Below are positions 1 through 64,000 of a DNA stretch of 64,000 bases, piece after piece (positions within the stretch are counted from its first letter, which is position 1; each line of letters starts with the position of its first letter). This stretch comes from Bacteroidota bacterium. Its GTDB lineage: Bacteria > Bacteroidota > Bacteroidia > NS11-12g > UBA9320. Made by a program: the position numbers and the translations under genes. The notes beneath the pieces are model-generated. The model saw only the letters and a list, made by a program, of their open reading frames with translations. It made no database searches and was not told the origin of the DNA. The stretch spans positions 186,001-250,000 of the forward strand of contig JABWCE010000001.1 in NCBI GenBank assembly GCA_013359235.1, read 5' to 3'.

Positions 1-1
1 T

Positions 2-1279
2 AAAAAATATAAACAAAGATATACTACCGCAAAAAATTTATTAATTGAAAATATTAATAGTATAATATCAAGTACTAATTCTATTCTTAGCTCATATAAA
101 ACAGCTTTAGCTACCCTTAATGCCAAAGTGAACAAATTGCCCGATTATGAGAGAAAAGGATTGGGAATGAAAAGAAAATCAAGTATTCAAGAAAAAATAT
201 ATTTGTTACTATTAGAAAAGAAATTCGAAAATGAAATTGCAATTTCAGGAACTATAAGCGATTATTCAATTTTGAATGAAGCTGAAATTTTAGGTCAAAC
301 AAAACCAAATTCAAAAAATATTTATCTTTTTTCAATTATCTTAGGTATTTTGGTTCCTGCACTCTATATTTATCTTAAAATATTTTTTGACAATAAAATA
401 AGAAGCCGTGAACAAATTGAAAAATACACAAAAATTCCATTCTTGGGTACTATACCACATCATCATTCTGATAATATAATGGTTTTTAAAGAAAACTCGA
501 AATCAATGATTGCTGAATCTTTCAGAAACCTTAGATCAAATATTATGTTTATGTTAAAAAATGAAAAACCTTCAAATGTAATTCTTGTAACATCAACCAT
601 TAGTGGCGAAGGTAAAACATTTTGCACTTTAAATTTGGCTCAGGTGCTTGCAATTTCAGGAGTAAAAGTTGTTGTATTAGGCTTAGATTTAAGAAAACCC
701 AGATTGCATTTGAGTTTTGATTTGAAAAATGATATCGGTATAAGCACTTTTCTAACTGGTAGAGCTGAGTTAGAAAATATTATTTTTAAAACTAATTATG
801 AAAATATTGATGTAATGCCATCTGGTCCTGTACCTCCCAATCCTTCAGAGCTTATCCTTACTGACAAAATGAAAGATTGTATTGAAAAATTAAAAAGTGA
901 ATATGATTATGTTTTATTAGATACAGCACCATTAGGCCTGGTATCTGACTCTATTGACCTGATGAAAATTACAGACCTGAACATCTATGTAATGCGTGAA
1001 AGTTATTCAAATATTGCTTCGATAGGGTTTGTAAATGAATTTTACGAAAAACAAAATATTAAAAATATTGGAATTGTATTAAATGATTCAACATTTGCCG
1101 GTATAAAATATGGCTATGGCTATGGTTATGGTTATGGTTATGGTTATGGTTATGGTTATGGTTATGGTTATGGTTATGGTTATGGTTATGGTTATGGTTA
1201 TGGTTATTATGATGACGATAGAAAAACTAATAAAAAGAAAAATTGGCTTAATAAAATAAACAGCATATTTAAGAATTAA
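2..1279 (+). CDS. Wzc-like BY-kinase (chain-length/export regulator), 5' partial
   Basis: This is the C-terminal part of a polysaccharide co-polymerase fused to a bacterial tyrosine kinase. The frame is open to the left edge, so the N-terminal periplasmic Wzz domain lies outside the window. A membrane segment is encoded near 320-390. Walker A (SGEGKT, near 602-619), Walker A' (DLRKPR, near 684-702) and Walker B (VLLDTAP, near 910-930) follow. The C-terminus is a tyrosine cluster of 16 Tyr-Gly pairs plus a Tyr pair, then an Asp- and Lys-rich end. In this family the tyrosine tail is autophosphorylated and controls polymer length in Wzx/Wzy systems. The stop overlaps the next start by one base (TAATG), which suggests translational coupling. 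Confidence 0.93.
   Translation, partial: KKYKQRYTTAKNLLIENINSIISSTNSILSSYKTALATLNAKVNKLPDYERKGLGMKRKSSIQEKIYLLLLEKKFENEIAISGTISDYSILNEAEILGQTKPNSKNIYLFSIILGILVPALYIYLKIFFDNKIRSREQIEKYTKIPFLGTIPHHHSDNIMVFKENSKSMIAESFRNLRSNIMFMLKNEKPSNVILVTSTISGEGKTFCTLNLAQVLAISGVKVVVLGLDLRKPRLHLSFDLKNDIGISTFLTGRAELENIIFKTNYENIDVMPSGPVPPNPSELILTDKMKDCIEKLKSEYDYVLLDTAPLGLVSDSIDLMKITDLNIYVMRESYSNIASIGFVNEFYEKQNIKNIGIVLNDSTFAGIKYGYGYGYGYGYGYGYGYGYGYGYGYGYGYGYGYYDDDRKTNKKKNWLNKINSIFKN
1109..1204 (+). repeat. Hexanucleotide tandem repeat, 16 units, encoding the Tyr-Gly tail
   Basis: Sixteen exact-length six-base units lie in tandem: two TATGGC, then fourteen TATGGT. They sit in frame in the kinase gene and encode Tyr-Gly each time. 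Because the unit is two codons, gain or loss of units changes the number of tyrosines without shifting the frame. Confidence 0.97.
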
Positions 1280-2529
1280 TGGAAAATAAAATAGGTATTA
1301 TAGGGCTTGGATATGTAGGTTTGCCTTTGGCAGTAGAATTTGGAAAAAAATTTAAAACAGTTGGGTTTGATATTAATTCAAACCGAATAATGGAATTGAA
1401 AAATGGTGTTGACAATACTTTGGAGGTTGATTCTGATAATCTAAAGTCTTCAAAATATTTAGAATTTACTAATGAATATAAAGATATTGAATTTTGCAAT
1501 TTTTATATAGTTACTGTACCTACCCCAGTTGACAATAATAACAGACCAGACTTAAAACCATTGTTAGGGGCTAGTGAAACTATTGGAAAAGTACTTAAAA
1601 AAGGAGATATTGTTGTTTACGAATCAACTGTTTACCCTGGCGTTACAGAAGATAAATGCGTTCCTGTACTTGAAAAAGTTTCAGGATTGAAATTTAATAT
1701 TGATTTCTTTTGTGGATATTCTCCCGAAAGAATAAACCCGGGAGATAAGGAACATACTGTTACAAAAATTTTAAAAATAACATCAGGTTCAACTCCACAA
1801 ACTGCAGAAAAAGTAGATAATTTGTATAAAACTATTATTACCGCAGGCACCCACAAAGCACCAAGTATAAAAGTTGCCGAAGCTGCAAAAGTTATTGAAA
1901 ATTCGCAACGCGACATAAATATTGCCTTTATAAATGAATTGGCAAAAATATTTCACACTTTAGGCATTGACACAAATGAAGTATTAGAAGCTGCAGGTAC
2001 AAAATGGAATTTTTTGAAGTTCAAACCAGGTTTAGTAGGTGGACATTGTATTGGAGTAGATCCTTTTTATCTAGCTCAAAAAGCTCAAGAGGCCGGGTAT
2101 AATCCCGAAATAATTTTAGCAGGTCGCAGATTAAATGACAGCATGGGTCAATTTATTGCCGAGCAAGTGGTAAAACTTATTTTAAAAAAAGGGATAAAAT
2201 TAAATAATGCTCGATGCTTGATTTTGGGTTTTACTTTTAAAGAAAATTGCCCAGATGTAAGAAATACCAAAGTTATTGACATTGTTAATGAGTTAAAGAC
2301 TTATTCAGTTGAACCTGTGGTTTACGATCCAAGGGCAAATGCACAAGAAGTAAAAATGGAATACGGAATTGAAATTAACAATACCTATCCCACAGGTGAT
2401 TTTGAAGCAATAATATTAGCAGTAGCACATAATGAATTTTTAAATTTACCAATTGAAAAATCTTCAAAAACTGTTGTTTACGATGTCAAAGCAATTTTGC
2501 CTCTAAATAAGGTAGATGCAAGGCTTTAA
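1279..2529 (+). CDS. UDP-HexNAc 6-dehydrogenase (WbpO/TviB type)
   Basis: Oxidises C6 of a UDP-N-acetylhexosamine to a uronic acid using NAD. The 416 residues match the UDP-glucose/GDP-mannose dehydrogenase superfamily. The Rossmann motif GLGYVG is at residues 8-13, and the catalytic-cysteine motif GHCIGVDP has Cys near residue 257. The segments GYSPERINPGD and EAAKVIENSQRD resemble TviB/WbpO/WbpA proteins, which act on UDP-GlcNAc or UDP-GalNAc, more than UDP-glucose dehydrogenase. The next gene is a matching UDP-HexNAc 4-epimerase, so the pair probably makes UDP-GlcNAcA and/or UDP-GalNAcA for the polymer. Exact substrate is not decidable from sequence alone. Confidence 0.9.
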   Translation: MENKIGIIGLGYVGLPLAVEFGKKFKTVGFDINSNRIMELKNGVDNTLEVDSDNLKSSKYLEFTNEYKDIEFCNFYIVTVPTPVDNNNRPDLKPLLGASETIGKVLKKGDIVVYESTVYPGVTEDKCVPVLEKVSGLKFNIDFFCGYSPERINPGDKEHTVTKILKITSGSTPQTAEKVDNLYKTIITAGTHKAPSIKVAEAAKVIENSQRDINIAFINELAKIFHTLGIDTNEVLEAAGTKWNFLKFKPGLVGGHCIGVDPFYLAQKAQEAGYNPEIILAGRRLNDSMGQFIAEQVVKLILKKGIKLNNARCLILGFTFKENCPDVRNTKVIDIVNELKTYSVEPVVYDPRANAQEVKMEYGIEINNTYPTGDFEAIILAVAHNEFLNLPIEKSSKTVVYDVKAILPLNKVDARL

Positions 2530-2566
2530 AAGACTTAACTTGTCTTCACATTCTCCACTCTAAAAA

Positions 2567-3526
2567 ATGAAAATACTAATCACCGGTGGAGCCGGCTTTA
2601 TAGGCTCAAATATTGCAGAATCATTATTAAACGATAAAAGAACAAGCTTAGTAAGAGTTTTGGATAATTTAGAAACAGGACATTTAAGTAATATCGAATC
2701 AATTATAAATCATCCTAAATTTGAATTTATAAATGGAGATATTAGAAAAATTGACGAATGTAATAAAGCATGTATAGATATTGATGTTATATGCCATCAG
2801 GCTGCTTTGGGATCAGTCCCACGAAGCATTGCAAATCCTTTGGCAACTCACCAAACAAATGTAAATGGTTTTATCAATATGTTAGAATCAGCACGCCAAA
2901 ACAACATTAAACGATTTGTTTATGCATCTTCTTCGAGCGTTTATGGAGATTTGCAAGAATCGCCCAAAGTAGAAAGCAGGGTAGGAAAAGTACTCTCACC
3001 TTATGCTTCAACTAAAATGACCAATGAACTCTATGCCGAATCTTATTCAAAATGTTATGAAATGACAATAATCGGGTTTAGATATTTTAATGTTTTTGGT
3101 CCCAAACAAGACCCCGAAGGTCCTTATGCAGCAGTTATTCCACTATTTATAAAAGCAGCATTGCAAGGTAAATCGCCCATAATAAATGGTGATGGAACCA
3201 TTACAAGAGATTTTACCCCTGTAGATAATGTTGTACAAATAAATACAAATGCAATTTTTAATGAACTTGAACCCAATAAACATTATGTATTTAATGTAGC
3301 CTGCGGACAAACAACAAGCCTAAATAAATTGTGGCAAATCATTAAAAACATAACAGGTTCAAAGGCAGATGCCATACATGGACCAAACAGAAAAGGAGAT
3401 ATTTTACATAGCTTAGCTGATGTGAACCTTGCAAAAAAACACTTAGATTATAAACCTGAGTTTTTGTTAGAACCATTTCTTTCAAAAACAGTGGAATGGT
3501 ATAAAACTATTTGTATTAAAAGTTAG
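2567..3526 (+). CDS. UDP-N-acetylglucosamine 4-epimerase (WbpP/TviC type)
   Basis: An extended short-chain dehydrogenase/reductase that interconverts the gluco and galacto forms of UDP-HexNAc or UDP-HexNAcA. GGAGFIG (residues 7-13) binds NAD. The run SSSSVYG and the catalytic YxxxK (Tyr146, Lys150) follow. QAALGSVPRSI is a characteristic segment of the WbpP/TviC group. At 319 residues it is a little shorter than those proteins, mainly at the N-terminus. It lies 37 bases after the dehydrogenase gene, as wbpO-wbpP and tviB-tviC do elsewhere. Confidence 0.87.
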   Translation: MKILITGGAGFIGSNIAESLLNDKRTSLVRVLDNLETGHLSNIESIINHPKFEFINGDIRKIDECNKACIDIDVICHQAALGSVPRSIANPLATHQTNVNGFINMLESARQNNIKRFVYASSSSVYGDLQESPKVESRVGKVLSPYASTKMTNELYAESYSKCYEMTIIGFRYFNVFGPKQDPEGPYAAVIPLFIKAALQGKSPIINGDGTITRDFTPVDNVVQINTNAIFNELEPNKHYVFNVACGQTTSLNKLWQIIKNITGSKADAIHGPNRKGDILHSLADVNLAKKHLDYKPEFLLEPFLSKTVEWYKTICIKS

Positions 3527-3570
3527 TTTAACTAATTTATGATTAATTTTCAATTTGATTTCATTATAAA

Positions 3571-4587
3571 ATGAAGATTCTTGTAACTGGCTCTGCTGGG
3601 TTTATTGGAATGCACTTATCTCTGCTGCTATCTGAGCAAGGCCATGAAGTAATTGGGTTGGATAATATAAATTCTTACTATGATACAACGCTTAAATACA
3701 ACCGTTTAAAAGAACAAGGCATATTAACGGAAAACATAATTTACAACAAACTCATTAGTGGAAATTCAAACATCAAATTTATTAAACTTGATCTTCAGGA
3801 TGCTGACAATTTACATACATTGTTTGTTAAACAAAACTTTGATGTAATAATTAATTTAGCTGCACAAGCTGGTGTTCGATATTCAATTACAAACCCTAAA
3901 GATTATATAGACTCAAATATTATTGGATTTTTTAATGTACTAGAAGCTTGTAGAAATTGTTCGGTAAAACATCTATTATTTGCTTCTTCCTCTTCTGTTT
4001 ATGGAAATTCAAATAACTTTCCTATTTCAGAAAATGAATTAACAGACAAGCCAATTTCTCTCTATGCCGCTACTAAAAAAAGCAATGAATTAATGGCATA
4101 TACCTATTATCATCTTTTTGGAATTAATACAATTGGGTTGAGGTTTTTTACAGTTTATGGACCTTGGGGGAGACCGGATATGGCTTTATTCAAATTTACT
4201 AAATCTATTTTGGAAGGGAAACCAATAAAACTTTTCAATAAAGGGAAGTTACGAAGAGATTTTACCTATATTGATGATATAATAAATGCAATAAATAAAA
4301 TATTAAATAAAACAATTATTGAAAATGAAGTAAAACCAAAATATGATATTATTAACATTGGAAATGGAAATCCAATTCATTTGCTAGATTTCGTTAATGC
4401 TATAGAAAAAGCTACAAAAAAATTAGCAATAATTGAATTAGATGAAATGCAAGATGGTGATGTGTTTGAAACTTATGCTTGTACAAAAAAATTAAAATTT
4501 AATTTTGACTATTTACCTAAAGTAAGTTTAGAAGAAGGTATAAATGAATTTGTTAAGTGGTATATAAATCATTTTTTATTAAAATAA
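3571..4587 (+). CDS. UDP-glucuronate 4-epimerase (CapI/LspL type)
   Basis: A second extended SDR epimerase, predicted to convert UDP-glucuronic acid to UDP-galacturonic acid. It has GSAGFIG at residues 7-13, LAAQAGVRYSI, SSSSVYG, and YxxxK at Tyr165/Lys169. The segment GLDNINSYYDTTLKYNRL is typical of the CapI/LspL/GAE family and is not found in GalE-type enzymes. Length (338) is normal for the family. No UDP-glucose 6-dehydrogenase for its substrate is seen in the window; the dehydrogenase at 1279 looks HexNAc-specific, so UDP-GlcA would have to come from elsewhere. Confidence 0.87.
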   Translation: MKILVTGSAGFIGMHLSLLLSEQGHEVIGLDNINSYYDTTLKYNRLKEQGILTENIIYNKLISGNSNIKFIKLDLQDADNLHTLFVKQNFDVIINLAAQAGVRYSITNPKDYIDSNIIGFFNVLEACRNCSVKHLLFASSSSVYGNSNNFPISENELTDKPISLYAATKKSNELMAYTYYHLFGINTIGLRFFTVYGPWGRPDMALFKFTKSILEGKPIKLFNKGKLRRDFTYIDDIINAINKILNKTIIENEVKPKYDIINIGNGNPIHLLDFVNAIEKATKKLAIIELDEMQDGDVFETYACTKKLKFNFDYLPKVSLEEGINEFVKWYINHFLLK

Positions 4588-4602
4588 ATTAGTGTAAAGA
4601 AT

Positions 4603-6042
4603 TTGAAAGTTTTTGAAGCAGCAAAAAATTCTCTAAAATTATCTGTTGTTGGCAGAATTATTAGATTCTTGGGCAATTATCTATTGTCATGGTTATTATT
4701 TCCTGAAGATTATGGAATTCTTGCAATTGCAGTTGCTTCAACAGAAATATTTGGTTTGATAAATCAGGTGGGATTACAAGCTTTTTATATTCAGGACACA
4801 AAAACAGAACCCAAGAAATTATATAGCACTGTTCTAATAATTGATATTATTCTATCATTTTCTATTTTTATAATTATTTCTGCTTTTACATTTGTAAGTT
4901 GGCATAATGGTTTGTCAAATAATATAGCTTTGATTATGGCTCTAATGGGCCTAAATTTAGGATTATCTGGATTATCCAACACACGATTTTCTGATTTTAA
5001 AAAACAATTAGATTTTAAAAATTATTCTAATTCATTAATTTCCTCGGATATACTTTCAACATTATTTAAACTAGTTTTTGCATACATTGGATGGGGTGCT
5101 TCAAGTTTTATTGGAGGTGAATTAATAGGAACTATTACAAAAGTATTAATTTGTTTACCCTTTTTTAAACAAAATTTTTCAATTAAAATGTTTGATAAAA
5201 CATTAATAAAAAAAATATCTTGGTTTGGTAAACACTCTATTATTACTGCACTTGCATCATACATAACAATTAATTTTGATAAATTATACTTATATCGGGT
5301 TACCAATATTGTATTTTTAGGATTTTATAACTTTGCTGTTAGTCAAACTAACTTATTTTTTTCTTTTATTATATCGCCTATTAATGATTTGCTGTTTTCA
5401 ACTTATCCAAAAGTGCTAAATGATTACAAAAAGCTAAATATTGTATTTTCAGTATTTCATTTTTTTGTTAGTATAATTGTTATCCCATTTTATGTTTTTA
5501 TAATCCTTAACTCAAAAGTATTTATAAATTCAATCTATTCAAACCAATGGATTAAATCTAGCCAAATTTTTATAATTTTTTCATTTCAAAGGTTATTTCA
5601 GGCGTTGTGTTTTCCTGCTATGCCTTTGTTAGTATCTAATGGAAGACCTGATATTTCATCTAAATTCAAAATTTTAAAAGCTGCTTTGGTTCTTATTCTA
5701 TCATTTTTAACTTATTTGAGTTCTAAAAATGTTATTTATTTGGTTGTTGCTTTTGCAATTGGAAATATAATTGGAGATTTATCTCAATTTTTCTATTCTA
5801 CAATAATGTATAAAATAAAATTAAAATTTGTAATTTATGACTATTTAAAAATAGTTATTTTGTCTGTATTATTAGCACTTTTTACGCCAATTATTTTTAA
5901 TTTAATTTCAATAAATTTTACAAAAATACGATTAATGAATATAGCAATTATTATTACTTATTCATTTCTATACATTGCTTTAATTTATATATTTTACTAT
6001 AAACATATAAAAAATTGTTTATCAAAAATTAAGAGTATTTAG
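4603..6042 (+). CDS. Wzx-type polysaccharide flippase
   Basis: An integral membrane protein of 479 residues with about 12 to 14 hydrophobic segments. It belongs to the MATE-like polysaccharide exporter superfamily by its N-terminal pattern (RIIRFLGNYLLSWLLFPEDYG, with Pro-Glu-Asp-Tyr-Gly after the first helix). It should flip undecaprenyl-linked repeat units across the inner membrane for Wzy to polymerise. The start is TTG at 4603; no ATG lies in frame upstream or close downstream, and the N-terminal family pattern begins at once. Low sequence conservation is normal for Wzx, so substrate cannot be inferred. Confidence 0.88.
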   Translation: MKVFEAAKNSLKLSVVGRIIRFLGNYLLSWLLFPEDYGILAIAVASTEIFGLINQVGLQAFYIQDTKTEPKKLYSTVLIIDIILSFSIFIIISAFTFVSWHNGLSNNIALIMALMGLNLGLSGLSNTRFSDFKKQLDFKNYSNSLISSDILSTLFKLVFAYIGWGASSFIGGELIGTITKVLICLPFFKQNFSIKMFDKTLIKKISWFGKHSIITALASYITINFDKLYLYRVTNIVFLGFYNFAVSQTNLFFSFIISPINDLLFSTYPKVLNDYKKLNIVFSVFHFFVSIIVIPFYVFIILNSKVFINSIYSNQWIKSSQIFIIFSFQRLFQALCFPAMPLLVSNGRPDISSKFKILKAALVLILSFLTYLSSKNVIYLVVAFAIGNIIGDLSQFFYSTIMYKIKLKFVIYDYLKIVILSVLLALFTPIIFNLISINFTKIRLMNIAIIITYSFLYIALIYIFYYKHIKNCLSKIKSI

Positions 6043-6120
6043 GAAACAATTCACTTTTAAAATAAAAATCTACAAAATATTTAAATTCCATATTCTAAAA
6101 TTTTGAATACATAATTCTAT

Positions 6121-7578
6121 ATGAAAAAAAAGAGTATATCTATCATATACCCAAGAGGAGAAACAATTAGTAATTTTTTAACATTACCATTTATAAAAAA
6201 TTTATCAGAAAATTTTGAGATTAACATTGTTGTTTATTCAAAAGAGCACTTAAATCTTTATAAAGATTCGCTGAAACTTATTAATTCTGTTTCTGTAATT
6301 CAACCACGTAAAAAATTAGTTTTAATTGATTTGTGCCATCATTTGCTTGATTTATCACATAATATCTGGATAAACACAAAGGCATCTAATGATAGATTAA
6401 TTATTAAAATGAACCAATCAATAATGATTTTTGATAAAATTAAATCTACATTATTATTGTTTTTTGCAAGAATTTTTGCTAATAAAAAAGGATTATTTTT
6501 TTTAGAAACATTTAACGAATTTGTGAATTACAAGTTAAATTATGAAGATTATATTGAAGACCATTTTCGGCAATATAACCCAACAATTGTATTTAACACA
6601 TCACATATTCATAATTTTAATTCACTAAACTGGATTTATTCAGCAAAGCGAAGAAAAATTAAAACAGCTACCTTTATATTTTCATGGGACAACATAACTT
6701 CACAAGGAAGAATTATACCCAAATACGATTACTTATTTACATGGAATAATGAAACGAAAAATTTAATATCAAAGTTTTATCCCCAAATGTCTTATGATAA
6801 AATTTTCGTAACAGGTACTCCTCAATTTGATACTTATTTTATTAATGATGATAAACCTTTAAATCGTGTAGAATTTTGTAATTTATATGGATTAAATAGC
6901 GAAAAGCCCATTTTCTATTATACAACTGGCATGGCTCATCACATGCCCGGAGAACCAATAATTGTAAAAAATATATTAGAATATTTAGAAAATTTTCCAT
7001 TTGAAAACAGGCCTCAATTATTGTTGAGAATATATCCTAAGGATTTTACAGACAGATTTAAACCACTTTTGGGTTTAAACAATTTATTCATTCAAGATAC
7101 CTTTTGGGAACAAAAAGCATTACTTCCAACTCCTAAGGCTAAATATATTTTGCGTGAATCTCTAAGAAATGTTGATTTAGGAATAAATATAGCTTCTACT
7201 ATTACTTTAGAGTTACTAATGTTTAATAAACCTGTAATTAATATAGCATATACACCTACCTATAACAGGGATATCCGCATAGAAGAAGAGTTATTTATAC
7301 AAGAAAGAAAGATATATACTGAAAAACAACTAAGGTATCTTGATTTTGTTGATAATAAAAAATGGTATTCATTTGAACATTACAAACAAGTGACTGAAAG
7401 TGGTTGCATAGAACTTTGTTATTCTTTCAAAGAACTTCAAAATAAACTTTTTGAATTTAAACAAATTAAGCCGGATAAAAATAAAGTTAAAAACCTTTTT
7501 GATATCAAATTTTCAAACACGTTAGATGGGAAAAGTTATAATAGAATCGCTAGTAAGCTTATTGAAATTGTAAATTAA
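6121..7578 (+). CDS. Putative GT-B-fold glycosyltransferase of surface polysaccharide locus
   Basis: I do not recognise a named family. The 485-residue protein has no membrane segment. Its middle holds FSWDNITSQGRI and later VTGTPQFDTYF, a pattern I associate with GT-B-fold enzymes such as CDP-glycerol or UDP-sugar transferases of capsule loci. A Gly/His-rich segment (TTGMAHHMPGEP) and a C-terminal LGINIASTITLELLMFNKP resemble the nucleotide-binding half of that fold. It is flanked by wzx and an FkbM methyltransferase, so a sugar or polyol-phosphate transferase is the natural guess. It is the one transferase here that is not plainly GT4. Confidence 0.55.
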   Translation: MKKKSISIIYPRGETISNFLTLPFIKNLSENFEINIVVYSKEHLNLYKDSLKLINSVSVIQPRKKLVLIDLCHHLLDLSHNIWINTKASNDRLIIKMNQSIMIFDKIKSTLLLFFARIFANKKGLFFLETFNEFVNYKLNYEDYIEDHFRQYNPTIVFNTSHIHNFNSLNWIYSAKRRKIKTATFIFSWDNITSQGRIIPKYDYLFTWNNETKNLISKFYPQMSYDKIFVTGTPQFDTYFINDDKPLNRVEFCNLYGLNSEKPIFYYTTGMAHHMPGEPIIVKNILEYLENFPFENRPQLLLRIYPKDFTDRFKPLLGLNNLFIQDTFWEQKALLPTPKAKYILRESLRNVDLGINIASTITLELLMFNKPVINIAYTPTYNRDIRIEEELFIQERKIYTEKQLRYLDFVDNKKWYSFEHYKQVTESGCIELCYSFKELQNKLFEFKQIKPDKNKVKNLFDIKFSNTLDGKSYNRIASKLIEIVN

Positions 7579-7591
7579 TTTAGTATTAAAT

Positions 7592-8365
7592 ATGTTAATA
7601 AATTTATTAAAATCGAATCAAGTTTTATATTTAAAAATTTTAGATTCATCATTATTTAACTTCATTTCAAAACTTAGAAATGGTACTATATATCAAATAA
7701 GAAATAAAGTTTTTAATTTTTATAAAGAAATTCTTAAAGATTACCCAAATGGCAAAGTGGTAGATATAGGTGCAAGCATTGGAAACCTATCCTATTTCTT
7801 TTTAAAAATGGGGTATAAAGTACTATCAATTGAAGGTAGTCCTAAAAGGTTCAATATTTTAACTAAAAGATTCAAATACTCTAAAAATTTTAATTCACTT
7901 AATTTAATAATTTCAGACAAAAAAGGTGATATTGATTTTTTTGAAAATTTAAATAATCCTGGACTCAGTTCTATTGATAAAAAGTGGAAAGACATTACTG
8001 AAACCAATTTTAATTATGTGAATAAAATAATAACCTTGACTTCTGATACTTTGGACAATATTCTCAAACCACTTAATAATGTAGTTTATTTGAAAATTGA
8101 TGTTGAAGGTGCAGAAGAACTTGTTTTGAAAACATTAAATATACCAGTACCTATTATAAGTATAGAGTCAAATTTACCATATTACTTTGTTGAAACCAAA
8201 AGATGTCTTGAAAAGTTTAATACATTGAGTGAAAATTATAAATACAATTATGCTATTAACTATAAACTGGTAGATAATAATTGGATGACCTATAATGAAA
8301 TAATAGAAAAGATTTCACACATAAATATTTCTATAGACATATTTGCAAGAATTCCTAAATCATAA
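7592..8365 (+). CDS. FkbM-family SAM-dependent methyltransferase
   Basis: Predicted O-methyltransferase for a sugar of the repeat unit. The SAM-binding motif VDIGASIGN starts near residue 57, followed by an acidic residue in LSIEGSP, and the FkbM hallmark LKIDVEGAEE lies near residues 168-176. The length of 257 residues is typical. The next gene also carries a methyltransferase domain, so two separate methylations are possible. Substrate is unknown. Confidence 0.85.
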   Translation: MLINLLKSNQVLYLKILDSSLFNFISKLRNGTIYQIRNKVFNFYKEILKDYPNGKVVDIGASIGNLSYFFLKMGYKVLSIEGSPKRFNILTKRFKYSKNFNSLNLIISDKKGDIDFFENLNNPGLSSIDKKWKDITETNFNYVNKIITLTSDTLDNILKPLNNVVYLKIDVEGAEELVLKTLNIPVPIISIESNLPYYFVETKRCLEKFNTLSENYKYNYAINYKLVDNNWMTYNEIIEKISHINISIDIFARIPKS

Positions 8366-8371
8366 AAAAAA

Positions 8372-10132
8372 ATGAAAAATTTATTTCGTTTATTTAAATA
8401 TATTTTTAAAAGAGAACCATCCTTTTTAACAGATTCAATTTTTGAATTTTATTTACCGCATTGGATAAACAGAAAAACAACATTTTTATTAAAAAACAAA
8501 AAAACTTTATTGTACGTTGGGATTATTTTATTTGCATTCATTTTATTAATTTTATTAACTTTTTCTATCAAAATTGCTTTATTTTTCTTTATTCTTATTA
8601 ATGTGTTATTATTTCTATTTTTTAATTATATTGGACTCACAGTACTTATAGATAAGAACAAGGTTAATGAGAAAAAATTAACAGAATTAATTAAAAATCA
8701 AAAAAGTATTTTTATAGATTATGAGACATATTTAAATAATAATAATGCAACTTTATCAAACATAAAAAAATCTTACAAAAAAGACGATGAATTAGTTATT
8801 GGACAATTTGACACAGATGGTAGAGTTTATTCAGAGTACGGTATTTTGCCTTTTCAAATTATGGTTTCAAAAAATGAATTTGTTAAACGGTCACGTTACA
8901 AAATGTCCATAGTTATTAAAGAAGGAGTAGTTTTAGTTAAAAAAGAGTTCAATACAAAAAGAAAAGCATTTTTTAACGAACTTTTTTCAGTATTAACATT
9001 GCCAAATGAAATATTAAAACCTCATATTCATTCTTTTGATTTAAAGAATTTAATAATTTATAAATCTTTAATTTTGGGCGATACTCTTAGAAATGTAATT
9101 GTTAAAAATGGAGGTAAAATACTGAATGCAGATACAGATACAGAATTTAAAAATTCAAGTTTAACTAATACTCAAAAAATAAATTTAATACTAAAAAGAG
9201 GCACAGAAATAATTAAAAATATTATAAATGAAAACCAATATTTAAAATTTGAAGAAGAAATTAAAAAAATACATCATGCAGGCATAACAAATTTAAGTTT
9301 AACATTTGGGAATATTATACTTGAAGAAAATACAAAAAATTTAATAATGATTGATTATGAATCAACCTTACTTCATAAAAAAAGAACATTATTCTTTCAT
9401 TATTGTAAAAATAATGATTTGCTTAAGTATAATAATATTTTTTCACGCAACACTTTGGTAGAATCAGTTGCTCAAGAATTAATAAAAAGAGATTCCTTAA
9501 AATTTTCTTCGTTTTATGCCTCTATTAATTTTGGGAATGGCTTTTTTATTGGACCTTTTTGGGATAAAGAATCTGGTATCGGAAGATGGAATTTTTTCAA
9601 TAAGAATGTTTTACCAAAAATAGTATATGGAAAAAGGATATTAGACATGGGAACAAATAATTCATATTTGTCACTTCTTTTGATTAAGGAAGGGATGGCA
9701 AAGGAAGTTGTTTGCGTAGAACGTGACCCTATTTTTATAGAAAGAGCCAATTTAGTAAAAAAGATTTTCAATTGGCGAGATGATGTTGATTATCCAATTA
9801 GATTAATTGAAGGAGATATGTTTGACTTTACAAATGGGAAATATGGTTATGATTATGACATCATTACATTTTTCTGTTCGATATATTATTTAGAAGAAGA
9901 AAATATTAGAAAATTATTAAAATATTCAGCATTCAAAATTCCAGAAATAATTATTCAGAGTAATGACGGAACAAGAAAAGATGCCCCAGAAAACAAAAGT
10001 TATAAATCCTCTACTAATTTTCTTATTGAAACATTAAAAAATACAGGCTTTGAAATTATAAAAACTTATTATGGGAGAGGGTTTTCGAGACCCATTATAC
10101 ATGCAAGAAGTAAAGTTTATTTTAAAGACTAA
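8372..10132 (+). CDS. Membrane-anchored kinase-like domain fused to a methyltransferase
   Basis: A 586-residue fusion. Residues about 44-95 are hydrophobic and likely form two membrane segments. Residues about 150-345 resemble the lipopolysaccharide-kinase/RIO-like branch of the protein kinase fold: VLVKKEF could hold the ATP-contacting lysine, IHHAGITNLSLTFGNII (residues about 299-315) aligns with the catalytic loop, and MIDYES (about 326-331) with the DFG-like metal site. The usual catalytic Asp position reads Ser. Residues about 415-586 form a class I methyltransferase (RILDMGTNNSYLSLLL, then VERD). The pairing recalls WbdD of E. coli O9a, a chain-terminating methyltransferase-kinase, but with domains in opposite order. 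Function is inferred only. Confidence 0.6.
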   Translation: MKNLFRLFKYIFKREPSFLTDSIFEFYLPHWINRKTTFLLKNKKTLLYVGIILFAFILLILLTFSIKIALFFFILINVLLFLFFNYIGLTVLIDKNKVNEKKLTELIKNQKSIFIDYETYLNNNNATLSNIKKSYKKDDELVIGQFDTDGRVYSEYGILPFQIMVSKNEFVKRSRYKMSIVIKEGVVLVKKEFNTKRKAFFNELFSVLTLPNEILKPHIHSFDLKNLIIYKSLILGDTLRNVIVKNGGKILNADTDTEFKNSSLTNTQKINLILKRGTEIIKNIINENQYLKFEEEIKKIHHAGITNLSLTFGNIILEENTKNLIMIDYESTLLHKKRTLFFHYCKNNDLLKYNNIFSRNTLVESVAQELIKRDSLKFSSFYASINFGNGFFIGPFWDKESGIGRWNFFNKNVLPKIVYGKRILDMGTNNSYLSLLLIKEGMAKEVVCVERDPIFIERANLVKKIFNWRDDVDYPIRLIEGDMFDFTNGKYGYDYDIITFFCSIYYLEEENIRKLLKYSAFKIPEIIIQSNDGTRKDAPENKSYKSSTNFLIETLKNTGFEIIKTYYGRGFSRPIIHARSKVYFKD

Positions 10133-10146
10133 AAATTAATTTTTTT

Positions 10147-11376
10147 TTGATTACAAAACAAAAGATATTAGTTGTTTCAGCTGTTAATCCTTTCAGGTTT
10201 GATTCTGGACAATCAATGAGAGTTCATTATACTTTAAAGGCATTAAGTGAAAGATTTTTTATTACTTTATTGTTATTAGGAAATAAAAATGAACTGATTA
10301 AATCTAATATAAAAAATTTAGAAATAATTATAATTCCAAGAATTTATCAATCAAAAAAACTATTTAACATTATTTTAAGATTTTGTGGGCTTATTTACAC
10401 AATTTTCACTAGTTTAAAATTTTCAAATTTTATTATTAATTATGTAGAATTTACACCTAAAAGAGTTTTAAAACATGTTAACCTATTAAATTATAAAATC
10501 ATATTATTTGAATATTGGCATTTTACTTCCTTAGCAAAACTAGTAAAAAAATTAAATATTTTTTCAATTGTTGATACACATAATGTTTTATGGCAAACAT
10601 ATAAGGTTAGTTTAGAATCATCATTTTTACCTACATTTATAAGTAAATACTACATTAATAAATATAAAAAATATGAAGAAAACTATGCACTTAAATTTTT
10701 TGATATAATAATAGCGATCAATTTTCTTGAAAAAAAATATTTTGAAACCATCATAAATTCAAATCAAAAAACATTATTCTGTCCCATGGGGATTGATTTA
10801 AACAAATGGCCTAATCTAAATTTAACTGAAAAGAATGAAGCTTCAATTTTTTTCTATGGAGGAATTGGCTCAAAACATAATGAAACAGCAGTAAAATTTT
10901 TAATTAATGATGTTTTCCCGTTAATAATAAAAGAAATTCCTTTTTTCAAAATTTACATAATAGGAAGTAAACCAAGTGAAGAAATTAAAAAATTGAATAA
11001 TGACCAAAACATAATTATAACTGGTTTTGTCGATAATCCAAATTTGATTTTTAACAAACTTGGTATTGCAGTTATCCCATGGAAAGGAACTTATGGTTTT
11101 CGCAGTAGAATTATAGAAATTATGTCATCTGGTAATTTGGTAATTACATCAAAAGACGCTTTATACGGAATGGGTTTTGAAGATGGTAAAGATGTTGTAT
11201 TTGTTGAAGGCAACGACCCAAAATTGTGGTCTGATACTATAATTAATCAATATAAAAATAACACTAATACTAAATCAATTGTTAACAATGCTCTTATGAA
11301 AGTTAATAATCTTTACTCTTATGATAAATCTTATAGAATTCTTGTTGAGAATATATATAAAAAAATAAATTTATAA
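10147..11376 (+). CDS. GT4-family glycosyltransferase
   Basis: A retaining GT-B glycosyltransferase of 409 residues. The N-terminal half starts at once with VSAVNPFRFDSGQSMR. The donor-binding half shows FFYGGIGSKHN, IYIIGSKP, ITGFVD and the end-loop region GFRSRIIEIMSSGN. The start is TTG at 10147 after a poly-T run; the next in-frame ATG (Met of SMRVHY) would delete the first strand of the fold, so TTG is preferred. Its stop overlaps the next ATG (TAATG). Sugar specificity is unknown. Confidence 0.8.
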   Translation: MITKQKILVVSAVNPFRFDSGQSMRVHYTLKALSERFFITLLLLGNKNELIKSNIKNLEIIIIPRIYQSKKLFNIILRFCGLIYTIFTSLKFSNFIINYVEFTPKRVLKHVNLLNYKIILFEYWHFTSLAKLVKKLNIFSIVDTHNVLWQTYKVSLESSFLPTFISKYYINKYKKYEENYALKFFDIIIAINFLEKKYFETIINSNQKTLFCPMGIDLNKWPNLNLTEKNEASIFFYGGIGSKHNETAVKFLINDVFPLIIKEIPFFKIYIIGSKPSEEIKKLNNDQNIIITGFVDNPNLIFNKLGIAVIPWKGTYGFRSRIIEIMSSGNLVITSKDALYGMGFEDGKDVVFVEGNDPKLWSDTIINQYKNNTNTKSIVNNALMKVNNLYSYDKSYRILVENIYKKINL

Positions 11377-12548
11377 TGAGATTAAGCGATAAAAAACTTA
11401 TAATATTTTCACATAAAGAGTGTTGGGAAGATAAAAATCATCCTTCAGGATATAGTACTAAAGGGGGTTTTCCAATACAAATTTCTGCTATTTCAGCATT
11501 ATTCAAAGAAACTGAACTAATTAATTTGGTATATCCCAGTTCGACTAAGCCTAATGGTACAATTCCAATAAAAGGTCATAATTTAATTATAAAACCTTTA
11601 ATTGCTCCTAAATCAAAAGGCATTTTTAGAAAGTTTCATATATTATTTTACTTAGTCCCTAAAAATTTTTTTAAAATAATTAAGTCTATAAATGATGCTG
11701 ATATAATTCATTGCATGGTACCAGGCGACTTGGGTATGGTTGGTTTAATTTTTTGTATTATCCTTAAGAAGAAAACAATTGTGAGACACTGTGGAACTTG
11801 GGGAACCAAAGATACCCTTTCTGATAAAATATTAATTTGGTTGTTAGAAAATTATTCCGGAAAAAATTTAATTACATTAGCAACAGGAGGTGGAAATATG
11901 CCTCCATCAAATAGAAATAATTCAATACATTGGATATTTTCAACCACAATTTATAATAATGATTTTAATTCTATAAAACAAAAACAGATTATTAACACCA
12001 ACAATTATCAATTTGCTTATGTTGGAAGATTATCAAAAGATAAAAATATTCATTTTTCTATTTTGGTTTTTTCTAAACTTTTATCAAAATTTCCTAATTC
12101 ACATTTTCATATTATTGGAGAAGGTGAATATAAGGACTATTTAATGAAATATTCTAGTAGTTTAAATATTTCAAAATATATTACCTTCCATGGAAATTTA
12201 CCCAATAAAATCATTTTAACAACTCTTCAAAAATTTGATATATTTTTATTTCCAACAAAAACAAAAGAAGGATTTCCTAAGGCTTTAATTGAAGCTATGG
12301 CAGTTGGATTAATAATTTTTGCATCAAATATTTCTGTAATACCATTTTTATTACATGACAATAAAAGTGGTTTCGTTATTGAGGATTTTAATGTAGAAAA
12401 TACTTGTTCTAAAATTATTGGTGTACTAAGTTCACAACAAATATTGAAAGAAACAATTAATAATGCCCAACTATTAGCTAAAAATTATTCAGTAGAGAAT
12501 TGGCAAAATGAGTTTGAAAGTAAAGTAAAATTACTTTACGCTAGCTAA
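11376..12548 (+). CDS. GT4-family glycosyltransferase
   Basis: Glycosyltransferase family 4 protein of 390 residues. The C-terminal domain has FAYVGRLSKDKN, FHIIGEG, ITFHGNLPNK and the canonical motif EGFPKALIEAMA (about residues 298-309), in which the two Glu residues of the E-x7-E motif contact the nucleotide sugar. It begins inside the stop codon of the preceding transferase, so the two are probably co-translated. Donor sugar is not predictable. Confidence 0.9.
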   Translation: MRLSDKKLIIFSHKECWEDKNHPSGYSTKGGFPIQISAISALFKETELINLVYPSSTKPNGTIPIKGHNLIIKPLIAPKSKGIFRKFHILFYLVPKNFFKIIKSINDADIIHCMVPGDLGMVGLIFCIILKKKTIVRHCGTWGTKDTLSDKILIWLLENYSGKNLITLATGGGNMPPSNRNNSIHWIFSTTIYNNDFNSIKQKQIINTNNYQFAYVGRLSKDKNIHFSILVFSKLLSKFPNSHFHIIGEGEYKDYLMKYSSSLNISKYITFHGNLPNKIILTTLQKFDIFLFPTKTKEGFPKALIEAMAVGLIIFASNISVIPFLLHDNKSGFVIEDFNVENTCSKIIGVLSSQQILKETINNAQLLAKNYSVENWQNEFESKVKLLYAS

Positions 12549-12621
12549 TTTATATTCTTAAAAAATATTATTTATCAATAAAATTAGTAATATTCAATTA
12601 CTATAAATAATAATAATACAA

Positions 12622-13980
12622 TTGAGTAGACGATTAAAAATAATGTGGATTTTAATGCATATCTCATTAGGAGTTATTTATGCTTTCTTCAATCCAATTA
12701 CAATATTTTTAGAATTGATTGCTTTTATTTTAGGACTATATTTTGCTGTTACTAAAGGAAATTCGCAAATTCAATTTATGCAATGTTTAGTTTATCTTGT
12801 AAGTATTGAAATAGCCACACGATCACAAGATATTTTACCTCATGAATTCGTCAAATACGGTATTTCAATTTTGATGATTGTTTACTTACTTGTAAATTCT
12901 AAAGAATTAAAAACTGAAAAATATACGTGGCTGGCATTATTATACTTTTTTTTATTATTGCCTTCACTTCTAATAGGAGAATACGACGAGTTAGAAAAAC
13001 CTATTAATGTAATTTCATTTTCGTTATCAGGTCCCATATCATTAGCTGTTTCATGTTCTTTTTTTTCACGTTATACTTTGACAATAAATAATTTATTAAG
13101 AGTTTTATCCTTTGCATTATATCCAATTATATTATCTCTATTATATATTATTATAAAAGCACCTAATATTAAAGATATAGAATGGGCATTGGGGGCTAAT
13201 TTTGAATCATCTGCACACATGACTGGACCCAATCAAATTAGTTCAATTTTCGGATTGGGATTATTTATTTTATTTTTTACAATATACAATAAATTTTACT
13301 TTAGTGGATACAGATTTATTGATATATTATTTTTTGGCATTCTTCTTTTTAGAACAATTTTACTTTTTTCGAGAGGAGGTTTAATAAGTGGATTTTTAGC
13401 AATAATTACATTATACATATTTGATATACTTTTAAAAAGTAAAAATGCATCTGAAAAATTTAATAAAATTTTTCAAGTTATAATTTTTATTGTTTTATCT
13501 ATACTTTTATTTAACATCGTTAACGACATAACAAATGGCACTTTGTATAAAAGATATCGTGGAGAAAAAGCAAATACCGAAATTACAGGAGAAATAGATT
13601 ATTTTTCTAATAGAGAGCAAATTATAGATTCTGATATTAATATTTTTTTACAAAATCCTATATTTGGCATTGGACCTGGCTTAGGTAAACACTACAGAGA
13701 TAAATATTTGGGGTGGGGAGCATCAGCACATACCGAACTTACAAGGTTGCTGGCCGAACATGGTTTATTAGGAATTTTAGCTGCCATTATTATAATTTAT
13801 TTATCAATTGTTTCAATAAAAAAAAATAAAAAAATAGGAATTCCCATAGTTGCTTCATTAATCGTATTAAGTATATCTACATCGTTCCACGCAGCAATGA
13901 GGTTAGCTATGGTTGGTTTTATTTTTGGTTTAAGCCAATTAACCATAAAATCAAATTCAAATAAAAAAAACTATGTGTAA
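12622..13980 (+). CDS. Wzy-type O-antigen polymerase / O-antigen ligase family
   Basis: A polytopic membrane protein of 452 residues with about 10 to 12 hydrophobic segments. The large loop contains SRGGLISG and then NPIFGIGPG...HTELTRLLAEHGLLG, the pattern of the Wzy_C/O-antigen ligase domain with its conserved Arg and His residues. It should polymerise flipped repeat units in the periplasm. The frame opens with TTG at 12622; an ATG eight codons inside (12643) is a reasonable alternative start. The end overlaps the following gene by eight bases. Confidence 0.87.
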   Translation: MSRRLKIMWILMHISLGVIYAFFNPITIFLELIAFILGLYFAVTKGNSQIQFMQCLVYLVSIEIATRSQDILPHEFVKYGISILMIVYLLVNSKELKTEKYTWLALLYFFLLLPSLLIGEYDELEKPINVISFSLSGPISLAVSCSFFSRYTLTINNLLRVLSFALYPIILSLLYIIIKAPNIKDIEWALGANFESSAHMTGPNQISSIFGLGLFILFFTIYNKFYFSGYRFIDILFFGILLFRTILLFSRGGLISGFLAIITLYIFDILLKSKNASEKFNKIFQVIIFIVLSILLFNIVNDITNGTLYKRYRGEKANTEITGEIDYFSNREQIIDSDINIFLQNPIFGIGPGLGKHYRDKYLGWGASAHTELTRLLAEHGLLGILAAIIIIYLSIVSIKKNKKIGIPIVASLIVLSISTSFHAAMRLAMVGFIFGLSQLTIKSNSNKKNYV

Positions 13981-15103
13981 AAAAATAAAGATATTAAATC
14001 TAAGCAGTCATTTAGGCATTGGAGGCTCAGAAATTCAACTTAGATTAGTTTCATTATCACTATCACAAAAAAAATATGAAATGGCTATATTAATATATAA
14101 TAATAGCGATCACTTTGTTTTTAATGATGAGTTGAGAAAAAAAGGAATAAAAATTTATCAATCTAATTTTAATAACTCATTATTAAAACTTATTCATACT
14201 CTTTATGTAATTATTACTTTTAAACCTAAAATTATACATTCTTGGAATTCTTATATTAATCCCATTGCTTATTTTTTGGGCAAATTGTTTTTCGTTAAAA
14301 AAATTATAGGATCAGTAAGAGGAAGCCCAAAAAACGAATTTATCAGATATAAAAGTTGGAGAAAAAAATTATACTTACTAGGGAATAATATCGTAGTAAA
14401 TTCAAATGAAATTATTAAAGAATTAAAAGAAATTGGACTGAAAACAAACAATGCAATTTATATTCCTAATTTAATTGAAGAAAGTAAAAAATCAGATAAT
14501 AAAACTAAAGAAAATTACATAAAAGAATATAAAATTTCTAAAAATGATTTTGTTTTTGTTAATGTTGGAAATTACAGAAAAGAAAAAAATCAAAAATTTC
14601 TTATAGAAATAATAAACTACTTATCACATTCAATATCAAATATTAAATGTCTAATAGTTGGTCAAACAATAGCTGGACAAGAAAATGTATATTATGAATT
14701 GTGTAATTTAATAGATAAATATGGCTTACAAGAAAAAGTAATTTTAACCGGATTTATTAAGGATACAGCTTCAATAATAGATTTAGCAGATATTTATATT
14801 CATACTTCAATAAGTGAAGGAACATCTAATGCTTTATTAGAAGCAATGCAATTAGGAAAATGTATAGTCACAACTGAAATTGGAGGTGCAAAAGATTTAA
14901 TTATACAAAATGAAAATGGTATAATTCTTCCTTGTAATAATTTAAATGAAAATCTTGATGTAATAAATTTTTCAAATAAATTGATAGAATTATTCCATAA
15001 TAAAACATTAAGAGAATCACTTGGTAAAAATGCAAATATTTTTATAAAAGAAAACTTTAAACATTCAAATATTATTTGTTTATATGACAAAATTTATAAT
15101 TAG
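13973..15103 (+). CDS. GT4-family glycosyltransferase
   Basis: GT4 protein of 376 residues. The acceptor half begins with ILNLSSHLGIGGSEIQL, the donor half has FVNVGNYRKEKN, CLIVGQ, VILTGFIKD and the motif EGTSNALLEAMQLGK (residues about 281-295). The ATG at 13973 overlaps the end of wzy by eight bases. It belongs with the cluster that assembles the repeat unit on the cytoplasmic face; donor unknown. Confidence 0.9.
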   Translation: MCKKIKILNLSSHLGIGGSEIQLRLVSLSLSQKKYEMAILIYNNSDHFVFNDELRKKGIKIYQSNFNNSLLKLIHTLYVIITFKPKIIHSWNSYINPIAYFLGKLFFVKKIIGSVRGSPKNEFIRYKSWRKKLYLLGNNIVVNSNEIIKELKEIGLKTNNAIYIPNLIEESKKSDNKTKENYIKEYKISKNDFVFVNVGNYRKEKNQKFLIEIINYLSHSISNIKCLIVGQTIAGQENVYYELCNLIDKYGLQEKVILTGFIKDTASIIDLADIYIHTSISEGTSNALLEAMQLGKCIVTTEIGGAKDLIIQNENGIILPCNNLNENLDVINFSNKLIELFHNKTLRESLGKNANIFIKENFKHSNIICLYDKIYN

Positions 15104-15109
15104 ATTGAT

Positions 15110-15877
15110 ATGTTTCGTATAGAAATAAAAGATAGTTTAGCTAAGATATATTTTTGCAAAACTGAAAATCGGAATGCGCTTTCAATTGAAGCTTTAGATG
15201 CACTTATCAATATTATTAAAGAGTTAAATAACGATTTAGGCATAAAAACTATATCAATTTTTAGTGAATTGAATAATGTTTTTGTATCAGGGGCAGATAT
15301 TCGTGAATTTAGTAAATTTCGCTATAAAGAAGGAAAAGATTATGGAAAAAAAGGGCATCTTTTGATGAATACTATCGAAAATTCAAATAAACCAATAATT
15401 GCAGCAATTAATGGCTATGCCGTTGGAGGTGGTTTTGAATTGGCATTAGCTTGTCATATTAAATTTGCAACCGAAAATGCTAAATTTGGGTTTCCGGAAG
15501 TTAAACTTGGAATTTTACCTGGGTTTGGTGGTAGTCAAAGAATTTTTGATTACGTAGGAAAAAGTATTGCAACTGATTTGATATTGACAGGAAAAATTAT
15601 TGATGTTGATGTTGCTTCTAAATATAGTTTAATAAATTATTTAGTAGATTCGAACAACTTAGAAATTGAAATTGAAAAATATGCATTAGAGCTAGCATCT
15701 AACTCTAGTACAGGAATTAAATTTGCAATTAAAAGTATAAACAATAGATTTAACAAAGTAAGAACTAATGCATTAAATCACGAAATTGAATATTTAGCAG
15801 AATGTATGAATAACAAAGATTTCATTGAAGGAACATCAGCTTTTTTGCAAAAAAGAAAACAAAATTTTAATGATTAA
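15110..15877 (+). CDS. Crotonase family (enoyl-CoA hydratase/isomerase) protein
   Basis: A 255-residue crotonase-fold protein. The oxyanion-hole segments GADIREF (about residue 62) and GYAVGGGFELALAC (about 102-114) are present, and both catalytic Glu positions of enoyl-CoA hydratase are kept (Glu110 and Glu130 in FPEVKLGILPGFGG). A hydratase activity is therefore plausible. It is unusual in a polysaccharide locus, sits in tight spacing between a GT4 gene and a deacetylase gene, and may provide a hydroxyacyl-CoA for sugar N- or O-acylation. That role is inference. Confidence 0.85.
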   Translation: MFRIEIKDSLAKIYFCKTENRNALSIEALDALINIIKELNNDLGIKTISIFSELNNVFVSGADIREFSKFRYKEGKDYGKKGHLLMNTIENSNKPIIAAINGYAVGGGFELALACHIKFATENAKFGFPEVKLGILPGFGGSQRIFDYVGKSIATDLILTGKIIDVDVASKYSLINYLVDSNNLEIEIEKYALELASNSSTGIKFAIKSINNRFNKVRTNALNHEIEYLAECMNNKDFIEGTSAFLQKRKQNFND

Positions 15878-16781
15878 TAGTGTAACTTATTTTCTTGATA
15901 AAATAGTTGGTAATTATAAAGGAGGGTTTGTTATAGCGTACCATCAAATTTCAGAAAATAGATTTATTGAACATCAACAATTATTTGAAAAATTAGAAGC
16001 TATTCCGCTAATTGAATTACTTAAAAGGAATAAAAACGGACTGAATACAAAAGGTTTATATTCTATAACAATAGATGATGCTTATGAAAATACTATTGAA
16101 CCTCTTACACAAAATCTTAAAGTTCCTATAACAATTTTTGTTCAAACAGATTATATTAAAGGGATTATTCCTGACTTTGTAAAATTTTATATTTATCAAG
16201 ATTTATCAAATTTAGATATAGTAAAAAATGAATATTTTAATAAATTTTCAATTGCTATTGATAATTTTTTTTCAGAGTTGAAATTAATTCTCTATTCACA
16301 AAAAACTTCACAATTTAACAAATTTTGCGAACATTATGCCGATTTTTTAAAAACAAATAATTTTATATCAGATGAATCAATGAAAAATTTCTTACCTTCA
16401 ATTGGTCCATTGTTAATTAGCAAATTATCAAAAAACGAATTAATATCATTTGAAAGTCACGGAAAATCGCATCAACCAGTTTCTGCACTTACAAAAGATG
16501 AGCTATCACATGAATTAAAATCTAGCATTAATGAAATATTGCAACTCACCGGTAAGGTTTCTAAAATATTTTGCTATCCTTATGGACAACAAATTTCAAT
16601 AGGAAACATTGCACCTGAATTAGTCTCATTGTTATTTGAATTTGCAGTTACAATGAACCCTGGAAGGATTAAATCATCAAATCCTTATTTAATTCCTCGT
16701 ATCCCCTTTTTTGAAAAAGATTATAAATTAAGAGCTTTAGCCAAAATCTCTACTTTATTTTATAAACAAAATGGCTATTAG
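15870..16781 (+). CDS. Polysaccharide deacetylase family protein
   Basis: NodB-like carbohydrate esterase family 4 protein, 303 residues from the ATG at 15870. An upstream in-frame ATG at 15825 would overlap the crotonase by 53 bases, so the later start (eight-base overlap) is preferred. Motif 1 appears as ITIDDAY with Asp69/Asp70, and motif 2 as SHGKSH with His197 and His201, the metal ligands. FCYPYGQ and LIPRIPF follow as later motifs. It should remove an N-acetyl or other acyl group from a sugar of the polymer or its lipid-linked precursor. No signal peptide is seen, so it likely acts in the cytoplasm. Confidence 0.8.
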   Translation: MINSVTYFLDKIVGNYKGGFVIAYHQISENRFIEHQQLFEKLEAIPLIELLKRNKNGLNTKGLYSITIDDAYENTIEPLTQNLKVPITIFVQTDYIKGIIPDFVKFYIYQDLSNLDIVKNEYFNKFSIAIDNFFSELKLILYSQKTSQFNKFCEHYADFLKTNNFISDESMKNFLPSIGPLLISKLSKNELISFESHGKSHQPVSALTKDELSHELKSSINEILQLTGKVSKIFCYPYGQQISIGNIAPELVSLLFEFAVTMNPGRIKSSNPYLIPRIPFFEKDYKLRALAKISTLFYKQNGY

Positions 16782-17682
16782 ATTTATTTCAGATAAAGAT
16801 TATGAATTACTTAAATTGTTCTTTTATCAATCAAATAAAATTGTATATTCATTAGAAGAATTCAAAAACCGTTATTCAAATAACGATTCAAGACTAAGTA
16901 TGATTTATGAAATTGACGAAACTAATGAAATTGCTGCATTTTTAGGTGTTTTTATTGAAAAAGCATCTGTAAATAATAATAAAGTAATTGCTTGCCAATT
17001 TGTTGATGGTTTAACTAATCCAAAATTCAGAGGAAAAGGATATTTTAAAATTTTGGCATTAAAAGTATTTGATGAATGCAAAAATTATGGCTGTTCTTTT
17101 ATTTTTGGTTTCCCAAACAAGATGGCTTATCCTGTTTGGAAAAAATTAGGTTGGGTGTTTAAGGAAAATATGAAAATTATAAATTTTTATATTCCAACTT
17201 TTCCACTTTCTCTATTTTTTAGTAAAAGTAAAATAACTATGAAAATATTCAATTTAATAAAAAAATTCGAGAAAAATTCTGATTCTTTAAGTTATTTCAC
17301 CACAACTAAAGAAAATAAAGATTTTATAATACATGATTTAAAATTTTTTAATAGAAAAGTTCGAGATAATAAGCAAATAATAACAATTGACAATGTGAAA
17401 CTTGTTGTAAAATTTGACAAATCTCTTAAAGTGGGATTAATTTCGGATATTAATGATAGACACACTTTTTTAAGTATATTAAAGAAATTAAAAACTCTAT
17501 GTTTTTTTTCTGGAATTGTTAGACTGGATTTTATACTTCACCCCAATAATACCTTGTTGCGATTTTTTGATAATGAAAAAAACGTTTCAAAACATACCGT
17601 ACCGGTAGGTTTTTGGGAAATAAACAAATTGTTTGATTTTGAAAATTTTGAATTTAATTTAATAGATTTTGACACATACTGA
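16771..17682 (+). CDS. GNAT-family acyltransferase with C-terminal extension
   Basis: Residues about 1-140 match the GCN5-related N-acetyltransferase fold: the acetyl-CoA loop appears as FRGKGYFKILA (residues about 86-96), followed by NKMAYPVWKKLGW, the usual final strand-helix pattern. The remaining ~160 residues have no clear match. It overlaps the deacetylase gene by 11 bases. Deacetylation followed by re-acylation with another acyl group is a coherent reading of the crotonase-deacetylase-GNAT trio, but is not proven by sequence. Confidence 0.75.
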   Translation: MAIRFISDKDYELLKLFFYQSNKIVYSLEEFKNRYSNNDSRLSMIYEIDETNEIAAFLGVFIEKASVNNNKVIACQFVDGLTNPKFRGKGYFKILALKVFDECKNYGCSFIFGFPNKMAYPVWKKLGWVFKENMKIINFYIPTFPLSLFFSKSKITMKIFNLIKKFEKNSDSLSYFTTTKENKDFIIHDLKFFNRKVRDNKQIITIDNVKLVVKFDKSLKVGLISDINDRHTFLSILKKLKTLCFFSGIVRLDFILHPNNTLLRFFDNEKNVSKHTVPVGFWEINKLFDFENFEFNLIDFDTY

Positions 17683-18721
17683 TAAACAAAAACATTTTGA
17701 CAAAAAACCAAAAATTGCCATAGTAGGACCATTATTAGGTATTCATAATGGAAAAGCTGTAAGCCAAGGAGAATTTTTAGGTATTAAACTAGAAGAAGAG
17801 GGTTATTCTGTACTATATATTTCAAGAAAAATAAAAAAAATTGCAAGATTAATAGACACAATTAAACAACTATTATTCAAAAAAAAGCAATACGATATAA
17901 TTATTCTACAAGGAATGGGGTGGCAGCATAAGTATATGGAGTTAATTACATATATTTTAAGTCGCATACTTAGAAAGAGGCTTATATATACTATGCATGG
18001 TGGAAGTTTACACAATGAGTATAAAAGCTCTATGATATATAAATTTTTGTTTAATCGCATAAAAACCATAACTGTGCCATCAGAATATTTTTTTGAATTA
18101 TTTAGAAAAAAAGGTATTAAAACAGAAATAATCTATAATCAAATAACCCTAAATAATTATATTTTTACTGAACGTTATCAAATAAACCCGTCATTATTAT
18201 GGATGCGTACGTTTCATATTGATTACAATCCATTAATGGCAATTAAGGTAGTTCAAGTATTAAAAGACGAATTCCCAAATATTAAATTATATATGGGAGG
18301 AGCTAATGGTAAATATTTTGATTTTATTAAAAATTATATAGAAAACCATCAGTTAGAAAACATTGTTCATTTAATTGGATATTTGGATGTTGATAAAAAA
18401 AATGAATATTCAAAAAAATGCGATTTTTATTTATGTACCAATACTTATGATAACACACCTGTTTCAATGATTGAAATGATGGCAATGGGGCTAATTATTA
18501 TAAGTACAAATGTAGGTGGTATTCCATACATGATTAAAAATAATGAGAATGGAATTTTAGTAAAAAATGATGACCATTTAGAAATGGCAGAGGCAATAAA
18601 AAAATTGCTTTATGATAATGAAACCTCAAAAGAAATAAGTAAAAATGCCCGAAAATCTATTGAGAAATTTGATTGGGAAAAATCAATTAAACATAAGTGG
18701 TTAACTATTTTAAATAATTAA
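17669..18721 (+). CDS. GT4-family glycosyltransferase
   Basis: GT4 protein of 350 residues: IAIVGPLLGIHNGKAVSQGE at the N-terminus, MHGGSLHNEY, LYMGGANG, HLIGYLD and a donor-site segment NTPVSMIEMMAMG near residues 262-275. The only start that keeps the first strand is TTG at 17669, which overlaps the preceding gene by 14 bases. Donor and acceptor unknown. Confidence 0.85.
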   Translation: MTHTDKQKHFDKKPKIAIVGPLLGIHNGKAVSQGEFLGIKLEEEGYSVLYISRKIKKIARLIDTIKQLLFKKKQYDIIILQGMGWQHKYMELITYILSRILRKRLIYTMHGGSLHNEYKSSMIYKFLFNRIKTITVPSEYFFELFRKKGIKTEIIYNQITLNNYIFTERYQINPSLLWMRTFHIDYNPLMAIKVVQVLKDEFPNIKLYMGGANGKYFDFIKNYIENHQLENIVHLIGYLDVDKKNEYSKKCDFYLCTNTYDNTPVSMIEMMAMGLIIISTNVGGIPYMIKNNENGILVKNDDHLEMAEAIKKLLYDNETSKEISKNARKSIEKFDWEKSIKHKWLTILNN

Positions 18722-18726
18722 AAAAA

Positions 18727-20592
18727 ATGTGTGGAATTTTCGGCTTTATTGGAAGCCAAAGTATTGACATAAAAAAATGTACCGACATAATATCACACAG
18801 AGGACCCGACTCTGAAGGTTTCTTAGCATGTAATTTAAAAGAAAATTGTAAGATATATAAAGGACAAGCTGCTATTGATTTTGGTAAAAGTGAAAATTAT
18901 AAACTTTTATTTGGTTTTAGAAGGCTCGCAATTATTGATTTGAGTGTAGATGCAAATCAACCTTTTATTGATGAAAGCAACAGTTATTCGATAGTATTTA
19001 ATGGCGAAATATATAACCACATTGAATTAAGAAAAGAACTTGAAGAGCATGGTCAATCATTTCAAACTCATTCTGATACAGAAGTATTGTTAAAATCATA
19101 CATATTTTGGGGAAAAGATTGTGTAAATAAATTTAATGGGATGTGGGCATTTTCAATTTTGGATTTAAATAAAAATATCATCTTTTGTTCAAGAGATAGG
19201 TTTGGGGTTAAACCTTTTTATTATTATAACCAAAATGACGAATTTGTTTTTTCATCAGAAATTAAACAATTATTTGAGGCAAATGTTCCTAAACAAATTA
19301 ATGAAAATATTATCCGTGACTTTTTACAAAAGAATATAATCAACCATAGTTATGAAACTTTTTTCAAAGATATATATCAACTTTTGCCTGGACATAACAT
19401 TATTATAGATATTTCAAATCAAAAAATTAAACCAGAAATTACAAGATTCTGGTATCTGAAAAGTAACATAAATATTGAAAAAATGACTTTTCAAAATGCT
19501 TGTGAAAAATTTAGAGAATTATTTATAAACTCTATCAAACTTAGATTCAGAAGTGATGTTCCAATCGGGTCATGTTTAAGCGGAGGATTAGATTCTTCAT
19601 CTATTGTATGTGTATCTGCAAAAGAGATGAATCAAAAAATTCATACTTTTTCAGCAATTTTTAAAAAGTATAAAAAATTTGATGAATCATTTTATATTGA
19701 ATTAATACGTAAAAAATATCCCATTGTGGATAGTCATTTTATTACATTTGATGAAGAATTGCTTATTAACGAATTAGACAAGGTAATTTGGCACCAAGAT
19801 GAACCTTTTGGTTCATTTAGTATTTTTGCTCAGTATTTTGTAATGCAGTTATCAAAAAAAGAGGGAGTTAAAGTACTATTAGATGGTCAAGGTGGCGATG
19901 AGATTCTGGCTGGATATAGAAAATATCATGCTTTTTATTTAAAAGAATTATTAAAACAAGGAAAATTATTAAAAGCAATTAAAATAATATTTCATTTATT
20001 AATTAATAAAGAATTTAATTTTTTTAATAAGAATGGAATTAAAAGATATTTAGGTTTAGATCAAAGTATAAATTACTTATCAAATAAATGTAAAAGTAAT
20101 CCTTTGAGTTCGTCTATAGGTATTGATAGTGTTAGTTCATTAAAATCGAAATCAAAAGATGATATTGAAATGTATTCATATCCACCATTACTAAGATATG
20201 AAGATAGAAATTCAATGTCATTTTCAATTGAAACACGTGTACCTTTTATGGATTATAATTTGGTCACATTTTTATTTTCTCTCCCTTCTGATTTTTTGAT
20301 AAATAAAGGATTTACAAAATATATTTTAAGAGAATCATTAAAAGATTATTTGCCACCAAAAATAAAAAATAGAAAAAGCAAATTAGGTTTTGCTACACCA
20401 CAAGATGAATGGTTGAATAATAAACTTTTCCCTATAATGAAAAATCATTTTTATAATATGAAAAATCCATATCTACTAAACTCAAAAATCTATAAAGACT
20501 TTTTAGTTTATCCAAAAAGTAAATTATCAAGTGATGACTTTGCTAGATTTTTTATTTTTGATAAATGGTACAAATTACATTTCTCAAATTAA
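18727..20592 (+). CDS. Asparagine synthase-like amidotransferase (AsnB/WbpS type)
   Basis: A two-domain glutamine-dependent amidotransferase of 621 residues. The N-terminal class II glutaminase starts with the nucleophile Cys2 (MCGIFGFIG) and keeps HRGPDSEG and FNGEIYNH. The synthetase domain has the PP-loop SGGLDSSSIV (residues about 285-294) and LLDGQGGDE. Housekeeping AsnB makes asparagine. In O-antigen loci, homologues such as WbpS are thought to amidate a hexuronic acid. Position inside this locus, with HexNAc-uronate genes at 1279 and 2567, favours the sugar-amidating role. Confidence 0.87.
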   Translation: MCGIFGFIGSQSIDIKKCTDIISHRGPDSEGFLACNLKENCKIYKGQAAIDFGKSENYKLLFGFRRLAIIDLSVDANQPFIDESNSYSIVFNGEIYNHIELRKELEEHGQSFQTHSDTEVLLKSYIFWGKDCVNKFNGMWAFSILDLNKNIIFCSRDRFGVKPFYYYNQNDEFVFSSEIKQLFEANVPKQINENIIRDFLQKNIINHSYETFFKDIYQLLPGHNIIIDISNQKIKPEITRFWYLKSNINIEKMTFQNACEKFRELFINSIKLRFRSDVPIGSCLSGGLDSSSIVCVSAKEMNQKIHTFSAIFKKYKKFDESFYIELIRKKYPIVDSHFITFDEELLINELDKVIWHQDEPFGSFSIFAQYFVMQLSKKEGVKVLLDGQGGDEILAGYRKYHAFYLKELLKQGKLLKAIKIIFHLLINKEFNFFNKNGIKRYLGLDQSINYLSNKCKSNPLSSSIGIDSVSSLKSKSKDDIEMYSYPPLLRYEDRNSMSFSIETRVPFMDYNLVTFLFSLPSDFLINKGFTKYILRESLKDYLPPKIKNRKSKLGFATPQDEWLNNKLFPIMKNHFYNMKNPYLLNSKIYKDFLVYPKSKLSSDDFARFFIFDKWYKLHFSN

Positions 20593-20637
20593 ACATTTGA
20601 ATAATTTAATTTTTATTCATAATTAAAATATATTAAG

Positions 20638-21846
20638 TTGACTTCAAAAGCCATTTGGGTTATAAACCAATTTGCAGGTCATACAAATAGTGGCTGGGGT
20701 GAAAGACATTTTCTATTTAGTAAATACTGGATTGAAAACGGTTTTGATGTAACAATAATTTCAGGAAGTTTTAATCATGTATTTAAAAATTATCCTCATG
20801 CACCTTTTAAATATAACTACGAAATAATTGAAAAAAGGAAATTTTGTTGGGTAAAAGTACCTAAATATAAGGCTGAAAGTGCAAAACGATTTTGGAGTAT
20901 GTTGGTTTTTGCTTTCAGATGTATCGGGCTTAAAAAAAATGAACTTGGTAAGCCTGATGTCATAATAGTTTCATCAATGCCAATATTTCCTATTTTAAGT
21001 GCTTTAATACTTAAAATAAAGTATAAAAAAGTTAAAATTCTTTTTGAAATTAGAGATTTATGGCCCGAAAGCCTTATTCAAATTAAGGAAATAAGCAAAA
21101 TCCATCCTTTGGTTTTGTTTTTTAGATTATTTGAATGGATTGGTTATAAATATAGTGACAGAATTATCACTTTATTACCAAACTCTATTGAATATTTTAA
21201 AAAATTCAATATAAAATCAAATAAAATTTCAATCATACCCAATGGTATTGACATAAATTTAAAAAACGAAGAACTTAATAAAGAATTAGTTAATAAATTA
21301 ACGAATCAAAAATTTAAAATAATTTATACAGGAACAATTGGATATCCAAATTGCATTGAACTGCTTGTAAAAAGTGCTGAATTATTAAAAAATAATACAG
21401 ATATACACTTTTATATTGTTGGTGATGGGCATCAAAAAGAAAACTGTATAAAATTAGCAAAAGATTTGACTAACATAACGTTTATAGATAAAGTTCCAAA
21501 ATCTTATGTTCAATCCATTTTGAAATTTGCTGATGTTTGCTTTATTGGTTGGCGTGAATTAGGTTTATACAAACACGGAGTATCAGCCAATAAATATTTT
21601 GATTATATGCTTGCTGCTAAGCCAATTTTAGATTCAAATAATTTAATAAAAGACCCTGTTGAATTATCCGGCTGTGGTTTAATTGTAAAACCTGATTCGG
21701 CAGAGGCTATTGCAAATGGCATCATTGAATTGTATTCTTTAGGCGATGAAAAATTAAAAGAGATGGGGCAAAAGGGACGAGAATTTGTATCAAAAAATCA
21801 CAATATAAAACACCTTGCATCCTTATATAGTGAGCTTTTCGGATAA
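20638..21846 (+). CDS. GT4-family glycosyltransferase (WbuB/FnlB-associated type)
   Basis: 402-residue GT4 protein resembling the WbuB group: WVINQFAGHTNSGWGERH, an FEIRDLWPES segment, PNGIDI, YTGTIGYPN, FYIVGDG, IDKVPK and a donor-site region with GVSANKYFDYMLAAKP. WbuB-type enzymes transfer N-acetyl-fucosamine or related sugars, but that specificity cannot be assigned here. The start is TTG at 20638; no ATG is available near it. The end overlaps the next coding frame. Confidence 0.85.
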   Translation: MTSKAIWVINQFAGHTNSGWGERHFLFSKYWIENGFDVTIISGSFNHVFKNYPHAPFKYNYEIIEKRKFCWVKVPKYKAESAKRFWSMLVFAFRCIGLKKNELGKPDVIIVSSMPIFPILSALILKIKYKKVKILFEIRDLWPESLIQIKEISKIHPLVLFFRLFEWIGYKYSDRIITLLPNSIEYFKKFNIKSNKISIIPNGIDINLKNEELNKELVNKLTNQKFKIIYTGTIGYPNCIELLVKSAELLKNNTDIHFYIVGDGHQKENCIKLAKDLTNITFIDKVPKSYVQSILKFADVCFIGWRELGLYKHGVSANKYFDYMLAAKPILDSNNLIKDPVELSGCGLIVKPDSAEAIANGIIELYSLGDEKLKEMGQKGREFVSKNHNIKHLASLYSELFG

Positions 21847-22753
21847 ATACACACTTCTTACCGGTTCTTCAGGCTTTTTAGGAACACATATTAAAAGTTA
21901 TCTTTCGCAAAATGGTTTTAATGTACTATCTCTTGGGAGAAAAAATGCCGACATTCCTTCTGATATAAGTCATGAAATCCCCACAATCCCTCAAAACACA
22001 CAATATTTAATTCATGCTGCGGGCAAAGCACACTCCATACCCAAAACCCCGAAAGAAGTTTCGGATTTTTATCAGGTAAATCATCAAGGCACTTTAAATA
22101 TTTTAAATGCTATTGAAAAATGTGAGGTAGGAATTAAATGCTTTATTTTCATAAGTTCTGTATCCGTTTATGGCTTGGATAGTGGGGAAGAAATTGATGA
22201 AAACTATCCATTAAAAGCAACCGACCCTTATGGCAAAAGCAAAATTTTAGCCGAAAACGCAATTATTGAATATTGCGATAAAAGAAATATAAACTATCTG
22301 ATATTAAGATTACCATTGATTGCAGGCAGCAATCCCCCGGGCAATCTTGGTGCCATGATAAAAGCCATTAAAAAAGGTTGGTATTTGTCAATAGGTAATG
22401 CAAGTGCTAAAAAATCGATGGTATTGGCAGATGATGTAGCCAACCTTATTTCTCAAAATTTAAATAAAAAGGGAATTTACAACTTAACCGATGGGTATCA
22501 CCCCACATTCAAAGAACTTGAAGCAACAATTTCAAATTCATTGAATAAAAAGAAGCCATTTGCTATACCCCAATCAATAGCCATAATGTTAGCCCAAGCA
22601 GGTGATTTGCTTGGAAACAAAAGCCCTTTTAATTCAATTAAGTTAAAAAAAATACAATCAACCCTTACTTTTTCTGATAAAAAAGCCCAAACTGAACTCA
22701 ATTGGAAACCCAATAAAGTATTAGATTACTTAGATAAGATTGTAGTTCATTAA
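21830..22753 (+). CDS. NAD-dependent epimerase/dehydratase (extended SDR)
   Basis: An extended SDR of about 307 residues with LTGSSGFLGTH as the dinucleotide-binding motif, ISSVSVYG and YGKSK as the YxxxK catalytic pair. The later segment LRLPLIAGSNPPGNL is typical of UDP-GlcNAc/UDP-glucose 4-epimerase relatives found next to initiating transferases. No ATG is available: GTG at 21830 (used here) or TTG at 21815 are candidates, both overlapping the preceding transferase gene. The 3' end carries a sequence repeated 3.3 kb downstream after the neu cassette. Confidence 0.75.
   Translation: MSFSDKYTLLTGSSGFLGTHIKSYLSQNGFNVLSLGRKNADIPSDISHEIPTIPQNTQYLIHAAGKAHSIPKTPKEVSDFYQVNHQGTLNILNAIEKCEVGIKCFIFISSVSVYGLDSGEEIDENYPLKATDPYGKSKILAENAIIEYCDKRNINYLILRLPLIAGSNPPGNLGAMIKAIKKGWYLSIGNASAKKSMVLADDVANLISQNLNKKGIYNLTDGYHPTFKELEATISNSLNKKKPFAIPQSIAIMLAQAGDLLGNKSPFNSIKLKKIQSTLTFSDKKAQTELNWKPNKVLDYLDKIVVH
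22696..22722 (+). repeat. Direct repeat copy 1 (in epimerase 3' end)
   Basis: 27 bases, 24 of which match 26050-26076, including a 15-base identical run (ACTCAATTGGAAACC). In this copy the bases encode the Leu-Asn-Trp-Lys-Pro tail of the epimerase. With its partner it brackets the neu cassette. Confidence 0.8.
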
Positions 22754-22927
22754 ACTTGACTCTAAATCCCAAAAAACACTTGTTGACTTTCTTTACTTAC
22801 GAAAAAGTAACTATTTTAAAAGTGAAACTACCAAAAATTGAGTATTAAAGTTTGTAATAATTTTAAAATTAAAAATTTAATAAATGAAAATCCATTTGTT
22901 AGAATAAATTATATTAAATGAAAATTT
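22754..22927. other. Intergenic stretch before the neu cassette
   Basis: AT-rich non-coding DNA between the epimerase and the neuB fragment. Apart from a weak TTACTT/AAGTAA inverted repeat I see no conserved gene, RNA or clear promoter here. The gap to the next intact gene is 305 bases, of which the right 131 bases are the neuB fragment annotated separately. Confidence 0.6.
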
Positions 22928-23062
22928 ATGAAATTAAATAACCTCTTCACCATCGCAGAAATAGGACAAGCACACGAAGGCAGTTTAGGAATGTTGTATT
23001 CCTATATTGATGCTTTGGCACAAACAGGAGTGGGTGAATTAGCACATTTAAAAACTTTATGA
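22928..23062 (+). pseudogene. NeuB-family N-terminal fragment
   Basis: A 44-codon reading frame from ATG to TGA. It reads IAEIGQAHEGSLGM followed by YIDALAQTGV, which is the first strand and helix of NeuB-type sialic/legionaminic acid synthases. After TGV the family continues with a lysine-bearing strand, but here it departs and stops after 13 more residues. The stop overlaps the neuA start as ATGA. The fragment differs from the intact neuB at 23735, so it is a remnant of a second paralogue rather than a duplicate end. Confidence 0.75.
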
Positions 23063-23730
23063 AGTTAAAAACTATTGCAATAATACCAGCAAGAGGTGGT
23101 TCTAAAAGATTACCACATAAGAATATAAAGCTATTGGGTGAAAAACCATTAATATTGCATAGTATACAATATGCAAAGCGCCATAATTTTATAGATGAGG
23201 TTTATGTATCTACAGATTGCACAGATATTATGAAAGTTGCAATTGAAAATGGAGCGCAAGTTATAGAAAGACCCCATGAATTGGCAGGTGATTATGAACC
23301 AACAATAAGCGCAATCAAACATGCAATTCTTTCCATTCCAAGCCCAATAGAAAATGTGATAATTTTGCAAGCTACCAATCCTTTAAGACCCAAAGAACTT
23401 CTAAACGATGTTTTTAAATGTTACACGCAACACGCTTTGTCATCTTTATTTACAGTAACTGAAAACACAAAAAAGTTTGGAAAAATTCAACAGAATAAAT
23501 TCATTCCCTATAATTATTCACCCGGACAACGGAGTCAAGATTTAGAAAAGCTCTATTATGAAAACGGTTTAATTTATATTACCAAAGCAAAGAGTATAAT
23601 GGAGGGCTATATTATGACCCCTGATGCACTACCATATATTGTGAATCACATTTTTGCAAATGTGGATATAGATACAATTGAAGATTTTGATTATGCTGAA
23701 TATTTAATAAAAAATCACGAAGAAAAATAA
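23059..23730 (+). CDS. neuA: CMP-N-acetylneuraminate (acylneuraminate) cytidylyltransferase
   Basis: Activates a nonulosonic acid with CTP to give the CMP-sugar. The 223 residues begin with the CTP-binding pattern [15 protein letters not shown] (residues 8-22), then [15 protein letters not shown] and the metal-binding [14 protein letters not shown] near the end. The start ATG overlaps the stop of the neuB fragment. It is first of the neuA-neuB-neuC trio, which together suffices to make CMP-sialic acid from UDP-GlcNAc. Confidence 0.9.
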
Positions 23731-23734
23731 GATT

Positions 23735-24778
23735 ATGAATAATCCTTTCATTGAAATTGCAGGAAGAAAAATAGGTCAGGATTTTCCACCTTTAGTAATT
23801 GCCGAAATAGGTATTAATCATGAAGGCTCCTTACAAGTAGCAAAAGAAATGGTTGATGCGGCACATAGGGCTGGTGTTGAAGTCGTAAAACACCAAACCC
23901 ATATTGTTGCTGACGAAATGAGTGGTGCTGCAAAAAAAGTAATCCCAGGTAATGCTAATGTTTCCATTTATGAAATAATGGAACGATGTGCTTTAAATGA
24001 AGATGAAGAATTAGAGCTAAAAAAGTATGTAGAAGCTAAAGGAATGCTATTTATTTCAACACCTTTTTCGCGAGCAGCCGCAGATAGATTGAAAAAATTT
24101 GATATTCCTGCCTATAAAATAGGCTCTGGTGAATGTAACAATTACCCTTTGTTAGAACATATTGCATCATTCGGTAAACCAGTTATTTTAAGTACAGGAA
24201 TGAACACCATTGAAAGTATACAAAAAGCCGTAGCTATTTTTGACAAACACAATGTTCCGGTTGCACTTTTACATACAACAAATTTATATCCTACGCCTGT
24301 TCATTTAGTGCGTTATGGAGCGATGATAGAAATGCATCAAGCATTTCCAGATAAAGTATTTGGATTGTCTGACCATACATTAAACAATAATGCATGTTTG
24401 GGAGCTGTAGCACTAGGTGCTTCTATTTTAGAACGCCATTTTACAGATAATATGGAAAGAAAAGGTCCAGACATTATTTGTAGTATGGACGAATCTGCTT
24501 GTAAAGATTTAATCATAGCAAGCAAAGAAATTGCTCAAATGAGAGGAGGAACAAAAAAACCTGCAAAAGAAGAGCAAGTTACGATAGATTTTGCTTTTGC
24601 AACAGTATGCACCATTAAAAACATCAAAAAAGGAGACTTGTTAACAAAAGAAAATATATGGGTAAAAAGACCAGGAACAGGCGAAATATTAGCAGAACAT
24701 TTTAATGCTATACTTGGTAAAAAAGCTACAAGGGATATTTTAATTGATGAGCAACTATCGTTTAATGATTTTTGTTAA
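23735..24778 (+). CDS. neuB: N-acetylneuraminate synthase (sialic acid synthase)
   Basis: Condenses N-acetylmannosamine with phosphoenolpyruvate. The TIM-barrel domain holds [35 protein letters not shown] and [19 protein letters not shown]. The C-terminal antifreeze-like SAF domain (residues about 285-347) carries VKRPGTG. Length (347) is typical. It lies five bases after neuA and abuts neuC. A legionaminic or other nonulosonic acid substrate cannot be excluded, but with the neighbouring NeuC-type hydrolysing epimerase sialic acid is the best reading. Confidence 0.9.
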
Positions 24779-25906
24779 ATGAAAAAGATAGTCTTTTTAA
24801 CAGGTACTCGAGCAGATTTTGGTAAAATAAAATCGCTAATTCAAATACTTGAATCCAATAATAAATTTGAGGTTTTTCTTTTTGTTACTGGAATGCATCT
24901 TCAAAAAGAATATGGCTATACACTTATTGAAGTGCAAAGATGTAATTTTAAAAACATACATACCTTTCAAAACCACACCAGTGAAACTACAATGGACTTA
25001 ACACTGGCAAAAACAATCAATGGTTTTTCAAAATATATAAAAGAAATTGAACCTGATATGATTATTGTTCATGGCGATAGGGTTGAAGCATTGGCAGGAG
25101 CAATAGTTGGGTCGCTTAATAATATTTTAGTAGCACATATAGAAGGTGGAGAATTGTCGGGGACGATTGATGAGTTAATTCGGCATTCCATTAGTAAGCT
25201 AAGTCATATCCATTTTGTAGCCAATAAAACTGCAAAAAAGAGATTGCTCCAAATGGGTGAGTTAGAAAAATCTGTTTACATAATTGGTTCGCCAGACTTA
25301 GACATTATGTTTTCTGAAAACTTGCCCAATCTATCTGAAGTAAAAGCGTATTATCAAATACCTTTTAATGAATATGCAATTGTTATGTTTCATCCAGTAA
25401 CAACAGAAATAGACGATATGGATAACTATGCAAGCAATTTCGTAAACTCATTATTAGCTGTAAATCATAATTTTGTAGTTATTTATCCAAATAATGATTT
25501 GGGAAGTAAAATAATATTAAAACATTACCGTCAGCTTAATAATAATTCACGATTTAAAATTTTTCCTTCTTTAAAGTTTGAATATTTTTTGACCTTGCTT
25601 AAAAAAGCATCATTTCTAATAGGAAATAGTAGTGCTGGTGTAAGAGAAGCCCCTTATTATAACTTGCCCTCAATAAATATTGGGACAAGGCAAAATAACA
25701 GAGTAACACATACAAGTATCATAAATGTAAGTTATGATACAGATGAAATAACGAATGCTATAACAAAATTAAATACCAATTTCCAACCAGAAAATAAAAA
25801 ATTTTCCGATTTTGGTAATGGTAACAGTGCTGAACTATTTTTAGATTCATTACAAGAAGAAAATATTTGGCAGTTAAATCATCAAAAACAATTTAAGGAT
25901 TTTTAA
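24779..25906 (+). CDS. neuC: UDP-N-acetylglucosamine 2-epimerase (hydrolysing)
   Basis: Converts UDP-GlcNAc to ManNAc and UDP, the first step toward sialic acid. The 375-residue protein has TGTRADFGKIKSLI at the N-terminus, VHGDRVEALAGA, the substrate-site HIEGGELSGTIDELIRHSIS, FHPVTTE and IGNSSAGVREAP. These fit the NeuC branch rather than non-hydrolysing WecB. It starts at the base after the neuB stop, so the cassette is a tight transcription unit. Confidence 0.88.
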   Translation: MKKIVFLTGTRADFGKIKSLIQILESNNKFEVFLFVTGMHLQKEYGYTLIEVQRCNFKNIHTFQNHTSETTMDLTLAKTINGFSKYIKEIEPDMIIVHGDRVEALAGAIVGSLNNILVAHIEGGELSGTIDELIRHSISKLSHIHFVANKTAKKRLLQMGELEKSVYIIGSPDLDIMFSENLPNLSEVKAYYQIPFNEYAIVMFHPVTTEIDDMDNYASNFVNSLLAVNHNFVVIYPNNDLGSKIILKHYRQLNNNSRFKIFPSLKFEYFLTLLKKASFLIGNSSAGVREAPYYNLPSINIGTRQNNRVTHTSIINVSYDTDEITNAITKLNTNFQPENKKFSDFGNGNSAELFLDSLQEENIWQLNHQKQFKDF

Positions 25907-25960
25907 TGGTCTGAATTTTTTATAGGAAAATTTTATTTGATGATATATAAAACTTGCATT

Positions 25961-25985
25961 CCTTTTATTTCATTGAATAAAAAGG
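25961..25985. terminator. Possible hairpin after neuC
   Basis: CCTTTTATT and AATAAAAAGG face each other around a six-base loop, with one bulged A. No clear T-run follows on the plus strand, so termination is only possible, not shown. Confidence 0.3.
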
Positions 25986-26041
25986 ACATATAATAACACA
26001 AAAAATAAACAACTATAAAATATTGATAATGGTATTAATGA

Positions 26042-26095
26042 AATGATTTACTCAATTGGAAACCATCTAAAGTATTGAGTTTCTACATTAAATAG
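26042..26095 (+). pseudogene. 3' remnant of an epimerase gene
   Basis: A short frame ending in TAG at 26093 reads LLNWKPSKVLSFYIK, matching the ELNWKPNKVLDYL tail of the epimerase at 21830-22753. An in-frame TGA lies just upstream, so only the last ~17 codons remain. It looks like the stump of an epimerase gene left when the neu cassette was inserted or exchanged. Confidence 0.6.
26050..26076 (+). repeat. Direct repeat copy 2 (after neu cassette)
   Basis: Partner of 22696-22722: 24 of 27 bases match, in the same orientation, with a 15-base identical run. The span between copies contains the neuB fragment and the intact neuA, neuB and neuC genes. Confidence 0.8.
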
Positions 26096-26106
26096 AAAAG
26101 TTTAGA

Positions 26107-27345
26107 ATGAAAATTGATTATGTTTTAAGTTCATATCCTTCAAAACCAACTATTTTTGTTTATCGGGAAATAAAAGAATTGATTAGAAATGGGCATGATG
26201 TTAGAATTATAAGTTTATTACCAAAAGTTTTTGTTTCAAATAAAAAGAAATATGAAGTAATTGATAATATTGATGTTTTGTACCCATCTTCTAATCCTTT
26301 ATCATACTTGGTAAGTACTCTTTATTGTATTTTTACCGGGAAATCTGTAATTTTTTCAAAAGAACATTTTAGTGAAACTTTTTATCTTTTAAATAAAAAA
26401 AATATCTTTAAACTCATTTATTGTACTTTTTTAATTGACAATTTGATTTTTAAAATAAATTTAAATAAAATTTCAATAAAACACATTCATTCTCATCATC
26501 TTTTCTTTACAACCTATATAGCATATCAAATTTCTAAAAAAATAAACGCTCCATTTAGTACAACTCTATACACTTTATCATACTTTTATCCTAAGAATAT
26601 ATTAAAAGCTATTTTAAAAAAAAACATCTTTATAAGAACAACTACTTCTGAATTAGCACCATTTTATAACGGAATTATTCAAGATAGAAGTAAATTTCAC
26701 CATATATCAAACGGAATTCATTCTAAGGAATTTACTTTTAACCCAAGCTATAAAATTGGTGAAATTTTGAAAATAATTGCTGTTGGCTCATTATTAGATA
26801 AAAAAGGGTTTGATACCTTAATTTTTTCATGTTTAACATTAAAAGAATATGGATTAAATTTTGATTGTAAAATTATTGGTGATGGACCTGAAAAAAAATT
26901 CCTAAACAAATTAATTAAATCTTTAAATCTCGAAAAATACATTAAAATTTATACATGGATTGATAATTCTTTAGTTTTAAAAAAAATTTCAGATTCCGAT
27001 ATTTTAGTTATGCCTTGCAGGTTACCTAAAAAATCAACTCGCGATGGATTACCTAATGTGATAATAGAAGCAATGGCATCGGGTACTATAGTAATAGGTT
27101 CAAGATTTGCCGGTATCCCGGATATTATAAAACATAAAGAAACAGGACTACTAATATCTCCCGAAAACGCAGATGAGATAACCAATGCAATAATTGAAAT
27201 TTATTTTGATAATACATTAAGAGAATATTTAATAAATAATGCTTTAAATAAAATAAAAACTGAATATTCGCTTGAACCTAATATTTTCAAACTTCAACAA
27301 CTTTTCTTATCATCGGATTTTTTAGAAAAAAATGATGAACTTTAA
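26107..27345 (+). CDS. GT4-family glycosyltransferase (WcaL-like)
   Basis: 412-residue GT4 enzyme resembling colanic-acid WcaL/AmsK-type transferases: LSSYPSKPTIFVYREIKEL at the N-terminus, IHSHH, a SNGIHSKEF linker, IAVGSLLDKKGFDTLI, CKIIGDGPEK and the donor motif DGLPNVIIEAMASGT (residues about 314-328). It is the first intact gene after the neu cassette and overlaps the next by 14 bases. Donor unknown. Confidence 0.88.
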   Translation: MKIDYVLSSYPSKPTIFVYREIKELIRNGHDVRIISLLPKVFVSNKKKYEVIDNIDVLYPSSNPLSYLVSTLYCIFTGKSVIFSKEHFSETFYLLNKKNIFKLIYCTFLIDNLIFKINLNKISIKHIHSHHLFFTTYIAYQISKKINAPFSTTLYTLSYFYPKNILKAILKKNIFIRTTTSELAPFYNGIIQDRSKFHHISNGIHSKEFTFNPSYKIGEILKIIAVGSLLDKKGFDTLIFSCLTLKEYGLNFDCKIIGDGPEKKFLNKLIKSLNLEKYIKIYTWIDNSLVLKKISDSDILVMPCRLPKKSTRDGLPNVIIEAMASGTIVIGSRFAGIPDIIKHKETGLLISPENADEITNAIIEIYFDNTLREYLINNALNKIKTEYSLEPNIFKLQQLFLSSDFLEKNDEL

Positions 27346-28540
27346 TATTCCTAATTTTATCAATCAAAACATAACATTCCGTAACGAAAGTTTATTTAAA
27401 AATGATTTATTAAAAAATCATCAAAAACTTTCAAATGCTATTGATAATAAAAATATTTTGGTTATAGGCGGTGCAGGAACTATTGGAAGCAGCTATATAA
27501 AGGCTCTTTTAAAATTTAAACCCGACAAACTTTTTGTGGTAGATATTAACGAAAATGGATTGACAGAGTTAGTGCGAGATATCAGAAGTTCTAAAGGATT
27601 TAACATACCAAAAGAATTTATAACGTATCCCATAAATTTTGGCGATGCCGTTTTTGAAAAACTTTTTATAAATGAAGGACCTTGGCACATAGTAGCCAAT
27701 TTTGCGGCACACAAGCACGTGAGGAGCGAAAAGGATGAATACTCCATAGAGGCAATGCTTGACAACAATGTTTTTAAAGCCGAAAGATTATTATCTCTGC
27801 TGGCAACTCACAAACCCGAACATTTTTTTTGTGTGAGTACCGATAAGGCAGCCAACCCTGTAAACATAATGGGAGCTTCAAAAAAGTTAATGGAAAACCT
27901 GATTATAGCTTATTCTGATGTTTTTAAAATAAATACAGCCCGATTTGCCAATGTAGCTTTTTCAAACGGAAGTTTGTTGGCGGGATATTTAGAACGCATT
28001 TCTAAAAACCAGCCCCTCTCCTGCCCTTCCAATATCCGCCGTTTTTTTGTTAGCCCAGAAGAATCCGGGCAAATATGTCTTTTGGCAACATTTTTGGGTA
28101 AATCAGGACAAATATTTTTTCCTAAATTAGATTTTGATAAAGACCAAACATTTTTTAAAGATATTACTATAAATTTTATAAAAGAACTTGATTTTGAGGC
28201 AGAAATTTGCAAAACAGAAAATGAAGCAATAGAAAAGTGTAATTTAATAAATGAAAAAAAATATCCGGTTCATTTTTTTGAATCTGATACAAGCGGCGAA
28301 AAACCGTATGAAGAATTTTATACCGACGAGGAAGTGAAAGACCTGCATATATTTGAAAGTTTAGGTGTGATAACTCCTCAAAAACAAAACTTTGACGAAA
28401 CTTTAAAGGCAATATCAGATTTAAAAAATATATTTAAACAAAAAAATCTGAACAAAGCCGAAATTGTATCCGCAATTAAAGAACTTTTGCCAGGTTTTAG
28501 CCATATTGAAACTGGCAAAAGCCTTGACCAAAGAATGTAA
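27332..28540 (+). CDS. CapD-like polysaccharide biosynthesis dehydratase (soluble SDR)
   Basis: A 402-residue protein of the polysaccharide biosynthesis/UDP-HexNAc 4,6-dehydratase SDR family. GGAGTIGSSY binds NAD(P); FAAHKHV and STDKAANPVNIMGASKK form the active site. The usual YxxxK pair reads MxxxK, as in CapD/FlaA1/PglF-type dehydratases, but the N-terminal membrane domains of those long proteins are absent. The product would be a 4-keto-6-deoxy sugar. No dedicated aminotransferase partner is seen in the window. Two adjacent ATGs (27332, 27335) are possible starts. Confidence 0.8.
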   Translation: MMNFNIPNFINQNITFRNESLFKNDLLKNHQKLSNAIDNKNILVIGGAGTIGSSYIKALLKFKPDKLFVVDINENGLTELVRDIRSSKGFNIPKEFITYPINFGDAVFEKLFINEGPWHIVANFAAHKHVRSEKDEYSIEAMLDNNVFKAERLLSLLATHKPEHFFCVSTDKAANPVNIMGASKKLMENLIIAYSDVFKINTARFANVAFSNGSLLAGYLERISKNQPLSCPSNIRRFFVSPEESGQICLLATFLGKSGQIFFPKLDFDKDQTFFKDITINFIKELDFEAEICKTENEAIEKCNLINEKKYPVHFFESDTSGEKPYEEFYTDEEVKDLHIFESLGVITPQKQNFDETLKAISDLKNIFKQKNLNKAEIVSAIKELLPGFSHIETGKSLDQRM

Positions 28541-28561
28541 AAATTTAATTAAATTTGAGAA

Positions 28562-29149
28562 ATGAAAGTTGAAGAACCCGATTTTGAGTACGGAATTTAT
28601 TCTTATGCCGATTATCTGAAATGGACTTTAGATGAACAAGTAGAAATAATAAAGGGTAAAATTTTTAAGATGAGTCCGGCACCTAAAAGGATTCATCAAA
28701 AAATTTCAATAAACATTGCAAGCAATTTATACAATTTTTTAAAAGGCAAAAAATGTCAGGTTTACGATGCTCCATTTGATGTAAGACTCCCTGTGAAATC
28801 AAACAAAAACGAAGATATTTTCACGGTTGTACAACCTGATATTTGTGTAATTTGTGACCCTTCAAAACTCGATGAAGCTGGCTGTATTGGTGCTCCAGAT
28901 ATTGTTATTGAAATACTTTCGAAAGGCAATAACAAAAAAGAACTTCAAGTAAAATATGAAGTATATGAAGAATCAGGAATTAAAGAATACTGGATAATCC
29001 ACCCCGACGAGCAAACTGTTTTGATTTATAAATTAGTTAATGGGAAATATGAGCCATCAAGGCTTTTAACCAAAGGCGACACAATAACAACATCAATTTT
29101 GGAAGGTTTTGTTTTAGACTTAGAAAGCGTATTTGAAGATGAAGGCTGA
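28562..29149 (+). CDS. Uma2-family (DUF820) PD-(D/E)XK nuclease-like protein
   Basis: 195 residues with the Uma2/DUF820 pattern: YADYLKWT, EIIKGKIFKMSPAP, VVQPDICVICD and GAPDIVIEILSKG...K, where Asp, Glu and Lys form the restriction-endonuclease-like core. The biological role of this widespread family is poorly known. It sits 21 bases after the dehydratase gene and seven before the initiating transferase, so it is probably co-transcribed with the polysaccharide genes, though nothing ties it to sugar chemistry. Confidence 0.85.
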   Translation: MKVEEPDFEYGIYSYADYLKWTLDEQVEIIKGKIFKMSPAPKRIHQKISINIASNLYNFLKGKKCQVYDAPFDVRLPVKSNKNEDIFTVVQPDICVICDPSKLDEAGCIGAPDIVIEILSKGNNKKELQVKYEVYEESGIKEYWIIHPDEQTVLIYKLVNGKYEPSRLLTKGDTITTSILEGFVLDLESVFEDEG

Positions 29150-29155
29150 AATTTA

Positions 29156-29821
29156 ATGATGTACAGAACATTTAAGCGTTTTTTTGATATTTTATTTTCA
29201 TTGCTGGCAATAACATTGCTTTTACCTTTATTTATTCCTATCATTATTTTATTAAAACTTACAGGCGAAGGTTATGTTTTTTATTTTCAAAAACGAATTG
29301 GATATAAGTGCCAATATTTCAATATATGGAAATTTGCAACAATGCTCAAAGACAGTCCGAATATAGGCACCGGCACTATTACACTGCGAAATGACCCACG
29401 TATTACCCCAATGGGTGGTTTTTTGAGAATGACAAAAATTAATGAATTGCCACAATTATTTAATGTGCTGAAGGGCGACATGAGTTTTGTAGGACCACGT
29501 CCGTTAGTAGATAAAAATTTTATTTCAACTCCATTAGAAATTAAAGAAAAAATTTATTCGGTAAAACCGGGCATTACAGGCATAGGCTCTGTTGTGTTTA
29601 GAGATGAAGAAAAATTGATTTCGGAAACTACCATGCCTCCGGAGCAATTTTATAACGAAGTAATTGGACCTTACAAATGTGAACTTGAAATATGGTATGG
29701 AAAAAATATATCATTTATTACAGATTTAAAAATAATATTATTAACTGCTTGGATAATTTTATTTCCTGAAAGTAAACTATATAGCTCATGGTTTAAAGAT
29801 TTACCAAAAACTAATTTTTAA
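29156..29821 (+). CDS. Undecaprenyl-phosphate sugar phosphotransferase (PglC/WcaJ C-domain type)
   Basis: A small monotopic initiating sugar-1-phosphate transferase of 221 residues. One N-terminal hydrophobic segment (residues about 11-36) precedes the catalytic domain with FYFQKRIGYK, LRNDPRITPMGGFLRMTKINELPQL and LKGDMSFVGPRPL. It lacks the multi-helix N-terminal half of WcaJ/WbaP. It should load the first sugar phosphate of the repeat unit onto undecaprenyl phosphate. Confidence 0.9.
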   Translation: MMYRTFKRFFDILFSLLAITLLLPLFIPIIILLKLTGEGYVFYFQKRIGYKCQYFNIWKFATMLKDSPNIGTGTITLRNDPRITPMGGFLRMTKINELPQLFNVLKGDMSFVGPRPLVDKNFISTPLEIKEKIYSVKPGITGIGSVVFRDEEKLISETTMPPEQFYNEVIGPYKCELEIWYGKNISFITDLKIILLTAWIILFPESKLYSSWFKDLPKTNF

Positions 29822-29864
29822 AAAAAAATATTTATAAATTATTTTTGGCTCAAGTTAATTCATT

Positions 29865-30851
29865 ATGGACATAAGTAGCAAAATTATTGCAATTATACCT
29901 CTTCAAATACTTGCTATTGTAGCTTATTTATCAATTGCCAAGCGATTGAATTTATATGATAATCCAAATGAACGCAGTTCACATAAAGAAAAAGTAATAA
30001 GAGGAGGTGGAGTAATTATTCCTGTTTCGTTAATATTATACTCTTTATTTTTTGGGCTTCATCATTTTTTTATTATGGGGGTGCTATTGGTAGCCATAAT
30101 AAGTTTTGTTGATGATATAATTCATATAAATGCTTTTATACGTCTTGCTATACATTTTATTGCTGTGAGTTTTGTTTTTATGGATATACACAGAGAAATA
30201 AATTATTCACCCATAATTGTTATTTTAGTTTCAATTTTGGCAGTTGCCGCTGTAAATGCATATAATTTTATGGATGGAATTAATGGCATGACAGGCTTAT
30301 ATACTTTAACGGTTTATGAATCAATATTTTTTTACAATTATTACTTTACACCACTTTTTGATACCAATTTGCTTATTATTTTAAGTATAGCTATTGTTAT
30401 ATTTTTGTTTTTCAATTTACGCAGTCAAGCTAAAATGTTTTCGGGTGATGTAGGCAGTATTTCACTTGGTTTATTAGCGGTGTTTTATGTTTTGTATCTT
30501 ATTGTTCATACACAAAGTTTGATATATTTATCACTACTTGCTGTTTATGGTGTAGAAGCCGGAATGACTGTATTGCTAAGACTTTTTAAAAAACAAAATA
30601 TTTTTCAAGCCCATAGAATGCATTTATTTCAAGATTTGGTAAATATTGTTGGCATTCCACATATCAAGGTATCATTATTTTACTCCTTAATACAGCTTTT
30701 CATTAATTTTGGAATTTTTTTGTGTATTAAATGTAAATTTTCGGGGTACCTTTATTTTACATATATTACATTGATACTTATAGCTATTTATGTAATTGTA
30801 AAGTTTTATATTCATAATAATTTAGAAAAATATAACCATGCGAAAAATTAA
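29865..30851 (+). CDS. WecA/MraY-like polyprenyl-phosphate HexNAc-1-phosphate transferase
   Basis: A polytopic membrane enzyme (328 residues, about ten hydrophobic segments) of the PNPT family. Key cytoplasmic motifs are present: NPNERSSHKEKVIRGGG, FVDDI, NAYNFMDGINGM, FSGDVGSISLG and the HIH-like HRMHLFQD. It is the second initiating-type transferase in this locus and is chemically unrelated to the preceding one. Its product would be undecaprenyl-PP-HexNAc. Confidence 0.9.
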   Translation: MDISSKIIAIIPLQILAIVAYLSIAKRLNLYDNPNERSSHKEKVIRGGGVIIPVSLILYSLFFGLHHFFIMGVLLVAIISFVDDIIHINAFIRLAIHFIAVSFVFMDIHREINYSPIIVILVSILAVAAVNAYNFMDGINGMTGLYTLTVYESIFFYNYYFTPLFDTNLLIILSIAIVIFLFFNLRSQAKMFSGDVGSISLGLLAVFYVLYLIVHTQSLIYLSLLAVYGVEAGMTVLLRLFKKQNIFQAHRMHLFQDLVNIVGIPHIKVSLFYSLIQLFINFGIFLCIKCKFSGYLYFTYITLILIAIYVIVKFYIHNNLEKYNHAKN

Positions 30852-31866
30852 TTTTGCTGTTGTAGGGCTTGGACACATAGGATTGCGACATGCAAAAATT
30901 GCAAACGAACATCCATTTTCAAATACTATTGCTGTTTGCGACATATTAAGCGAAAAACAAAAAAATCTTAACGATCTAGGAATAAATTGTAACTTTTATA
31001 ACAACTACCGCAAACTTATAGAAAATGAAAAAGATGCCGAGGTTGTAAATATTGCTGTACCTAATGGTTTGCATTGCGAAGTTGCACTTTTTGCACTTGA
31101 AAATAATAAACACGTTGTGATTGAAAAACCTATGGGGCTATCGAAAACTGAATGTGAAATGGTTATACATCAATCGCTAAAATATTCAAAAAACGTTTTT
31201 GTAGTAAAACAAAACCGTTATAGTCCGCCATCAAAATGGCTTAAAGAAATAGTTGATAAAAAAGTATTAGGTGAAATATTGATGGTACAAGTTAATTGTT
31301 ATTGGAACAGAGATGACAGATATTACAAACCCGGGGGCTGGAAAGGTACTTTAAAACTTGATGGAGGCACACTTTACACACAGTTTTCGCATTTTATAGA
31401 TATAATGTATTGGGTGTTTGGCGATATAAAAAACATAAATGCCCAATTTGCCAATGCTACACATAAACATTCTATTGAATTTGAAGATTCGGGTGTTGTA
31501 AATTTTGAGTTTTTAAATGGGGGATTGGGTTGTATAAATTTTTCAATTTCATGTTGGGATACAAATATGGAAAGCAGCATTACCGTAGTAGGTTCAAAAG
31601 GCAGCATAAAACTTGGAGGACAATATTTAAACGAAATCGAGTACTGCAATATTGAAAATTACACCATGCCCGAACTCCCGCCAACCAATCCACCAAACGA
31701 TTATGGTCCATTTAAAGGTAGCGCAGCAAATCATCATTACGTTATTCAAAATGTAATTGATACTCTAAATGGTAAAAGCCAGATTGACACCAATGCTTTA
31801 GAAGGACTTAAAGTAGTTGATATTATTGAAAGAATTTACAATTTACGAAATATAGAAAAATTATAA
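30838..31866 (+). CDS. Gfo/Idh/MocA oxidoreductase (WlbA/WbpB type)
   Basis: 342 residues with an N-terminal Rossmann motif VVGLGHIGLRHA (residues 8-19), EKPMGLSK and the catalytic-domain segment WNRDDRYYKPGGW...LDGGTLYTQFSHFID. That last pattern matches WlbA/WbpB, which oxidise C3 of UDP-GlcNAcA before transamination. A HexNAc dehydrogenase that could supply such a substrate is at 1279, but matching aminotransferase and acetyltransferase genes (WbpE, WbpD) are not seen in the window. The start overlaps the preceding gene by 14 bases. Confidence 0.83.
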   Translation: MRKINFAVVGLGHIGLRHAKIANEHPFSNTIAVCDILSEKQKNLNDLGINCNFYNNYRKLIENEKDAEVVNIAVPNGLHCEVALFALENNKHVVIEKPMGLSKTECEMVIHQSLKYSKNVFVVKQNRYSPPSKWLKEIVDKKVLGEILMVQVNCYWNRDDRYYKPGGWKGTLKLDGGTLYTQFSHFIDIMYWVFGDIKNINAQFANATHKHSIEFEDSGVVNFEFLNGGLGCINFSISCWDTNMESSITVVGSKGSIKLGGQYLNEIEYCNIENYTMPELPPTNPPNDYGPFKGSAANHHYVIQNVIDTLNGKSQIDTNALEGLKVVDIIERIYNLRNIEKL

Positions 31867-31868
31867 AC

Positions 31869-33053
31869 ATGAGAATTGCATGGTTTGCAAATATTGATTT
31901 TCAGGAAGGTAATGCCTCCAATTCAAGAATCAGAGCATTTGCAAATGGCTTGAAAAATAAAGGTAATCAGGTTTTTCTTTTCTTCCTAAGCTCAACTGTT
32001 TTTAACTCAAACCGCATAAACAAAAAAAACAAAGGCTTTTTTGACGGTATTTATTTCAATTATCTCAGTGGCACTGCACATCGCAGCAATTATAGATTTT
32101 TTAGATTTTTCAATTACTTAATAGCCGTAATTGCTTCATTAATTTTATTGATAAAAAAAAGAAAACATTTTGATATTGTATATATATATCAACCTCGTTT
32201 ATTGTTTTTCGGTCATATTTTTTTATTAACCAAAATCCTTAAAATTCCTTTGGTAATTGAACTTACAGAGCTTGACGAAAAAACAAAGGCAAAGTCGTTG
32301 TTTTCATTTTTGATAATAAAAAGCAATGTATTCAATGCTTATTTGTATAAATACTTTTGCAAAAATATTATAGTAATTTCTGAAAAACTCAAGAAGCATT
32401 TAAGTAAATTTTATCCCGAGTCTAAAATTATACTTATCCCTATTATTGTTGATTTTAAAAGGTTTGAAAAAATTAATGGATTTGAACATAAAAAATTTGC
32501 GATAGGATATTTAGGCTCTTTTAGCTCAAAAGATGGCGTAAACCAAATAATTGAAAGTTATAAAAATGCCAGTGAAAAAGTGAAAGGTTTAAAACTTAAA
32601 TTAATTGGATTTAATCCCTATAAAAAGCAAACAAACCGATTTCTTAAAAGCTTAAATTTAAATGGCGAAGTTGAAAAAACCGGTCAAATTACTTATGATA
32701 AAGTTCCTCAATGGTTAGAAAAATGCGATTTATTAATTATGAATCGCACAAATCATTCATTTTCGCATTACGGTTTTCCTACAAAATTAGGTGAATATTT
32801 GGCAACAGGTATTCCTACAATTTGCACTAAAGTAGGCGATATAGAAATGTATCTCACACATGCAGAAAATTCGTATTTGATAGAGCCAGACAACCCAATG
32901 CAACTAAGCGAAGCAATTATCAAACGATATGAAAAATACGAATTATTCAACAAAATTGGTCAACAAGGTAAACTTGTAGCTCATAAGCATTTTGATTATA
33001 TAAAAAATGTTGAAATTCTTCAAAACGTTCTCGAACAATCTTTATTAAACTAA
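31869..33053 (+). CDS. GT4-family glycosyltransferase
   Basis: 394-residue GT4-like enzyme closing the plus-strand locus: IAWFANIDFQEGNASNSRIR, VIELTELDEK, IGYLGSFSSKDGV, LKLIGFNPYK, GQITYDKVPQWLEKCD and PTKLGEYLATGIPT. The overall order fits the GT4 group although the E-x7-E motif is not textbook. Its stop overlaps the stop of the convergent minus-strand gene by four bases. Confidence 0.82.
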   Translation: MRIAWFANIDFQEGNASNSRIRAFANGLKNKGNQVFLFFLSSTVFNSNRINKKNKGFFDGIYFNYLSGTAHRSNYRFFRFFNYLIAVIASLILLIKKRKHFDIVYIYQPRLLFFGHIFLLTKILKIPLVIELTELDEKTKAKSLFSFLIIKSNVFNAYLYKYFCKNIIVISEKLKKHLSKFYPESKIILIPIIVDFKRFEKINGFEHKKFAIGYLGSFSSKDGVNQIIESYKNASEKVKGLKLKLIGFNPYKKQTNRFLKSLNLNGEVEKTGQITYDKVPQWLEKCDLLIMNRTNHSFSHYGFPTKLGEYLATGIPTICTKVGDIEMYLTHAENSYLIEPDNPMQLSEAIIKRYEKYELFNKIGQQGKLVAHKHFDYIKNVEILQNVLEQSLLN

Positions 33054-35053
33054 TCTTCTATTACATTTCCTAAAATTCTACCAACTAAGCCAAATCTCTC
33101 TTTCTTTTCAAGAATTCCTTCTTTGTTGTAAAATCTCCAAACTCCTCTTTTTTCGCCACGGCGATATTTTCCATAAACCTTTAGCTCGCCGCTTTCGTAA
33201 AATTCGCGATATCTTCCATGTAATTCTCCTCTTTTTGTTTCGGCTTCAAACCTTATTTTATCAGTATTGCCGTAATAATCTCTGATAACATTATGTTCAA
33301 ATTTTTCTGAAATAAACCTTTGTATATCATCCATTGAATCAAGCAAATCTTCGGCATTTTCTTCTGCCATAGCTGCACTATCATACAAATTTGATGTATC
33401 AGGTTTGTATTCTAGAAAATTAAGCCTTGCTTTTGTATAAAATTTATCTTCTTTTTCGGTAATCTGGAAACCAATTTGCGGAAAAGATTTAAAATAAATT
33501 TCATTTTCAACACTCGATTTTCGTGTAGCCACATCCATTTTCTTTTGCATTAAAGGAAATTGTTTATCTGAAGCAATATACGAAAAAACCGAAGATTGCT
33601 TATTGAATTTATCAATAAAATCATCAAATTCTTCATTTTTTTCAAGAGTATTTCCAGCCTCGTAATCTTCTATAACACTAACAATTGTACGCGGATTATT
33701 ACTGAAAATTACATAATTATCAATTATCGTATAATAAGGTTTTTCAATTTTTGAGAATAGTTTTCCAAAAAACATTTTGAATAGCCCCTTTATTTCGAGG
33801 TATTGAATAACATAATTTTTATAATCAACTTTTTTAAATTTTGCAGGTGTTCTTTTTTTTACTTGCTCGGCAATAAAATCTAATCTCTCTCTGGCATAAT
33901 CTATATCATTGGCTTTCATTACTACCATTATATCGTCTAAATGTTCGGTGTATTTTGAAGGCTCATTTTCTGAATATGCTACCTCATCTCCTACCCAACT
34001 CATCATATCTCTTTCAATATCAATTTTCAAAAGTCTTTCAATAAATTTTTTATTCTTTTCAAATTCGCTATACGATTGGCTGTTAAGTTGCAAAACGGTC
34101 AAAAGATTTCTGTAAAATTTAGGTCCATTTTCAAAACCAAGTGAATAAAAAACGGCTGTTCTCGATGGCAATACTTTTTGGGAAGTTATTTTGCCTTTGC
34201 CAGATAACATAATGGCTTTAAGGTATGAATCAATAGAGTCATTTATGTTTGTGTATCCTTCTAATGAGCAAAATTCATCTTCTATTTCAACTTTAAAACC
34301 GCTATAAAGCAAAATTTTGCTCAAATCATTAATCATTACATTTGGTTCGTTGCTATAACAAAGCATAAAATCGTCAACATAACTGTAGTTCAAATAAAGT
34401 TTGCACAAACCATCTTCGGAGGTTTCGTTATAAATGTTGAGGAAATGCTCGTCCATACCGAGTACAGGGTTTTCAAGCTCTAATATTGAGTTTTCTATAA
34501 GTTGATTGGAAAACGAAAACAGCATATAATTCTGCACTACTGAAAAATACATTGTTTCTTTCGAAAAGCGATCGAAAGCAGAAATTATTGTTTTATTGTT
34601 AAAATTTTTATTGTTTACAGTATATCCCGACGTTTTAAGAACTTTTTCTATAGCCTCTTCCACAAACCCAATTTTTGAACCTTTTTTAATGTTTAATAAA
34701 AACAAAAAATCGTAATCTTTCTTGCTTGTTTTATGAGCCGAAATCAAGAGGTCTCTATTTCCAAAAAGCGACAAAAGTGTAGAGTTTTCGTTAATTAATG
34801 AATCTAAATAATCAGCATTTTTTTGAATTGAAGCAAAATATTTTTGTTTTTTTAAAAACCTCCAAATTTCTGTTTTAGAGAAATTCTTCCAGTTTTCAAC
34901 CGGATTGTTTGCTTCAATAATATACATTGCATCTTTGGGTATTAGATAAAATGCATTTATATTTTTATCGGGAGTTTGAAAAAGCCAGAAATACAAGCCA
35001 CCTAAAGCTGCTATTATCAAAACAAATACCCATAGGAATATACGTTTCATCAA
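33050..35053 (-). CDS. Membrane-anchored DUF3352-like protein with C-terminal MORN/YwqK-like repeats
   Basis: 667 residues. A single N-terminal hydrophobic segment (residues about 4-26) anchors or exports it. The bulk resembles DUF3352-type proteins (early segment FYLIPKDAMYIIEANNP), with no catalytic motif I can identify. The last ~60 residues contain two MORN_2/YwqK-like units (GELHGRYREFYESGELKVYG and GEKRGVWRFYNKEG). Function unknown. It is the last gene of a minus-strand run that starts at dsbD. Confidence 0.65.
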   Translation of the reverse strand: MMKRIFLWVFVLIIAALGGLYFWLFQTPDKNINAFYLIPKDAMYIIEANNPVENWKNFSKTEIWRFLKKQKYFASIQKNADYLDSLINENSTLLSLFGNRDLLISAHKTSKKDYDFLFLLNIKKGSKIGFVEEAIEKVLKTSGYTVNNKNFNNKTIISAFDRFSKETMYFSVVQNYMLFSFSNQLIENSILELENPVLGMDEHFLNIYNETSEDGLCKLYLNYSYVDDFMLCYSNEPNVMINDLSKILLYSGFKVEIEDEFCSLEGYTNINDSIDSYLKAIMLSGKGKITSQKVLPSRTAVFYSLGFENGPKFYRNLLTVLQLNSQSYSEFEKNKKFIERLLKIDIERDMMSWVGDEVAYSENEPSKYTEHLDDIMVVMKANDIDYARERLDFIAEQVKKRTPAKFKKVDYKNYVIQYLEIKGLFKMFFGKLFSKIEKPYYTIIDNYVIFSNNPRTIVSVIEDYEAGNTLEKNEEFDDFIDKFNKQSSVFSYIASDKQFPLMQKKMDVATRKSSVENEIYFKSFPQIGFQITEKEDKFYTKARLNFLEYKPDTSNLYDSAAMAEENAEDLLDSMDDIQRFISEKFEHNVIRDYYGNTDKIRFEAETKRGELHGRYREFYESGELKVYGKYRRGEKRGVWRFYNKEGILEKKERFGLVGRILGNVIED

Positions 35054-35068
35054 TAATTTATATATTTT

Positions 35069-35389
35069 TTAATCTCTTCTTTTGTATTGACAACATTCGT
35101 GAAGATTGTTGTAGGCTTCATCATTTGCTCTGCATTTTTCGGTATCGTAGCCTGTAGCACATATTATTTCATGCACTTGCTGGCTATTAAATTTTAATGA
35201 ATCGTATGTAACTGTAATCAATTTAGTTTTTTTGTTCCAGTTGCCTTCTATCCCTTTTTTTGAAAGCGATTTTTCGATAGTTTTTTTGCACATACCGCAG
35301 TTTCCCCATACTTTAAAAGTTTCAGTTTTGGGATTTTCTACATTTCCTATCAATGTAAAAATTAAAAAAAAATAAAAATTCAGTATCAT
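35069..35389 (-). CDS. Exported HMA-domain (heavy-metal-associated) protein
   Basis: 106 residues: an N-terminal hydrophobic signal-like segment (1-16) then one HMA ferredoxin-like fold with the metal motif GNCGMC (Cys31, Cys34). Further Cys residues near the C-terminus (one in KCRA and a pair in ECCQ) could add ligands. The family carries Cu or other soft metals. It lies downstream of dsbD and gmhA on the same strand; association with the thiol-redox protein DsbD makes a periplasmic metal/thiol role sensible. Confidence 0.8.
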   Translation of the reverse strand: MILNFYFFLIFTLIGNVENPKTETFKVWGNCGMCKKTIEKSLSKKGIEGNWNKKTKLITVTYDSLKFNSQQVHEIICATGYDTEKCRANDEAYNNLHECCQYKRRD

Positions 35390-35401
35390 ATTAATAAAAT
35401 T

Positions 35402-35962
35402 TTAAGTGTTTTTTTCAATAAAATCAATCAATGAATGTATAACTTTAATGTGTATTTCCTGTGCTCTGTCAGCATACTCGCTGTAAGGTGCTCTTATTTC
35501 AACATCGCAAAGTTCTTTCATTTCCCCGCCTTGTTTTCCTGTAAGCCCTACAATTTTCATGCCTGCATTTTTGGCGGCATTTATAGCATTAATTACATTT
35601 TTAGAATTGCCGCTAGTGCTTATGGCAAGTAATATATCTCCTTTTTTCCCAAGTGCTTCAATATATCGGCTAAAAACAAAATCATATCCGTAATCGTTTC
35701 CTACACATGCAATATGAGAAGGGTCAGAAATTGAAATTGCTGCTAAAGCCTTCCTGTTGTTGCGATATCTGCCAGTGAGTTCTTCGGCAAAGTGCATAGC
35801 GTCACACATACTTCCTCCATTTCCGCAACTAATTATTTTTCCTCCGTTTTTTAAGCTTTCTGCCATTAATTTTCCGGCATTTGTAATTTTTTCGAAATTA
35901 TTTTTATCCGAAATAAAAGTTTCTAAAACTTTCAATGCCTCATCAAAGTGATTTTTAATCAT
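35402..35962 (-). CDS. gmhA: Phosphoheptose isomerase (SIS domain)
   Basis: Converts sedoheptulose 7-phosphate to D-glycero-manno-heptose 7-phosphate for LPS core or other heptosides. 186 residues from the ATG at 35962, close to the family's usual ~190. A longer frame (to 36034) would run into dsbD and lacks homology. Motifs: [42 protein letters not shown] and a C-terminal [12 protein letters not shown] helix with metal ligands. It starts one base after the dsbD stop. Confidence 0.88.
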
Positions 35963-35963
35963 A

Positions 35964-38012
35964 TTATTTTCCAAACTTTTTTTTTCCTTCTTCCAAAAAT
36001 ACTGCAAATTTTGATGCATCGGGGTCGTAACCATTATAAACTGAAAGTATTTTTTCGTTTGTATCTATTATGTAATAGTAAGGTTGTCCGTTTGATTTAA
36101 ATTTATTTACCTGCATATCCGCATTTTGTTCGCCAAGTGTTTTCAATAAGCTGCCATCTGCTTTTGTTATCCATTCTTTTTCTTCAAGTTCGGTTCTTTC
36201 GTCAACATAAAGTGAAATAATTACAAAATCATCATTCAGCATTTTTAAAATTTCTGGTTTTACCCATACATATTCTTCCATCCTTCGGCAATTGGCACAA
36301 GCATGACCGGTGAAATCAATAAAAATTGGTTTATTGGCTTTTTTTGCAGCTTCTAAACCTTCGTTGTAATAAAAATAACCTTTTAAATTGTGTGGCAAAT
36401 GCAAAATATCTGAAAATCTTGCCGAACTTACATCTTTCTCTTTATCTGAAAAATTATGACTTACAGAAGAAAAATCTTGTGTGCTCATAGGGGGCAACAC
36501 CCCCGATAAATGCCTTAATGGAGCACCCCACATACCAGGCAATAAATACACTGCAAATGAAAATGACAGTATTGCAAATGTAAAACGCGGCACAGAAACA
36601 TAGCTTATATCGCTATCATGGCTAAATTTTATTTTACCCAAGAAATACATACCTAGCAAAATTGATAAACTTATCCAAATTGCTATAAAAACTTCGCGGT
36701 CTAATATCCGCCAGTGGTAAACAACATCAGCTTGTGACAAAAACTTTAGAGCTAAAGCAATTTCTACAATGCCTAATACTACTTTTACCGAATTGAGCCA
36801 ACCGCCTGATTTTGGCAAACTGCTAAGCCATTGAGGAAAAAAAGCAAAAAGAGTAAAAGGCAAAGCAAACATCAACCCAAAACCAAACATTGCCACAAGA
36901 GGTCTTAGAAATTCGCCTTTGCTAGCAAGTATTGCTACAGAACCGACAATAGGTACTGTACAGCTAAATGAAACTAATACTAATGTAAATGCTATAAAAA
37001 ATATTCCTATATACCCTCCTCTGTCGCCCTGTTTGTCAATTTTATTTACAAATGATGCTGGCAGTACAATTTCGAACATACCCAAAAATGATGCAGCAAA
37101 AATTAAAAAAATAAGAAAAAATATAATGTTCGGTAGCCAGTGCGTACTGAGTTTGTTTGTGAAAGCTTCGCCAAAAATAGCAGCTAAAGCTAATCCCAAA
37201 ACTAATGAAATTACAAGTATGCAAATTCCATAAAAAACAGCCATTTTTCTGCCAATTTTCTTATCTTTTTGTTTGGTAAAATAAGCTACGGTCATTGGTA
37301 TCATAGGAAAAACACATGGAGTTAATAAAGCGAGCAAACCTCCACCAATTCCTAATAGAAACAAGCTCCAAAAGCTTTTATCATCAAGTTTTTCAAAATC
37401 GGTCTTTGTGTTTTCGTCATTTTTTTCAACTTTAGTTTGTTCTTTTTCTATATTCGAATCAACATTTTGTTTTGTTGCAGAAGAAGTATCTACATCAATA
37501 ATAGTAGTATCTGATTGCGATGAAATATTTGATGCAGCAACTTCTAATTTTGGTATAACCAAATTGTCTTTAAAACTAAGACACATAGATTCTGTGCAAG
37601 TTTGATAGTCAATTACCAATTTTAATACTGGATTTTTTTTAAGAATTTTAAGTTTTTGATGAATTTCAACCTTTTTTTCAAAGTCTTTTACCTCGCATCC
37701 AAAAATTTCATCAACGTATTTTCTTGCACCTATTGATTTTGGCAACCCAATAATTTTAAATGTATTGTTTTTATTGAAAATTAATTGAAATGGTATTGGG
37801 TCGCAATTAAAATCATTGGCATACATGTGTTGGTTTCCTTCTAATTCGCCATATAAAATCAACATTACCTCGTCTCCTTCATTAATTTTTGATTTATCAA
37901 ACTTTACTTTCCATTTTACCGGCAATGGATTTTTTGACTCATCGGCTTGCTTGCCAAATACCAAGCCGAAACATACTAATAAAAATAACAAAATTGATTT
38001 AAAACACTTCAT
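35964..38012 (-). CDS. dsbD: Thiol:disulfide interchange protein DsbD
   Basis: Moves reducing equivalents from cytoplasmic thioredoxin to periplasmic substrates. 682 residues from the ATG at 38012 (a second ATG seven codons upstream gives 689). It has a signal peptide, an N-terminal periplasmic domain (about 20-160), a Lys/Glu-rich linker, eight or so membrane helices with the reactive cysteines in LTPCVFPM and [10 protein letters not shown], and a C-terminal thioredoxin-like domain with Cys572-Ala-Asn-Cys575. All three cysteine centres of the relay appear to be kept. Confidence 0.93.
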
Positions 38013-38334
38013 AAATCTATTTGCAAATATCAATATATTAACTGTAATTATAATATTTTTTAATTATCGGATTTATTAATAAATTGTAATAAATAAAACT
38101 TTTTATATAATTATCTAACATTAATTTAGATAGAATTATGCAATTTAAAAACCTTCAAAGTCTAAATTTAATATAGAATAAAATTTAAATATTAGCAATT
38201 ATTATTTAATGGCAAATATTTCATTCCATAAAAATATACAAAAACCTTTAATAAACACGTTTTAGCACTGATATTGTTCAAAATATAAATGTTAAAGAAA
38301 ATTTACCATATATAACTTTGCAATATTTACTTGC
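38013..38334. other. Divergent intergenic region dsbD / glucosaminidase
   Basis: About 320 bases of very AT-rich DNA between two divergent genes. The only element I can support is a TAACTTTG box at 38313-38320 for the rightward gene. I see no conserved RNA structure or small ORF with recognisable product. Confidence 0.6.
38313..38320 (+). promoter_or_regulatory. Putative Bacteroidota -7 box (TAACTTTG)
   Basis: Matches the TAnnTTTG consensus and ends 14 bases before the ATG at 38335. No convincing TTTG -33 box is found 19-21 bases upstream, so this is moderate evidence only. Confidence 0.4.
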
Positions 38335-39681
38335 ATGAAAAGAATACTTTATATTTTCCTGTCAATAATTTTTGTTGTTAAAATCAATGCACAACCAGTA
38401 AAGATAAGTACCGAACAATATATAATTACTTATAAAGATTTGGCAATAAAAGAGATGTACAGAACCGGAGTACCGGCAAGTATAACTTTGGCACAAGCTA
38501 TTCTCGAATCTCAAAACGGCAACAGCAGATTGGCAACCGAAGCAAATAACCATTTTGGAATTAAATGTAAAACTGGCTGGACAGGTAAAACTATAACCGC
38601 TGATGATGATGCTGTTGGAGAGTGTTTCAGAGCCTACGAAAGCGTTTTTGAAAGTTATAAAGATCATTCAAATTTTTTAAAAGAAAACTGGAGATATAAT
38701 GAATGTTTTAAACTTGAAAGAACAAATTATAAAGATTGGGCTGAGGGCTTGAGAAAAGCCGGCTATGCAACTAATCCAAAATACAATGTTTTGATTACTG
38801 GCATAATTGAGCGATATAATTTACATCAATACGATATAGAGCCTATGCCTGATGATGTAGTACCCGAATACGAAACAAAAAACAATGATGTACCTGTAAC
38901 TTATGCCAAAGAAGGTGAATCAATAGAAAGTATTGCCGAAAAAAACAATATCAGTTCAAAGAAAATTTATAAATACAATGATTTGAAAGAAGGTTCAAAA
39001 ATTGACCCTGGTGATATTATTTATCTAAAACCAAAAAGGAAAAAAAGTTTTGACGAATACCATATAGTAAAAGAAGGAGAAAATATGTATGAACTTTCGC
39101 AGATTTATGGAATAAAGCTAAAATATATTTATAAAAAAAACAAATTGTCTTACGGTGAAGAAGTAGTGCCAGGTACAAAAATTTATTTACAAAAAAGAAG
39201 AAACGACAAACCTGAAATTTCCAAAAAAAACACAGAAAAAAAAGATACATTAAAGATTGAAAATAAAATTCAAAAACGAGATACAACACCAGTAAAGAAA
39301 AACGAAATTTCAGAAAGTATTCCTGAAAACAAAGATTTTCACATTGTAAAATCGGGTGATAACCTTTATAGAATTTCAGAAAAGTATCAAATTTTTGTAG
39401 AAGATTTGCTTGAGTGGAACAATATTTTTTCGCCTGACGAACTTGTGATAAATCAAAAAATATATTTAAATAAAAATGCAGCAGTAAAAGCAGGAAAATA
39501 TGTAGTTTCTAAAGCAAATTCTAATTCTGCAAAATCAAAATTTCACATTGTTGAAAAGGGCGAAACAGCCTATAAAATTTGTAAAACTTATGGTATTAGT
39601 ACTTCTGAACTTGTTGAATGGAACAAGCTAAAAGATGCAACCAATATAAAAGAAGGGCAAAAACTTAAAATAAGCCGTTAA
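38335..39681 (+). CDS. Exported glucosaminidase with four LysM domains
   Basis: A secreted peptidoglycan hydrolase of 448 residues. A signal peptide (1-19, ending INAQ) precedes a FlgJ/LytD-type glucosaminidase domain (about 25-165) with GVPASITLAQAILESQNGNS, including the catalytic Glu, and NNHFGIKC. Four LysM repeats follow, starting near residues 183, 237, 337 and 400, with the FHIV..GDNLYRIS-like pattern, separated by Lys/Glu-rich linkers. It likely trims peptidoglycan during growth or envelope assembly. Confidence 0.92.
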   Translation: MKRILYIFLSIIFVVKINAQPVKISTEQYIITYKDLAIKEMYRTGVPASITLAQAILESQNGNSRLATEANNHFGIKCKTGWTGKTITADDDAVGECFRAYESVFESYKDHSNFLKENWRYNECFKLERTNYKDWAEGLRKAGYATNPKYNVLITGIIERYNLHQYDIEPMPDDVVPEYETKNNDVPVTYAKEGESIESIAEKNNISSKKIYKYNDLKEGSKIDPGDIIYLKPKRKKSFDEYHIVKEGENMYELSQIYGIKLKYIYKKNKLSYGEEVVPGTKIYLQKRRNDKPEISKKNTEKKDTLKIENKIQKRDTTPVKKNEISESIPENKDFHIVKSGDNLYRISEKYQIFVEDLLEWNNIFSPDELVINQKIYLNKNAAVKAGKYVVSKANSNSAKSKFHIVEKGETAYKICKTYGISTSELVEWNKLKDATNIKEGQKLKISR

Positions 39682-40100
39682 TTTTGGTTGATTTCAATTG
39701 TTTTATCTTTAAAATTGATAATTGCATTTGTTTCCACCAAAATATCTGAACCTAAAATAAAATCAAATGGTTTAATTTTTAAAAGTCGGTATTGCTCGTT
39801 TATATGTTCAAAATCAACCAAACCAATCAAAAAATTTTCAATACTTAATTTCCCAATTTCTAATTTTTTAATTTTGCTAATAGATATATCGGTTTGCCCG
39901 GGATTTATACCACTTATTAAATTGTCATTTTGATTTATTATTTTATCAAAGTCATTTATTTCAGCAAATTTTTTATTTAAAACAGATTTGCTTGCCCCGG
40001 TATCTACCAATGCTATACACCTTATATTATTAATTTTTACATTGCAAAACAAATGATAACCATTGTCGGAAATGTGTTGTAATTTGAATTTTATTTTCAA
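39678..40100 (-). CDS. Retropepsin-like aspartic protease (clan AA)
   Basis: 140 residues with a single catalytic motif ALVDTGASKSVL (Asp near residue 32), a second hydrophobic segment FDFILGSDIL typical of the fold, and no signal peptide. The single-domain size implies a homodimer, as in retropepsins. Its stop overlaps that of the convergent glucosaminidase gene by four bases, and it follows pnp on the same strand. Substrate unknown. Confidence 0.8.
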   Translation of the reverse strand: MKIKFKLQHISDNGYHLFCNVKINNIRCIALVDTGASKSVLNKKFAEINDFDKIINQNDNLISGINPGQTDISISKIKKLEIGKLSIENFLIGLVDFEHINEQYRLLKIKPFDFILGSDILVETNAIINFKDKTIEINQN

Positions 40101-40118
40101 ATTTTAAAAGCTGTAAAA

Positions 40119-42326
40119 TCAATGTCTGTTTCGGTGGTCGTTTCTTCTATCACCAAATTTATTATCTTTTTTAGGCATTTGAGGTCTTGGAGCAGGTTCA
40201 ACATAACCTTCGGGCTTTTCTAAAAGTACTTTATGCGATAGCCTGAATTTCCCTGATTTGGTATCAATTTCAATTAGTTTTACCTGAATTTTATCACCTT
40301 CATTCAACACTCCATCCATACTGTTAAGCCTTGTCCAACTTATTTCTGAGATGTGCAACAAACCCTGTTTACCCGGCAGAAATTCTACAAAGGCTCCAAA
40401 TTCCTGAATTCCCTTAACTGTACCATCGTAAATTACCCCAACTTCGGGATCGGTAATTATGCCAAGTATCATTGATTTTGCCATATTCATTCCATCCATA
40501 TTGTTTGACAGAATTTCAACTATACCCTTATTATCAACTTCTTCAATTGAAATTGTAGTTGCAGACTTTGCCTGTATATCTTGTATAACTTTGCCTCCAG
40601 TTCCAATAACTGCACCAATTTTATCTTTTTCAATTTCAATTTTTTCAATTCTTGGTGTATGAGGTTTCAAATCATCATTTGGCTTATCTAAGGTTTCGTT
40701 CATTTTCTCTAAAATATGTAATCTGCCTCGTCTTGATTGTTCAAGAGCTTCGGCTAATATTTCATACGAAAGACCATCAACTTTTATATCCATTTGACAA
40801 GCAACAATACCTTTGCTTGTCCCAACAATTTTAAAATCCATATCACCCAAATGATCTTCATCTCCCAAAATATCAGATAAAATAGCATATCTACCTGTTT
40901 CTGAATCTGAAATCATTCCCATTGCAATGCCCGAAACAGCATCTTTCATTTTAATACCTGCATCAAATAAAGCTAATGAACCTGCACAAACAGTAGCCAT
41001 GCTGCTACTGCCATTTGATTCTAAAATATCAGAAACTATCCTTATTGTATAATTCATTTGCTCTGGCAATACTTTTTTTAGACTTCTTGCTGCTAAATTT
41101 CCATGTCCAATTTCTCTTCTTCCTGGTCCTCTATTAGGTTTTACTTCGCCGGTGCTGAACCCCGGAAAATTATAATGCAACATAAAATTGCTGAAACCAT
41201 GATTCATTGGGCTATCCAACAATTGTTGGTCAAGTTTTCCGCCAAGTGTAACTGATGTTAATGATTGGGTCTCACCTCTTGTAAATACACTAGAACCATG
41301 TGCATTTGGCAAATAATCTACTTCGCACCATATTGGTCGAATTTCATCAAGTTTTCTGCCATCAAGTCTGTATTTATTATCAAGCATCATGTTTCTTACA
41401 GCTTGTTTTTTTGTTTTACCAAAATACCTTTTAATCATTACTTTTTCCGAATCGCTTAAATCTTCTCCTTTAGATTCAATATATTCATCAAGCATTTTTT
41501 TAAAGGTTTTTGTCCTGTCGTCTTTTCCGGTAGGATTTTTAGCAAACTCGTAAATTTTATTGTAAAAGTTATTATGAATTTCTTTTTTTATTTCATCTGA
41601 ATTATTTTCATGTGAATATTCTCTGAAAGCCTTTTTACCACCAATTTTTTCACAAAAATCAAGTTGAAATTTACATTGCTTTTTAATATATTCATGTGCA
41701 AATTTTAAAGCCTCAAGCATATCATGTTCAGAAACATTAAACATTTCGCCTTCAACCATATTTAGCTCGTTTTCAGTTCCTGAAACTATTAAATCTATAT
41801 CGCTTTTATCAAGTTCATCTTTATATGGGTTAATTACAAATTTCCCATCAATTCTACCCACTCTAACTTCAGAAATTGGTCCATAAAATGGTATATCGGT
41901 TATACTTAAAGCTGTGGATGCAGCAAAACCAACAAGAGCATCGGGTAAAATATTTTCATCACTCGATATTAGAAACAAATTAACTTGTGTTTCAGCATGA
42001 TAATCATCAGGAAATAAGGGTCTGATAGCTCTGTCAACCAATCTGCTTATCAAAATTTCATAGTCTGACAAACGGCTTTCTCTTCTCAAAAAACTTCCAG
42101 GAATTCTTCCAACAGAAGCAAATTTTTCTTGATAATCAACAGAAAGTGGTAAAAAATCAATATCTTCTTTTGCCTCTTCCGATGATACAACAGTAGCCAG
42201 AATCATGGTTTTACCCATTTTTAATACTATAGAGCCATTTGCTTGTTTTGCAAGTTTACCTGTTTCAATCGTTATTTCACGACCATCACCAAATTCAAAA
42301 GTTTGAGTGTGTACTTTATTTTGCAT
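40119..42326 (-). CDS. pnp: Polyribonucleotide nucleotidyltransferase
   Basis: 3'-5' phosphorolytic exoribonuclease of the RNA decay machinery, 735 residues. Two RNase PH domains (first with FLPLSVDYQEKFASVGRIPG, second with RGETQSLTSVTLG and the active-site-region SNGSSSMA) are joined by an alpha-helical linker, then a KH domain with VIGTGGKVIQDI and an S1 domain (TVKGIQEFGAFVEFLPGKQG). The C-terminus is basic and disordered. It follows rpsO, the classic rpsO-pnp order. Confidence 0.97.
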   Translation of the reverse strand: MQNKVHTQTFEFGDGREITIETGKLAKQANGSIVLKMGKTMILATVVSSEEAKEDIDFLPLSVDYQEKFASVGRIPGSFLRRESRLSDYEILISRLVDRAIRPLFPDDYHAETQVNLFLISSDENILPDALVGFAASTALSITDIPFYGPISEVRVGRIDGKFVINPYKDELDKSDIDLIVSGTENELNMVEGEMFNVSEHDMLEALKFAHEYIKKQCKFQLDFCEKIGGKKAFREYSHENNSDEIKKEIHNNFYNKIYEFAKNPTGKDDRTKTFKKMLDEYIESKGEDLSDSEKVMIKRYFGKTKKQAVRNMMLDNKYRLDGRKLDEIRPIWCEVDYLPNAHGSSVFTRGETQSLTSVTLGGKLDQQLLDSPMNHGFSNFMLHYNFPGFSTGEVKPNRGPGRREIGHGNLAARSLKKVLPEQMNYTIRIVSDILESNGSSSMATVCAGSLALFDAGIKMKDAVSGIAMGMISDSETGRYAILSDILGDEDHLGDMDFKIVGTSKGIVACQMDIKVDGLSYEILAEALEQSRRGRLHILEKMNETLDKPNDDLKPHTPRIEKIEIEKDKIGAVIGTGGKVIQDIQAKSATTISIEEVDNKGIVEILSNNMDGMNMAKSMILGIITDPEVGVIYDGTVKGIQEFGAFVEFLPGKQGLLHISEISWTRLNSMDGVLNEGDKIQVKLIEIDTKSGKFRLSHKVLLEKPEGYVEPAPRPQMPKKDNKFGDRRNDHRNRH

Positions 42327-42394
42327 TTTTTAATAATTTAAAATTTATTCGTTTCCGAGCGGGGCTTTAATAATAAGAAAAGGGCATAAACCCG

Positions 42395-42420
42395 AATTTC
42401 AGAAAAACATTTCTGAAATT
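42395..42420 (-). promoter_or_regulatory. Perfect 11-bp hairpin between rpsO and pnp
   Basis: AATTTCAGAAA and TTTCTGAAATT form a perfect stem around a four-base loop. The stem reaches the last base of the rpsO stop codon and lies 69 bases before the pnp ATG. No T-run follows directly, so an RNA processing or stability element of the rpsO-pnp mRNA seems more likely than a terminator. Confidence 0.7.
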
Positions 42421-42689
42421 TATTTGCGAATACCTAATTGCTTTATTAATTCGCGGTATTTTACAATGTCGTTTTTAGCAATATAATCAAGCAAAGCACG
42501 GCGTTTGCCTACAAGTTTAACCAAACTCAACTCTGTTGAAAAATCTTTTTTATTTTTCTTTAAATGCTCGGTTAAGTATGTAATACGCTCTGTAAACATA
42601 GCAATTTGTGCTTCGGTTGAACCTGTGTTTTTCTCACTTCCACCATGTTTTTTAAAAATTGCCTTTTTTTCTTCTGCTGTTAAATGCAT
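42420..42689 (-). CDS. rpsO: 30S ribosomal protein S15
   Basis: 89 residues, the normal size. It shows LTAEEKKAIFKKHGGSEKNT, GSTEAQIAMFTERI, LTEHLKKNKKDF, and LVGKRRALLDYI, the segments that bind the 16S rRNA central domain. It is preceded by a strong Bacteroidota-type promoter and followed by pnp. Confidence 0.98.
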   Translation of the reverse strand: MHLTAEEKKAIFKKHGGSEKNTGSTEAQIAMFTERITYLTEHLKKNKKDFSTELSLVKLVGKRRALLDYIAKNDIVKYRELIKQLGIRK

Positions 42690-42724
42690 GTTTTATAATT
42701 AATATTTGTTTTTTTTGAGGGTTG

Positions 42725-42755
42725 CAAATTTATAATAATTATCTTTGAAATCAAA
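42725..42755 (-). promoter_or_regulatory. Bacteroidota-type promoter of rpsO
   Basis: On the minus strand, a TTTG (-33) at 42752-42755 is followed after 19 bases by TAAATTTG (-7) at 42725-42732. This fits the Bacteroidota sigma consensus TTTG-N19-TAnnTTTG. The expected transcript start leaves a leader of about 30 bases before the ATG. Confidence 0.7.
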
Positions 42756-42835
42756 TCATTTTAAAAACTTATTTATAAAATTCATTTTGCTTTGTTAAAT
42801 TTTGAAATTTATTTTGCCCAAAATATATAAATTCA

Positions 42836-43594
42836 TTGGTAAAACCCAAGAAATATCTCGGTCAACACTTTCTAACTGATAATTCAATTGCTAAAAAAAC
42901 TGCAAATCTGGTAATAAATTCACATTCTAAAAATATTTTAGAAATTGGACCAGGTAAGGGTATTCTTACCAAACAATTAATAAATATCAAAGAAAAAGAA
43001 ATTTATGCTATAGAAATTGACAATGAATCAGTTGAATTTTTAGAATACAATGAAATAATAAAAAAGCCTTACCTAATCAATGGTGATTTTTTAAAACTAA
43101 ACTTAAATAAAACATTCAATGAAAATTTTATAATTATTGGCAATTTTCCTTATAATATTTCTTCACAAATTATTTTTAAAATGCTTGAATACAGAGATAA
43201 AATTGATTTTATGGCTGGGATGTTTCAAAAAGAGGTCGCTCAAAGAATTGTTTCTAAACCTAATAATAAAACTTATGGCATTTTATCAGTTTTAGTACAG
43301 GCATTTTATGATGCAAAAATTGAATTTAAAGTAAATCCAGGTTCATTTTTCCCTCCACCAAAGGTTGATTCTGCTGTTATTTCATGTAAAAGAAAAGTTA
43401 ATTTTAAATTAAATTGTGATGAAATTTTATTCTTTGATATAGTAAAAACATCGTTTAATCAAAGGAGAAAAACATTATTAAACAGTTTAAGTAAATATAA
43501 TTTAAAAAAAATAGACCCGTTGCCAGATATTTTGAAATTGAGACCCGAAAATTTAACAGTTGATGATTTTGTTGAATTAGTGAATTTAATTTAA
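42836..43594 (+). CDS. rsmA: 16S rRNA (adenine1518-N6/adenine1519-N6)-dimethyltransferase
   Basis: KsgA/RsmA, 252 residues, dimethylates two adjacent adenines in helix 45 of 16S rRNA. KPKKYLGQHFLTD opens the protein, ILEIGPGKGILT is the SAM site, and NFPYNISSQIIF is the NxPY catalytic motif. FFPPPKVDSAV follows. Start is TTG at 42836: it places the conserved KKYLGQHFL at the usual N-terminal position and no in-frame ATG lies upstream. Confidence 0.95.
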   Translation: MVKPKKYLGQHFLTDNSIAKKTANLVINSHSKNILEIGPGKGILTKQLINIKEKEIYAIEIDNESVEFLEYNEIIKKPYLINGDFLKLNLNKTFNENFIIIGNFPYNISSQIIFKMLEYRDKIDFMAGMFQKEVAQRIVSKPNNKTYGILSVLVQAFYDAKIEFKVNPGSFFPPPKVDSAVISCKRKVNFKLNCDEILFFDIVKTSFNQRRKTLLNSLSKYNLKKIDPLPDILKLRPENLTVDDFVELVNLI

Positions 43595-43601
43595 TAAATA
43601 A

Positions 43602-43958
43602 TTATTTATTTTTCACAGTCATTCTTTTTGTAATTTTCTGTCCATCGGCTTCTAATGTGTACAAATAAATTCCTTCTTTGTATTCTGTAACGTCTAAAAT
43701 AATAGATTTTTTGTCCTTAGAAATTATAATTTCTTCAACTAAAATGCCTAATACATTATATATTTTTAGAGAAGCTTCACGCGAACTGAATTCAACATTT
43801 ATTACAGTTTTGTTTTTAGCCGGATTGGGATAGTTCTGTCCTAATACTACAGTTGGATTTGCTGTGATATAATCAAAATCAGAAGGAAACAAAGCATTTG
43901 CATTTGAACTTACTATCGAAATAGAAATTAAAATTAAAATTAGTATTTTTATCTTCAT
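43602..43958 (-). CDS. Small T9SS type A sorting-domain protein
   Basis: 118 residues from the ATG at 43958: a signal peptide (about 1-22, ending SNANA), about 15 residues of linker, and then a Por secretion tail (QNYPNPAKNKTVINVEF, LKIYNVLG, YKEGIYLYTLEADGQ, ending MTVKNK). There is essentially no cargo domain between the two. A longer frame to 44030 adds a basic stretch that would bury the signal peptide, so the later start is preferred. The product should be sent across the outer membrane by T9SS. Confidence 0.85.
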   Translation of the reverse strand: MKIKILILILISISIVSSNANALFPSDFDYITANPTVVLGQNYPNPAKNKTVINVEFSSREASLKIYNVLGILVEEIIISKDKKSIILDVTEYKEGIYLYTLEADGQKITKRMTVKNK

Positions 43959-44089
43959 ACGAAATTTATTTAACACAAATTTAAATCTCTTATTTAATAT
44001 TTCCAAATTTTTCAAATTTACTTTTAACATAAAATGTTATTTACAACAATTAAACCATAATTTTTGAAAAATTATATTTTTTAAAATTT

Positions 44090-44569
44090 TCAATTTTTAT
44101 CATCAATATTAGTTTTTAGATTTTTCATTTCAAATTCATAAAAGTTATTAATATTTTTTAAACTGTTAATTTCTTTATTTAAAATTTTAATTCTGTTTCT
44201 AAGTCTTCTAATATGTTTTTTTCTTGCGAGGTCTTTTTCTTTTAAAAGATTATAATATTTTTCTAAAATTTCATTTTCATTAACTTTCTTTTTTCTCACT
44301 TTTACTTCGGCACTCTCATCTTCAAATATTATAGAAAAACAATCAGGCAAGGCAAGAACTAAGGGAGGAACAGCTAAAATTTTGGCTATTTGGCTCCAAT
44401 AACTATTTAAATTATTTATTTTTCCGGCTTCAATTTTTGAATAAAATCCTTGAGAAATTTCGAGTTTTGATGAAATAAACTCCTCGCTCATTCCACTTAT
44501 AAGTCTTAGTTTTTTAATATTTCTAAGAATTATTTGCTTGTAATAATAGTTTTCTTCCGTCTTTTTCAT
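44090..44569 (-). CDS. XRE-type HTH regulator with C-terminal coiled coil
   Basis: 159 residues from the ATG at 44569. Residues about 15-75 form an XRE helix-turn-helix (LRLISGMSEEFISSKLEISQ, then YSKIEAGK). The rest (about 95-155) is rich in Lys, Glu, Leu and Asn and predicted as a coiled coil, possibly for dimerisation. No ligand or enzyme domain. It is divergently oriented from the orphan gene at 44689 and could regulate it or itself from the shared 119-base gap. Confidence 0.75.
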   Translation of the reverse strand: MKKTEENYYYKQIILRNIKKLRLISGMSEEFISSKLEISQGFYSKIEAGKINNLNSYWSQIAKILAVPPLVLALPDCFSIIFEDESAEVKVRKKKVNENEILEKYYNLLKEKDLARKKHIRRLRNRIKILNKEINSLKNINNFYEFEMKNLKTNIDDKN

Positions 44570-44688
44570 TGTGGCACTAAAAATTAACAATTCATATTTT
44601 TTACAACTCTTTGATTATCATCAAAATCAAAGGAATAATTTTTGGCTTTTTTTAAAAAAAAATATTATATTAATTTGTTGCAAGTTTA

Positions 44689-45060
44689 ATGAAAAGTTTA
44701 AATAAAAATAATACAAATTATAAAAACATGATTGTACATATAGAAAATGAATTAGATTGTCCTTTAGAATTTCATTGGGAATATCAAACCATTAAAGGAA
44801 ATGAGATGTTGTATGCTGCTAAAATACATTCGAAATCTCGTTCAGTTATTTATGGTAATTTTGTTTCCTTTCATAATGGACCATTTGTAAGACCTACAAA
44901 ATTGAAATTAGTGAGCTGGAATGACAGAAAAACTTTTTTACCTTGGGAATTGATAAACAAAGAAGCAAATGGTGACTTTAATGATTGTAATGGTAAAAAA
45001 GTAAACTTTGAAGTTACTGAAAAAGACAAAGATATTATTATATTAAAATTCTATAATTAA
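44689..45060 (+). CDS. Hypothetical protein (small orphan)
   Basis: 123 residues, not recognised. It has no signal peptide or membrane segment. Noticeable features are an early HIENELDCPLEFHWEYQ segment, a few aromatic residues and a charged C-terminus. It lies alone on the plus strand between two minus-strand genes, right beside the XRE regulator. A near-consensus TTAATTTG box lies at 44670-44677. Function unknown. Confidence 0.6.
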   Translation: MKSLNKNNTNYKNMIVHIENELDCPLEFHWEYQTIKGNEMLYAAKIHSKSRSVIYGNFVSFHNGPFVRPTKLKLVSWNDRKTFLPWELINKEANGDFNDCNGKKVNFEVTEKDKDIIILKFYN

Positions 45061-45066
45061 TTACTT

Positions 45067-45909
45067 TTAATCTGCCCAATCGTCAAAAATTATATTTGTT
45101 TTATCAAAGATACTTTTTGAAATAATTTTATTTTTTTGTTTTGCTGATTTATATGAGCCATATATATTTCCTAAATAAAAACCTGCCGTAACTCCTGAAT
45201 ATATAAAAAATATTCCTGATTTTGTTCCTTTTGATTCAAAGCCTCGATATGCCTGATATGCAGAAAGGCAAGTAAATAAAAATGAAATTATTCCATCCTT
45301 ATAAAAACCAGTATATATTTTACCTGAACCAGGTATAATAGCCGACATTGATGCAGCCAACCATTTACTTTTATAGTTTATTTTTAAAGCATCATTGTAT
45401 AAATTCCTATATCCTTCAATTGTTATATCTTTTTTTAAATTTTTATCTTCTAATGTGTTTTTACATTCATTCAAATTATCTGAAAGTAATAATGCAGGAA
45501 TTTTAAAATATAAATCATCATCATTTTTCACAACAAAAGTATCATTAGAAAAATATTTAAAATTGTTTTTAAACTGTGTGATATAATATTCTCTTTTATA
45601 TTCATACTTATAAATTTCAGGAATAATCAATTCGTTTTTGCAATAAATTGACAATGATTGATTGTAATTTTTATTTTTTCTATATGATTTAATTAATAAT
45701 AGTTTGGCATTCCAGTCTAAAGAATCTAAAAAACAAATTCTTTCTAATTCTGCAAATGCCCTACTATAATCTTTATTATTAAATAAATATTCAGCGTATT
45801 TTTTAGAATTTGCAAGATTATAAATATCCTGACTAAAACAATTTTTAACTAATGCTAAACATAGTAATAAAAATGTTAGTCGAGCTGTATATTTAATTAT
45901 CAATTTCAA
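45067..45909 (-). CDS. Hypothetical TPR-like membrane protein (DUF5683-like C-terminus)
   Basis: 280 residues. A signal peptide (about 1-26, ending CFSQ) precedes a region with short helical repeats that look TPR-like (AEYLFNNKDYSRAFAELERI). The C-terminal third has hydrophobic segments with MSAIIPGSGKIYTGFYKDGI, the pattern of DUF5683-like Bacteroidota membrane proteins. No catalytic residues evident. Its function is unknown; an envelope role is likely from topology. Confidence 0.65.
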   Translation of the reverse strand: MKLIIKYTARLTFLLLCLALVKNCFSQDIYNLANSKKYAEYLFNNKDYSRAFAELERICFLDSLDWNAKLLLIKSYRKNKNYNQSLSIYCKNELIIPEIYKYEYKREYYITQFKNNFKYFSNDTFVVKNDDDLYFKIPALLLSDNLNECKNTLEDKNLKKDITIEGYRNLYNDALKINYKSKWLAASMSAIIPGSGKIYTGFYKDGIISFLFTCLSAYQAYRGFESKGTKSGIFFIYSGVTAGFYLGNIYGSYKSAKQKNKIISKSIFDKTNIIFDDWAD

Positions 45910-46079
45910 TTTTTCTTACTTTTGTAATCTCATTAGGGGATTTTTTGTGCCATTTTGGGAAAATATTCAATACTGCTAATATTATAACATCTAATTTTCA
46001 ATAACTTAATTTACTTGGCATATCATTTGCAAACTACGCAATAATAGAAAATTAAATTGTCAAAAATTAGGTTTAGCTT

Positions 46080-46111
46080 AAATAAGGCTCGCTGTGAAGT
46101 GAGCCTTATTT
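46080..46111. terminator. Rho-independent-like hairpin downstream of accC
   Basis: AAATAAGGCTC and GAGCCTTATTT form an 11-base-pair stem that can extend inward with a G-T pair and C-G, T-A pairs to a four-base GTGA loop. A-rich and T-rich flanks make it usable on both strands. It lies just past the stop of the minus-strand biotin carboxylase gene. Confidence 0.75.
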
Positions 46112-46115
46112 ATTT

Positions 46116-47588
46116 CTAATACTTTTTTCTGTTTTCTTTCCATTGTTTATTTTCTTTATTGTTTGGTAAAATTATATTTTTCTTTTTTAATTCAAAATAC
46201 CAAGCTGAAAATATTGCTGCAATCTCTTCGTTGCTATCTATTAATTTGTCTTTCCTAAAGTTATTTTCTACAAAATTTGTATCAAAATTTCCATCAATAA
46301 AATCAGTATTATTCATTACAAACTCACCAAAACTTAAAGTAGTACTAATTCCTTCTATTTTGTAATTTTTTATTGCTTGTTTCATTAATGCTATTGCTTC
46401 ATTTCTGGTTTTAGCCCATACAATAAGTTTTGAAATCATGTTATCATAATAAATTGAAACTTCCATTCCCTCTTCAATACAATCATCAACTCTTACATTA
46501 GTTAGTTTGGGTTTACTGTATTTTAAAATTTTACCTATACTTGGGACAAAATTATCATCAGGGTCTTCAGAACAAATTCTCAATTCAATTGAATGTCCAT
46601 TGATTTTTAAATCTTGTTGAGTAAAACTAAGTTTTTCGCCTCTGGCTATCTTTATTTGTTCTTCAACAAGGTCAATACCGGTTATCATTTCAGTAACAGG
46701 ATGTTCAACCTGCAGTCGGGTATTCATTTCCAGAAAATAAAAGTTAGATTTATCGTCCATTAAAAATTCAACAGTACCAGCACCGCTGTAATTGCAAGAC
46801 CTTGCAACATTTACAGCCGCTTCGCCCATTTTATTTCTAATTTCTTCAGTAATAATTGGCGAAGGCGATTCTTCTACCAGTTTTTGATGCCGTCTTTGGA
46901 TGCTACATTCACGTTCAAAGAGATACACGTAATTACCATAATCATCACCGAGTACTTGAATTTCTATATGACGGGGTTTTGTTACAAATTTTTCAATAAA
47001 GACTGAGCCATCTCCAAATGCACTTTGTGCTTCTCTCACAGCTAATTGCATTTGTTCTTCAAATTCATCAGAGTTTTTTACAATTCTCATACCTTTTCCA
47101 CCTCCACCAGCACTTGCCTTAATTAAGACCGGAAATCCTATTTTTTCACACTCTTCTTTAGCATTTGATATATCAGTAACTGCACTTTCGGTGCCCGGAA
47201 CCAAAGGTATATTGTACTTTTTAACTGCTTCTTTTGCCGATAGTTTATCTCCCATTATTTTCATTGATTGGGGTGATGGTCCAATTAATTTTATACCTTC
47301 ATTTTCTAATTTTTCGGCAAATGCAGCATTTTCTGACAAAAATCCATATCCAGGATGTATTCCATCTGCACCAGAATTTTTAGCAATTTCAACCACCTTA
47401 TCTATTGCAAGGTATGATTGTGATGAAGGCGATGGTCCTAAAAGATATGCTTCATCAGCATATTTTACATGAAGCGAAGTTCTGTCTGATTCTGAAAACA
47501 CAGCAATAGTTTTTATCCCCATTTTCCTGCATGTCTTCATTACTCTTAGAGCGATCTCGCCTCTGTTGGCTATCAGAATTTTTTTCAT
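46116..47588 (-). CDS. accC: Biotin carboxylase (acyl-CoA carboxylase subunit)
   Basis: ATP-dependent carboxylation of biotin for acetyl- or propionyl-CoA carboxylase. 490 residues, about 40 longer than E. coli AccC at the C-terminus. Motifs: LIANRGEIALRV, GIHPGYGFLSEN, the glycine-rich ATP lid ASAGGGGKGMRIV, ECSIQRRHQKLVEESPSP and EMNTRLQVEHPVTE. No biotin carrier gene lies beside it, and I cannot tell if it serves acetyl-CoA or propionyl-CoA carboxylase. Confidence 0.93.
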   Translation of the reverse strand: MKKILIANRGEIALRVMKTCRKMGIKTIAVFSESDRTSLHVKYADEAYLLGPSPSSQSYLAIDKVVEIAKNSGADGIHPGYGFLSENAAFAEKLENEGIKLIGPSPQSMKIMGDKLSAKEAVKKYNIPLVPGTESAVTDISNAKEECEKIGFPVLIKASAGGGGKGMRIVKNSDEFEEQMQLAVREAQSAFGDGSVFIEKFVTKPRHIEIQVLGDDYGNYVYLFERECSIQRRHQKLVEESPSPIITEEIRNKMGEAAVNVARSCNYSGAGTVEFLMDDKSNFYFLEMNTRLQVEHPVTEMITGIDLVEEQIKIARGEKLSFTQQDLKINGHSIELRICSEDPDDNFVPSIGKILKYSKPKLTNVRVDDCIEEGMEVSIYYDNMISKLIVWAKTRNEAIALMKQAIKNYKIEGISTTLSFGEFVMNNTDFIDGNFDTNFVENNFRKDKLIDSNEEIAAIFSAWYFELKKKNIILPNNKENKQWKENRKKY

Positions 47589-47608
47589 TTATACTAAAGA
47601 AAATTCTT

Positions 47609-48076
47609 TTATTCGCTTTCAGGATTTTTTATCATTGGGAGTTTTAACATTTCTTTTTCGTTGTAATTTATTTTCATTACACCAAGCACACCTCCCGAAG
47701 TATTAGCTACCTGTACTGCAAAATTTCTCAAACTTTTATAAAAATCTATTGCTATATTTTTATCAAGTTTTGGAAAAATTTCATTCAATTTTGTAAGCTC
47801 AGCCGTTATTATGGCTTCTCTTTCCAAATGGTCTTCTGGCAAAGATTTTAACATATTGTTCATTGCATTTTCGGCATTATTTTCAATATCCTTATAAAGA
47901 TATCTGATATCTGATGTTTCTGAAAATGACTTTGTATGAATAGTTTTTAGTGCTTTTTCAATTTCATTTTTTTCTATTACGCCATCACTGCCTGCAATGA
48001 GAATACTAACCAAAATCGGAACATTTCTTACAAGTTCTTGTTCGCTTTGTTTTAATTTGCTTATATGATATAACAT
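47609..48076 (-). CDS. TerB-like hypothetical protein
   Basis: 155 residues, soluble and helical. ILVSILIAGSDGVIEKNEIE near residues 22-41 resembles the acidic metal-binding helix hairpin of TerB-like (DUF533/TerB) domains. The rest is not recognised. It is 20 bases upstream of accC on the same strand, so the two are likely co-transcribed. No tellurite-resistance cluster is near, so that name should not be taken as function. Confidence 0.6.
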   Translation of the reverse strand: MLYHISKLKQSEQELVRNVPILVSILIAGSDGVIEKNEIEKALKTIHTKSFSETSDIRYLYKDIENNAENAMNNMLKSLPEDHLEREAIITAELTKLNEIFPKLDKNIAIDFYKSLRNFAVQVANTSGGVLGVMKINYNEKEMLKLPMIKNPESE

Positions 48077-48124
48077 TTATAAATATTTTTGTGGTGCGAA
48101 ATTATAAAAATCAAAATTAATAAA

Positions 48125-48775
48125 ATGCATCAGGTTTCTCAACTTGTAAAATTATTTTTTGTAACAGAATGGAGGCAAAAATTTGCTGTGCAAGGGGTAA
48201 TTATTCAAATGTTTACTTCTGTATTTTTAATTTTTTTAAGTATTAATTTTATTGAAATCCAAATTTGGAATGCATTATTTTGGCTGATGGTTTTGTTTAA
48301 CACTATGAATATTATTGCCAGAGGATTTTTATCTGAAACTGAAGGAAAAATGATTTATTATCACTCTATTTGCAAGCCCGAATCGCTTATTTTATCAAAA
48401 ATTATTTTCAATTCGGTTGTTTCTTTGTTTTTGCTTTTGGTATTTTTATCTGTTTATTCAATTGTTTTGGGTTTCAAAATAAAATGGATAATTATTTTCA
48501 TTATTCTTTCTGGCTTATTCACCATTGGGCTTTCTGCTGTTTTCACATTAGTTTCGGCTATAGCTCAAAATGCAGGTAATAATTATATTTTGATTCCCGT
48601 ACTTGGGTTACCACTTATGATTCCGCTTGTAATGACAACAATAAAAAGTTCGAAAAAAATGTTCTCACATATTATTGTAAACTCGGTTTATTATGACCTT
48701 GCAGCGTTGTTTTTGCTAATAGTTATGATTTTTTACCTCGCTGTGATTTTATATAAATTTTTATGGAAAAATTAA
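48125..48775 (+). CDS. ccmB: Cytochrome c biogenesis heme exporter subunit CcmB-like
   Basis: 216 residues with about six membrane segments. The N-terminal pattern KLFFVTEWRQKFAVQGV and middle LSETEGKMIYYHSICKPESLILSKI, plus VLGLPLMIPL, fit CcmB, the membrane subunit of the CcmAB ATP-binding cassette system of cytochrome c maturation. The ATG at 48125 is used in place of an earlier TTG because homology starts there. No ccmA or ccmC is next to it in the window. Confidence 0.82.
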   Translation: MHQVSQLVKLFFVTEWRQKFAVQGVIIQMFTSVFLIFLSINFIEIQIWNALFWLMVLFNTMNIIARGFLSETEGKMIYYHSICKPESLILSKIIFNSVVSLFLLLVFLSVYSIVLGFKIKWIIIFIILSGLFTIGLSAVFTLVSAIAQNAGNNYILIPVLGLPLMIPLVMTTIKSSKKMFSHIIVNSVYYDLAALFLLIVMIFYLAVILYKFLWKN

Positions 48776-48776
48776 T

Positions 48777-50237
48777 TTATCTAAATAATGTAAATTCTCC
48801 GCTTAAAAAATATTTTTTCAATTCGCCGTTTTTCATTTCATCACTTAAAATCATCAATTTATAAAGATATACACCTTGCATTACTTCGGTATTTTTATAA
48901 GTACCATCCCAATTTTGTGTTCCTTTATAAATTTTTTGACCCCAACGGTTAAAAATTTCAAGGTCTGAAAGCTTATCTCCTGGCAATAATTCAGGACCAA
49001 ACTTATCATTCAACAAATCTCCATTGGGAGTAAATGATGTTGGAATTAAATTTCTATAATCTTTCTTCATTAAAATATTAATGGTATCACTTGAAATACA
49101 ACCAGGTCCGTTAGATACTGTAATTACAGTTGTCAAAGGTGTTCCCATAGTAAAAACAGGCTCAAGGCAATCATCGCATGATAAATTATTGGAAGGTGTC
49201 CATAGAATTGACGAACCACTTGGAAAATAGCCTGTAGTTTTTATAGTTTTAGATTGCCCCAAATCAAGAAAAAAATCATTTCCTGCAAAAACATAAGGTT
49301 TTTCAATAGCCTGGGATATATTTTCTGTAGAAAAATTGCTTTGAGAATTTAATGATAAATTACTAAACGCTAAAGTGCCTGTTTGCCCCGAATTTGAAAT
49401 TTTTGACCATTTTACTCCATCCCATCTGCTTAACTTAGTGTAATAACTTTCTGCCACAGATTTTGTAATTCCATAAAACATTGATGAGCCAAAAGTTTTA
49501 AATTTATAATAATACGAATCATTTATACTGCAAACACTATCATGCAAATAAAGCGGGTTCATTCCTTGTGCTAAAGGCGAATTTCCAAAAAGTGTAATAC
49601 CAAAACTATCATTGTTTGGGTTTATTAAAAATACAGGTTTGTATTGCGAAGCACTATTGCCGTAGCCGAGTGGTGCTTCAAAGTATGAGTTCAATGCAAC
49701 AGGGAAATAAATTTTTAAACTTCCATTATTTGTTGTAGAAATATAACCTGAATTGCGTTGAACAGGAATTATGCCATTATTAATTTTAAATTCAAAACTG
49801 TTTGCAGAGAGTTCTATATCTCTTAAAAATAGAGTATCAGAGCATGTAATATTGTTTTGCAAAGTTTTTATATTTCCGGATATTCCTTGAAAATCAAGAA
49901 TATTAAAAACTGTGGGTGCCAAGCCTCCAATTATTTGGTTTGATCCTGTAAAAATCACATCACTTTTGCCTGCAACAAAAGTTAAATTATTACTCCAGTT
50001 TAAATTTAAAAAAATTCGGCTTTTGTTTAATGTATTCGAACTAAAAACCCCAGAGTTTATAAAATTACCGTTGATTGTAATTTCACCAGTGTTTGAAAAA
50101 TCGCCAAAATTTTCAAAATCCATATTATTGACAGACATTATTGAATTATTTATCGCAATAGCATTTGTATTTGAAAAAAACTGGGCATTTGAATTTATGC
50201 CAATAAATAAAAGATAAATTGAAAATATTTTTTTCAT
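48777..50237 (-). CDS. T9SS type B (gliding-motility CHU_C) sorting-domain protein
   Basis: 486 residues from the ATG at 50237. A signal peptide (1-19, ending NSNAQ) precedes an extracellular repeat-like region, a segment with GQSKTIKTTGYFPSGS...WTP that looks like an Ig-like or PKD-like domain, and the C-terminal type B sorting domain (TSFTPNGDLLNDKF, LEIFNRWGQKIY, NWDGTYKN, GVYLYKL). It starts eight bases after the stop of the large repeat protein, so the two are probably an operon and may act at the cell surface together. Confidence 0.85.
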   Translation of the reverse strand: MKKIFSIYLLFIGINSNAQFFSNTNAIAINNSIMSVNNMDFENFGDFSNTGEITINGNFINSGVFSSNTLNKSRIFLNLNWSNNLTFVAGKSDVIFTGSNQIIGGLAPTVFNILDFQGISGNIKTLQNNITCSDTLFLRDIELSANSFEFKINNGIIPVQRNSGYISTTNNGSLKIYFPVALNSYFEAPLGYGNSASQYKPVFLINPNNDSFGITLFGNSPLAQGMNPLYLHDSVCSINDSYYYKFKTFGSSMFYGITKSVAESYYTKLSRWDGVKWSKISNSGQTGTLAFSNLSLNSQSNFSTENISQAIEKPYVFAGNDFFLDLGQSKTIKTTGYFPSGSSILWTPSNNLSCDDCLEPVFTMGTPLTTVITVSNGPGCISSDTINILMKKDYRNLIPTSFTPNGDLLNDKFGPELLPGDKLSDLEIFNRWGQKIYKGTQNWDGTYKNTEVMQGVYLYKLMILSDEMKNGELKKYFLSGEFTLFR

Positions 50238-50244
50238 GTAAGTT

Positions 50245-53200
50245 TTACCAAAGTGCTTTCCATGTAGTTCCATCGTAACAATATGCTTTAGAATCTGTAC
50301 TGTTGTAATATATCATACCTGCCGAAGGACCTGAAGGAGCAGATGCTAAAGGATCAAGTTTCAATACGCTTTTTAATGTAACAACTCCTGCCGAAAAATC
50401 TCCCTTTATCAATGGTGTGGTTGTATTTGAATTTGAAATATACAAATTATTTGATCCTGTTTCATTATAACCTGCCTCATAACCAATAAATACATTTCCG
50501 TTCCCGGTTGAATTTGTATAGCCTGCTTTATAACCAAAAGCAGTATTTTGATACCCTGAAGTATTATTGAATGAAGATTTTGAACCAACGCTTGTATTTT
50601 CGTAGCCTGCAGTATTTTTAAGCAATGCAGAATCGCCAATAGCTATCAGATTTGACTTTGATGTATTATTTCTTAAAGCATAAATTCCTATTGCAATATT
50701 GGAATAACCTGTTGTATTAAGTTGCATTGATGAGTATCCCAATGCAATATTATTTTCACCACTTGTATTGGCGTATAATGAATAATACCCTATTGCAGTG
50801 TTATTAATTCCGGTTATATTGCTTCTCAAAGATAAAGCACCTAATGCTGTATTTTTATTGCCATTTTTATTGTTTCTTAATGCATAATAACCTATAGCTG
50901 TATTATTTTCACCTGATGTATCTGCCCATAGTGCACTATTTCCTAAAGCAGTGTTTTCATCCCCGTATTTATGATGTAGCAATGAATAATTTCCTACTGA
51001 AGTATTATTAGAACCGGTAGTATTATCGCGTAAAGCTGAATAACCTAAAGCTGTATTCTCTTCTCCATCTAAATTTTTTGAAAGTGATAAACTACCAAAA
51101 CCACAATTATAATTTCCTGTAGTATTTTTTGAAAGTGAACTATATCCTACAGATGTGTTATCAGTACCTGTTGTATTTTCATACATTGAACTACATCCTA
51201 TAGATGTATTTTTCCCTCCATTTGTATTATTATTCAATGAACGTGCTCCGATTGAAGTGTTTTCATTTCCATCGGTATTTTTATTTAATGAAAAATAGCC
51301 AATTGCTGTATTACTTACACCTGATGTATCGCTATACAATGCTTGATATCCTACCGAAGTATTGTAACTGCCTGTAGAAACAGACCACAAAGATTGGTAA
51401 CCCATAGCACTATTGTAATTGCCTGTATTATTTGAGGGAGAAGATGAACCCCTGTGTGATTCATAACCAACTGCAGTATTGTAGTTGGTATATGAACTAC
51501 TTGAACTGTTAGAGTAATACATTGACTTATATCCTACGGCAACAGAATTAGAACCTGCAACATTGCTAAATAAAGAATTAGTACCAATTGAGGTATTGTA
51601 ATTACCTTCAGTATTATTGTAACCTGATAAATAACCTAATACAGTATTTTCAGCCCCTGTAGTATTTGATGAACCGGAACTTGTTCCTATAAATGTATTT
51701 TTTGAACCTGTATTATTATATCCTGAAGCAGTACCCAAAAAAGTATTGTTTGAACCTGAAGTAGTAGAGTAGCCTGCATCATCGCCTATAAAAGTATTTG
51801 AAATACCGGATGTAATACTTTTGCCAGCTTCATGGCCAAAAAATAAAATTTGATTTGCATTATCTATTTTACCGGCAATTGTATTATTTACTTTAAAATA
51901 CAATGGAACATTATCTGTAGTACCAATAAAATTAGAACTTGTAGTTCCACTATTGCCTGTAATTTTCCATGCTGTTAAGTTTAAAAGAGTTGAAGTTGAA
52001 ATATGTCTAACTATTCCCGAACTATCAACCAAAACAGAATCGGTTATACTGCCAAAAGACATTTTTCTGAATCTCACAGGATTGGTATTTGAATAAACAT
52101 CAAATTTGCAAAATGGATTAGTATTTCCAAGTCCCAATAAACCTCCTGAAGTTAGCCTCATTCTCTCAGCATCGTTTGTTCCAAAATATATATCTCCACC
52201 GTATAAATGATTCCATATTTTACCATTTATTGATCCTCCGTGTAATGCAAATCTGAAACCCAGTGAATCTAAGCTATAAGCAGGGTGTGTTACTAAAAGT
52301 CCGCTTCCAGTTCCATTAATATCTCTCAATGCAAGGGTTGATTGCATATTTGATGAAAAATGACCAATTCCCACTTGTCCATTTGCTGCAATTCGTATAA
52401 CTTCAGAGTTATATGAACCCAAAGATAATATATCATTTTCTTGGTTAAATATTCTTGCTTTTGTTCCTGAACTTTCAATTCCGATTAATAACCCAGAAGT
52501 AATTGCTGGAGATGATGTAGGATGCCTAAGTTGAATGCCATCATACGAAGCGGGCCAAGTTCCCGAAATACCCGGTACAAACACATAACTTCTATTAGGT
52601 GAAGTAGTATTAAAGCCGGTATATTTGTTCAAATAATCAATTTTTATTGAACTGAATGAATTTGTACCCAAAACTAAATCTTTTGAATCCGTAGTTCCGA
52701 TAAAATTTTCGTTTGAAGCAATTGATAAATTTGAAGGTGGATTAGTTCCACTATTACCTTTTAAATTCCAAAATAAAGATGATGGTAATTTTACAAAACC
52801 GCCATTTGTTAAAAAAATAGTATCGTTGCTCATGCTCAAAACCTGCAATTCATTTGTTGCCGAGCTATCTGGCAAGGTTGCAGTTCCTCCATTTTTGTTA
52901 AGTATTATTCTGCCTCCGGTTCTTGATATTGTTTGTATTTCATTAGTTGAATCCTGGTCGTTTACTGTTACATTTCCTCCGCCATTGCTCAATGTTATTG
53001 TGTTTCCGGTTTTGCTCAATGTTTGGATTTCATTGGTCGAACTATCAGGAAGCAATACTGTTCCGCCTCCATTACTCAAAACTATATGTCCGCCTGTTAT
53101 GCTGTGAGTTTGGATTTCATTGGTTGCCGAGCTATCGGGTAGATAAATTGTATTGCCTCTTTGTATTGCAATTCTTCCGCCTGTAATGTTCAAATTTTGA

Positions 53201-53703
53201 TTATCGGAACTTGTTGGAATTTTTATAAAACTGCCACCTGAAAGAAAAATGGTATCGTTTGAAAATGTTAATTTTTGACTATAATAATTTCTTTTAAGAT
53301 TAATATTATAAGTATTTCCACTATCCCATATTTTTAAAATGTTTGAAACAGAATCATAAGTTATACCTTGTATCAATTCATTAGTTGATGTATTATCATC
53401 AAGTGCCTGCCAAACAGAGCCGGTGCTGTTCCAGTAATAAAACAATCCCATGTCTGTATCGTAAACCAACAAACCGTTTGATGAAGCGGGGATTGCAAGC
53501 CTTTCGGCTGTAGTCATTCTCGGTGTAAGAAACCCCATATTCTTACTTACCAAATCTAACAATGCATCCGTAGCTGGAGTTTTAGTACCTATACCAACAT
53601 TTGCCTGCCCCAATGCTTTAGTAAAAAATGAAATAATTACTAAAATCATTAAGGTTAATTTACAAAGGTTAATTCGATTTAAATTTAACAATGAATTTCT
53701 CAT
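50245..53703 (-). CDS. Large exported YadA-head-like repeat protein
   Basis: 1152 residues. A signal peptide (about 1-33, ending ALGQ) leads into an N-terminal region with NVGIGTKTP and then repeats that read TNEIQTLSKTG...LSNGGG (about 165-305). A central part has fibre-protein features (GNSGTNPPSNL, GLLGLGNTNP). From residue ~634 to ~1088, about 26 units of ~17 residues follow the pattern ENTALGYSALRDNTTGS, as in YadA/hemagglutinin head beta-rolls. The end (SAGMIYYNSTDSKAYCYDG) is like many Bacteroidota fibre-like proteins. No membrane anchor or T9SS tail is visible at the C-terminus. Confidence 0.8.
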   Translation of the reverse strand: MRNSLLNLNRINLCKLTLMILVIISFFTKALGQANVGIGTKTPATDALLDLVSKNMGFLTPRMTTAERLAIPASSNGLLVYDTDMGLFYYWNSTGSVWQALDDNTSTNELIQGITYDSVSNILKIWDSGNTYNINLKRNYYSQKLTFSNDTIFLSGGSFIKIPTSSDNQNLNITGGRIAIQRGNTIYLPDSSATNEIQTHSITGGHIVLSNGGGTVLLPDSSTNEIQTLSKTGNTITLSNGGGNVTVNDQDSTNEIQTISRTGGRIILNKNGGTATLPDSSATNELQVLSMSNDTIFLTNGGFVKLPSSLFWNLKGNSGTNPPSNLSIASNENFIGTTDSKDLVLGTNSFSSIKIDYLNKYTGFNTTSPNRSYVFVPGISGTWPASYDGIQLRHPTSSPAITSGLLIGIESSGTKARIFNQENDILSLGSYNSEVIRIAANGQVGIGHFSSNMQSTLALRDINGTGSGLLVTHPAYSLDSLGFRFALHGGSINGKIWNHLYGGDIYFGTNDAERMRLTSGGLLGLGNTNPFCKFDVYSNTNPVRFRKMSFGSITDSVLVDSSGIVRHISTSTLLNLTAWKITGNSGTTSSNFIGTTDNVPLYFKVNNTIAGKIDNANQILFFGHEAGKSITSGISNTFIGDDAGYSTTSGSNNTFLGTASGYNNTGSKNTFIGTSSGSSNTTGAENTVLGYLSGYNNTEGNYNTSIGTNSLFSNVAGSNSVAVGYKSMYYSNSSSSSYTNYNTAVGYESHRGSSSPSNNTGNYNSAMGYQSLWSVSTGSYNTSVGYQALYSDTSGVSNTAIGYFSLNKNTDGNENTSIGARSLNNNTNGGKNTSIGCSSMYENTTGTDNTSVGYSSLSKNTTGNYNCGFGSLSLSKNLDGEENTALGYSALRDNTTGSNNTSVGNYSLLHHKYGDENTALGNSALWADTSGENNTAIGYYALRNNKNGNKNTALGALSLRSNITGINNTAIGYYSLYANTSGENNIALGYSSMQLNTTGYSNIAIGIYALRNNTSKSNLIAIGDSALLKNTAGYENTSVGSKSSFNNTSGYQNTAFGYKAGYTNSTGNGNVFIGYEAGYNETGSNNLYISNSNTTTPLIKGDFSAGVVTLKSVLKLDPLASAPSGPSAGMIYYNSTDSKAYCYDGTTWKALW
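50440..51805 (-). repeat. Tandem ~51-bp units encoding about 26 YadA-head-like motifs
   Basis: Each unit encodes about 17 residues around an N-T-x-[ILV]-G core and a Thr/Gly turn. Nucleotide copies have diverged, so unequal crossing-over seems not to be recent. One or two units are enlarged by serine runs. Confidence 0.85.
52795..53215 (-). repeat. N-terminal repeats of the large repeat protein
   Basis: About six diverged units encoding Thr-Asn-Glu-[ILV]-Gln, a Gly-Gly turn and a Leu-Pro-Asp-Ser-Ser end. They lie in the same protein as the YadA-head-like array but differ in period (about 23-30 residues). Confidence 0.7.
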
Positions 53704-53760
53704 GGTAAAAAATATTTATTCAAATTATAATAAAAATATTTTTTAATACAAGGAATTTTC

Positions 53761-56217
53761 TCAAAAATATGGATCTACATCGGGAGTGATTATTACAGAT
53801 TTTAGTTCTTTTATTGATTTAATTTTTAATATTGAATTATTTATGAGATTTCTGATTTTTGAAGTAGAATTAATTTTTGGATCAAACTTTACTATTATTT
53901 GTTTTATATAGTAATTTCTAATTCTTGAAATATATGGACTTTCAGGACCTAAAACATTTTCTTTAAGGTAATTTTTAAGATGCAAAGCCAAGATATCACT
54001 TGCTTTTATCACAATTATATTTTCTGGGTGTTTTATTGTTAATCTTATAATTCGGAAGTAAGGAGGATAATTGAATTTTAATCTTTCGCCAAGTTCCCTG
54101 TCGTATAAATCTGTAATATTTGAATTTTTTAATGCTTCAATTACCTTATGCCATGGCTGATATGTTTGAACAATCACTTTGCCTGGTTTGATTCTCCTCC
54201 CCGCCCTGCCGCTGACTTGTGTAAATAGCTGAAAACTCCTCTCTGCCGACCTGAAATCGGGAAAGTTTATGCTGTGATCGGCATTTACAATTCCAACAAG
54301 TTCAAGATTTTCAAAATCAAATCCTTTACTAATCATTTGAGTTCCTACTATAATATCTATTTCTTTGTTTTCAAAACTTTTAATTATTTTTTCTTGTTGT
54401 CTATGGTTTTTTGCCGATTCTGAGTCAAATCTTATGATTTTTGAATCGGGAAAAAATATTTTAAGTTCTTCTTCAAGCCTTTCAGTACCGTATCCCATGA
54501 GTTTTAACCTCGTACTGCCACAACTTTCACATTTATTTACAATATCTTTTTTAAACCCACAAAAACTACATCTGTAATTTTGTGTAGAATTAAAATAAGT
54601 TAAAGACACATCGCAATTAACACAACGCGGTATCCATCCGCAAATACTGCACTCGGTAACGGGTACATAACCACGCCTGTTTTGAAAAATTATAACTTGT
54701 TTTTGCCTTTCTAATACATTTTTGATTTCTTCTAATAATTGAGTGGAAAATGGACCCTTCATTCTATTGGTTTTCTGTGCTTCTGATAAATTAATAATAT
54801 CAATTTTGGGATGTTTTGAGTCACCAAATCTTTCAGTAAGGCAAACTTTATCATATTTACCGGTTTGTACATTGTACCAACTCTCAATTGAAGGAGTAGC
54901 ACTGCCAAGCAGCACTTTGGCATTAAACATTTTTGCCAACATGGTTGCACAATCTCTTGCGTGATAACGCGGTGCCGGGTCCTGTTGTTTGAGTGTTGAT
55001 TCATGTTCTTCGTCAATTATTACCAATCCAAGTTTTTTGAAGGGCATAAAAACTGATGACCTTACTCCTAAAATAATTTTTATTTTACCTTCTGATAAAT
55101 GATTCCACGTTTCGAAACGTTCATTTATGCTGTAACCTGAATGAGTAATTTCTACAATATTTCCGAAATATTTTTTAAACCTATTAACAAGTTGAGCCGT
55201 AAGTGCCATTTCGGGAACAATATATAGTACTTCTTTGCCTTCATTTACCACTTTTTCTATAAGTTTAAAATAAATATGGGTTTTGCCTGATGAAGTAACC
55301 CCATGTAGAAGGCAAATTTTATCTTTTGAAAAAACTTTTTCAATTTCTTCAAATGCAGTATTTTGGTTTGGGGTTAATTCAGGAAGTTTTTCAGCTTTAA
55401 CATCATTTAAAAAAAACTTTTCAATTTTATAAATTTCAATATAATCTTTCTTTGCCAGTGTATCAATTATACCAGAAGATACACCATTTTCTTTTATAAA
55501 TTTTGATTTTTCAACAACATTGCACTTGCTCTGCCAACTGTATAAATTCATTAATGATTCTAACTGTTTTTTTGATTTTTTTTCAAGGTTATTAAAAATA
55601 TCATTTAACTCTATATCTGAAAAAGCAGGATTAATTCTTAAACATGATATAAATTTTGGTTTATAATTATCAGATATATCTTCTTTTAATATAACAATCC
55701 CTTTCTGATAAAGTGATTTGATAAGGTTATGTATATTTTGTTTATTAAGCAAGAGTGCAAGATTACTTATGGTTGTTTCACCTACTTTTTCGAGATATTC
55801 AATTACAAAATTTTCTTTTTCATCAAGTTCGGCAACTGAGTTATAGTCTTCTGTAAGTGCAACAAGTGATTCGCTTTCGAGCCTAAGTGCTGCAGGCAAC
55901 GCGGCTTTCATTACCTCGCCCTGTGTACATAAATAATATTCCGAAATCCATTTCCAAAACTCAAGCTGAATATTGGTTACAACCGGAACATCATCCAATA
56001 CAGAAATTATATACTTTACCTCGTAGCCCGATGGTACTGTTTCTGTAATTTTAGCTACAATACCGGCATAAAGTTTTTTTTTACCTACCTGCACTACTAC
56101 CCTTTTGCCAATGGTAACTAATTCATTTAGTTCAAACGGAACTCGGTATGTGAGATTTACCGGCATTGCCAACGGCAACAATACATCTACAAAAAGTGTA
56201 TTACGTTCATTAAACAT
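53761..56217 (-). CDS. priA: Primosomal replication-restart helicase PriA
   Basis: 818 residues. An N-terminal DNA-binding domain starts LFVDVLLPLAMPVNLTYRVP. The helicase core has Walker A LLHGVTSSGKT (about residue 300), the DEEH box VIIDEEHE (about 400), and SATPSIESW. The zinc-binding cysteines lie at CSICGWIPRCVNCDV and CSFCGF...CESCGS (about 515-560). IVGTQMISKGFDFENL and SGRAGRR close the second RecA-like domain. It restarts stalled replication forks. Confidence 0.96.
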   Translation of the reverse strand: MFNERNTLFVDVLLPLAMPVNLTYRVPFELNELVTIGKRVVVQVGKKKLYAGIVAKITETVPSGYEVKYIISVLDDVPVVTNIQLEFWKWISEYYLCTQGEVMKAALPAALRLESESLVALTEDYNSVAELDEKENFVIEYLEKVGETTISNLALLLNKQNIHNLIKSLYQKGIVILKEDISDNYKPKFISCLRINPAFSDIELNDIFNNLEKKSKKQLESLMNLYSWQSKCNVVEKSKFIKENGVSSGIIDTLAKKDYIEIYKIEKFFLNDVKAEKLPELTPNQNTAFEEIEKVFSKDKICLLHGVTSSGKTHIYFKLIEKVVNEGKEVLYIVPEMALTAQLVNRFKKYFGNIVEITHSGYSINERFETWNHLSEGKIKIILGVRSSVFMPFKKLGLVIIDEEHESTLKQQDPAPRYHARDCATMLAKMFNAKVLLGSATPSIESWYNVQTGKYDKVCLTERFGDSKHPKIDIINLSEAQKTNRMKGPFSTQLLEEIKNVLERQKQVIIFQNRRGYVPVTECSICGWIPRCVNCDVSLTYFNSTQNYRCSFCGFKKDIVNKCESCGSTRLKLMGYGTERLEEELKIFFPDSKIIRFDSESAKNHRQQEKIIKSFENKEIDIIVGTQMISKGFDFENLELVGIVNADHSINFPDFRSAERSFQLFTQVSGRAGRRIKPGKVIVQTYQPWHKVIEALKNSNITDLYDRELGERLKFNYPPYFRIIRLTIKHPENIIVIKASDILALHLKNYLKENVLGPESPYISRIRNYYIKQIIVKFDPKINSTSKIRNLINNSILKIKSIKELKSVIITPDVDPYF

Positions 56218-56458
56218 TTTTTTTTACCAAAATGCAAATTAAAGATTAATTGTATAAAATAGTTTTGCTCTGAATTATTATATATCTGCTATTATTAATT
56301 TCTACAATGATATACTTTAAAAATTGGTTTACTTTTTTAATAAATAATATTTTTATATGAATTTCAAATAAATAAAATTCAGATGTACTGTGTCCATTAA
56401 AAATTCATCGGTTGATATATTTTTTAAAACCTTTAAAAAGTTTGATTTGTTAAATTTA

Positions 56459-56466
56459 TATGTTTG
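56459..56466 (+). promoter_or_regulatory. Putative -7 box (TATGTTTG) of the ferredoxin gene
   Basis: Matches TAnnTTTG and lies 20 bases before the ATG at 56487. The nearest TTTG boxes upstream are too close for the usual spacing, so this is a weak promoter call. The other ~270 bases between priA and this gene show nothing else I recognise. Confidence 0.4.
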
Positions 56467-56486
56467 TATAAAAATAATAAAAAATT

Positions 56487-56834
56487 ATGGCAATAATAAT
56501 AACTGATGATTGTATCAATTGTGGGGCATGTGAGCCTGAATGCCCAAACAATGCAATTTACGAAGGCGGTGCTGAATGGGCAATGGCTGATGGTACTACT
56601 GTTTCGGGGACTTACACGCTCGAAAACGGTATGCAGGTAGATGTGAATGATAGGCAAAGTCCAATAGCAAACGATATTTATTTTATAGTAGCCGATAAAT
56701 GCACAGAATGCAAAGGTTTTCATGATGAACCTCAATGTGCCTCTGTTTGCCCGGTTGATTGCTGCATACCTGACCAAAACAGAGTAGAAAGCGAAGAAAG
56801 TCTTCTTGCCAAAAAAGACAGACTACACCCGTAA
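56487..56834 (+). CDS. 2x[4Fe-4S] ferredoxin
   Basis: 115 residues. The first cluster motif is Cys9-x2-Cys12-x2-Cys15-x3-Cys19-Pro; the second is [18 protein letters not shown], with the eight-residue insert typical of Alv-type ferredoxins. A ~30-residue insertion between the clusters is seen in Bacteroidota proteins of this type. A soluble low-potential electron carrier. The NlpC/P60 gene follows two bases later. Confidence 0.92.
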
Positions 56835-56836
56835 AT

Positions 56837-57580
56837 ATGGAAAACAAAGGATACTGCAATATAAGCTGTATTGCCGTAAGAAAAGAGCCTTCGCATCGTG
56901 CCGAAATGGTTACTCAGCTAATTTACGGCGAACAATATTCAGTTATCGAAAAAGTTGGTCTTGATTGGCTAAAAATTGTTTGCGATTTTGACAATTACAA
57001 AGGATTTATCCCTTCAAACCAGTTTCATGCTTTTGTTTATGAAAATAAACCTCTAATTTATACTGGTGATTTTGCCTGGGACGAAATAAATAATTATTTA
57101 CCAAAAGGTGCTGAAATTTATACCCCAGAAACTATTGTAGATATTGAACCTTATGAATTGTTTGATTTTACTACGCAACATTTAAGTCGTGAACAAATTA
57201 TCGAAAACATTTTTGTACAAAGTACCTCAATGATTAATACTCCTTATTTGTGGGGAGGGCGTACCCCGTGGGGGATTGATTGCAGCGGATTTACTCAAAT
57301 TGTTTTCAAAGTTTGTGGAATAAATTTGCCACGCGATTCATCACAGCAACAAAAAGAAGGATTTGAAATAGCTTTTGATTTAATTAACAGAGGCGACCTT
57401 GCATTTTTTTGCAACGATAATGGCGAAATTGTTCATACAGGCATAGTTTTCGATAATAATTCAATAATTCATTGCAGTGGTTTTGTAAAAATTGACAATT
57501 TGAAAGATGACGGAATTTACAATCATTTTACAAATTTAAAAACTCACCATCTTCACTCTATAAAGCGTTTACTTACCTGA
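56837..57580 (+). CDS. NlpC/P60 cysteine peptidase with SH3 domain
   Basis: 247 residues. The N-terminal SH3-like part (about 5-65) begins NISCIAVRKEPSHRAEMV. The NlpC/P60 domain has TPYLWGGRTPWGIDCSGF with nucleophile Cys149, GEIVHTGIVF with His200 and IIHCSG with His212 as the third polar residue. It resembles gamma-D-glutamyl-L-diamino acid endopeptidases of the YkfC type. No signal peptide is visible, which suggests peptidoglycan recycling in the cytoplasm. It overlaps the convergent ubiA-type gene by eight bases. Confidence 0.88.
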   Translation: MENKGYCNISCIAVRKEPSHRAEMVTQLIYGEQYSVIEKVGLDWLKIVCDFDNYKGFIPSNQFHAFVYENKPLIYTGDFAWDEINNYLPKGAEIYTPETIVDIEPYELFDFTTQHLSREQIIENIFVQSTSMINTPYLWGGRTPWGIDCSGFTQIVFKVCGINLPRDSSQQQKEGFEIAFDLINRGDLAFFCNDNGEIVHTGIVFDNNSIIHCSGFVKIDNLKDDGIYNHFTNLKTHHLHSIKRLLT

Positions 57581-58457
57581 CAAAAATTACGAATGAAATA
57601 ATAATTAATAGAAAAACTTTATAATAAAGATGTACGTTTTCAGCATTTTTTTGAAAGTTTTTATTTTTATAAATCAATCTAAAAATCATAAAATTTAAAA
57701 CCAAAAGTATTGTTAAAAAAAATATTCCCTGAATATTAAAATTATTATTTATACATAGAAAACCCAAAGGAATTACAGCAATAAAATTTATCATTATAAC
57801 TGCAATTGATGATTTATCAATTCCAAGAGTTCCGGCAAGGGTATTGTAACCGAAAATATTATTCCCTTTGTACGATTCTATATCTTTTATTATTTCTCTC
57901 GAAAAAATTATAATCATTGCAAAACAGCCATAAACAAATAAAGGTACAGTGATATACCGGTAAAAAATTCCAATTGCAAAAAACGAAGTTACTGAAAGAA
58001 ATGATGCGGAAATTTCGCGGACAAAAGCTATCTTTTGAAATTTGTGTGAATATGCCCAAAGCAAAATTGTGAAAACAAAATAAAAAATAAAAATGCGTGA
58101 TGAAGCAGCAAATGCTAATGCCAGACCAATGGTATTAAACAAAAAATAACAATTAAGACAAAATTTACGACTTACAAGACGCCCAAAAAGTGTTTTTTCT
58201 GGTCGGTTTACCAAGTCTTTTTCCAAATCATAAAAACTGTTTATAATGTACCCGCCTGCTATAATAAAAGCCGAGGCAAGAGTCATTAAATGCAGTTTAT
58301 GGTTAAATATTATCCATTCAATACTTTTGCCGGGGTTTAATACATAAATTGCTGCAAGATATTGTGCTACTATAGTTAATAGAATATTTTGCCACCTTAC
58401 AATTGATAGTAGAGCAAAAAACTTTACTAATAAAATCTTGAATTTGGCAGAAGTCAC
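57573..58457 (-). CDS. UbiA-family prenyltransferase
   Basis: 294 residues with eight or nine hydrophobic segments. The two Asp-rich prenyl-diphosphate sites are present: NSFYDLEKDLVNRPEK (about residues 71-86) and REIIKDIESYKGN. The Bacteroidota group near mevalonate genes is often annotated as geranylgeranylglycerol-phosphate geranylgeranyltransferase-like, but substrate is not proven. The next gene upstream on the same strand is mevalonate kinase, which supports an isoprenoid role. Confidence 0.87.
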   Translation of the reverse strand: MTSAKFKILLVKFFALLSIVRWQNILLTIVAQYLAAIYVLNPGKSIEWIIFNHKLHLMTLASAFIIAGGYIINSFYDLEKDLVNRPEKTLFGRLVSRKFCLNCYFLFNTIGLALAFAASSRIFIFYFVFTILLWAYSHKFQKIAFVREISASFLSVTSFFAIGIFYRYITVPLFVYGCFAMIIIFSREIIKDIESYKGNNIFGYNTLAGTLGIDKSSIAVIMINFIAVIPLGFLCINNNFNIQGIFFLTILLVLNFMIFRLIYKNKNFQKNAENVHLYYKVFLLIIISFVIFVR

Positions 58458-58471
58458 ATGCTTTTTTTTAA

Positions 58472-59419
58472 TTAAAAAGTATAAATTACTTCAGGATTAT
58501 AGTTTTCCAGTTTTGGCAATGCTTTACTGTAATCAGGTGCAAAACCAAGAATAAAACCACCGCCACCCGAGCCACATAACTTTAAATAATAAGTATTTGA
58601 GTCTATTCCCTCTTTCCATATTTTATGAAAATTTGGAGGAATCATAGGTTTAAAATTATCTAATACAACTTTTGACAAAAGTTTTAAATTGCTGAAAAGC
58701 GGTTTGAAATCGTGTTTCAAAAAAGCTTTTATACAAGCATCATTATATATTTTGAACTGCTCAGATAATACTTTTCTAAAACCTTCATTTTTCATTTTCT
58801 CAAGAAAAATATTCACCATTGGTCCTGTTTCGCCCGGTGTACCACTATCTATAAGAAAAATGGCACTTTTACCATCTTTGTTTTGCGACGGAATTCCAAT
58901 TGTATCCAATTCGTTTTTAGATTTTATAAGGATTGGAATATTCATGTAACAAATTAATGGATCAAGCCCACTGCTACGCCCATGAAAAAAATTTTCCATA
59001 TTGCCAAACCAGCTTTTTAGCTTGAGAATATCTTTTTTATGGATGTTGGTTTCTGGTTGTATTTTGCCAATTGCATAACGGCTATATATAGCTGCTACTA
59101 AAGCCCCGCTACTACCAACACCAAATCCTTGAGGAATACTGCTGTCAAAAGTAAGTCCATTTTTAATATCATTGGCAAATGCAACTAAGTCCATTTCAGG
59201 CAAAAAACCCGAAATTTCATTTTTTTCTACCAGATAGTTGTAAAATTTCAGTAATGATTTGTTTGAGTTTGCACTTTCGTTATCGCTTAAATCGGTAAAT
59301 TTTAAAGTACCCGTATAAAAATTAAAAGGTATTGACAATCCCATTGAATCGTGAATAATTCCATATTCGCCAAATAACAGAATTTTTGCGTAGAACTTTG
59401 ATTTACTTAATGTACTCAT
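58472..59419 (-). CDS. Mevalonate kinase-like GHMP kinase
   Basis: 315 residues from the ATG at 59419; a longer frame (to 59689) adds 90 residues of non-homologous, Phe/Lys-rich sequence and overlaps other material, so it is rejected. GHMP motifs: LLFGEYGIIHDSMGLSIPF, the glycine-rich ATP site PQGFGVGSSGALVAA (about residues 92-106) and CGSGGGGFILGF at the C-terminus. The mevalonate pathway occurs in some Bacteroidota. It sits with a UbiA prenyltransferase. Confidence 0.87.
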   Translation of the reverse strand: MSTLSKSKFYAKILLFGEYGIIHDSMGLSIPFNFYTGTLKFTDLSDNESANSNKSLLKFYNYLVEKNEISGFLPEMDLVAFANDIKNGLTFDSSIPQGFGVGSSGALVAAIYSRYAIGKIQPETNIHKKDILKLKSWFGNMENFFHGRSSGLDPLICYMNIPILIKSKNELDTIGIPSQNKDGKSAIFLIDSGTPGETGPMVNIFLEKMKNEGFRKVLSEQFKIYNDACIKAFLKHDFKPLFSNLKLLSKVVLDNFKPMIPPNFHKIWKEGIDSNTYYLKLCGSGGGGFILGFAPDYSKALPKLENYNPEVIYTF

Positions 59420-59632
59420 TTTTCTCACCGCAAAGATATATAAAGAATTTATGAAATTATAATATTTGTCAATAGCTTGTTTTTTGAAACAATTCAGGTA
59501 ATTTAAAGAGAATTTTTTCACTCTTAAAATTTTAAAAAAATAGTTCATTAAGCCAAAAAAAATATTTTTGAAACAAATAATTTTAAAGAATTTTTTATAT
59601 AAATAAACCTGTATTATACACTTGAGCAATAA

Positions 59633-60160
59633 CTCAAGAAAGAGCCCAACTTCGTGACAGACAACGGAGAACTGAAAAAATACAACCAAACCTTTATGGA
59701 ACTAATTGAAGCTGCTAATGATACCAACGAACTATTGGAAATTTGGGAGCAGATGAAAGCTAAAAGTTTCCTGAATTATAATGTGGATATCAAAAAACAC
59801 GATGCCCATATAGAAGAATTTAAAGCCTTGAGCCTTGCCCACCAGAAACAACACCTTTGCGAACTATTGGACAAAAACCAATTGTATGTAAATCTTTCTT
59901 CGCTTAATGATTCGGATTTTGCCTGTAGCCCAGAAGAAAAGAAGTTAACGAAGGATTTTTACAGAGACGGAAACGTTTTTTACAACAAAAAAATCCCTAT
60001 GAGCTTTGACAACATAAAATCTAAGGTTGAAAGGATATGTTGTTTTAATTCTGAACAATTTTTTCCTGAATTTTTGCTTTCAAAAAGAAAATATATAATT
60101 TTGGCTTTTAAAAAAGCATTAAAAAATTATGGAACCAGTTCATATTCATTTATTAATTAA
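59633..60160 (+). pseudogene. C-terminal remnant of a type III-like adenine DNA methyltransferase
   Basis: The open frame begins after a TAA at 59630 and has no clear own start (GTG at 59654). Its first ~105 residues (for example ELLEIWEQMKAKSFLNYNVD, ALSLAHQKQHLCELLDKNQL, DFACSPEEKKLTKDFYR) match the C-terminal end of adenine-specific DNA methyltransferases of the type III Mod kind. The catalytic domain with DPPY is absent. The next residues, to the stop at 60160, are non-homologous and overlap the next gene. I read it as a decayed fragment. Confidence 0.65.
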
Positions 60161-60617
60161 CCATATTCCTATACTAGGAGGTATTTTTGCAACTGCATTA
60201 ATTTTTTTCGGTATAATTTTAAAAAACGAAACTGTAAAAAAAGTAGCTTATTTTACTTTTATTGTTTCGGCATTGTTTGTATTGCCAGCAAATAAGAGTG
60301 GCGAAGGAGCAGAAGAAATTGTTGAAAAAATTGCCGGAGTAAATGAAAGAATGATTGAACATCACGAAGAAAAAGCTGATTTTGCTATGTGGTCGAGCAT
60401 TATTACAGGTATAGTTTCGTCAATGGGTCTTTATCTTTCGTACAAAAACTCGAAAATCAGTGGTGTTATTTCATTTGTTGTATTTGTAGTTTCGCTTGTA
60501 TCAATATACTTTTTGTGGGGTGCTGGCGAATCGGGTGGAAAAATAAGACATACAGAATTATCAAATACCACAATAAGCAGCAAACAAAACGAATCTCACA
60601 ATCATATTGAAGATTAA
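60129..60617 (+). CDS. DUF2231-like small membrane protein
   Basis: 162 residues with four hydrophobic segments. The N-terminal VHIHLLINHIPILGGIF, with its spaced His residues before the first helix, is the DUF2231-like pattern. Function unknown; haem or metal binding has been speculated for relatives but not shown here. It starts within the end of the methyltransferase remnant. Confidence 0.78.
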   Translation: MEPVHIHLLINHIPILGGIFATALIFFGIILKNETVKKVAYFTFIVSALFVLPANKSGEGAEEIVEKIAGVNERMIEHHEEKADFAMWSSIITGIVSSMGLYLSYKNSKISGVISFVVFVVSLVSIYFLWGAGESGGKIRHTELSNTTISSKQNESHNHIED

Positions 60618-60685
60618 ATTTTAATTAAAAATTTCTTAGTTTTATTAATTTAAACCCTGCATCAAAAATTCAGGTTCAAAAATAT

Positions 60686-60693
60686 TATTTTTG
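60686..60693 (+). promoter_or_regulatory. Putative -7 box (TATTTTTG) of efp
   Basis: Matches TAnnTTTG and lies 17 bases before the efp ATG. A TTTG -33 box at proper spacing is not evident. Confidence 0.4.
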
Positions 60694-60710
60694 CAAAAAT
60701 TTTTTAAAAT

Positions 60711-61274
60711 ATGGCAACAACAGCAGATATTTCAGTTGGAACATTTATAAGATACAATGGCGAATTGTGCCAGGTTACAGAATGGCAGCACCGCACTCCA
60801 GGCAATTTAAGAGCATTTTACCAGTGTAAAATGAGGAATGTGAAAAATGGCAAAAACATGGAAAACCGTTTCAGAAGTGGCGAAGAAATTGAAACCGTAA
60901 GAGTAGAAGCAAGAGAAATGCAGTATCTATACAAAGAAAGCGAAGCACTTGTATGTATGGATAACGAATCGTATGACCAGATAAATATACCTGAGTTTTT
61001 GTTTGGCAATGCATCAAAATTTATGAAAGAGGGAATGGAAGTGTTAGTACAATTTGAAGGCGATTTGCCAATAGGTGCTCAAGCACCTGCAAATGTTGAA
61101 CTTGAAATTACATATACCGAACCTGGCATTAAAGGCGATACAGCAACAAACACAGGTAAACCTGCTACATTAGAAACCGGTGCCGAAATAAGAGTTCCTT
61201 TGTTTTGCGAAATAGGTGATGTTATAAGAGTAAATACCGAAATGGGCGAATACGTTGAAAGAGTGAAAAAATAA
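60711..61274 (+). CDS. efp: Elongation factor P (unusual loop tip)
   Basis: 187 residues, full length with three beta-barrel domains; ends with RVNTEMGEYVERVKK, typical of EF-P. It relieves ribosome stalling at polyproline. The domain I loop reads RTPGNLRAF, so the position equivalent to E. coli Lys34 (and the rhamnosylated Arg of other groups) is Asn32, with Arg34 two residues later. I see the same pattern as one Bacteroidota EF-P subgroup, to my memory; the modification status of this subgroup is unclear to me. Confidence 0.94.
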   Translation: MATTADISVGTFIRYNGELCQVTEWQHRTPGNLRAFYQCKMRNVKNGKNMENRFRSGEEIETVRVEAREMQYLYKESEALVCMDNESYDQINIPEFLFGNASKFMKEGMEVLVQFEGDLPIGAQAPANVELEITYTEPGIKGDTATNTGKPATLETGAEIRVPLFCEIGDVIRVNTEMGEYVERVKK

Positions 61275-61290
61275 ACCTTTAAAAAATTTA

Positions 61291-62208
61291 ATGCCCGATT
61301 TTTTAGATACCGAAAACAATTATTTAGGAATTACTGAAAAAAAATTTTTCAATTATTCTGATTCAAATGTAGTAATACAGAGTGTGCCTTACGAACACAC
61401 ATCTTCATACCTCAGTGGCTCATTCAATGGTCCACAAGCAGTGATAAACGCTTCTCATTTTGTAGAATTTTATGACGAAGAATTAGATAGCGAAACTTAT
61501 AAAAAAACCGGTATTTGTACCCTTAAACCTCTAGATTTTTCAGGTAAAAGCGATAAAGCAGCAATTGATTTTATTGAAAATGAAACCTCAAAATTATTAG
61601 ACGACAATAAATTTATTGTAAGCTTAGGAGCCGAGCATACTGTAACTTTAGGTTTTTTTAGTGCATTTTATAAAAAAAATAAAAATATAGGCATTTTGCA
61701 AATTGATGCACATTCAGACCTAAGACAAAGTTACAACAATAATATATACAGTCATGCTTCTGTAATGGCAAGAATTCATGAGCTTGGAGCAAAAATTTAT
61801 CAGGTAGGCATAAGAGCACAATGCCTCGAAGAAGCCGAATTAATAAAAAGTTCTGATACTATATATACATGGTACGCATATCAGATAAACTCAAATGCAA
61901 ACTGGCAAAACGAAGTGATTGAAAAACTTCCTGAAAATATTTATCTAACAATAGATGCCGATGGTTTTGACCCTTCAGTTATACCGGCAGTAGGCACTGC
62001 CGAGCCTGGTGGCTTGGGATGGTACGAAACTCTAAAATTTTTAAAAGAAGTTTGTGTTAAAAAAAATGTTGTAGGTTTTGATATTGTAGAATGTGCCCCT
62101 CGCCAAAACGAAATTATATCACAATTTAACCTTGCAAAATTGCTGTACAAAATTTTAGGTTATTGCTCTCTTAATAATAATTTTGCATTAAAATACCATA
62201 AAAAATGA
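61291..62208 (+). CDS. Agmatinase/arginase-family hydrolase
   Basis: 305 residues of the ureohydrolase fold. Manganese-binding segments are kept: SLGAEHTVTLG, QIDAHSDLRQ and TIDADGFDPSVIPA. The overall pattern is closest to SpeB-like agmatinases, with agmatine to putrescine and urea as the likely reaction; arginase or formimidoylglutamase activity cannot be excluded. It overlaps the cysteine desulfurase gene by four bases. Confidence 0.87.
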   Translation: MPDFLDTENNYLGITEKKFFNYSDSNVVIQSVPYEHTSSYLSGSFNGPQAVINASHFVEFYDEELDSETYKKTGICTLKPLDFSGKSDKAAIDFIENETSKLLDDNKFIVSLGAEHTVTLGFFSAFYKKNKNIGILQIDAHSDLRQSYNNNIYSHASVMARIHELGAKIYQVGIRAQCLEEAELIKSSDTIYTWYAYQINSNANWQNEVIEKLPENIYLTIDADGFDPSVIPAVGTAEPGGLGWYETLKFLKEVCVKKNVVGFDIVECAPRQNEIISQFNLAKLLYKILGYCSLNNNFALKYHKK

Positions 62209-63335
62209 GGGTTTACTTAGATAATGCAGCTACAACACCACTTGACCAAGAGGTGGTAACTGCAATGACCGATGTACTTTCAAATTACTATGGTAACCCT
62301 AGTGCCCAACATGCAATTGGCAGAACCGCTAAAGGTATTCTTGAAATAGCAAGAAGAAATGTAGCCGAACTGATAAATGCCAAATCATCAGAAATTTTCT
62401 TTACTTCGGGTGGTACTGAGGCTGATAATATCGTTATCAGAAGCGCTGTTACTGATTTGGGAGTAAAAAATATAATTACATCTCCTACAGAACATCATGC
62501 AGTATTGCACACAGCAGAAGAAATGAATGAAAAAGGTATGGCGGTACTACATTTTGTAAATATTAATGAAAAAGGAGAAATTGATTTAGAAAATTTAGAA
62601 TTTTTAGCCTCAAAATATCCCGAAAGTTTGATAAGCATTATGCACGCAAATAATGAAATCGGAACTCTTAGCAATTTGAAAACAATTTCGGCTATTGCCA
62701 AAAAATATCATTGCATTTTTCATTCGGATACGGTGCAAACTATGGGACATTATAAAATTGATGTTGAAGAGTTGGGAATTGATTTTCTTGTTTGCTCTGC
62801 TCATAAATTTAATGGTCCTAAAGGAACCGGTTTTTTGTATATTAAAAATATTCATAAGCTAAAACCAATGATTACAGGCGGCGGACAAGAAAAAAACCTA
62901 CGTGCCGGCACCGAAAATCTTCATGGAATTGTAGGCTTGGCAAAAGCTTTAGAAATTTCAAATAAAATATTAGACGAAAAACGCAAAAAAATTCAAAGTT
63001 TAAAAAATCTTATGATTAATCTTATAAAAGAAAAAATACCCCAAATTGGGTTTAATGGGCTAATAACAGAAAACGAAAGCCTATATACTGTATTAAATGT
63101 AAGTGTACCGCCAAGCCCAATTGGCGATATGCTTTTGTTTAAATTAGATATAGAAGGAGTTTGTGCAAGTGGAGGCTCGGCTTGTAGCAGCGGTTCTAAT
63201 AAAGGTAGCCATGTACTTGCAGCTATAAAACATCCCGAAGACCGAACAGGTTTACGTTTTTCATTCGGAAAATTTACAACCGAAAAAGACATAAGATTTG
63301 CTGTTGATAAACTTCAAAAAATACTTTCAGAGTAA
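62205..63335 (+). CDS. Cysteine desulfurase (NifS/IscS type)
   Basis: 376-residue PLP enzyme that moves sulfur from cysteine to iron-sulfur assembly or tRNA modification. YLDNAATTPLD opens it; TSGGTEADN and HSDTVQ contact PLP; the Schiff-base lysine lies in CSAHKFNGPKG (about residue 203) and the sulfur-carrying Cys in SGGSACSSGS (about residue 327). Whether it works with IscU or alone is unknown, since no isc gene is next to it. Confidence 0.93.
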   Translation: MRVYLDNAATTPLDQEVVTAMTDVLSNYYGNPSAQHAIGRTAKGILEIARRNVAELINAKSSEIFFTSGGTEADNIVIRSAVTDLGVKNIITSPTEHHAVLHTAEEMNEKGMAVLHFVNINEKGEIDLENLEFLASKYPESLISIMHANNEIGTLSNLKTISAIAKKYHCIFHSDTVQTMGHYKIDVEELGIDFLVCSAHKFNGPKGTGFLYIKNIHKLKPMITGGGQEKNLRAGTENLHGIVGLAKALEISNKILDEKRKKIQSLKNLMINLIKEKIPQIGFNGLITENESLYTVLNVSVPPSPIGDMLLFKLDIEGVCASGGSACSSGSNKGSHVLAAIKHPEDRTGLRFSFGKFTTEKDIRFAVDKLQKILSE

Positions 63336-63337
63336 TG

Positions 63338-64000
63338 TTAATTGTGTTTGGATAAAAAATCGTCATAAGATAATTTTATACCTTGTTCAAGTTCTGTTTT
63401 GTATTTCCAACCTAAAGAATTTAAAAACGAAACATCAAGCAATTTTCGCGGAGTTCCATCGGGTTTAGAATTATCAAATGCCAATTTCCCTTCAAAACCT
63501 ACAATATCTTTAATGAGTAATGCAAGATTTTTAATACTTAAATCTTTTCCTGTACCTATGTTTACAAATTTTTCGCCATTGTAATTGTTCATCAACATCA
63601 AAGCTGCATCAGCAAGGTCGTCAGCAAATAAAAATTCACGAAGTGGGCTACCGGTTCCCCATATTTCAACCAACTTATATCTATTCATTTTTGCTTCGTG
63701 AAATTTTCTGATTAAAGCAGGCAAAACATGGCTATTTTGCAAATCGTAGTTATCATTTAAACCATATAGATTTGTAGGCATAACCGAAATAAAATTGCAG
63801 CCGTACTGGCTGCGGTATGCTTCACACATTTTTATACCTGTAATTTTTGCAATAGCATAAGGTTCGTTTGTAGGCTCTAACAATCCAGTAAGCAAATATT
63901 CTTCCTTCAATGGCTGTGGGGCAAGTTTTGGATAAATACATGATGAACCAAAAAACATAAGTTTTTTTACACCATACAAATATGAATTATGAATAACATT
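63338..64000 (-). CDS. fcl: GDP-L-fucose synthase, 5' partial
   Basis: Epimerase-reductase converting GDP-4-keto-6-deoxymannose to GDP-L-fucose. The frame is open through base 64000; the missing N-terminal part lies beyond the window. The visible part has MFFGSSCIYPKLAPQPLKEE, the catalytic YxxxK in EPYAIAKITGIKM, NLYGLNDNYD and LREFLFADDLADAAL. It ends three bases from the cysteine desulfurase stop, in opposite orientation. A gmd gene upstream on the same strand (beyond 64000) would be expected. Confidence 0.92.
   Translation of the reverse strand, partial: NVIHNSYLYGVKKLMFFGSSCIYPKLAPQPLKEEYLLTGLLEPTNEPYAIAKITGIKMCEAYRSQYGCNFISVMPTNLYGLNDNYDLQNSHVLPALIRKFHEAKMNRYKLVEIWGTGSPLREFLFADDLADAALMLMNNYNGEKFVNIGTGKDLSIKNLALLIKDIVGFEGKLAFDNSKPDGTPRKLLDVSFLNSLGWKYKTELEQGIKLSYDDFLSKHN

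Follow-up and report, generated by a model that had tools for sequence, protein, structure and literature searches.

The gene at 8372-10132 of the window (the whole stretch of DNA analysed, 64,000 nt) encodes a 586-aa protein in which a transmembrane hairpin, a kinase fold and a methyltransferase follow each other in this order. The gene lies in a Wzx/Wzy locus, and Ser309 stands at the position of the catalytic Asp of active kinases. The best explanation, with a probability of roughly 0.52, is a glycan methyltransferase anchored in the membrane, with a kinase fold that would be a pseudokinase scaffold derived from an active kinase-methyltransferase.

Protein architecture

The ORF starts with ATG, has no internal stop, and is present in a single copy in its own genome. 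The only close homologue was found in a sister species of the same genus, Bacteroidia bacterium isolate SJ44, with 71% identity over 583 residues. The main parts of the gene are the following:

8372..10132, + strand: whole gene of the transmembrane/kinase-fold/methyltransferase protein; 586 aa, single ORF, full-length homologue (71%) in the sister species
8498..8650, + strand: transmembrane hairpin, residues about 43-93 (Kyte-Doolittle and AF2 helices)
8786..9496, + strand: kinase-fold domain, residues about 139-375 (AF2 kinase-only model, Foldseek, VIA-align, five-relative profile with 45 bits)
9497..10129, + strand: class I SAM-methyltransferase domain, residues 376-586 (Pfam, NCBIfam, family profile)
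9635-9664, + strand: methyltransferase motif I RILDMGTNNS (sequence)

Kyte-Doolittle windows exceed 1.6 unbroken across residues 42-94, and the AF2 model has helices at 43-64 and 66-93. Pfam alone returned for the whole protein a weak methyltransferase match only, at residues 420-508. Matches of the methyltransferase part to Pfam Methyltransf_31 (1.8e-4) and NCBIfam TIGR04290 (1.1e-6) are below the curated cut-offs; the relative L003 clears the curated cut-off of Methyltransf_25, and the family profile of the domain matches solved methyltransferases. Motif I and the profile match together place the domain among class I SAM-methyltransferases. The order of domains, predicted from the sequence to be opposite to that of WbdD, was borne out by AF2 models and Pfam.

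Kinase fold

A kinase fold had been proposed for residues 150-345, and a bilobal one is present there according to Foldseek and VIA-align. Only one of the five kinase-only AF2 models (residues 122-376, seven input sequences) attained pLDDT 77 and pTM 0.70, with the others at 51-56. In Foldseek against PDB, archaeal Bud32 was recognized as its best match (E 9.4e-7), with human PRPK at best E 5.5e-6; 168 chains matched at E<=0.001, and among the matches listed all are kinase-fold proteins. The best VIA-align Z was 12.4 (CDKL1), and PRPK (11.6), Rio1 (11.5) and Rio2 are all at 11 to 12, over about 140 residues. The full-length AF2 model, built separately, led to the same families, with a best Foldseek E of 2.3e-4 to PRPK, although it is weak (pLDDT 56) and its methyltransferase part is poorly modelled. 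WbdD was not among the structural matches listed, which is no argument against kinship.

Sequence similarity to Bud32 and KdkA is weak and consists of NCBIfam profile matches at residues 276-335 (E 0.014-0.03), which cover the catalytic loop as originally predicted. A four-sequence profile of the kinase domain matches Pim-1 at 5.4e-5. By Foldseek, Bud32/PRPK is the closest kinase fold to the domain; Bud32/PRPK, RIO and KdkA have the catalytic Asp, whereas the window protein has Ser. Both the kinase fold and the replacement by Ser are almost certain.

Catalytic loop and kept kinase residues

The following positions of the kinase domain were located in an alignment of seven members:

8798..8812, + strand: IGQFD (residues 143-147), motif opening the N-lobe; its Gly and Phe are in 7/7 members, its Asp in 6/7
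8942..8944, + strand: beta3 Lys191, kept; invariant 7/7
8978..8980, + strand: alphaC Glu203, kept; invariant 7/7
9290..9298, + strand: Asn307-Leu308-Ser309 (AAT TTA AGT), at the site of HGD/HRD; all nine bases shared with the sister, Asp in five relatives
9311..9313, + strand: Asn314, kept; metal-binding Asn that follows the catalytic loop, invariant 7/7, equivalent of WbdD N356 by +5 spacing
9353..9355, + strand: Asp328, kept; metal-binding Asp of DFG type, within MIDYES, invariant 7/7

The catalytic loop, HHAGITNLSLTFGNIIL, spans residues 301-317. A profile was built from five Asp-bearing relatives only, the window protein and its sister being left out and then aligned to it. The profile segment GiiflDlkgrNlil pairs gap-free with GITNLSLTFGNIIL (45 bits for the window protein). 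Five residues ahead of the conserved Asn, all five relatives have Asp (IYD in L003, FID in L006, FND in L011 and L033, FLD in L035), and the window protein and its sister have Ser. The Pim-1 counterpart of the loop is GVLHRDIKDENILI, and N307-L308-S309 fall at the Pim-1 HRD. The Asp-only profile, the Pim-1 profile and the family alignment thus agree on Ser309 at the place of the catalytic Asp. Between H301 and N314 no residue is acidic, which leaves no other Asp to fill this position. An alternative alignment of the loop was rejected for this reason and because of the three concordant alignments.

The HGD-like site had been described as reading Asn-Leu-Ser. The change from Asp to Ser stands, but the loss of His and Gly is not distinctive, as both are also missing from the Asp-bearing relatives; the sole meaningful change is therefore Asp to Ser. 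The later Asp (IDYES) is kept as predicted, and with Lys191, Glu203, Asn314 and Asp328 all in place the kinase-fold domain probably still binds Mg-ATP.

Sister species and selection

HHAGITNLSLTFGNII is identical in the sister protein, as is the catalytic loop over 16 residues, so that Asn-Leu-Ser is conserved in the only close homologue. Between the two species, dN and dS are 0.16 and 1.16 in the kinase domain (dN/dS about 0.14), 0.11 and 1.63 in the methyltransferase domain, and 0.33 and 1.05 in the N-terminal transmembrane part, all approximate only, with dS near or above 1. Judged from the low dN/dS and the identical loop, the kinase domain is maintained by selection, and Asn-Leu-Ser is taken to be fixed and selected. 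Decay or sequencing error was rejected as the main account of the substitution, since AAT-TTA-AGT occurs in both species, whose genomes were assembled separately; the low dN/dS and the need for at least two base changes to turn an Asp codon (GAT or GAC) into AGT for Ser also disfavour it.

Locus

The gene order is Wzc-like kinase, TviB-like dehydrogenase, TviC-like epimerase, epimerase, Wzx, 485-aa protein, FkbM, the 586-aa protein, two GT4, Wzy and GT4, then on to AsnB, PseF-like and NeuB. Neighbours of the gene are:

4603..6042, + strand: Wzx-type flippase of the conserved block (Pfam Polysacc_synt_3, 8e-38); 72% in the sister, same order
6121..7578, + strand: 485-aa protein between Wzx and FkbM, without Pfam or NCBIfam match; 72% in the sister
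7592..8365, + strand: FkbM-type methyltransferase directly upstream of the 586-aa gene (Pfam 2e-11); 74% in the sister
12622..13980, + strand: Wzy-type polymerase or ligase (Pfam Wzy_C, 7.8e-12); 68% in the sister

Pfam matches of the neighbours (Polysacc_synt_3 and Wzy_C) support the Wzx/Wzy setting that had been proposed. Nine genes are collinear in the two species at 68-75% (epimerase-Wzx-unknown-FkbM-586-aa protein-GT-GT-Wzy-GT), beginning with the second epimerase and ending with the GT that follows Wzy; the sister has one extra acyltransferase. Searches of the whole genome gave no match to ABC2_membrane (PF01061), a search positive in 14/14 control genomes, and none to Wzt_C (PF14524). 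By eye, the 485-aa protein may be a GT-B glycosyltransferase.

Relatives and distribution

The search for the same fusion in other Bacteroidota, which had been suggested with the original prediction, brought one more among 395 genomes across the phylum (genome G452, a distant lineage of the same phylum; E 1.7e-44). It is 25% identical to the window protein in a 463-residue alignment that takes in the kinase and the methyltransferase, and has the catalytic Asp. These two domains (L003) make up the C-terminal half of a 990-aa ORF (L026:9535-12507); the N-terminal half is formed by a Wzx-type flippase, which matches Polysacc_synt_3 above its cut-off. Standalone Asp-bearing members of 247-252 aa occur in one other genus (g118), where they adjoin sugar transferase, PglD-like acetyltransferase and ATP-grasp genes. 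Weak matches of the kinase profile in the phylum span little more than the catalytic loop, and L012 and L034 are ordinary kinases.

Wider searches of the class, the order and the relatives of matches gave no further fusion, and no relatives were found in plasmids, phages and viral contigs. A scan of one genome per species over 84,980 species returned the sister only; it used two exact peptide patterns, which distant relatives would escape. In the tree, the window protein and its sister group with L003, apart from the standalone kinases, although it is computed from seven short sequences with long branches. This topology is consistent with an Asp that turned into Ser along the branch leading to the window genus. 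A fusion of Wzx, kinase and methyltransferase was not found in the literature searched.

Comparison with known systems

WbdD of E. coli O9a is a kinase-methyltransferase chain terminator of an ABC-exporter pathway, with catalytic D351, N356 and DFG Asp D369 (PMC3482155). It is arranged as methyltransferase (1-210), kinase (211-459) and coiled coil (460-708). In vitro, the kinase is inactive after D351A or D351E, and in vivo O-polysaccharide is lost with D351A (PMC3482155). By spacing, S309, N314 and D328 are equivalents of D351, N356 and D369, respectively. Both are membrane-associated proteins from surface-glycan loci combining a eukaryotic-type kinase fold with a methyltransferase, but WbdD has the order methyltransferase-kinase-coiled coil, an essential Asp and an ABC exporter, and the window protein the order transmembrane-kinase-methyltransferase, Ser and a Wzx/Wzy locus. 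In K. pneumoniae O7, the N-terminal methyltransferase-kinase of ORF6 produces chains ending in methyl-phosphate, and its D441A mutant is dead (PMC11231755). Pairs of methyltransferase and kinase thus arise more than once; that of ORF6 differs from the window protein in having an AmiN-like kinase with catalytic D441, the methyltransferase first and an ABC-exporter system (PMC11231755).

MviN is a MurJ-type lipid flippase. In M. tuberculosis it is a peptidoglycan-synthesis membrane protein with a pseudokinase domain (PMC12599244), and as such a parallel to the Wzx-kinase-methyltransferase protein of the distant lineage. Its pseudokinase differs in belonging to the actinobacterial ActPs3 type, with all motifs degraded, no ATP binding and no methyltransferase (PMC12599244). 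Bacterial pseudokinase families named in the same paper include ActPs, GLW, CP1, DLHK and others, and neither methyltransferase nor polysaccharide is mentioned there (PMC12599244).

Proposed function and alternatives

Inactivity cannot be proved from sequence, since weak or altered chemistry is retained by some kinase-fold proteins that lack the catalytic Asp. A bifunctional kinase-methyltransferase that is still active with altered chemistry is conceivable, if unlikely. It would phosphorylate and then methylate the glycan, giving a methyl-phosphate within the repeat unit; phosphorylation would be slow, or the substrate (e.g. uronic acid carboxylate) would be the base. Such activity agrees with Lys191, Glu203, Asn314 and Asp328 being kept and constrained, with the fusion retained in both lineages and with the TviB/TviC-like uronic-acid genes of the locus, but WbdD depends on the corresponding Asp (D351A and D351E dead), D441A of the K. 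pneumoniae O7 terminator is dead as well, and no acidic residue is near Ser309. It is rather improbable that the methyltransferase alone is of importance and the kinase domain a remnant in decay: the lost catalytic residue and the methyltransferase-only WbdD counterpart functional in E. coli O8 (PMC3482155) speak for it, and the dN/dS of about 0.14 and the loop identical over 16 residues between species against it.

Transfer of AMP instead of phosphate after the loss of Asp, as by the AMPylating pseudokinase SelO, would also fit kept ATP- and metal-binding residues without a catalytic Asp; with no SelO sequence or fold match among the matches listed and no obvious target, it is very unlikely. 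About as unlikely is a chain terminator of WbdD type, capping the non-reducing end and setting chain length. The same two activities are, by domain type, in one protein, but the domain order is reversed, a transmembrane hairpin is present and the long C-terminal coiled coil absent, the catalytic Asp is missing, Wzx/Wzy genes adjoin, and neither ABC2_membrane nor Wzt_C has a match genome-wide. WbdD-type capping was rejected on domain order, active site and missing exporter genes. Among the three options offered originally (pseudokinase scaffold, kinase with altered chemistry, new capping enzyme), the scaffold is best supported, and a WbdD-like capping enzyme is not supported, with the ABC exporter and Wzt carbohydrate-binding domain undetected genome-wide and the essential D351 of WbdD being Ser309 here.

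For the pseudokinase scaffold, the following course is proposed. In an ancestor, an active kinase joined to a methyltransferase would have been held beside the Wzx flippase. In the distant relative it is the C-terminal part of the flippase polypeptide; in the window protein it has its own transmembrane hairpin, and the gene lies three downstream of wzx. In the window lineage, with Asp changed to Ser at position 309, phosphotransfer was probably lost. The Mg-ATP-binding residues and the methyltransferase were kept under selection, and the module is therefore most likely a nucleotide- or glycan-binding scaffold. Close to Wzx, on the inner side of the membrane, it would place the methyltransferase onto the lipid-linked repeat unit. 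The relation to Wzx is suggested by one fusion and the gene order in two related species. As the methyltransferase core is common to the Asp-bearing relative, the substrate may still be a phosphate.

Known kinase-methyltransferase pairs of surface-glycan assembly belong to ABC-exporter systems and cap chains. A pair in a Wzx/Wzy locus, and inside a flippase in a relative, suggests a different role, in which the repeat unit would be modified or licensed when it is flipped. It is a speculative and rather unlikely extension that this is the first flippase-associated kinase-methyltransferase module, in one lineage of which the kinase, turned into an ATP-binding pseudokinase or a nucleotidyl transferase, would gate methylation and flipping of the lipid-linked repeat unit. 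The Asp-bearing and Ser-bearing forms lend themselves to a natural comparison of the role left to a kinase fold after loss of phosphotransfer. They bear on the question of Hagelueken et al. why kinase and methyltransferase are used where a methyltransferase alone suffices (PMC3482155).

Other genes in the loci

In the polysaccharide locus of the window, a gene for a Uma2-type putative endonuclease (28562-29146) lies between a Polysacc_synt_2 gene and an initiating sugar transferase. Genome G604 carries two nearby diverged standalone kinases (L035:1230-1973 and L033:1402-2160) with a DUF218-like gene between them. The polysaccharide locus with the 990-aa ORF also encodes a 353-aa protein (L026:14323-15384) with an HPr-kinase-like P-loop (PGTGKTT) and no Pfam match.

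Follow-up and report, generated by a model that had tools for sequence, protein, structure and literature searches.

Three successive ORFs on the plus strand, at positions 15110–17682 of the 64,000-nucleotide stretch of Bacteroidota DNA analyzed here (hereafter, the window), encode a crotonase-type enoyl-CoA hydratase (ECH), a predicted polysaccharide deacetylase (DAC), and a tandem-GNAT N-acyltransferase (GNAT). We propose, with a probability of about 0.5, that this trio serves as a cassette for N-acyl exchange within a surface-polysaccharide locus of the Wzy type, with the crotonase supplying the acyl-CoA. The reaction would comprise the following steps. (i) Deacetylation: working in the cytoplasm, DAC would take the N-acetyl group off a HexNAc residue of a sugar that is linked to a lipid or a nucleotide. 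(ii) Donor supply: by adding water to a short enoyl-CoA, ECH would provide GNAT with an (S)-3-hydroxyacyl-CoA donor, with 3-hydroxybutyryl, 3-hydroxypropionyl, and 3-hydroxyisovaleryl all being possible acyl groups. (iii) Re-acylation: GNAT would re-acylate the freed amine from the acyl-CoA, its own C-terminal carboxylate serving as the probable general base. We infer all of these reactions, and likewise where they take place, on which sugar, and with which acyl group and stereochemistry.

Organization of the Trio and Its Polysaccharide Locus

The trio and the main genes around it are as follows (percentages are identities to the copy in the sister-species locus).

12622..13980, +, Wzy/O-antigen-ligase-like membrane protein; PF04932, 45.7 bits vs. 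cut-off 31.7; 67%
13973..15103, +, GT4 glycosyltransferase, upstream flank of ECH; 69%
15110..15877, +, ECH, crotonase-type enoyl-CoA hydratase; 255 aa from ATG; PF00378
15870..16781, +, DAC, CE4/NodB-fold polysaccharide deacetylase; 303 aa from the ATG at 15870; PF01522
16771..17682, +, GNAT, tandem-GNAT N-acyltransferase; 303 aa from ATG; PF13527/PF00583
17669..18721, +, GT4 glycosyltransferase, downstream flank of GNAT; 73%
18727..20592, +, asparagine-synthase-like amidotransferase; TIGR01536, 463.1 bits vs. cut-off 267.1; 78%
21815..22753, +, epimerase-family SDR, possibly a 4-keto reductase; PF01370; 60%
27332..28540, +, Polysacc_synt_2 (CapD-like) protein, possibly a UDP-HexNAc 4,6-dehydratase; PF02719, 132 bits; 80%

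The original prediction of overlapping hydratase, deacetylase, and GNAT genes within a sugar locus is borne out: ECH and DAC overlap by 8 nt and DAC and GNAT by 11 nt, taking the ATG at 15870 as the start of DAC (the mechanical ORF extends upstream to a TTG at 15825). The gap between the upstream glycosyltransferase, ending at 15103, and ECH is 6 nt, and a start at the TTG at 17669 would give the downstream glycosyltransferase a 14-nt overlap with GNAT. The Wzy/O-antigen-ligase-like protein is a marker of a polysaccharide locus.

The same trio is found in a sister species (locus L011, 7479–10057), in identical order and between the same neighbors; given this shared order and surroundings, the ECH–DAC–GNAT arrangement is more than chance. 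Protein identity between the two species is 76% for ECH, 73% for DAC, and 65% for GNAT, and in the sister locus the ECH–DAC overlap measures 1 nt, with a 6-nt gap between DAC and GNAT. The dN/dS values (0.165 for ECH, 0.143 for DAC, 0.186 for GNAT) lie between the extremes found for four of the flanking genes (0.107–0.193), the ratios being rough because dS is 0.9–1.5. The NeuA/B/C genes of the window (23059–25906) were set aside as a necessary partner of the trio, being absent from the sister stretch, although the sequence there stops shortly afterward and the genes could be located past its end.

Structural Features of DAC and GNAT

DAC matches PF01522 (Polysacc_deac_1) at 40.2 bits (cut-off 23.1), over profile positions 47–107 of 124 only. 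Eight residues (H25, D69, D70, H197, H201, P237, G239, and R277) are invariant in 19 of 19 aligned sequences, that of the window included; among them, D69, D70, H197, and H201 make up the D, D, H, H set expected of a CE4 enzyme. No signal peptide is obvious by eye. The AF2 model has a mean pLDDT of 76.5, with residues 101–155 below 50, and its top 13 Foldseek matches are all CE4-type deacetylases, including 6go1, PgaB, PplD, and IcaB. We propose DAC as a predicted N-deacetylase.

GNAT scores 31.7 bits against Acetyltransf_9 (cut-off 25), and its only Pfam matches at E ≤ 0.001 are PF13527 and PF00583. As judged from its AF2 model (mean pLDDT 83.6; residues 164–175 below 50), the protein has the tandem fold of Eis and N-myristoyltransferase (NMT), with two GNAT-like halves in one chain. 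In VIA-align, the model gave Z scores of 19.9 to 2hv2, 19.5 to M. abscessus Eis2, and 18.6 to C. albicans NMT; among the best 50 matches, model residues 1–302 align to Eis/NMT chains with Z scores of 17.5–19.9. Eis and NMT share the predicted tandem fold of the trio GNAT and a chain end that could act as a base, but sequence identity is 6–13% (best 50 matches), their chains are longer (341–443 vs. 303 aa), and they act on other substrates.

The GNAT chain ends in D-F-D-T-Y, and the final residue is F or Y in 23 of 23 aligned sequences, including that of the window. Such a conserved end is suggestive only, as a putative sign of a C-terminal carboxylate base. According to a review of GNAT enzymes, the C-terminal carboxylate of NMT (L455) is a likely base, and F402 of Eis is a possible remote base (PMC4964394). 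A family stretch, AQSGDTMTH, reads CQFVDGLTN in the window GNAT, a departure that we count against the proposal.

DAC and GNAT Form a Recurrent Pair

In 54 of 74 further loci, DAC is the immediate neighbor of GNAT, compared with a mean of 12.1 and a maximum of 22 after shuffling, and these adjacent genes mostly overlap or lie a few nucleotides apart. DAC and GNAT are a recurrent pair. Two distant relatives of GNAT, in nonulosonic-acid-like loci (L019 and L020), are each one gene away from a PIG-L de-N-acetylase, a family unrelated to the CE4 deacetylase DAC. Among the matches listed in a literature search, the titles and abstract openings held nothing on the trio or on the DAC–GNAT pair.

Alternatively, the two enzymes could serve separate sugars or separate stages, with GNAT acylating an amine made elsewhere and DAC trimming a residue that stays a free amine, which we consider unlikely. 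Such a division of labor would fit the 14 of 74 GNAT loci that lack DAC in the fetched stretch (some of them cut by contig ends), as well as the 8 of 13 loci from the DAC search that lack GNAT within three genes. It sits poorly with the direct adjacency in the 54 loci and with the 15 window proteins scanned with Pfam, none of which is a DegT aminotransferase.

The full trio is far more restricted. Among the genomes examined, ECH stands beside DAC and GNAT only in the species of the window and one sister species, where ECH probably joined the pair in one event. In the co-occurrence search suggested with the original prediction, the pair recurred, and the association with ECH was seen in these two species. 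Within the taxonomic family, the query P0003 matched in 2 of 38 genomes, namely the window's own and that of the sister species; within the order, it matched in 6 of 108 genomes, four of them weakly, at five places, none of which (0/5) had an ECH adjoining GNAT. One ECH lies ~7 kb from GNAT in L019. A first contig scan with P0003 found no relative. A repeat scan, using a profile built from six family sequences (A6), returned 49 loci; after removal of six duplicates and one locus without a GNAT ORF, 0 of the remaining 42 had an ECH within three genes, a count to be read with the fact that contig searches draw samples, so that the trio can have been missed elsewhere.

The Hydratase

ECH matches PF00378 (ECH_1) at 165.5 bits (cut-off 27). 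By profile, its closest solved chains are 3-hydroxypropionyl-CoA dehydratase 5zai and short-chain enoyl-CoA hydratase 5z7r; by single sequence, 7eum comes first, followed by 5z7r and 5zai. E110 and E130, which line up with glutamates of solved hydratases and which we take to be the catalytic pair, are unchanged in the sister copy and are Glu in 31 and 32 of 34 aligned ECHs, respectively. Among the best 25 of 72 NCBIfam families, no specific hydratase model passes its cut-off with ECH (best 203.9 vs. 313 bits), so the match does not name a substrate.

A housekeeping ECH is present in 7 of 7 genomes of the genus, and the trio ECH is an extra copy, 39% identical to the housekeeping ECH of its own genome; this separate enzyme makes it less likely that the trio crotonase acts solely in fatty-acid breakdown. 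The housekeeping ECH could provide the proposed donor as well; strictly, the cell would not need a dedicated copy. The five genomes of the genus without the trio have a second ECH in a common gene neighborhood that, by eye, bears no resemblance to a sugar locus; at 33–36% identity to the trio ECHs, it is not their orthologue, and we rejected the idea that the trio ECH is an old gene of the genus that relocated.

Across the class, the closest ECHs matched in 74 of 395 genomes at E ≤ 1e-60 (own and sister genomes included). We inspected by eye the neighbors within 1.5 kb in 28 of these loci (L081–L108). Their ECHs are 38–43% identical to the trio ECH and nearer to the housekeeping copy of its genome (median 52.5% vs. 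40.7%). A flippase-like polysaccharide gene adjoins ECH in 13 of the 28, and all four of these neighbors scanned with Pfam match Polysacc_synt or Polysacc_synt_3. An ECH near sugar genes is, as such, not rare in the class.

These neighborhoods bear on a second reading, in which DAC and GNAT do swap N-acyl groups, and ECH is a passenger, a diverged enzyme of fatty-acid or amino-acid degradation that landed in the operon. Because housekeeping ECHs of the class often adjoin flippase genes, an ECH can sit near sugar genes without a role there, and the restriction of ECH to two species points the same way, as does the scarcity of supply genes in the other 74 loci, where KAS III occurs within three genes in 3 and an ECH-domain protein in 1. 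We nevertheless consider a passenger rather unlikely: both catalytic Glu are kept at a dN/dS of 0.165, ECH overlaps DAC in both species, and the trio ECH is not adjacent to a flippase gene and is distinct from the housekeeping ECH located elsewhere.

ECH could also run in the dehydrating direction, with GNAT adding an unsaturated group such as crotonyl. Crotonases are reversible, and the best solved relative by profile, 5zai, is annotated as a dehydratase. We regard this direction as very improbable, as we know of no crotonyl amides in bacterial glycans. For Acinetobacter K loci, on the other hand, the literature lists 3-hydroxybutanoyl amides (PMC9676051).

Possible Acyl-Supply Genes beside the Pair

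No stand-alone ECH lies within three genes of the pair in the 74 other loci. The sole ECH-domain case is L060, where DAC and GNAT come after a multidomain 3HCDH/ECH protein and a thiolase encoded on their own strand, and an acyl-CoA dehydrogenase lies on the other side of the pair; it is suggestive but was not counted, since it may be an insertion into a β-oxidation operon. In 3 of the 74 loci, all from one genus, genes for KAS III, ACP, and a ketoreductase (KR) accompany GNAT and DAC, a set that would give another route to a 3-hydroxyacyl donor. The acyl group made in this way would sit on ACP instead of CoA, and the parallel with ECH is therefore one of logic, not of donor. The KAS III proteins of L038 and L051 score above the cut-off of NF006829 (β-ketoacyl-ACP synthase 3), the ketoreductases of the KAS III loci pass no NCBIfam cut-off, and in L035, GNAT is on the opposite strand with DAC two genes off. 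In the remaining 70 of 74 loci, some with short stretches, neither a KAS III nor an ECH-domain match was found within three genes.

We also tallied Pfam families for 131 of the 270 proteins within two genes of the pair, leaving out GT-like, contig-end, and >480-aa proteins and a few short ones. SDR/KR, with six members, is the only acyl-related family among the best 25 of 120, a range that leaves out families with fewer than three members. Two members are the ketoreductases of L038 and L051. The other four, in L066, L069, L072, and L073, lie two genes from GNAT, between GT-like and fatty-acid-hydroxylase-family genes (context from a Pfam run on L066); the two of them compared with NCBIfam stay below every cut-off, 2,4-dienoyl-CoA reductase being one of their best matches, and the four were not counted as acyl supply.

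Comparison with Known Systems

The anthrose operon of Bacillus anthracis encodes a hydratase, a glycosyltransferase, an aminotransferase, and an acyltransferase. Like the proposed trio, it places an enoyl-CoA hydratase in a sugar operon to provide a hydroxyacyl-CoA for N-acylation; unlike the trio, its amine comes from an aminotransferase, not from deacetylation. A literature search on anthrose with hydratase gave no match. In lipid A synthesis, LpxC and LpxD carry out N-deacetylation followed by 3-hydroxyacyl N-acylation, as proposed here, but their enzyme families and substrate differ from those of the trio.

The trio DAC belongs to PF01522, the NodB-type deacetylase fold, of which NodB itself is a member. 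In Nod-factor synthesis, the deacetylase NodB exposes the amine of a GlcNAc unit, which then receives a new acyl group from an N-acyltransferase, and further genes provide the special acyl chain (PMC5080398). The trio resembles NodB/NodA plus NodE/NodF in logic but is not a Nod system: its GNAT has no NodA match in the Pfam scan, it lies in a Wzy-type polysaccharide locus, whereas the Nod substrate is a chitin oligomer, and it would use one crotonase and CoA in place of NodE/F and ACP.

For the Flavobacterium psychrophilum O-polysaccharide, the authors of one study predict that wfpC–wfpG synthesize a 3,5-dihydroxyhexanoyl N-acyl group and attach it (PMC6519341). With its acyl-supply genes inside an O-antigen locus, this case is a precedent for the kind of supply proposed here. 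There, however, the amine is credited to PglF/PglE and the acyltransferase is PglD-like, in contrast to the deacetylase and tandem GNAT here. An R-group locus of the F. psychrophilum type would be expected to include an ACP, a ketoacyl synthase, and a ketoreductase; phmmer searches with the KAS, ACP, and KR of L038 as single-sequence queries gave no match in the window at E ≤ 1e-3.

Implications for Surface Glycan Diversity

The scheme first put forward for the hydratase, deacetylase, and GNAT is supported in part, by the gene identities, the intact catalytic residues, the tight packing, and conservation in the sister species, and further by the adjacency of DAC and GNAT in 54 of 74 loci, the genus with KAS III/ACP/KR, and the PIG-L genes beside distant GNATs. 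The example it gave, 3-hydroxybutyryl, is still a guess, since we infer which acyl group and which sugar are involved and in which direction ECH works.

The antigenicity of certain surface glycans is influenced by non-acetyl N-acyl groups, which, in the cases considered, go onto purpose-made nucleotide-sugar amines (PMC6519341). We tentatively suggest, as a reading that may well prove too broad, that DAC and GNAT form a general, unnamed ‘acyl-swap’ cassette, found from Bacteroidota to Legionella, whose tandem GNAT would rely on a C-terminal carboxylate base and which, without a sugar aminotransferase, would diversify ready-made N-acetyl sugars. Its deacetylase would be swappable (CE4 here, PIG-L in L019 and L020) and its supply genes exchangeable: a crotonase here, KAS III/ACP/KR in one other genus, and perhaps a β-oxidation operon in L060.

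If a deacetylase–acyltransferase cassette of this kind is real, a cell could re-acylate an ordinary N-acetyl sugar, and the acyl group would become predictable from sequence through the neighboring supply gene. A crotonase product is (S), and the product of KAS III/ACP/KR is usually (R). A crotonase as the supply gene would accordingly predict an (S)-3-hydroxyacyl group, and KAS III/ACP/KR would predict a 3-hydroxyacyl-ACP.

The Trio and Its Polysaccharide Locus

Three consecutive open reading frames (ORFs) encode a crotonase-type enoyl-CoA hydratase (ECH), a CE4/NodB-fold deacetylase (DAC), and a tandem-GNAT N-acyltransferase (GNAT):

15110–15877, + strand: ECH, ORF
15870–16781, + strand: DAC, ORF
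16771–17682, + strand: GNAT, ORF

The overlap of three successive genes inside a sugar locus, as originally predicted, is confirmed, with 8 nt shared by ECH and DAC and 11 nt by DAC and GNAT. A GT4 gene lies upstream of ECH after a gap of 6 nt, and a second GT4 gene overlaps GNAT by 14 nt if TTG is its start. Nearby genes resemble those for Wzy, a flippase, GT4 enzymes, WecA, and a phosphoglycosyltransferase, and an asparagine-synthase-like amidotransferase is also encoded there; the trio lies in a surface-polysaccharide locus.

Several other genes of the window deserve mention. TviB-like (585 bits vs. 592) and TviC-like (295 vs. 760) genes at 1279–3526 suggest an N-acetylated uronic acid, which the amidotransferase (18727–20592) might amidate. 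A neuA/neuB/neuC-like block spans 23059–25906, where NeuC passes its NCBIfam cut-off and NeuB falls just under (399.4 vs. 399.65); the block was not found in the sister-species stretch (L011). A chain-length kinase (2–1279), identified by eye as Wzc-like, ends in an unusual tyrosine-rich tail with a long YGYGYG... repeat followed by YYDDD. A putative Uma2-family endonuclease (28562–29149) sits within the polysaccharide locus, a 586-aa protein (8372–10132) has a sub-threshold C-terminal methyltransferase match and no Pfam match elsewhere, and a 1152-aa protein (50245–53703, − strand) carries many NTAIGYxSLxxNTxG-type repeats recognized by eye.

Proposed Reaction and Features of the Three Proteins

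In the proposed scheme, DAC would free the amine of a HexNAc, GNAT would re-acylate it, and ECH would make the acyl donor. Two genes retained in both trio species, 21815–22753 (PF01370) and 27332–28540 (PF02719), could serve 6-deoxy-HexNAc synthesis and so provide a possible acceptor.

ECH matches PF00378 (165.5 bits) and contains E110 and E130, the crotonase catalytic Glu pair. It passes no specific NCBIfam hydratase model among those listed (best 203.9 bits vs. a cut-off of 313), so these models assign it no substrate. The ordinary crotonase product is the (S)-3-hydroxyacyl form, which ECH, if an ordinary crotonase, would also yield. For comparison, both (R)- and (S)-3-hydroxybutanoyl sugars are listed for Acinetobacter K loci (PMC9676051).

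DAC matches PF01522, and its D69, D70, H197, and H201 are invariant in all 19 aligned sequences. The top structural matches of its predicted model, in which residues 101–155 are poorly predicted, are CE4-type deacetylases. The lack of an obvious signal peptide, judged by eye, suggests that DAC works in the cytoplasm, before export.

GNAT matches PF13527 and PF00583, and its predicted model (mean pLDDT 83.6) aligns over its full length with Eis-type and N-myristoyltransferase (NMT) structures (Z ≤ 19.9). The last residue is Phe or Tyr in 23/23 aligned sequences. One review regards the C-terminal carboxylate of NMT as a likely general base, considers such a catalytic carboxylate unique to NMT in the GNAT superfamily, and suggests that F402 of Eis might act as a remote base (PMC4964394). 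By analogy, we infer that the C-terminal carboxylate of the trio GNAT may have a similar role. The protein also diverges from the family stretch AQSGDTMTH, which may reflect a different substrate and counts against the exchange reading.

Distribution of the Trio

In the sister species (G002), ECH, DAC, and GNAT occur in identical order, flanked by the same glycosyltransferases and then the same amidotransferase, with a 1-nt ECH/DAC overlap and a 6-nt gap between DAC and GNAT. Identities are 76%, 73%, and 65% for ECH, DAC, and GNAT, respectively, and the dN/dS ratios of 0.165, 0.143, and 0.186 (0.107–0.193 for four flanking genes) are rough because dS is 0.9–1.5. GNAT was matched in 2 of 38 family genomes. 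Co-occurrence of the trio was seen in two related species in all, which counts against hydroxyacyl exchange.

The genome of the window has nine ECH-domain matches, the trio ECH included. A housekeeping ECH is present in 7/7 genus genomes and the trio type was seen in 2/7; therefore, the trio ECH is an extra, diverged copy beside the housekeeping enzyme. The latter could itself supply the donor, which argues against a need for the trio ECH. By eye, a flippase-like gene adjoins ECH in 13 of the 28 class-wide ECH loci examined (all four tested match Polysacc_synt families), so finding an ECH close to sugar genes is in itself nothing unusual, and this too weighs against the exchange reading. The adjacency of housekeeping ECH and flippase is an old gene neighborhood, possibly with a meaning of its own; the window ECH lies within a glycosyltransferase operon, and a flippase is not its neighbor.

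A Recurrent Deacetylase–Acyltransferase Pair

When 395 class genomes were searched with a GNAT profile, 34 places were returned, 32 of them outside both trio genomes; at 24 of the 32, DAC directly adjoins GNAT. Named records yielded another 49 loci, of which 42 were kept after six duplicates and a locus lacking a GNAT ORF had been set aside; the two genes adjoin in 30, including records from Legionella rowbothamii, L. santicrucis, L. longbeachae, and a Herbaspirillum. Overall, adjacency holds in 54/74 loci, whereas 2000 shuffles gave 12.1 on average and never more than 22. The reverse direction is weaker: GNAT lies at most three genes away in 5/13 loci found with a DAC profile, itself derived partly from GNAT-adjacent DACs. 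One locus (L127, 7995–13053) holds one DAC and two GNATs of the trio-GNAT family.

In two further loci (L019, 6422–9226; L020, 6842–9596), which carry NeuA-, NeuB-, and NeuC-like genes, a distant GNAT relative, a NeuC-like gene, and a PIG-L de-N-acetylase are consecutive on one strand, with the NeuB-like gene adjoining, placing the GNAT relative one gene from PIG-L. PIG-L belongs to a deacetylase family other than that of DAC; we take it, from these two loci only, as a second kind of deacetylase paired with such a GNAT, and count this in favor of hydroxyacyl exchange.

Acyl-supply genes accompany the pair in 3/74 loci. KAS III, ACP, and ketoreductase genes lie directly upstream of GNAT and DAC in L038 and L051, on one strand throughout, and beside GNAT in a different arrangement in L035, where the ACP was recognized only as a translation. 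Since all three loci come from a single genus, they possibly represent a single event. Both KAS III proteins tested exceed the cut-off of the beta-ketoacyl-ACP synthase 3 model NF006829, whereas none of the NCBIfam cut-offs is reached by the ketoreductases, which are FabG-like by resemblance alone. The product of such a set would be a 3-hydroxyacyl-ACP, which hints independently at a role of the pair with non-acetyl acyl groups. A crotonase adjoining the pair would be an alternative way of supplying a hydroxyacyl donor.

Other neighbors were also recorded. In L060 (7152–12649), a 3HCDH/ECH protein and a thiolase are followed directly downstream by DAC and GNAT on the same strand. In four genomes of one genus (L066, L069, L072, L073), DAC, GNAT, a GT-like gene, and an SDR are consecutive, with a fatty-acid-hydroxylase-family gene next after the SDR in L066 (by Pfam) and in L069 and L072 (by eye).

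Relation to Known Systems

The individual parts are already known. The anthrose operon has a hydratase within a sugar operon. Closest in logic is the Nod system, where NodB is the deacetylase, NodA the N-acyltransferase, and NodE/F supply the acyl group (PMC5080398); a Pfam scan gave no NodA match for GNAT. In the F. psychrophilum O-antigen locus, too, genes predicted by the authors would supply an acyl group, dihydroxyhexanoyl (PMC6519341), but the amine is attributed to another route. The combination of ECH, DAC, and GNAT did not appear among the papers listed by the literature searches.

The prediction of deacetylation followed by hydroxyacyl re-acylation stands in part: the gene identities, the recurrent pair, the acyl-supply neighbors, and the PIG-L loci speak for it, and the finding of the trio in just two related species and the common ECH–flippase neighborhood speak against it. 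We put the chance that the trio performs N-acyl exchange with a hydroxyacyl donor at roughly one in two.
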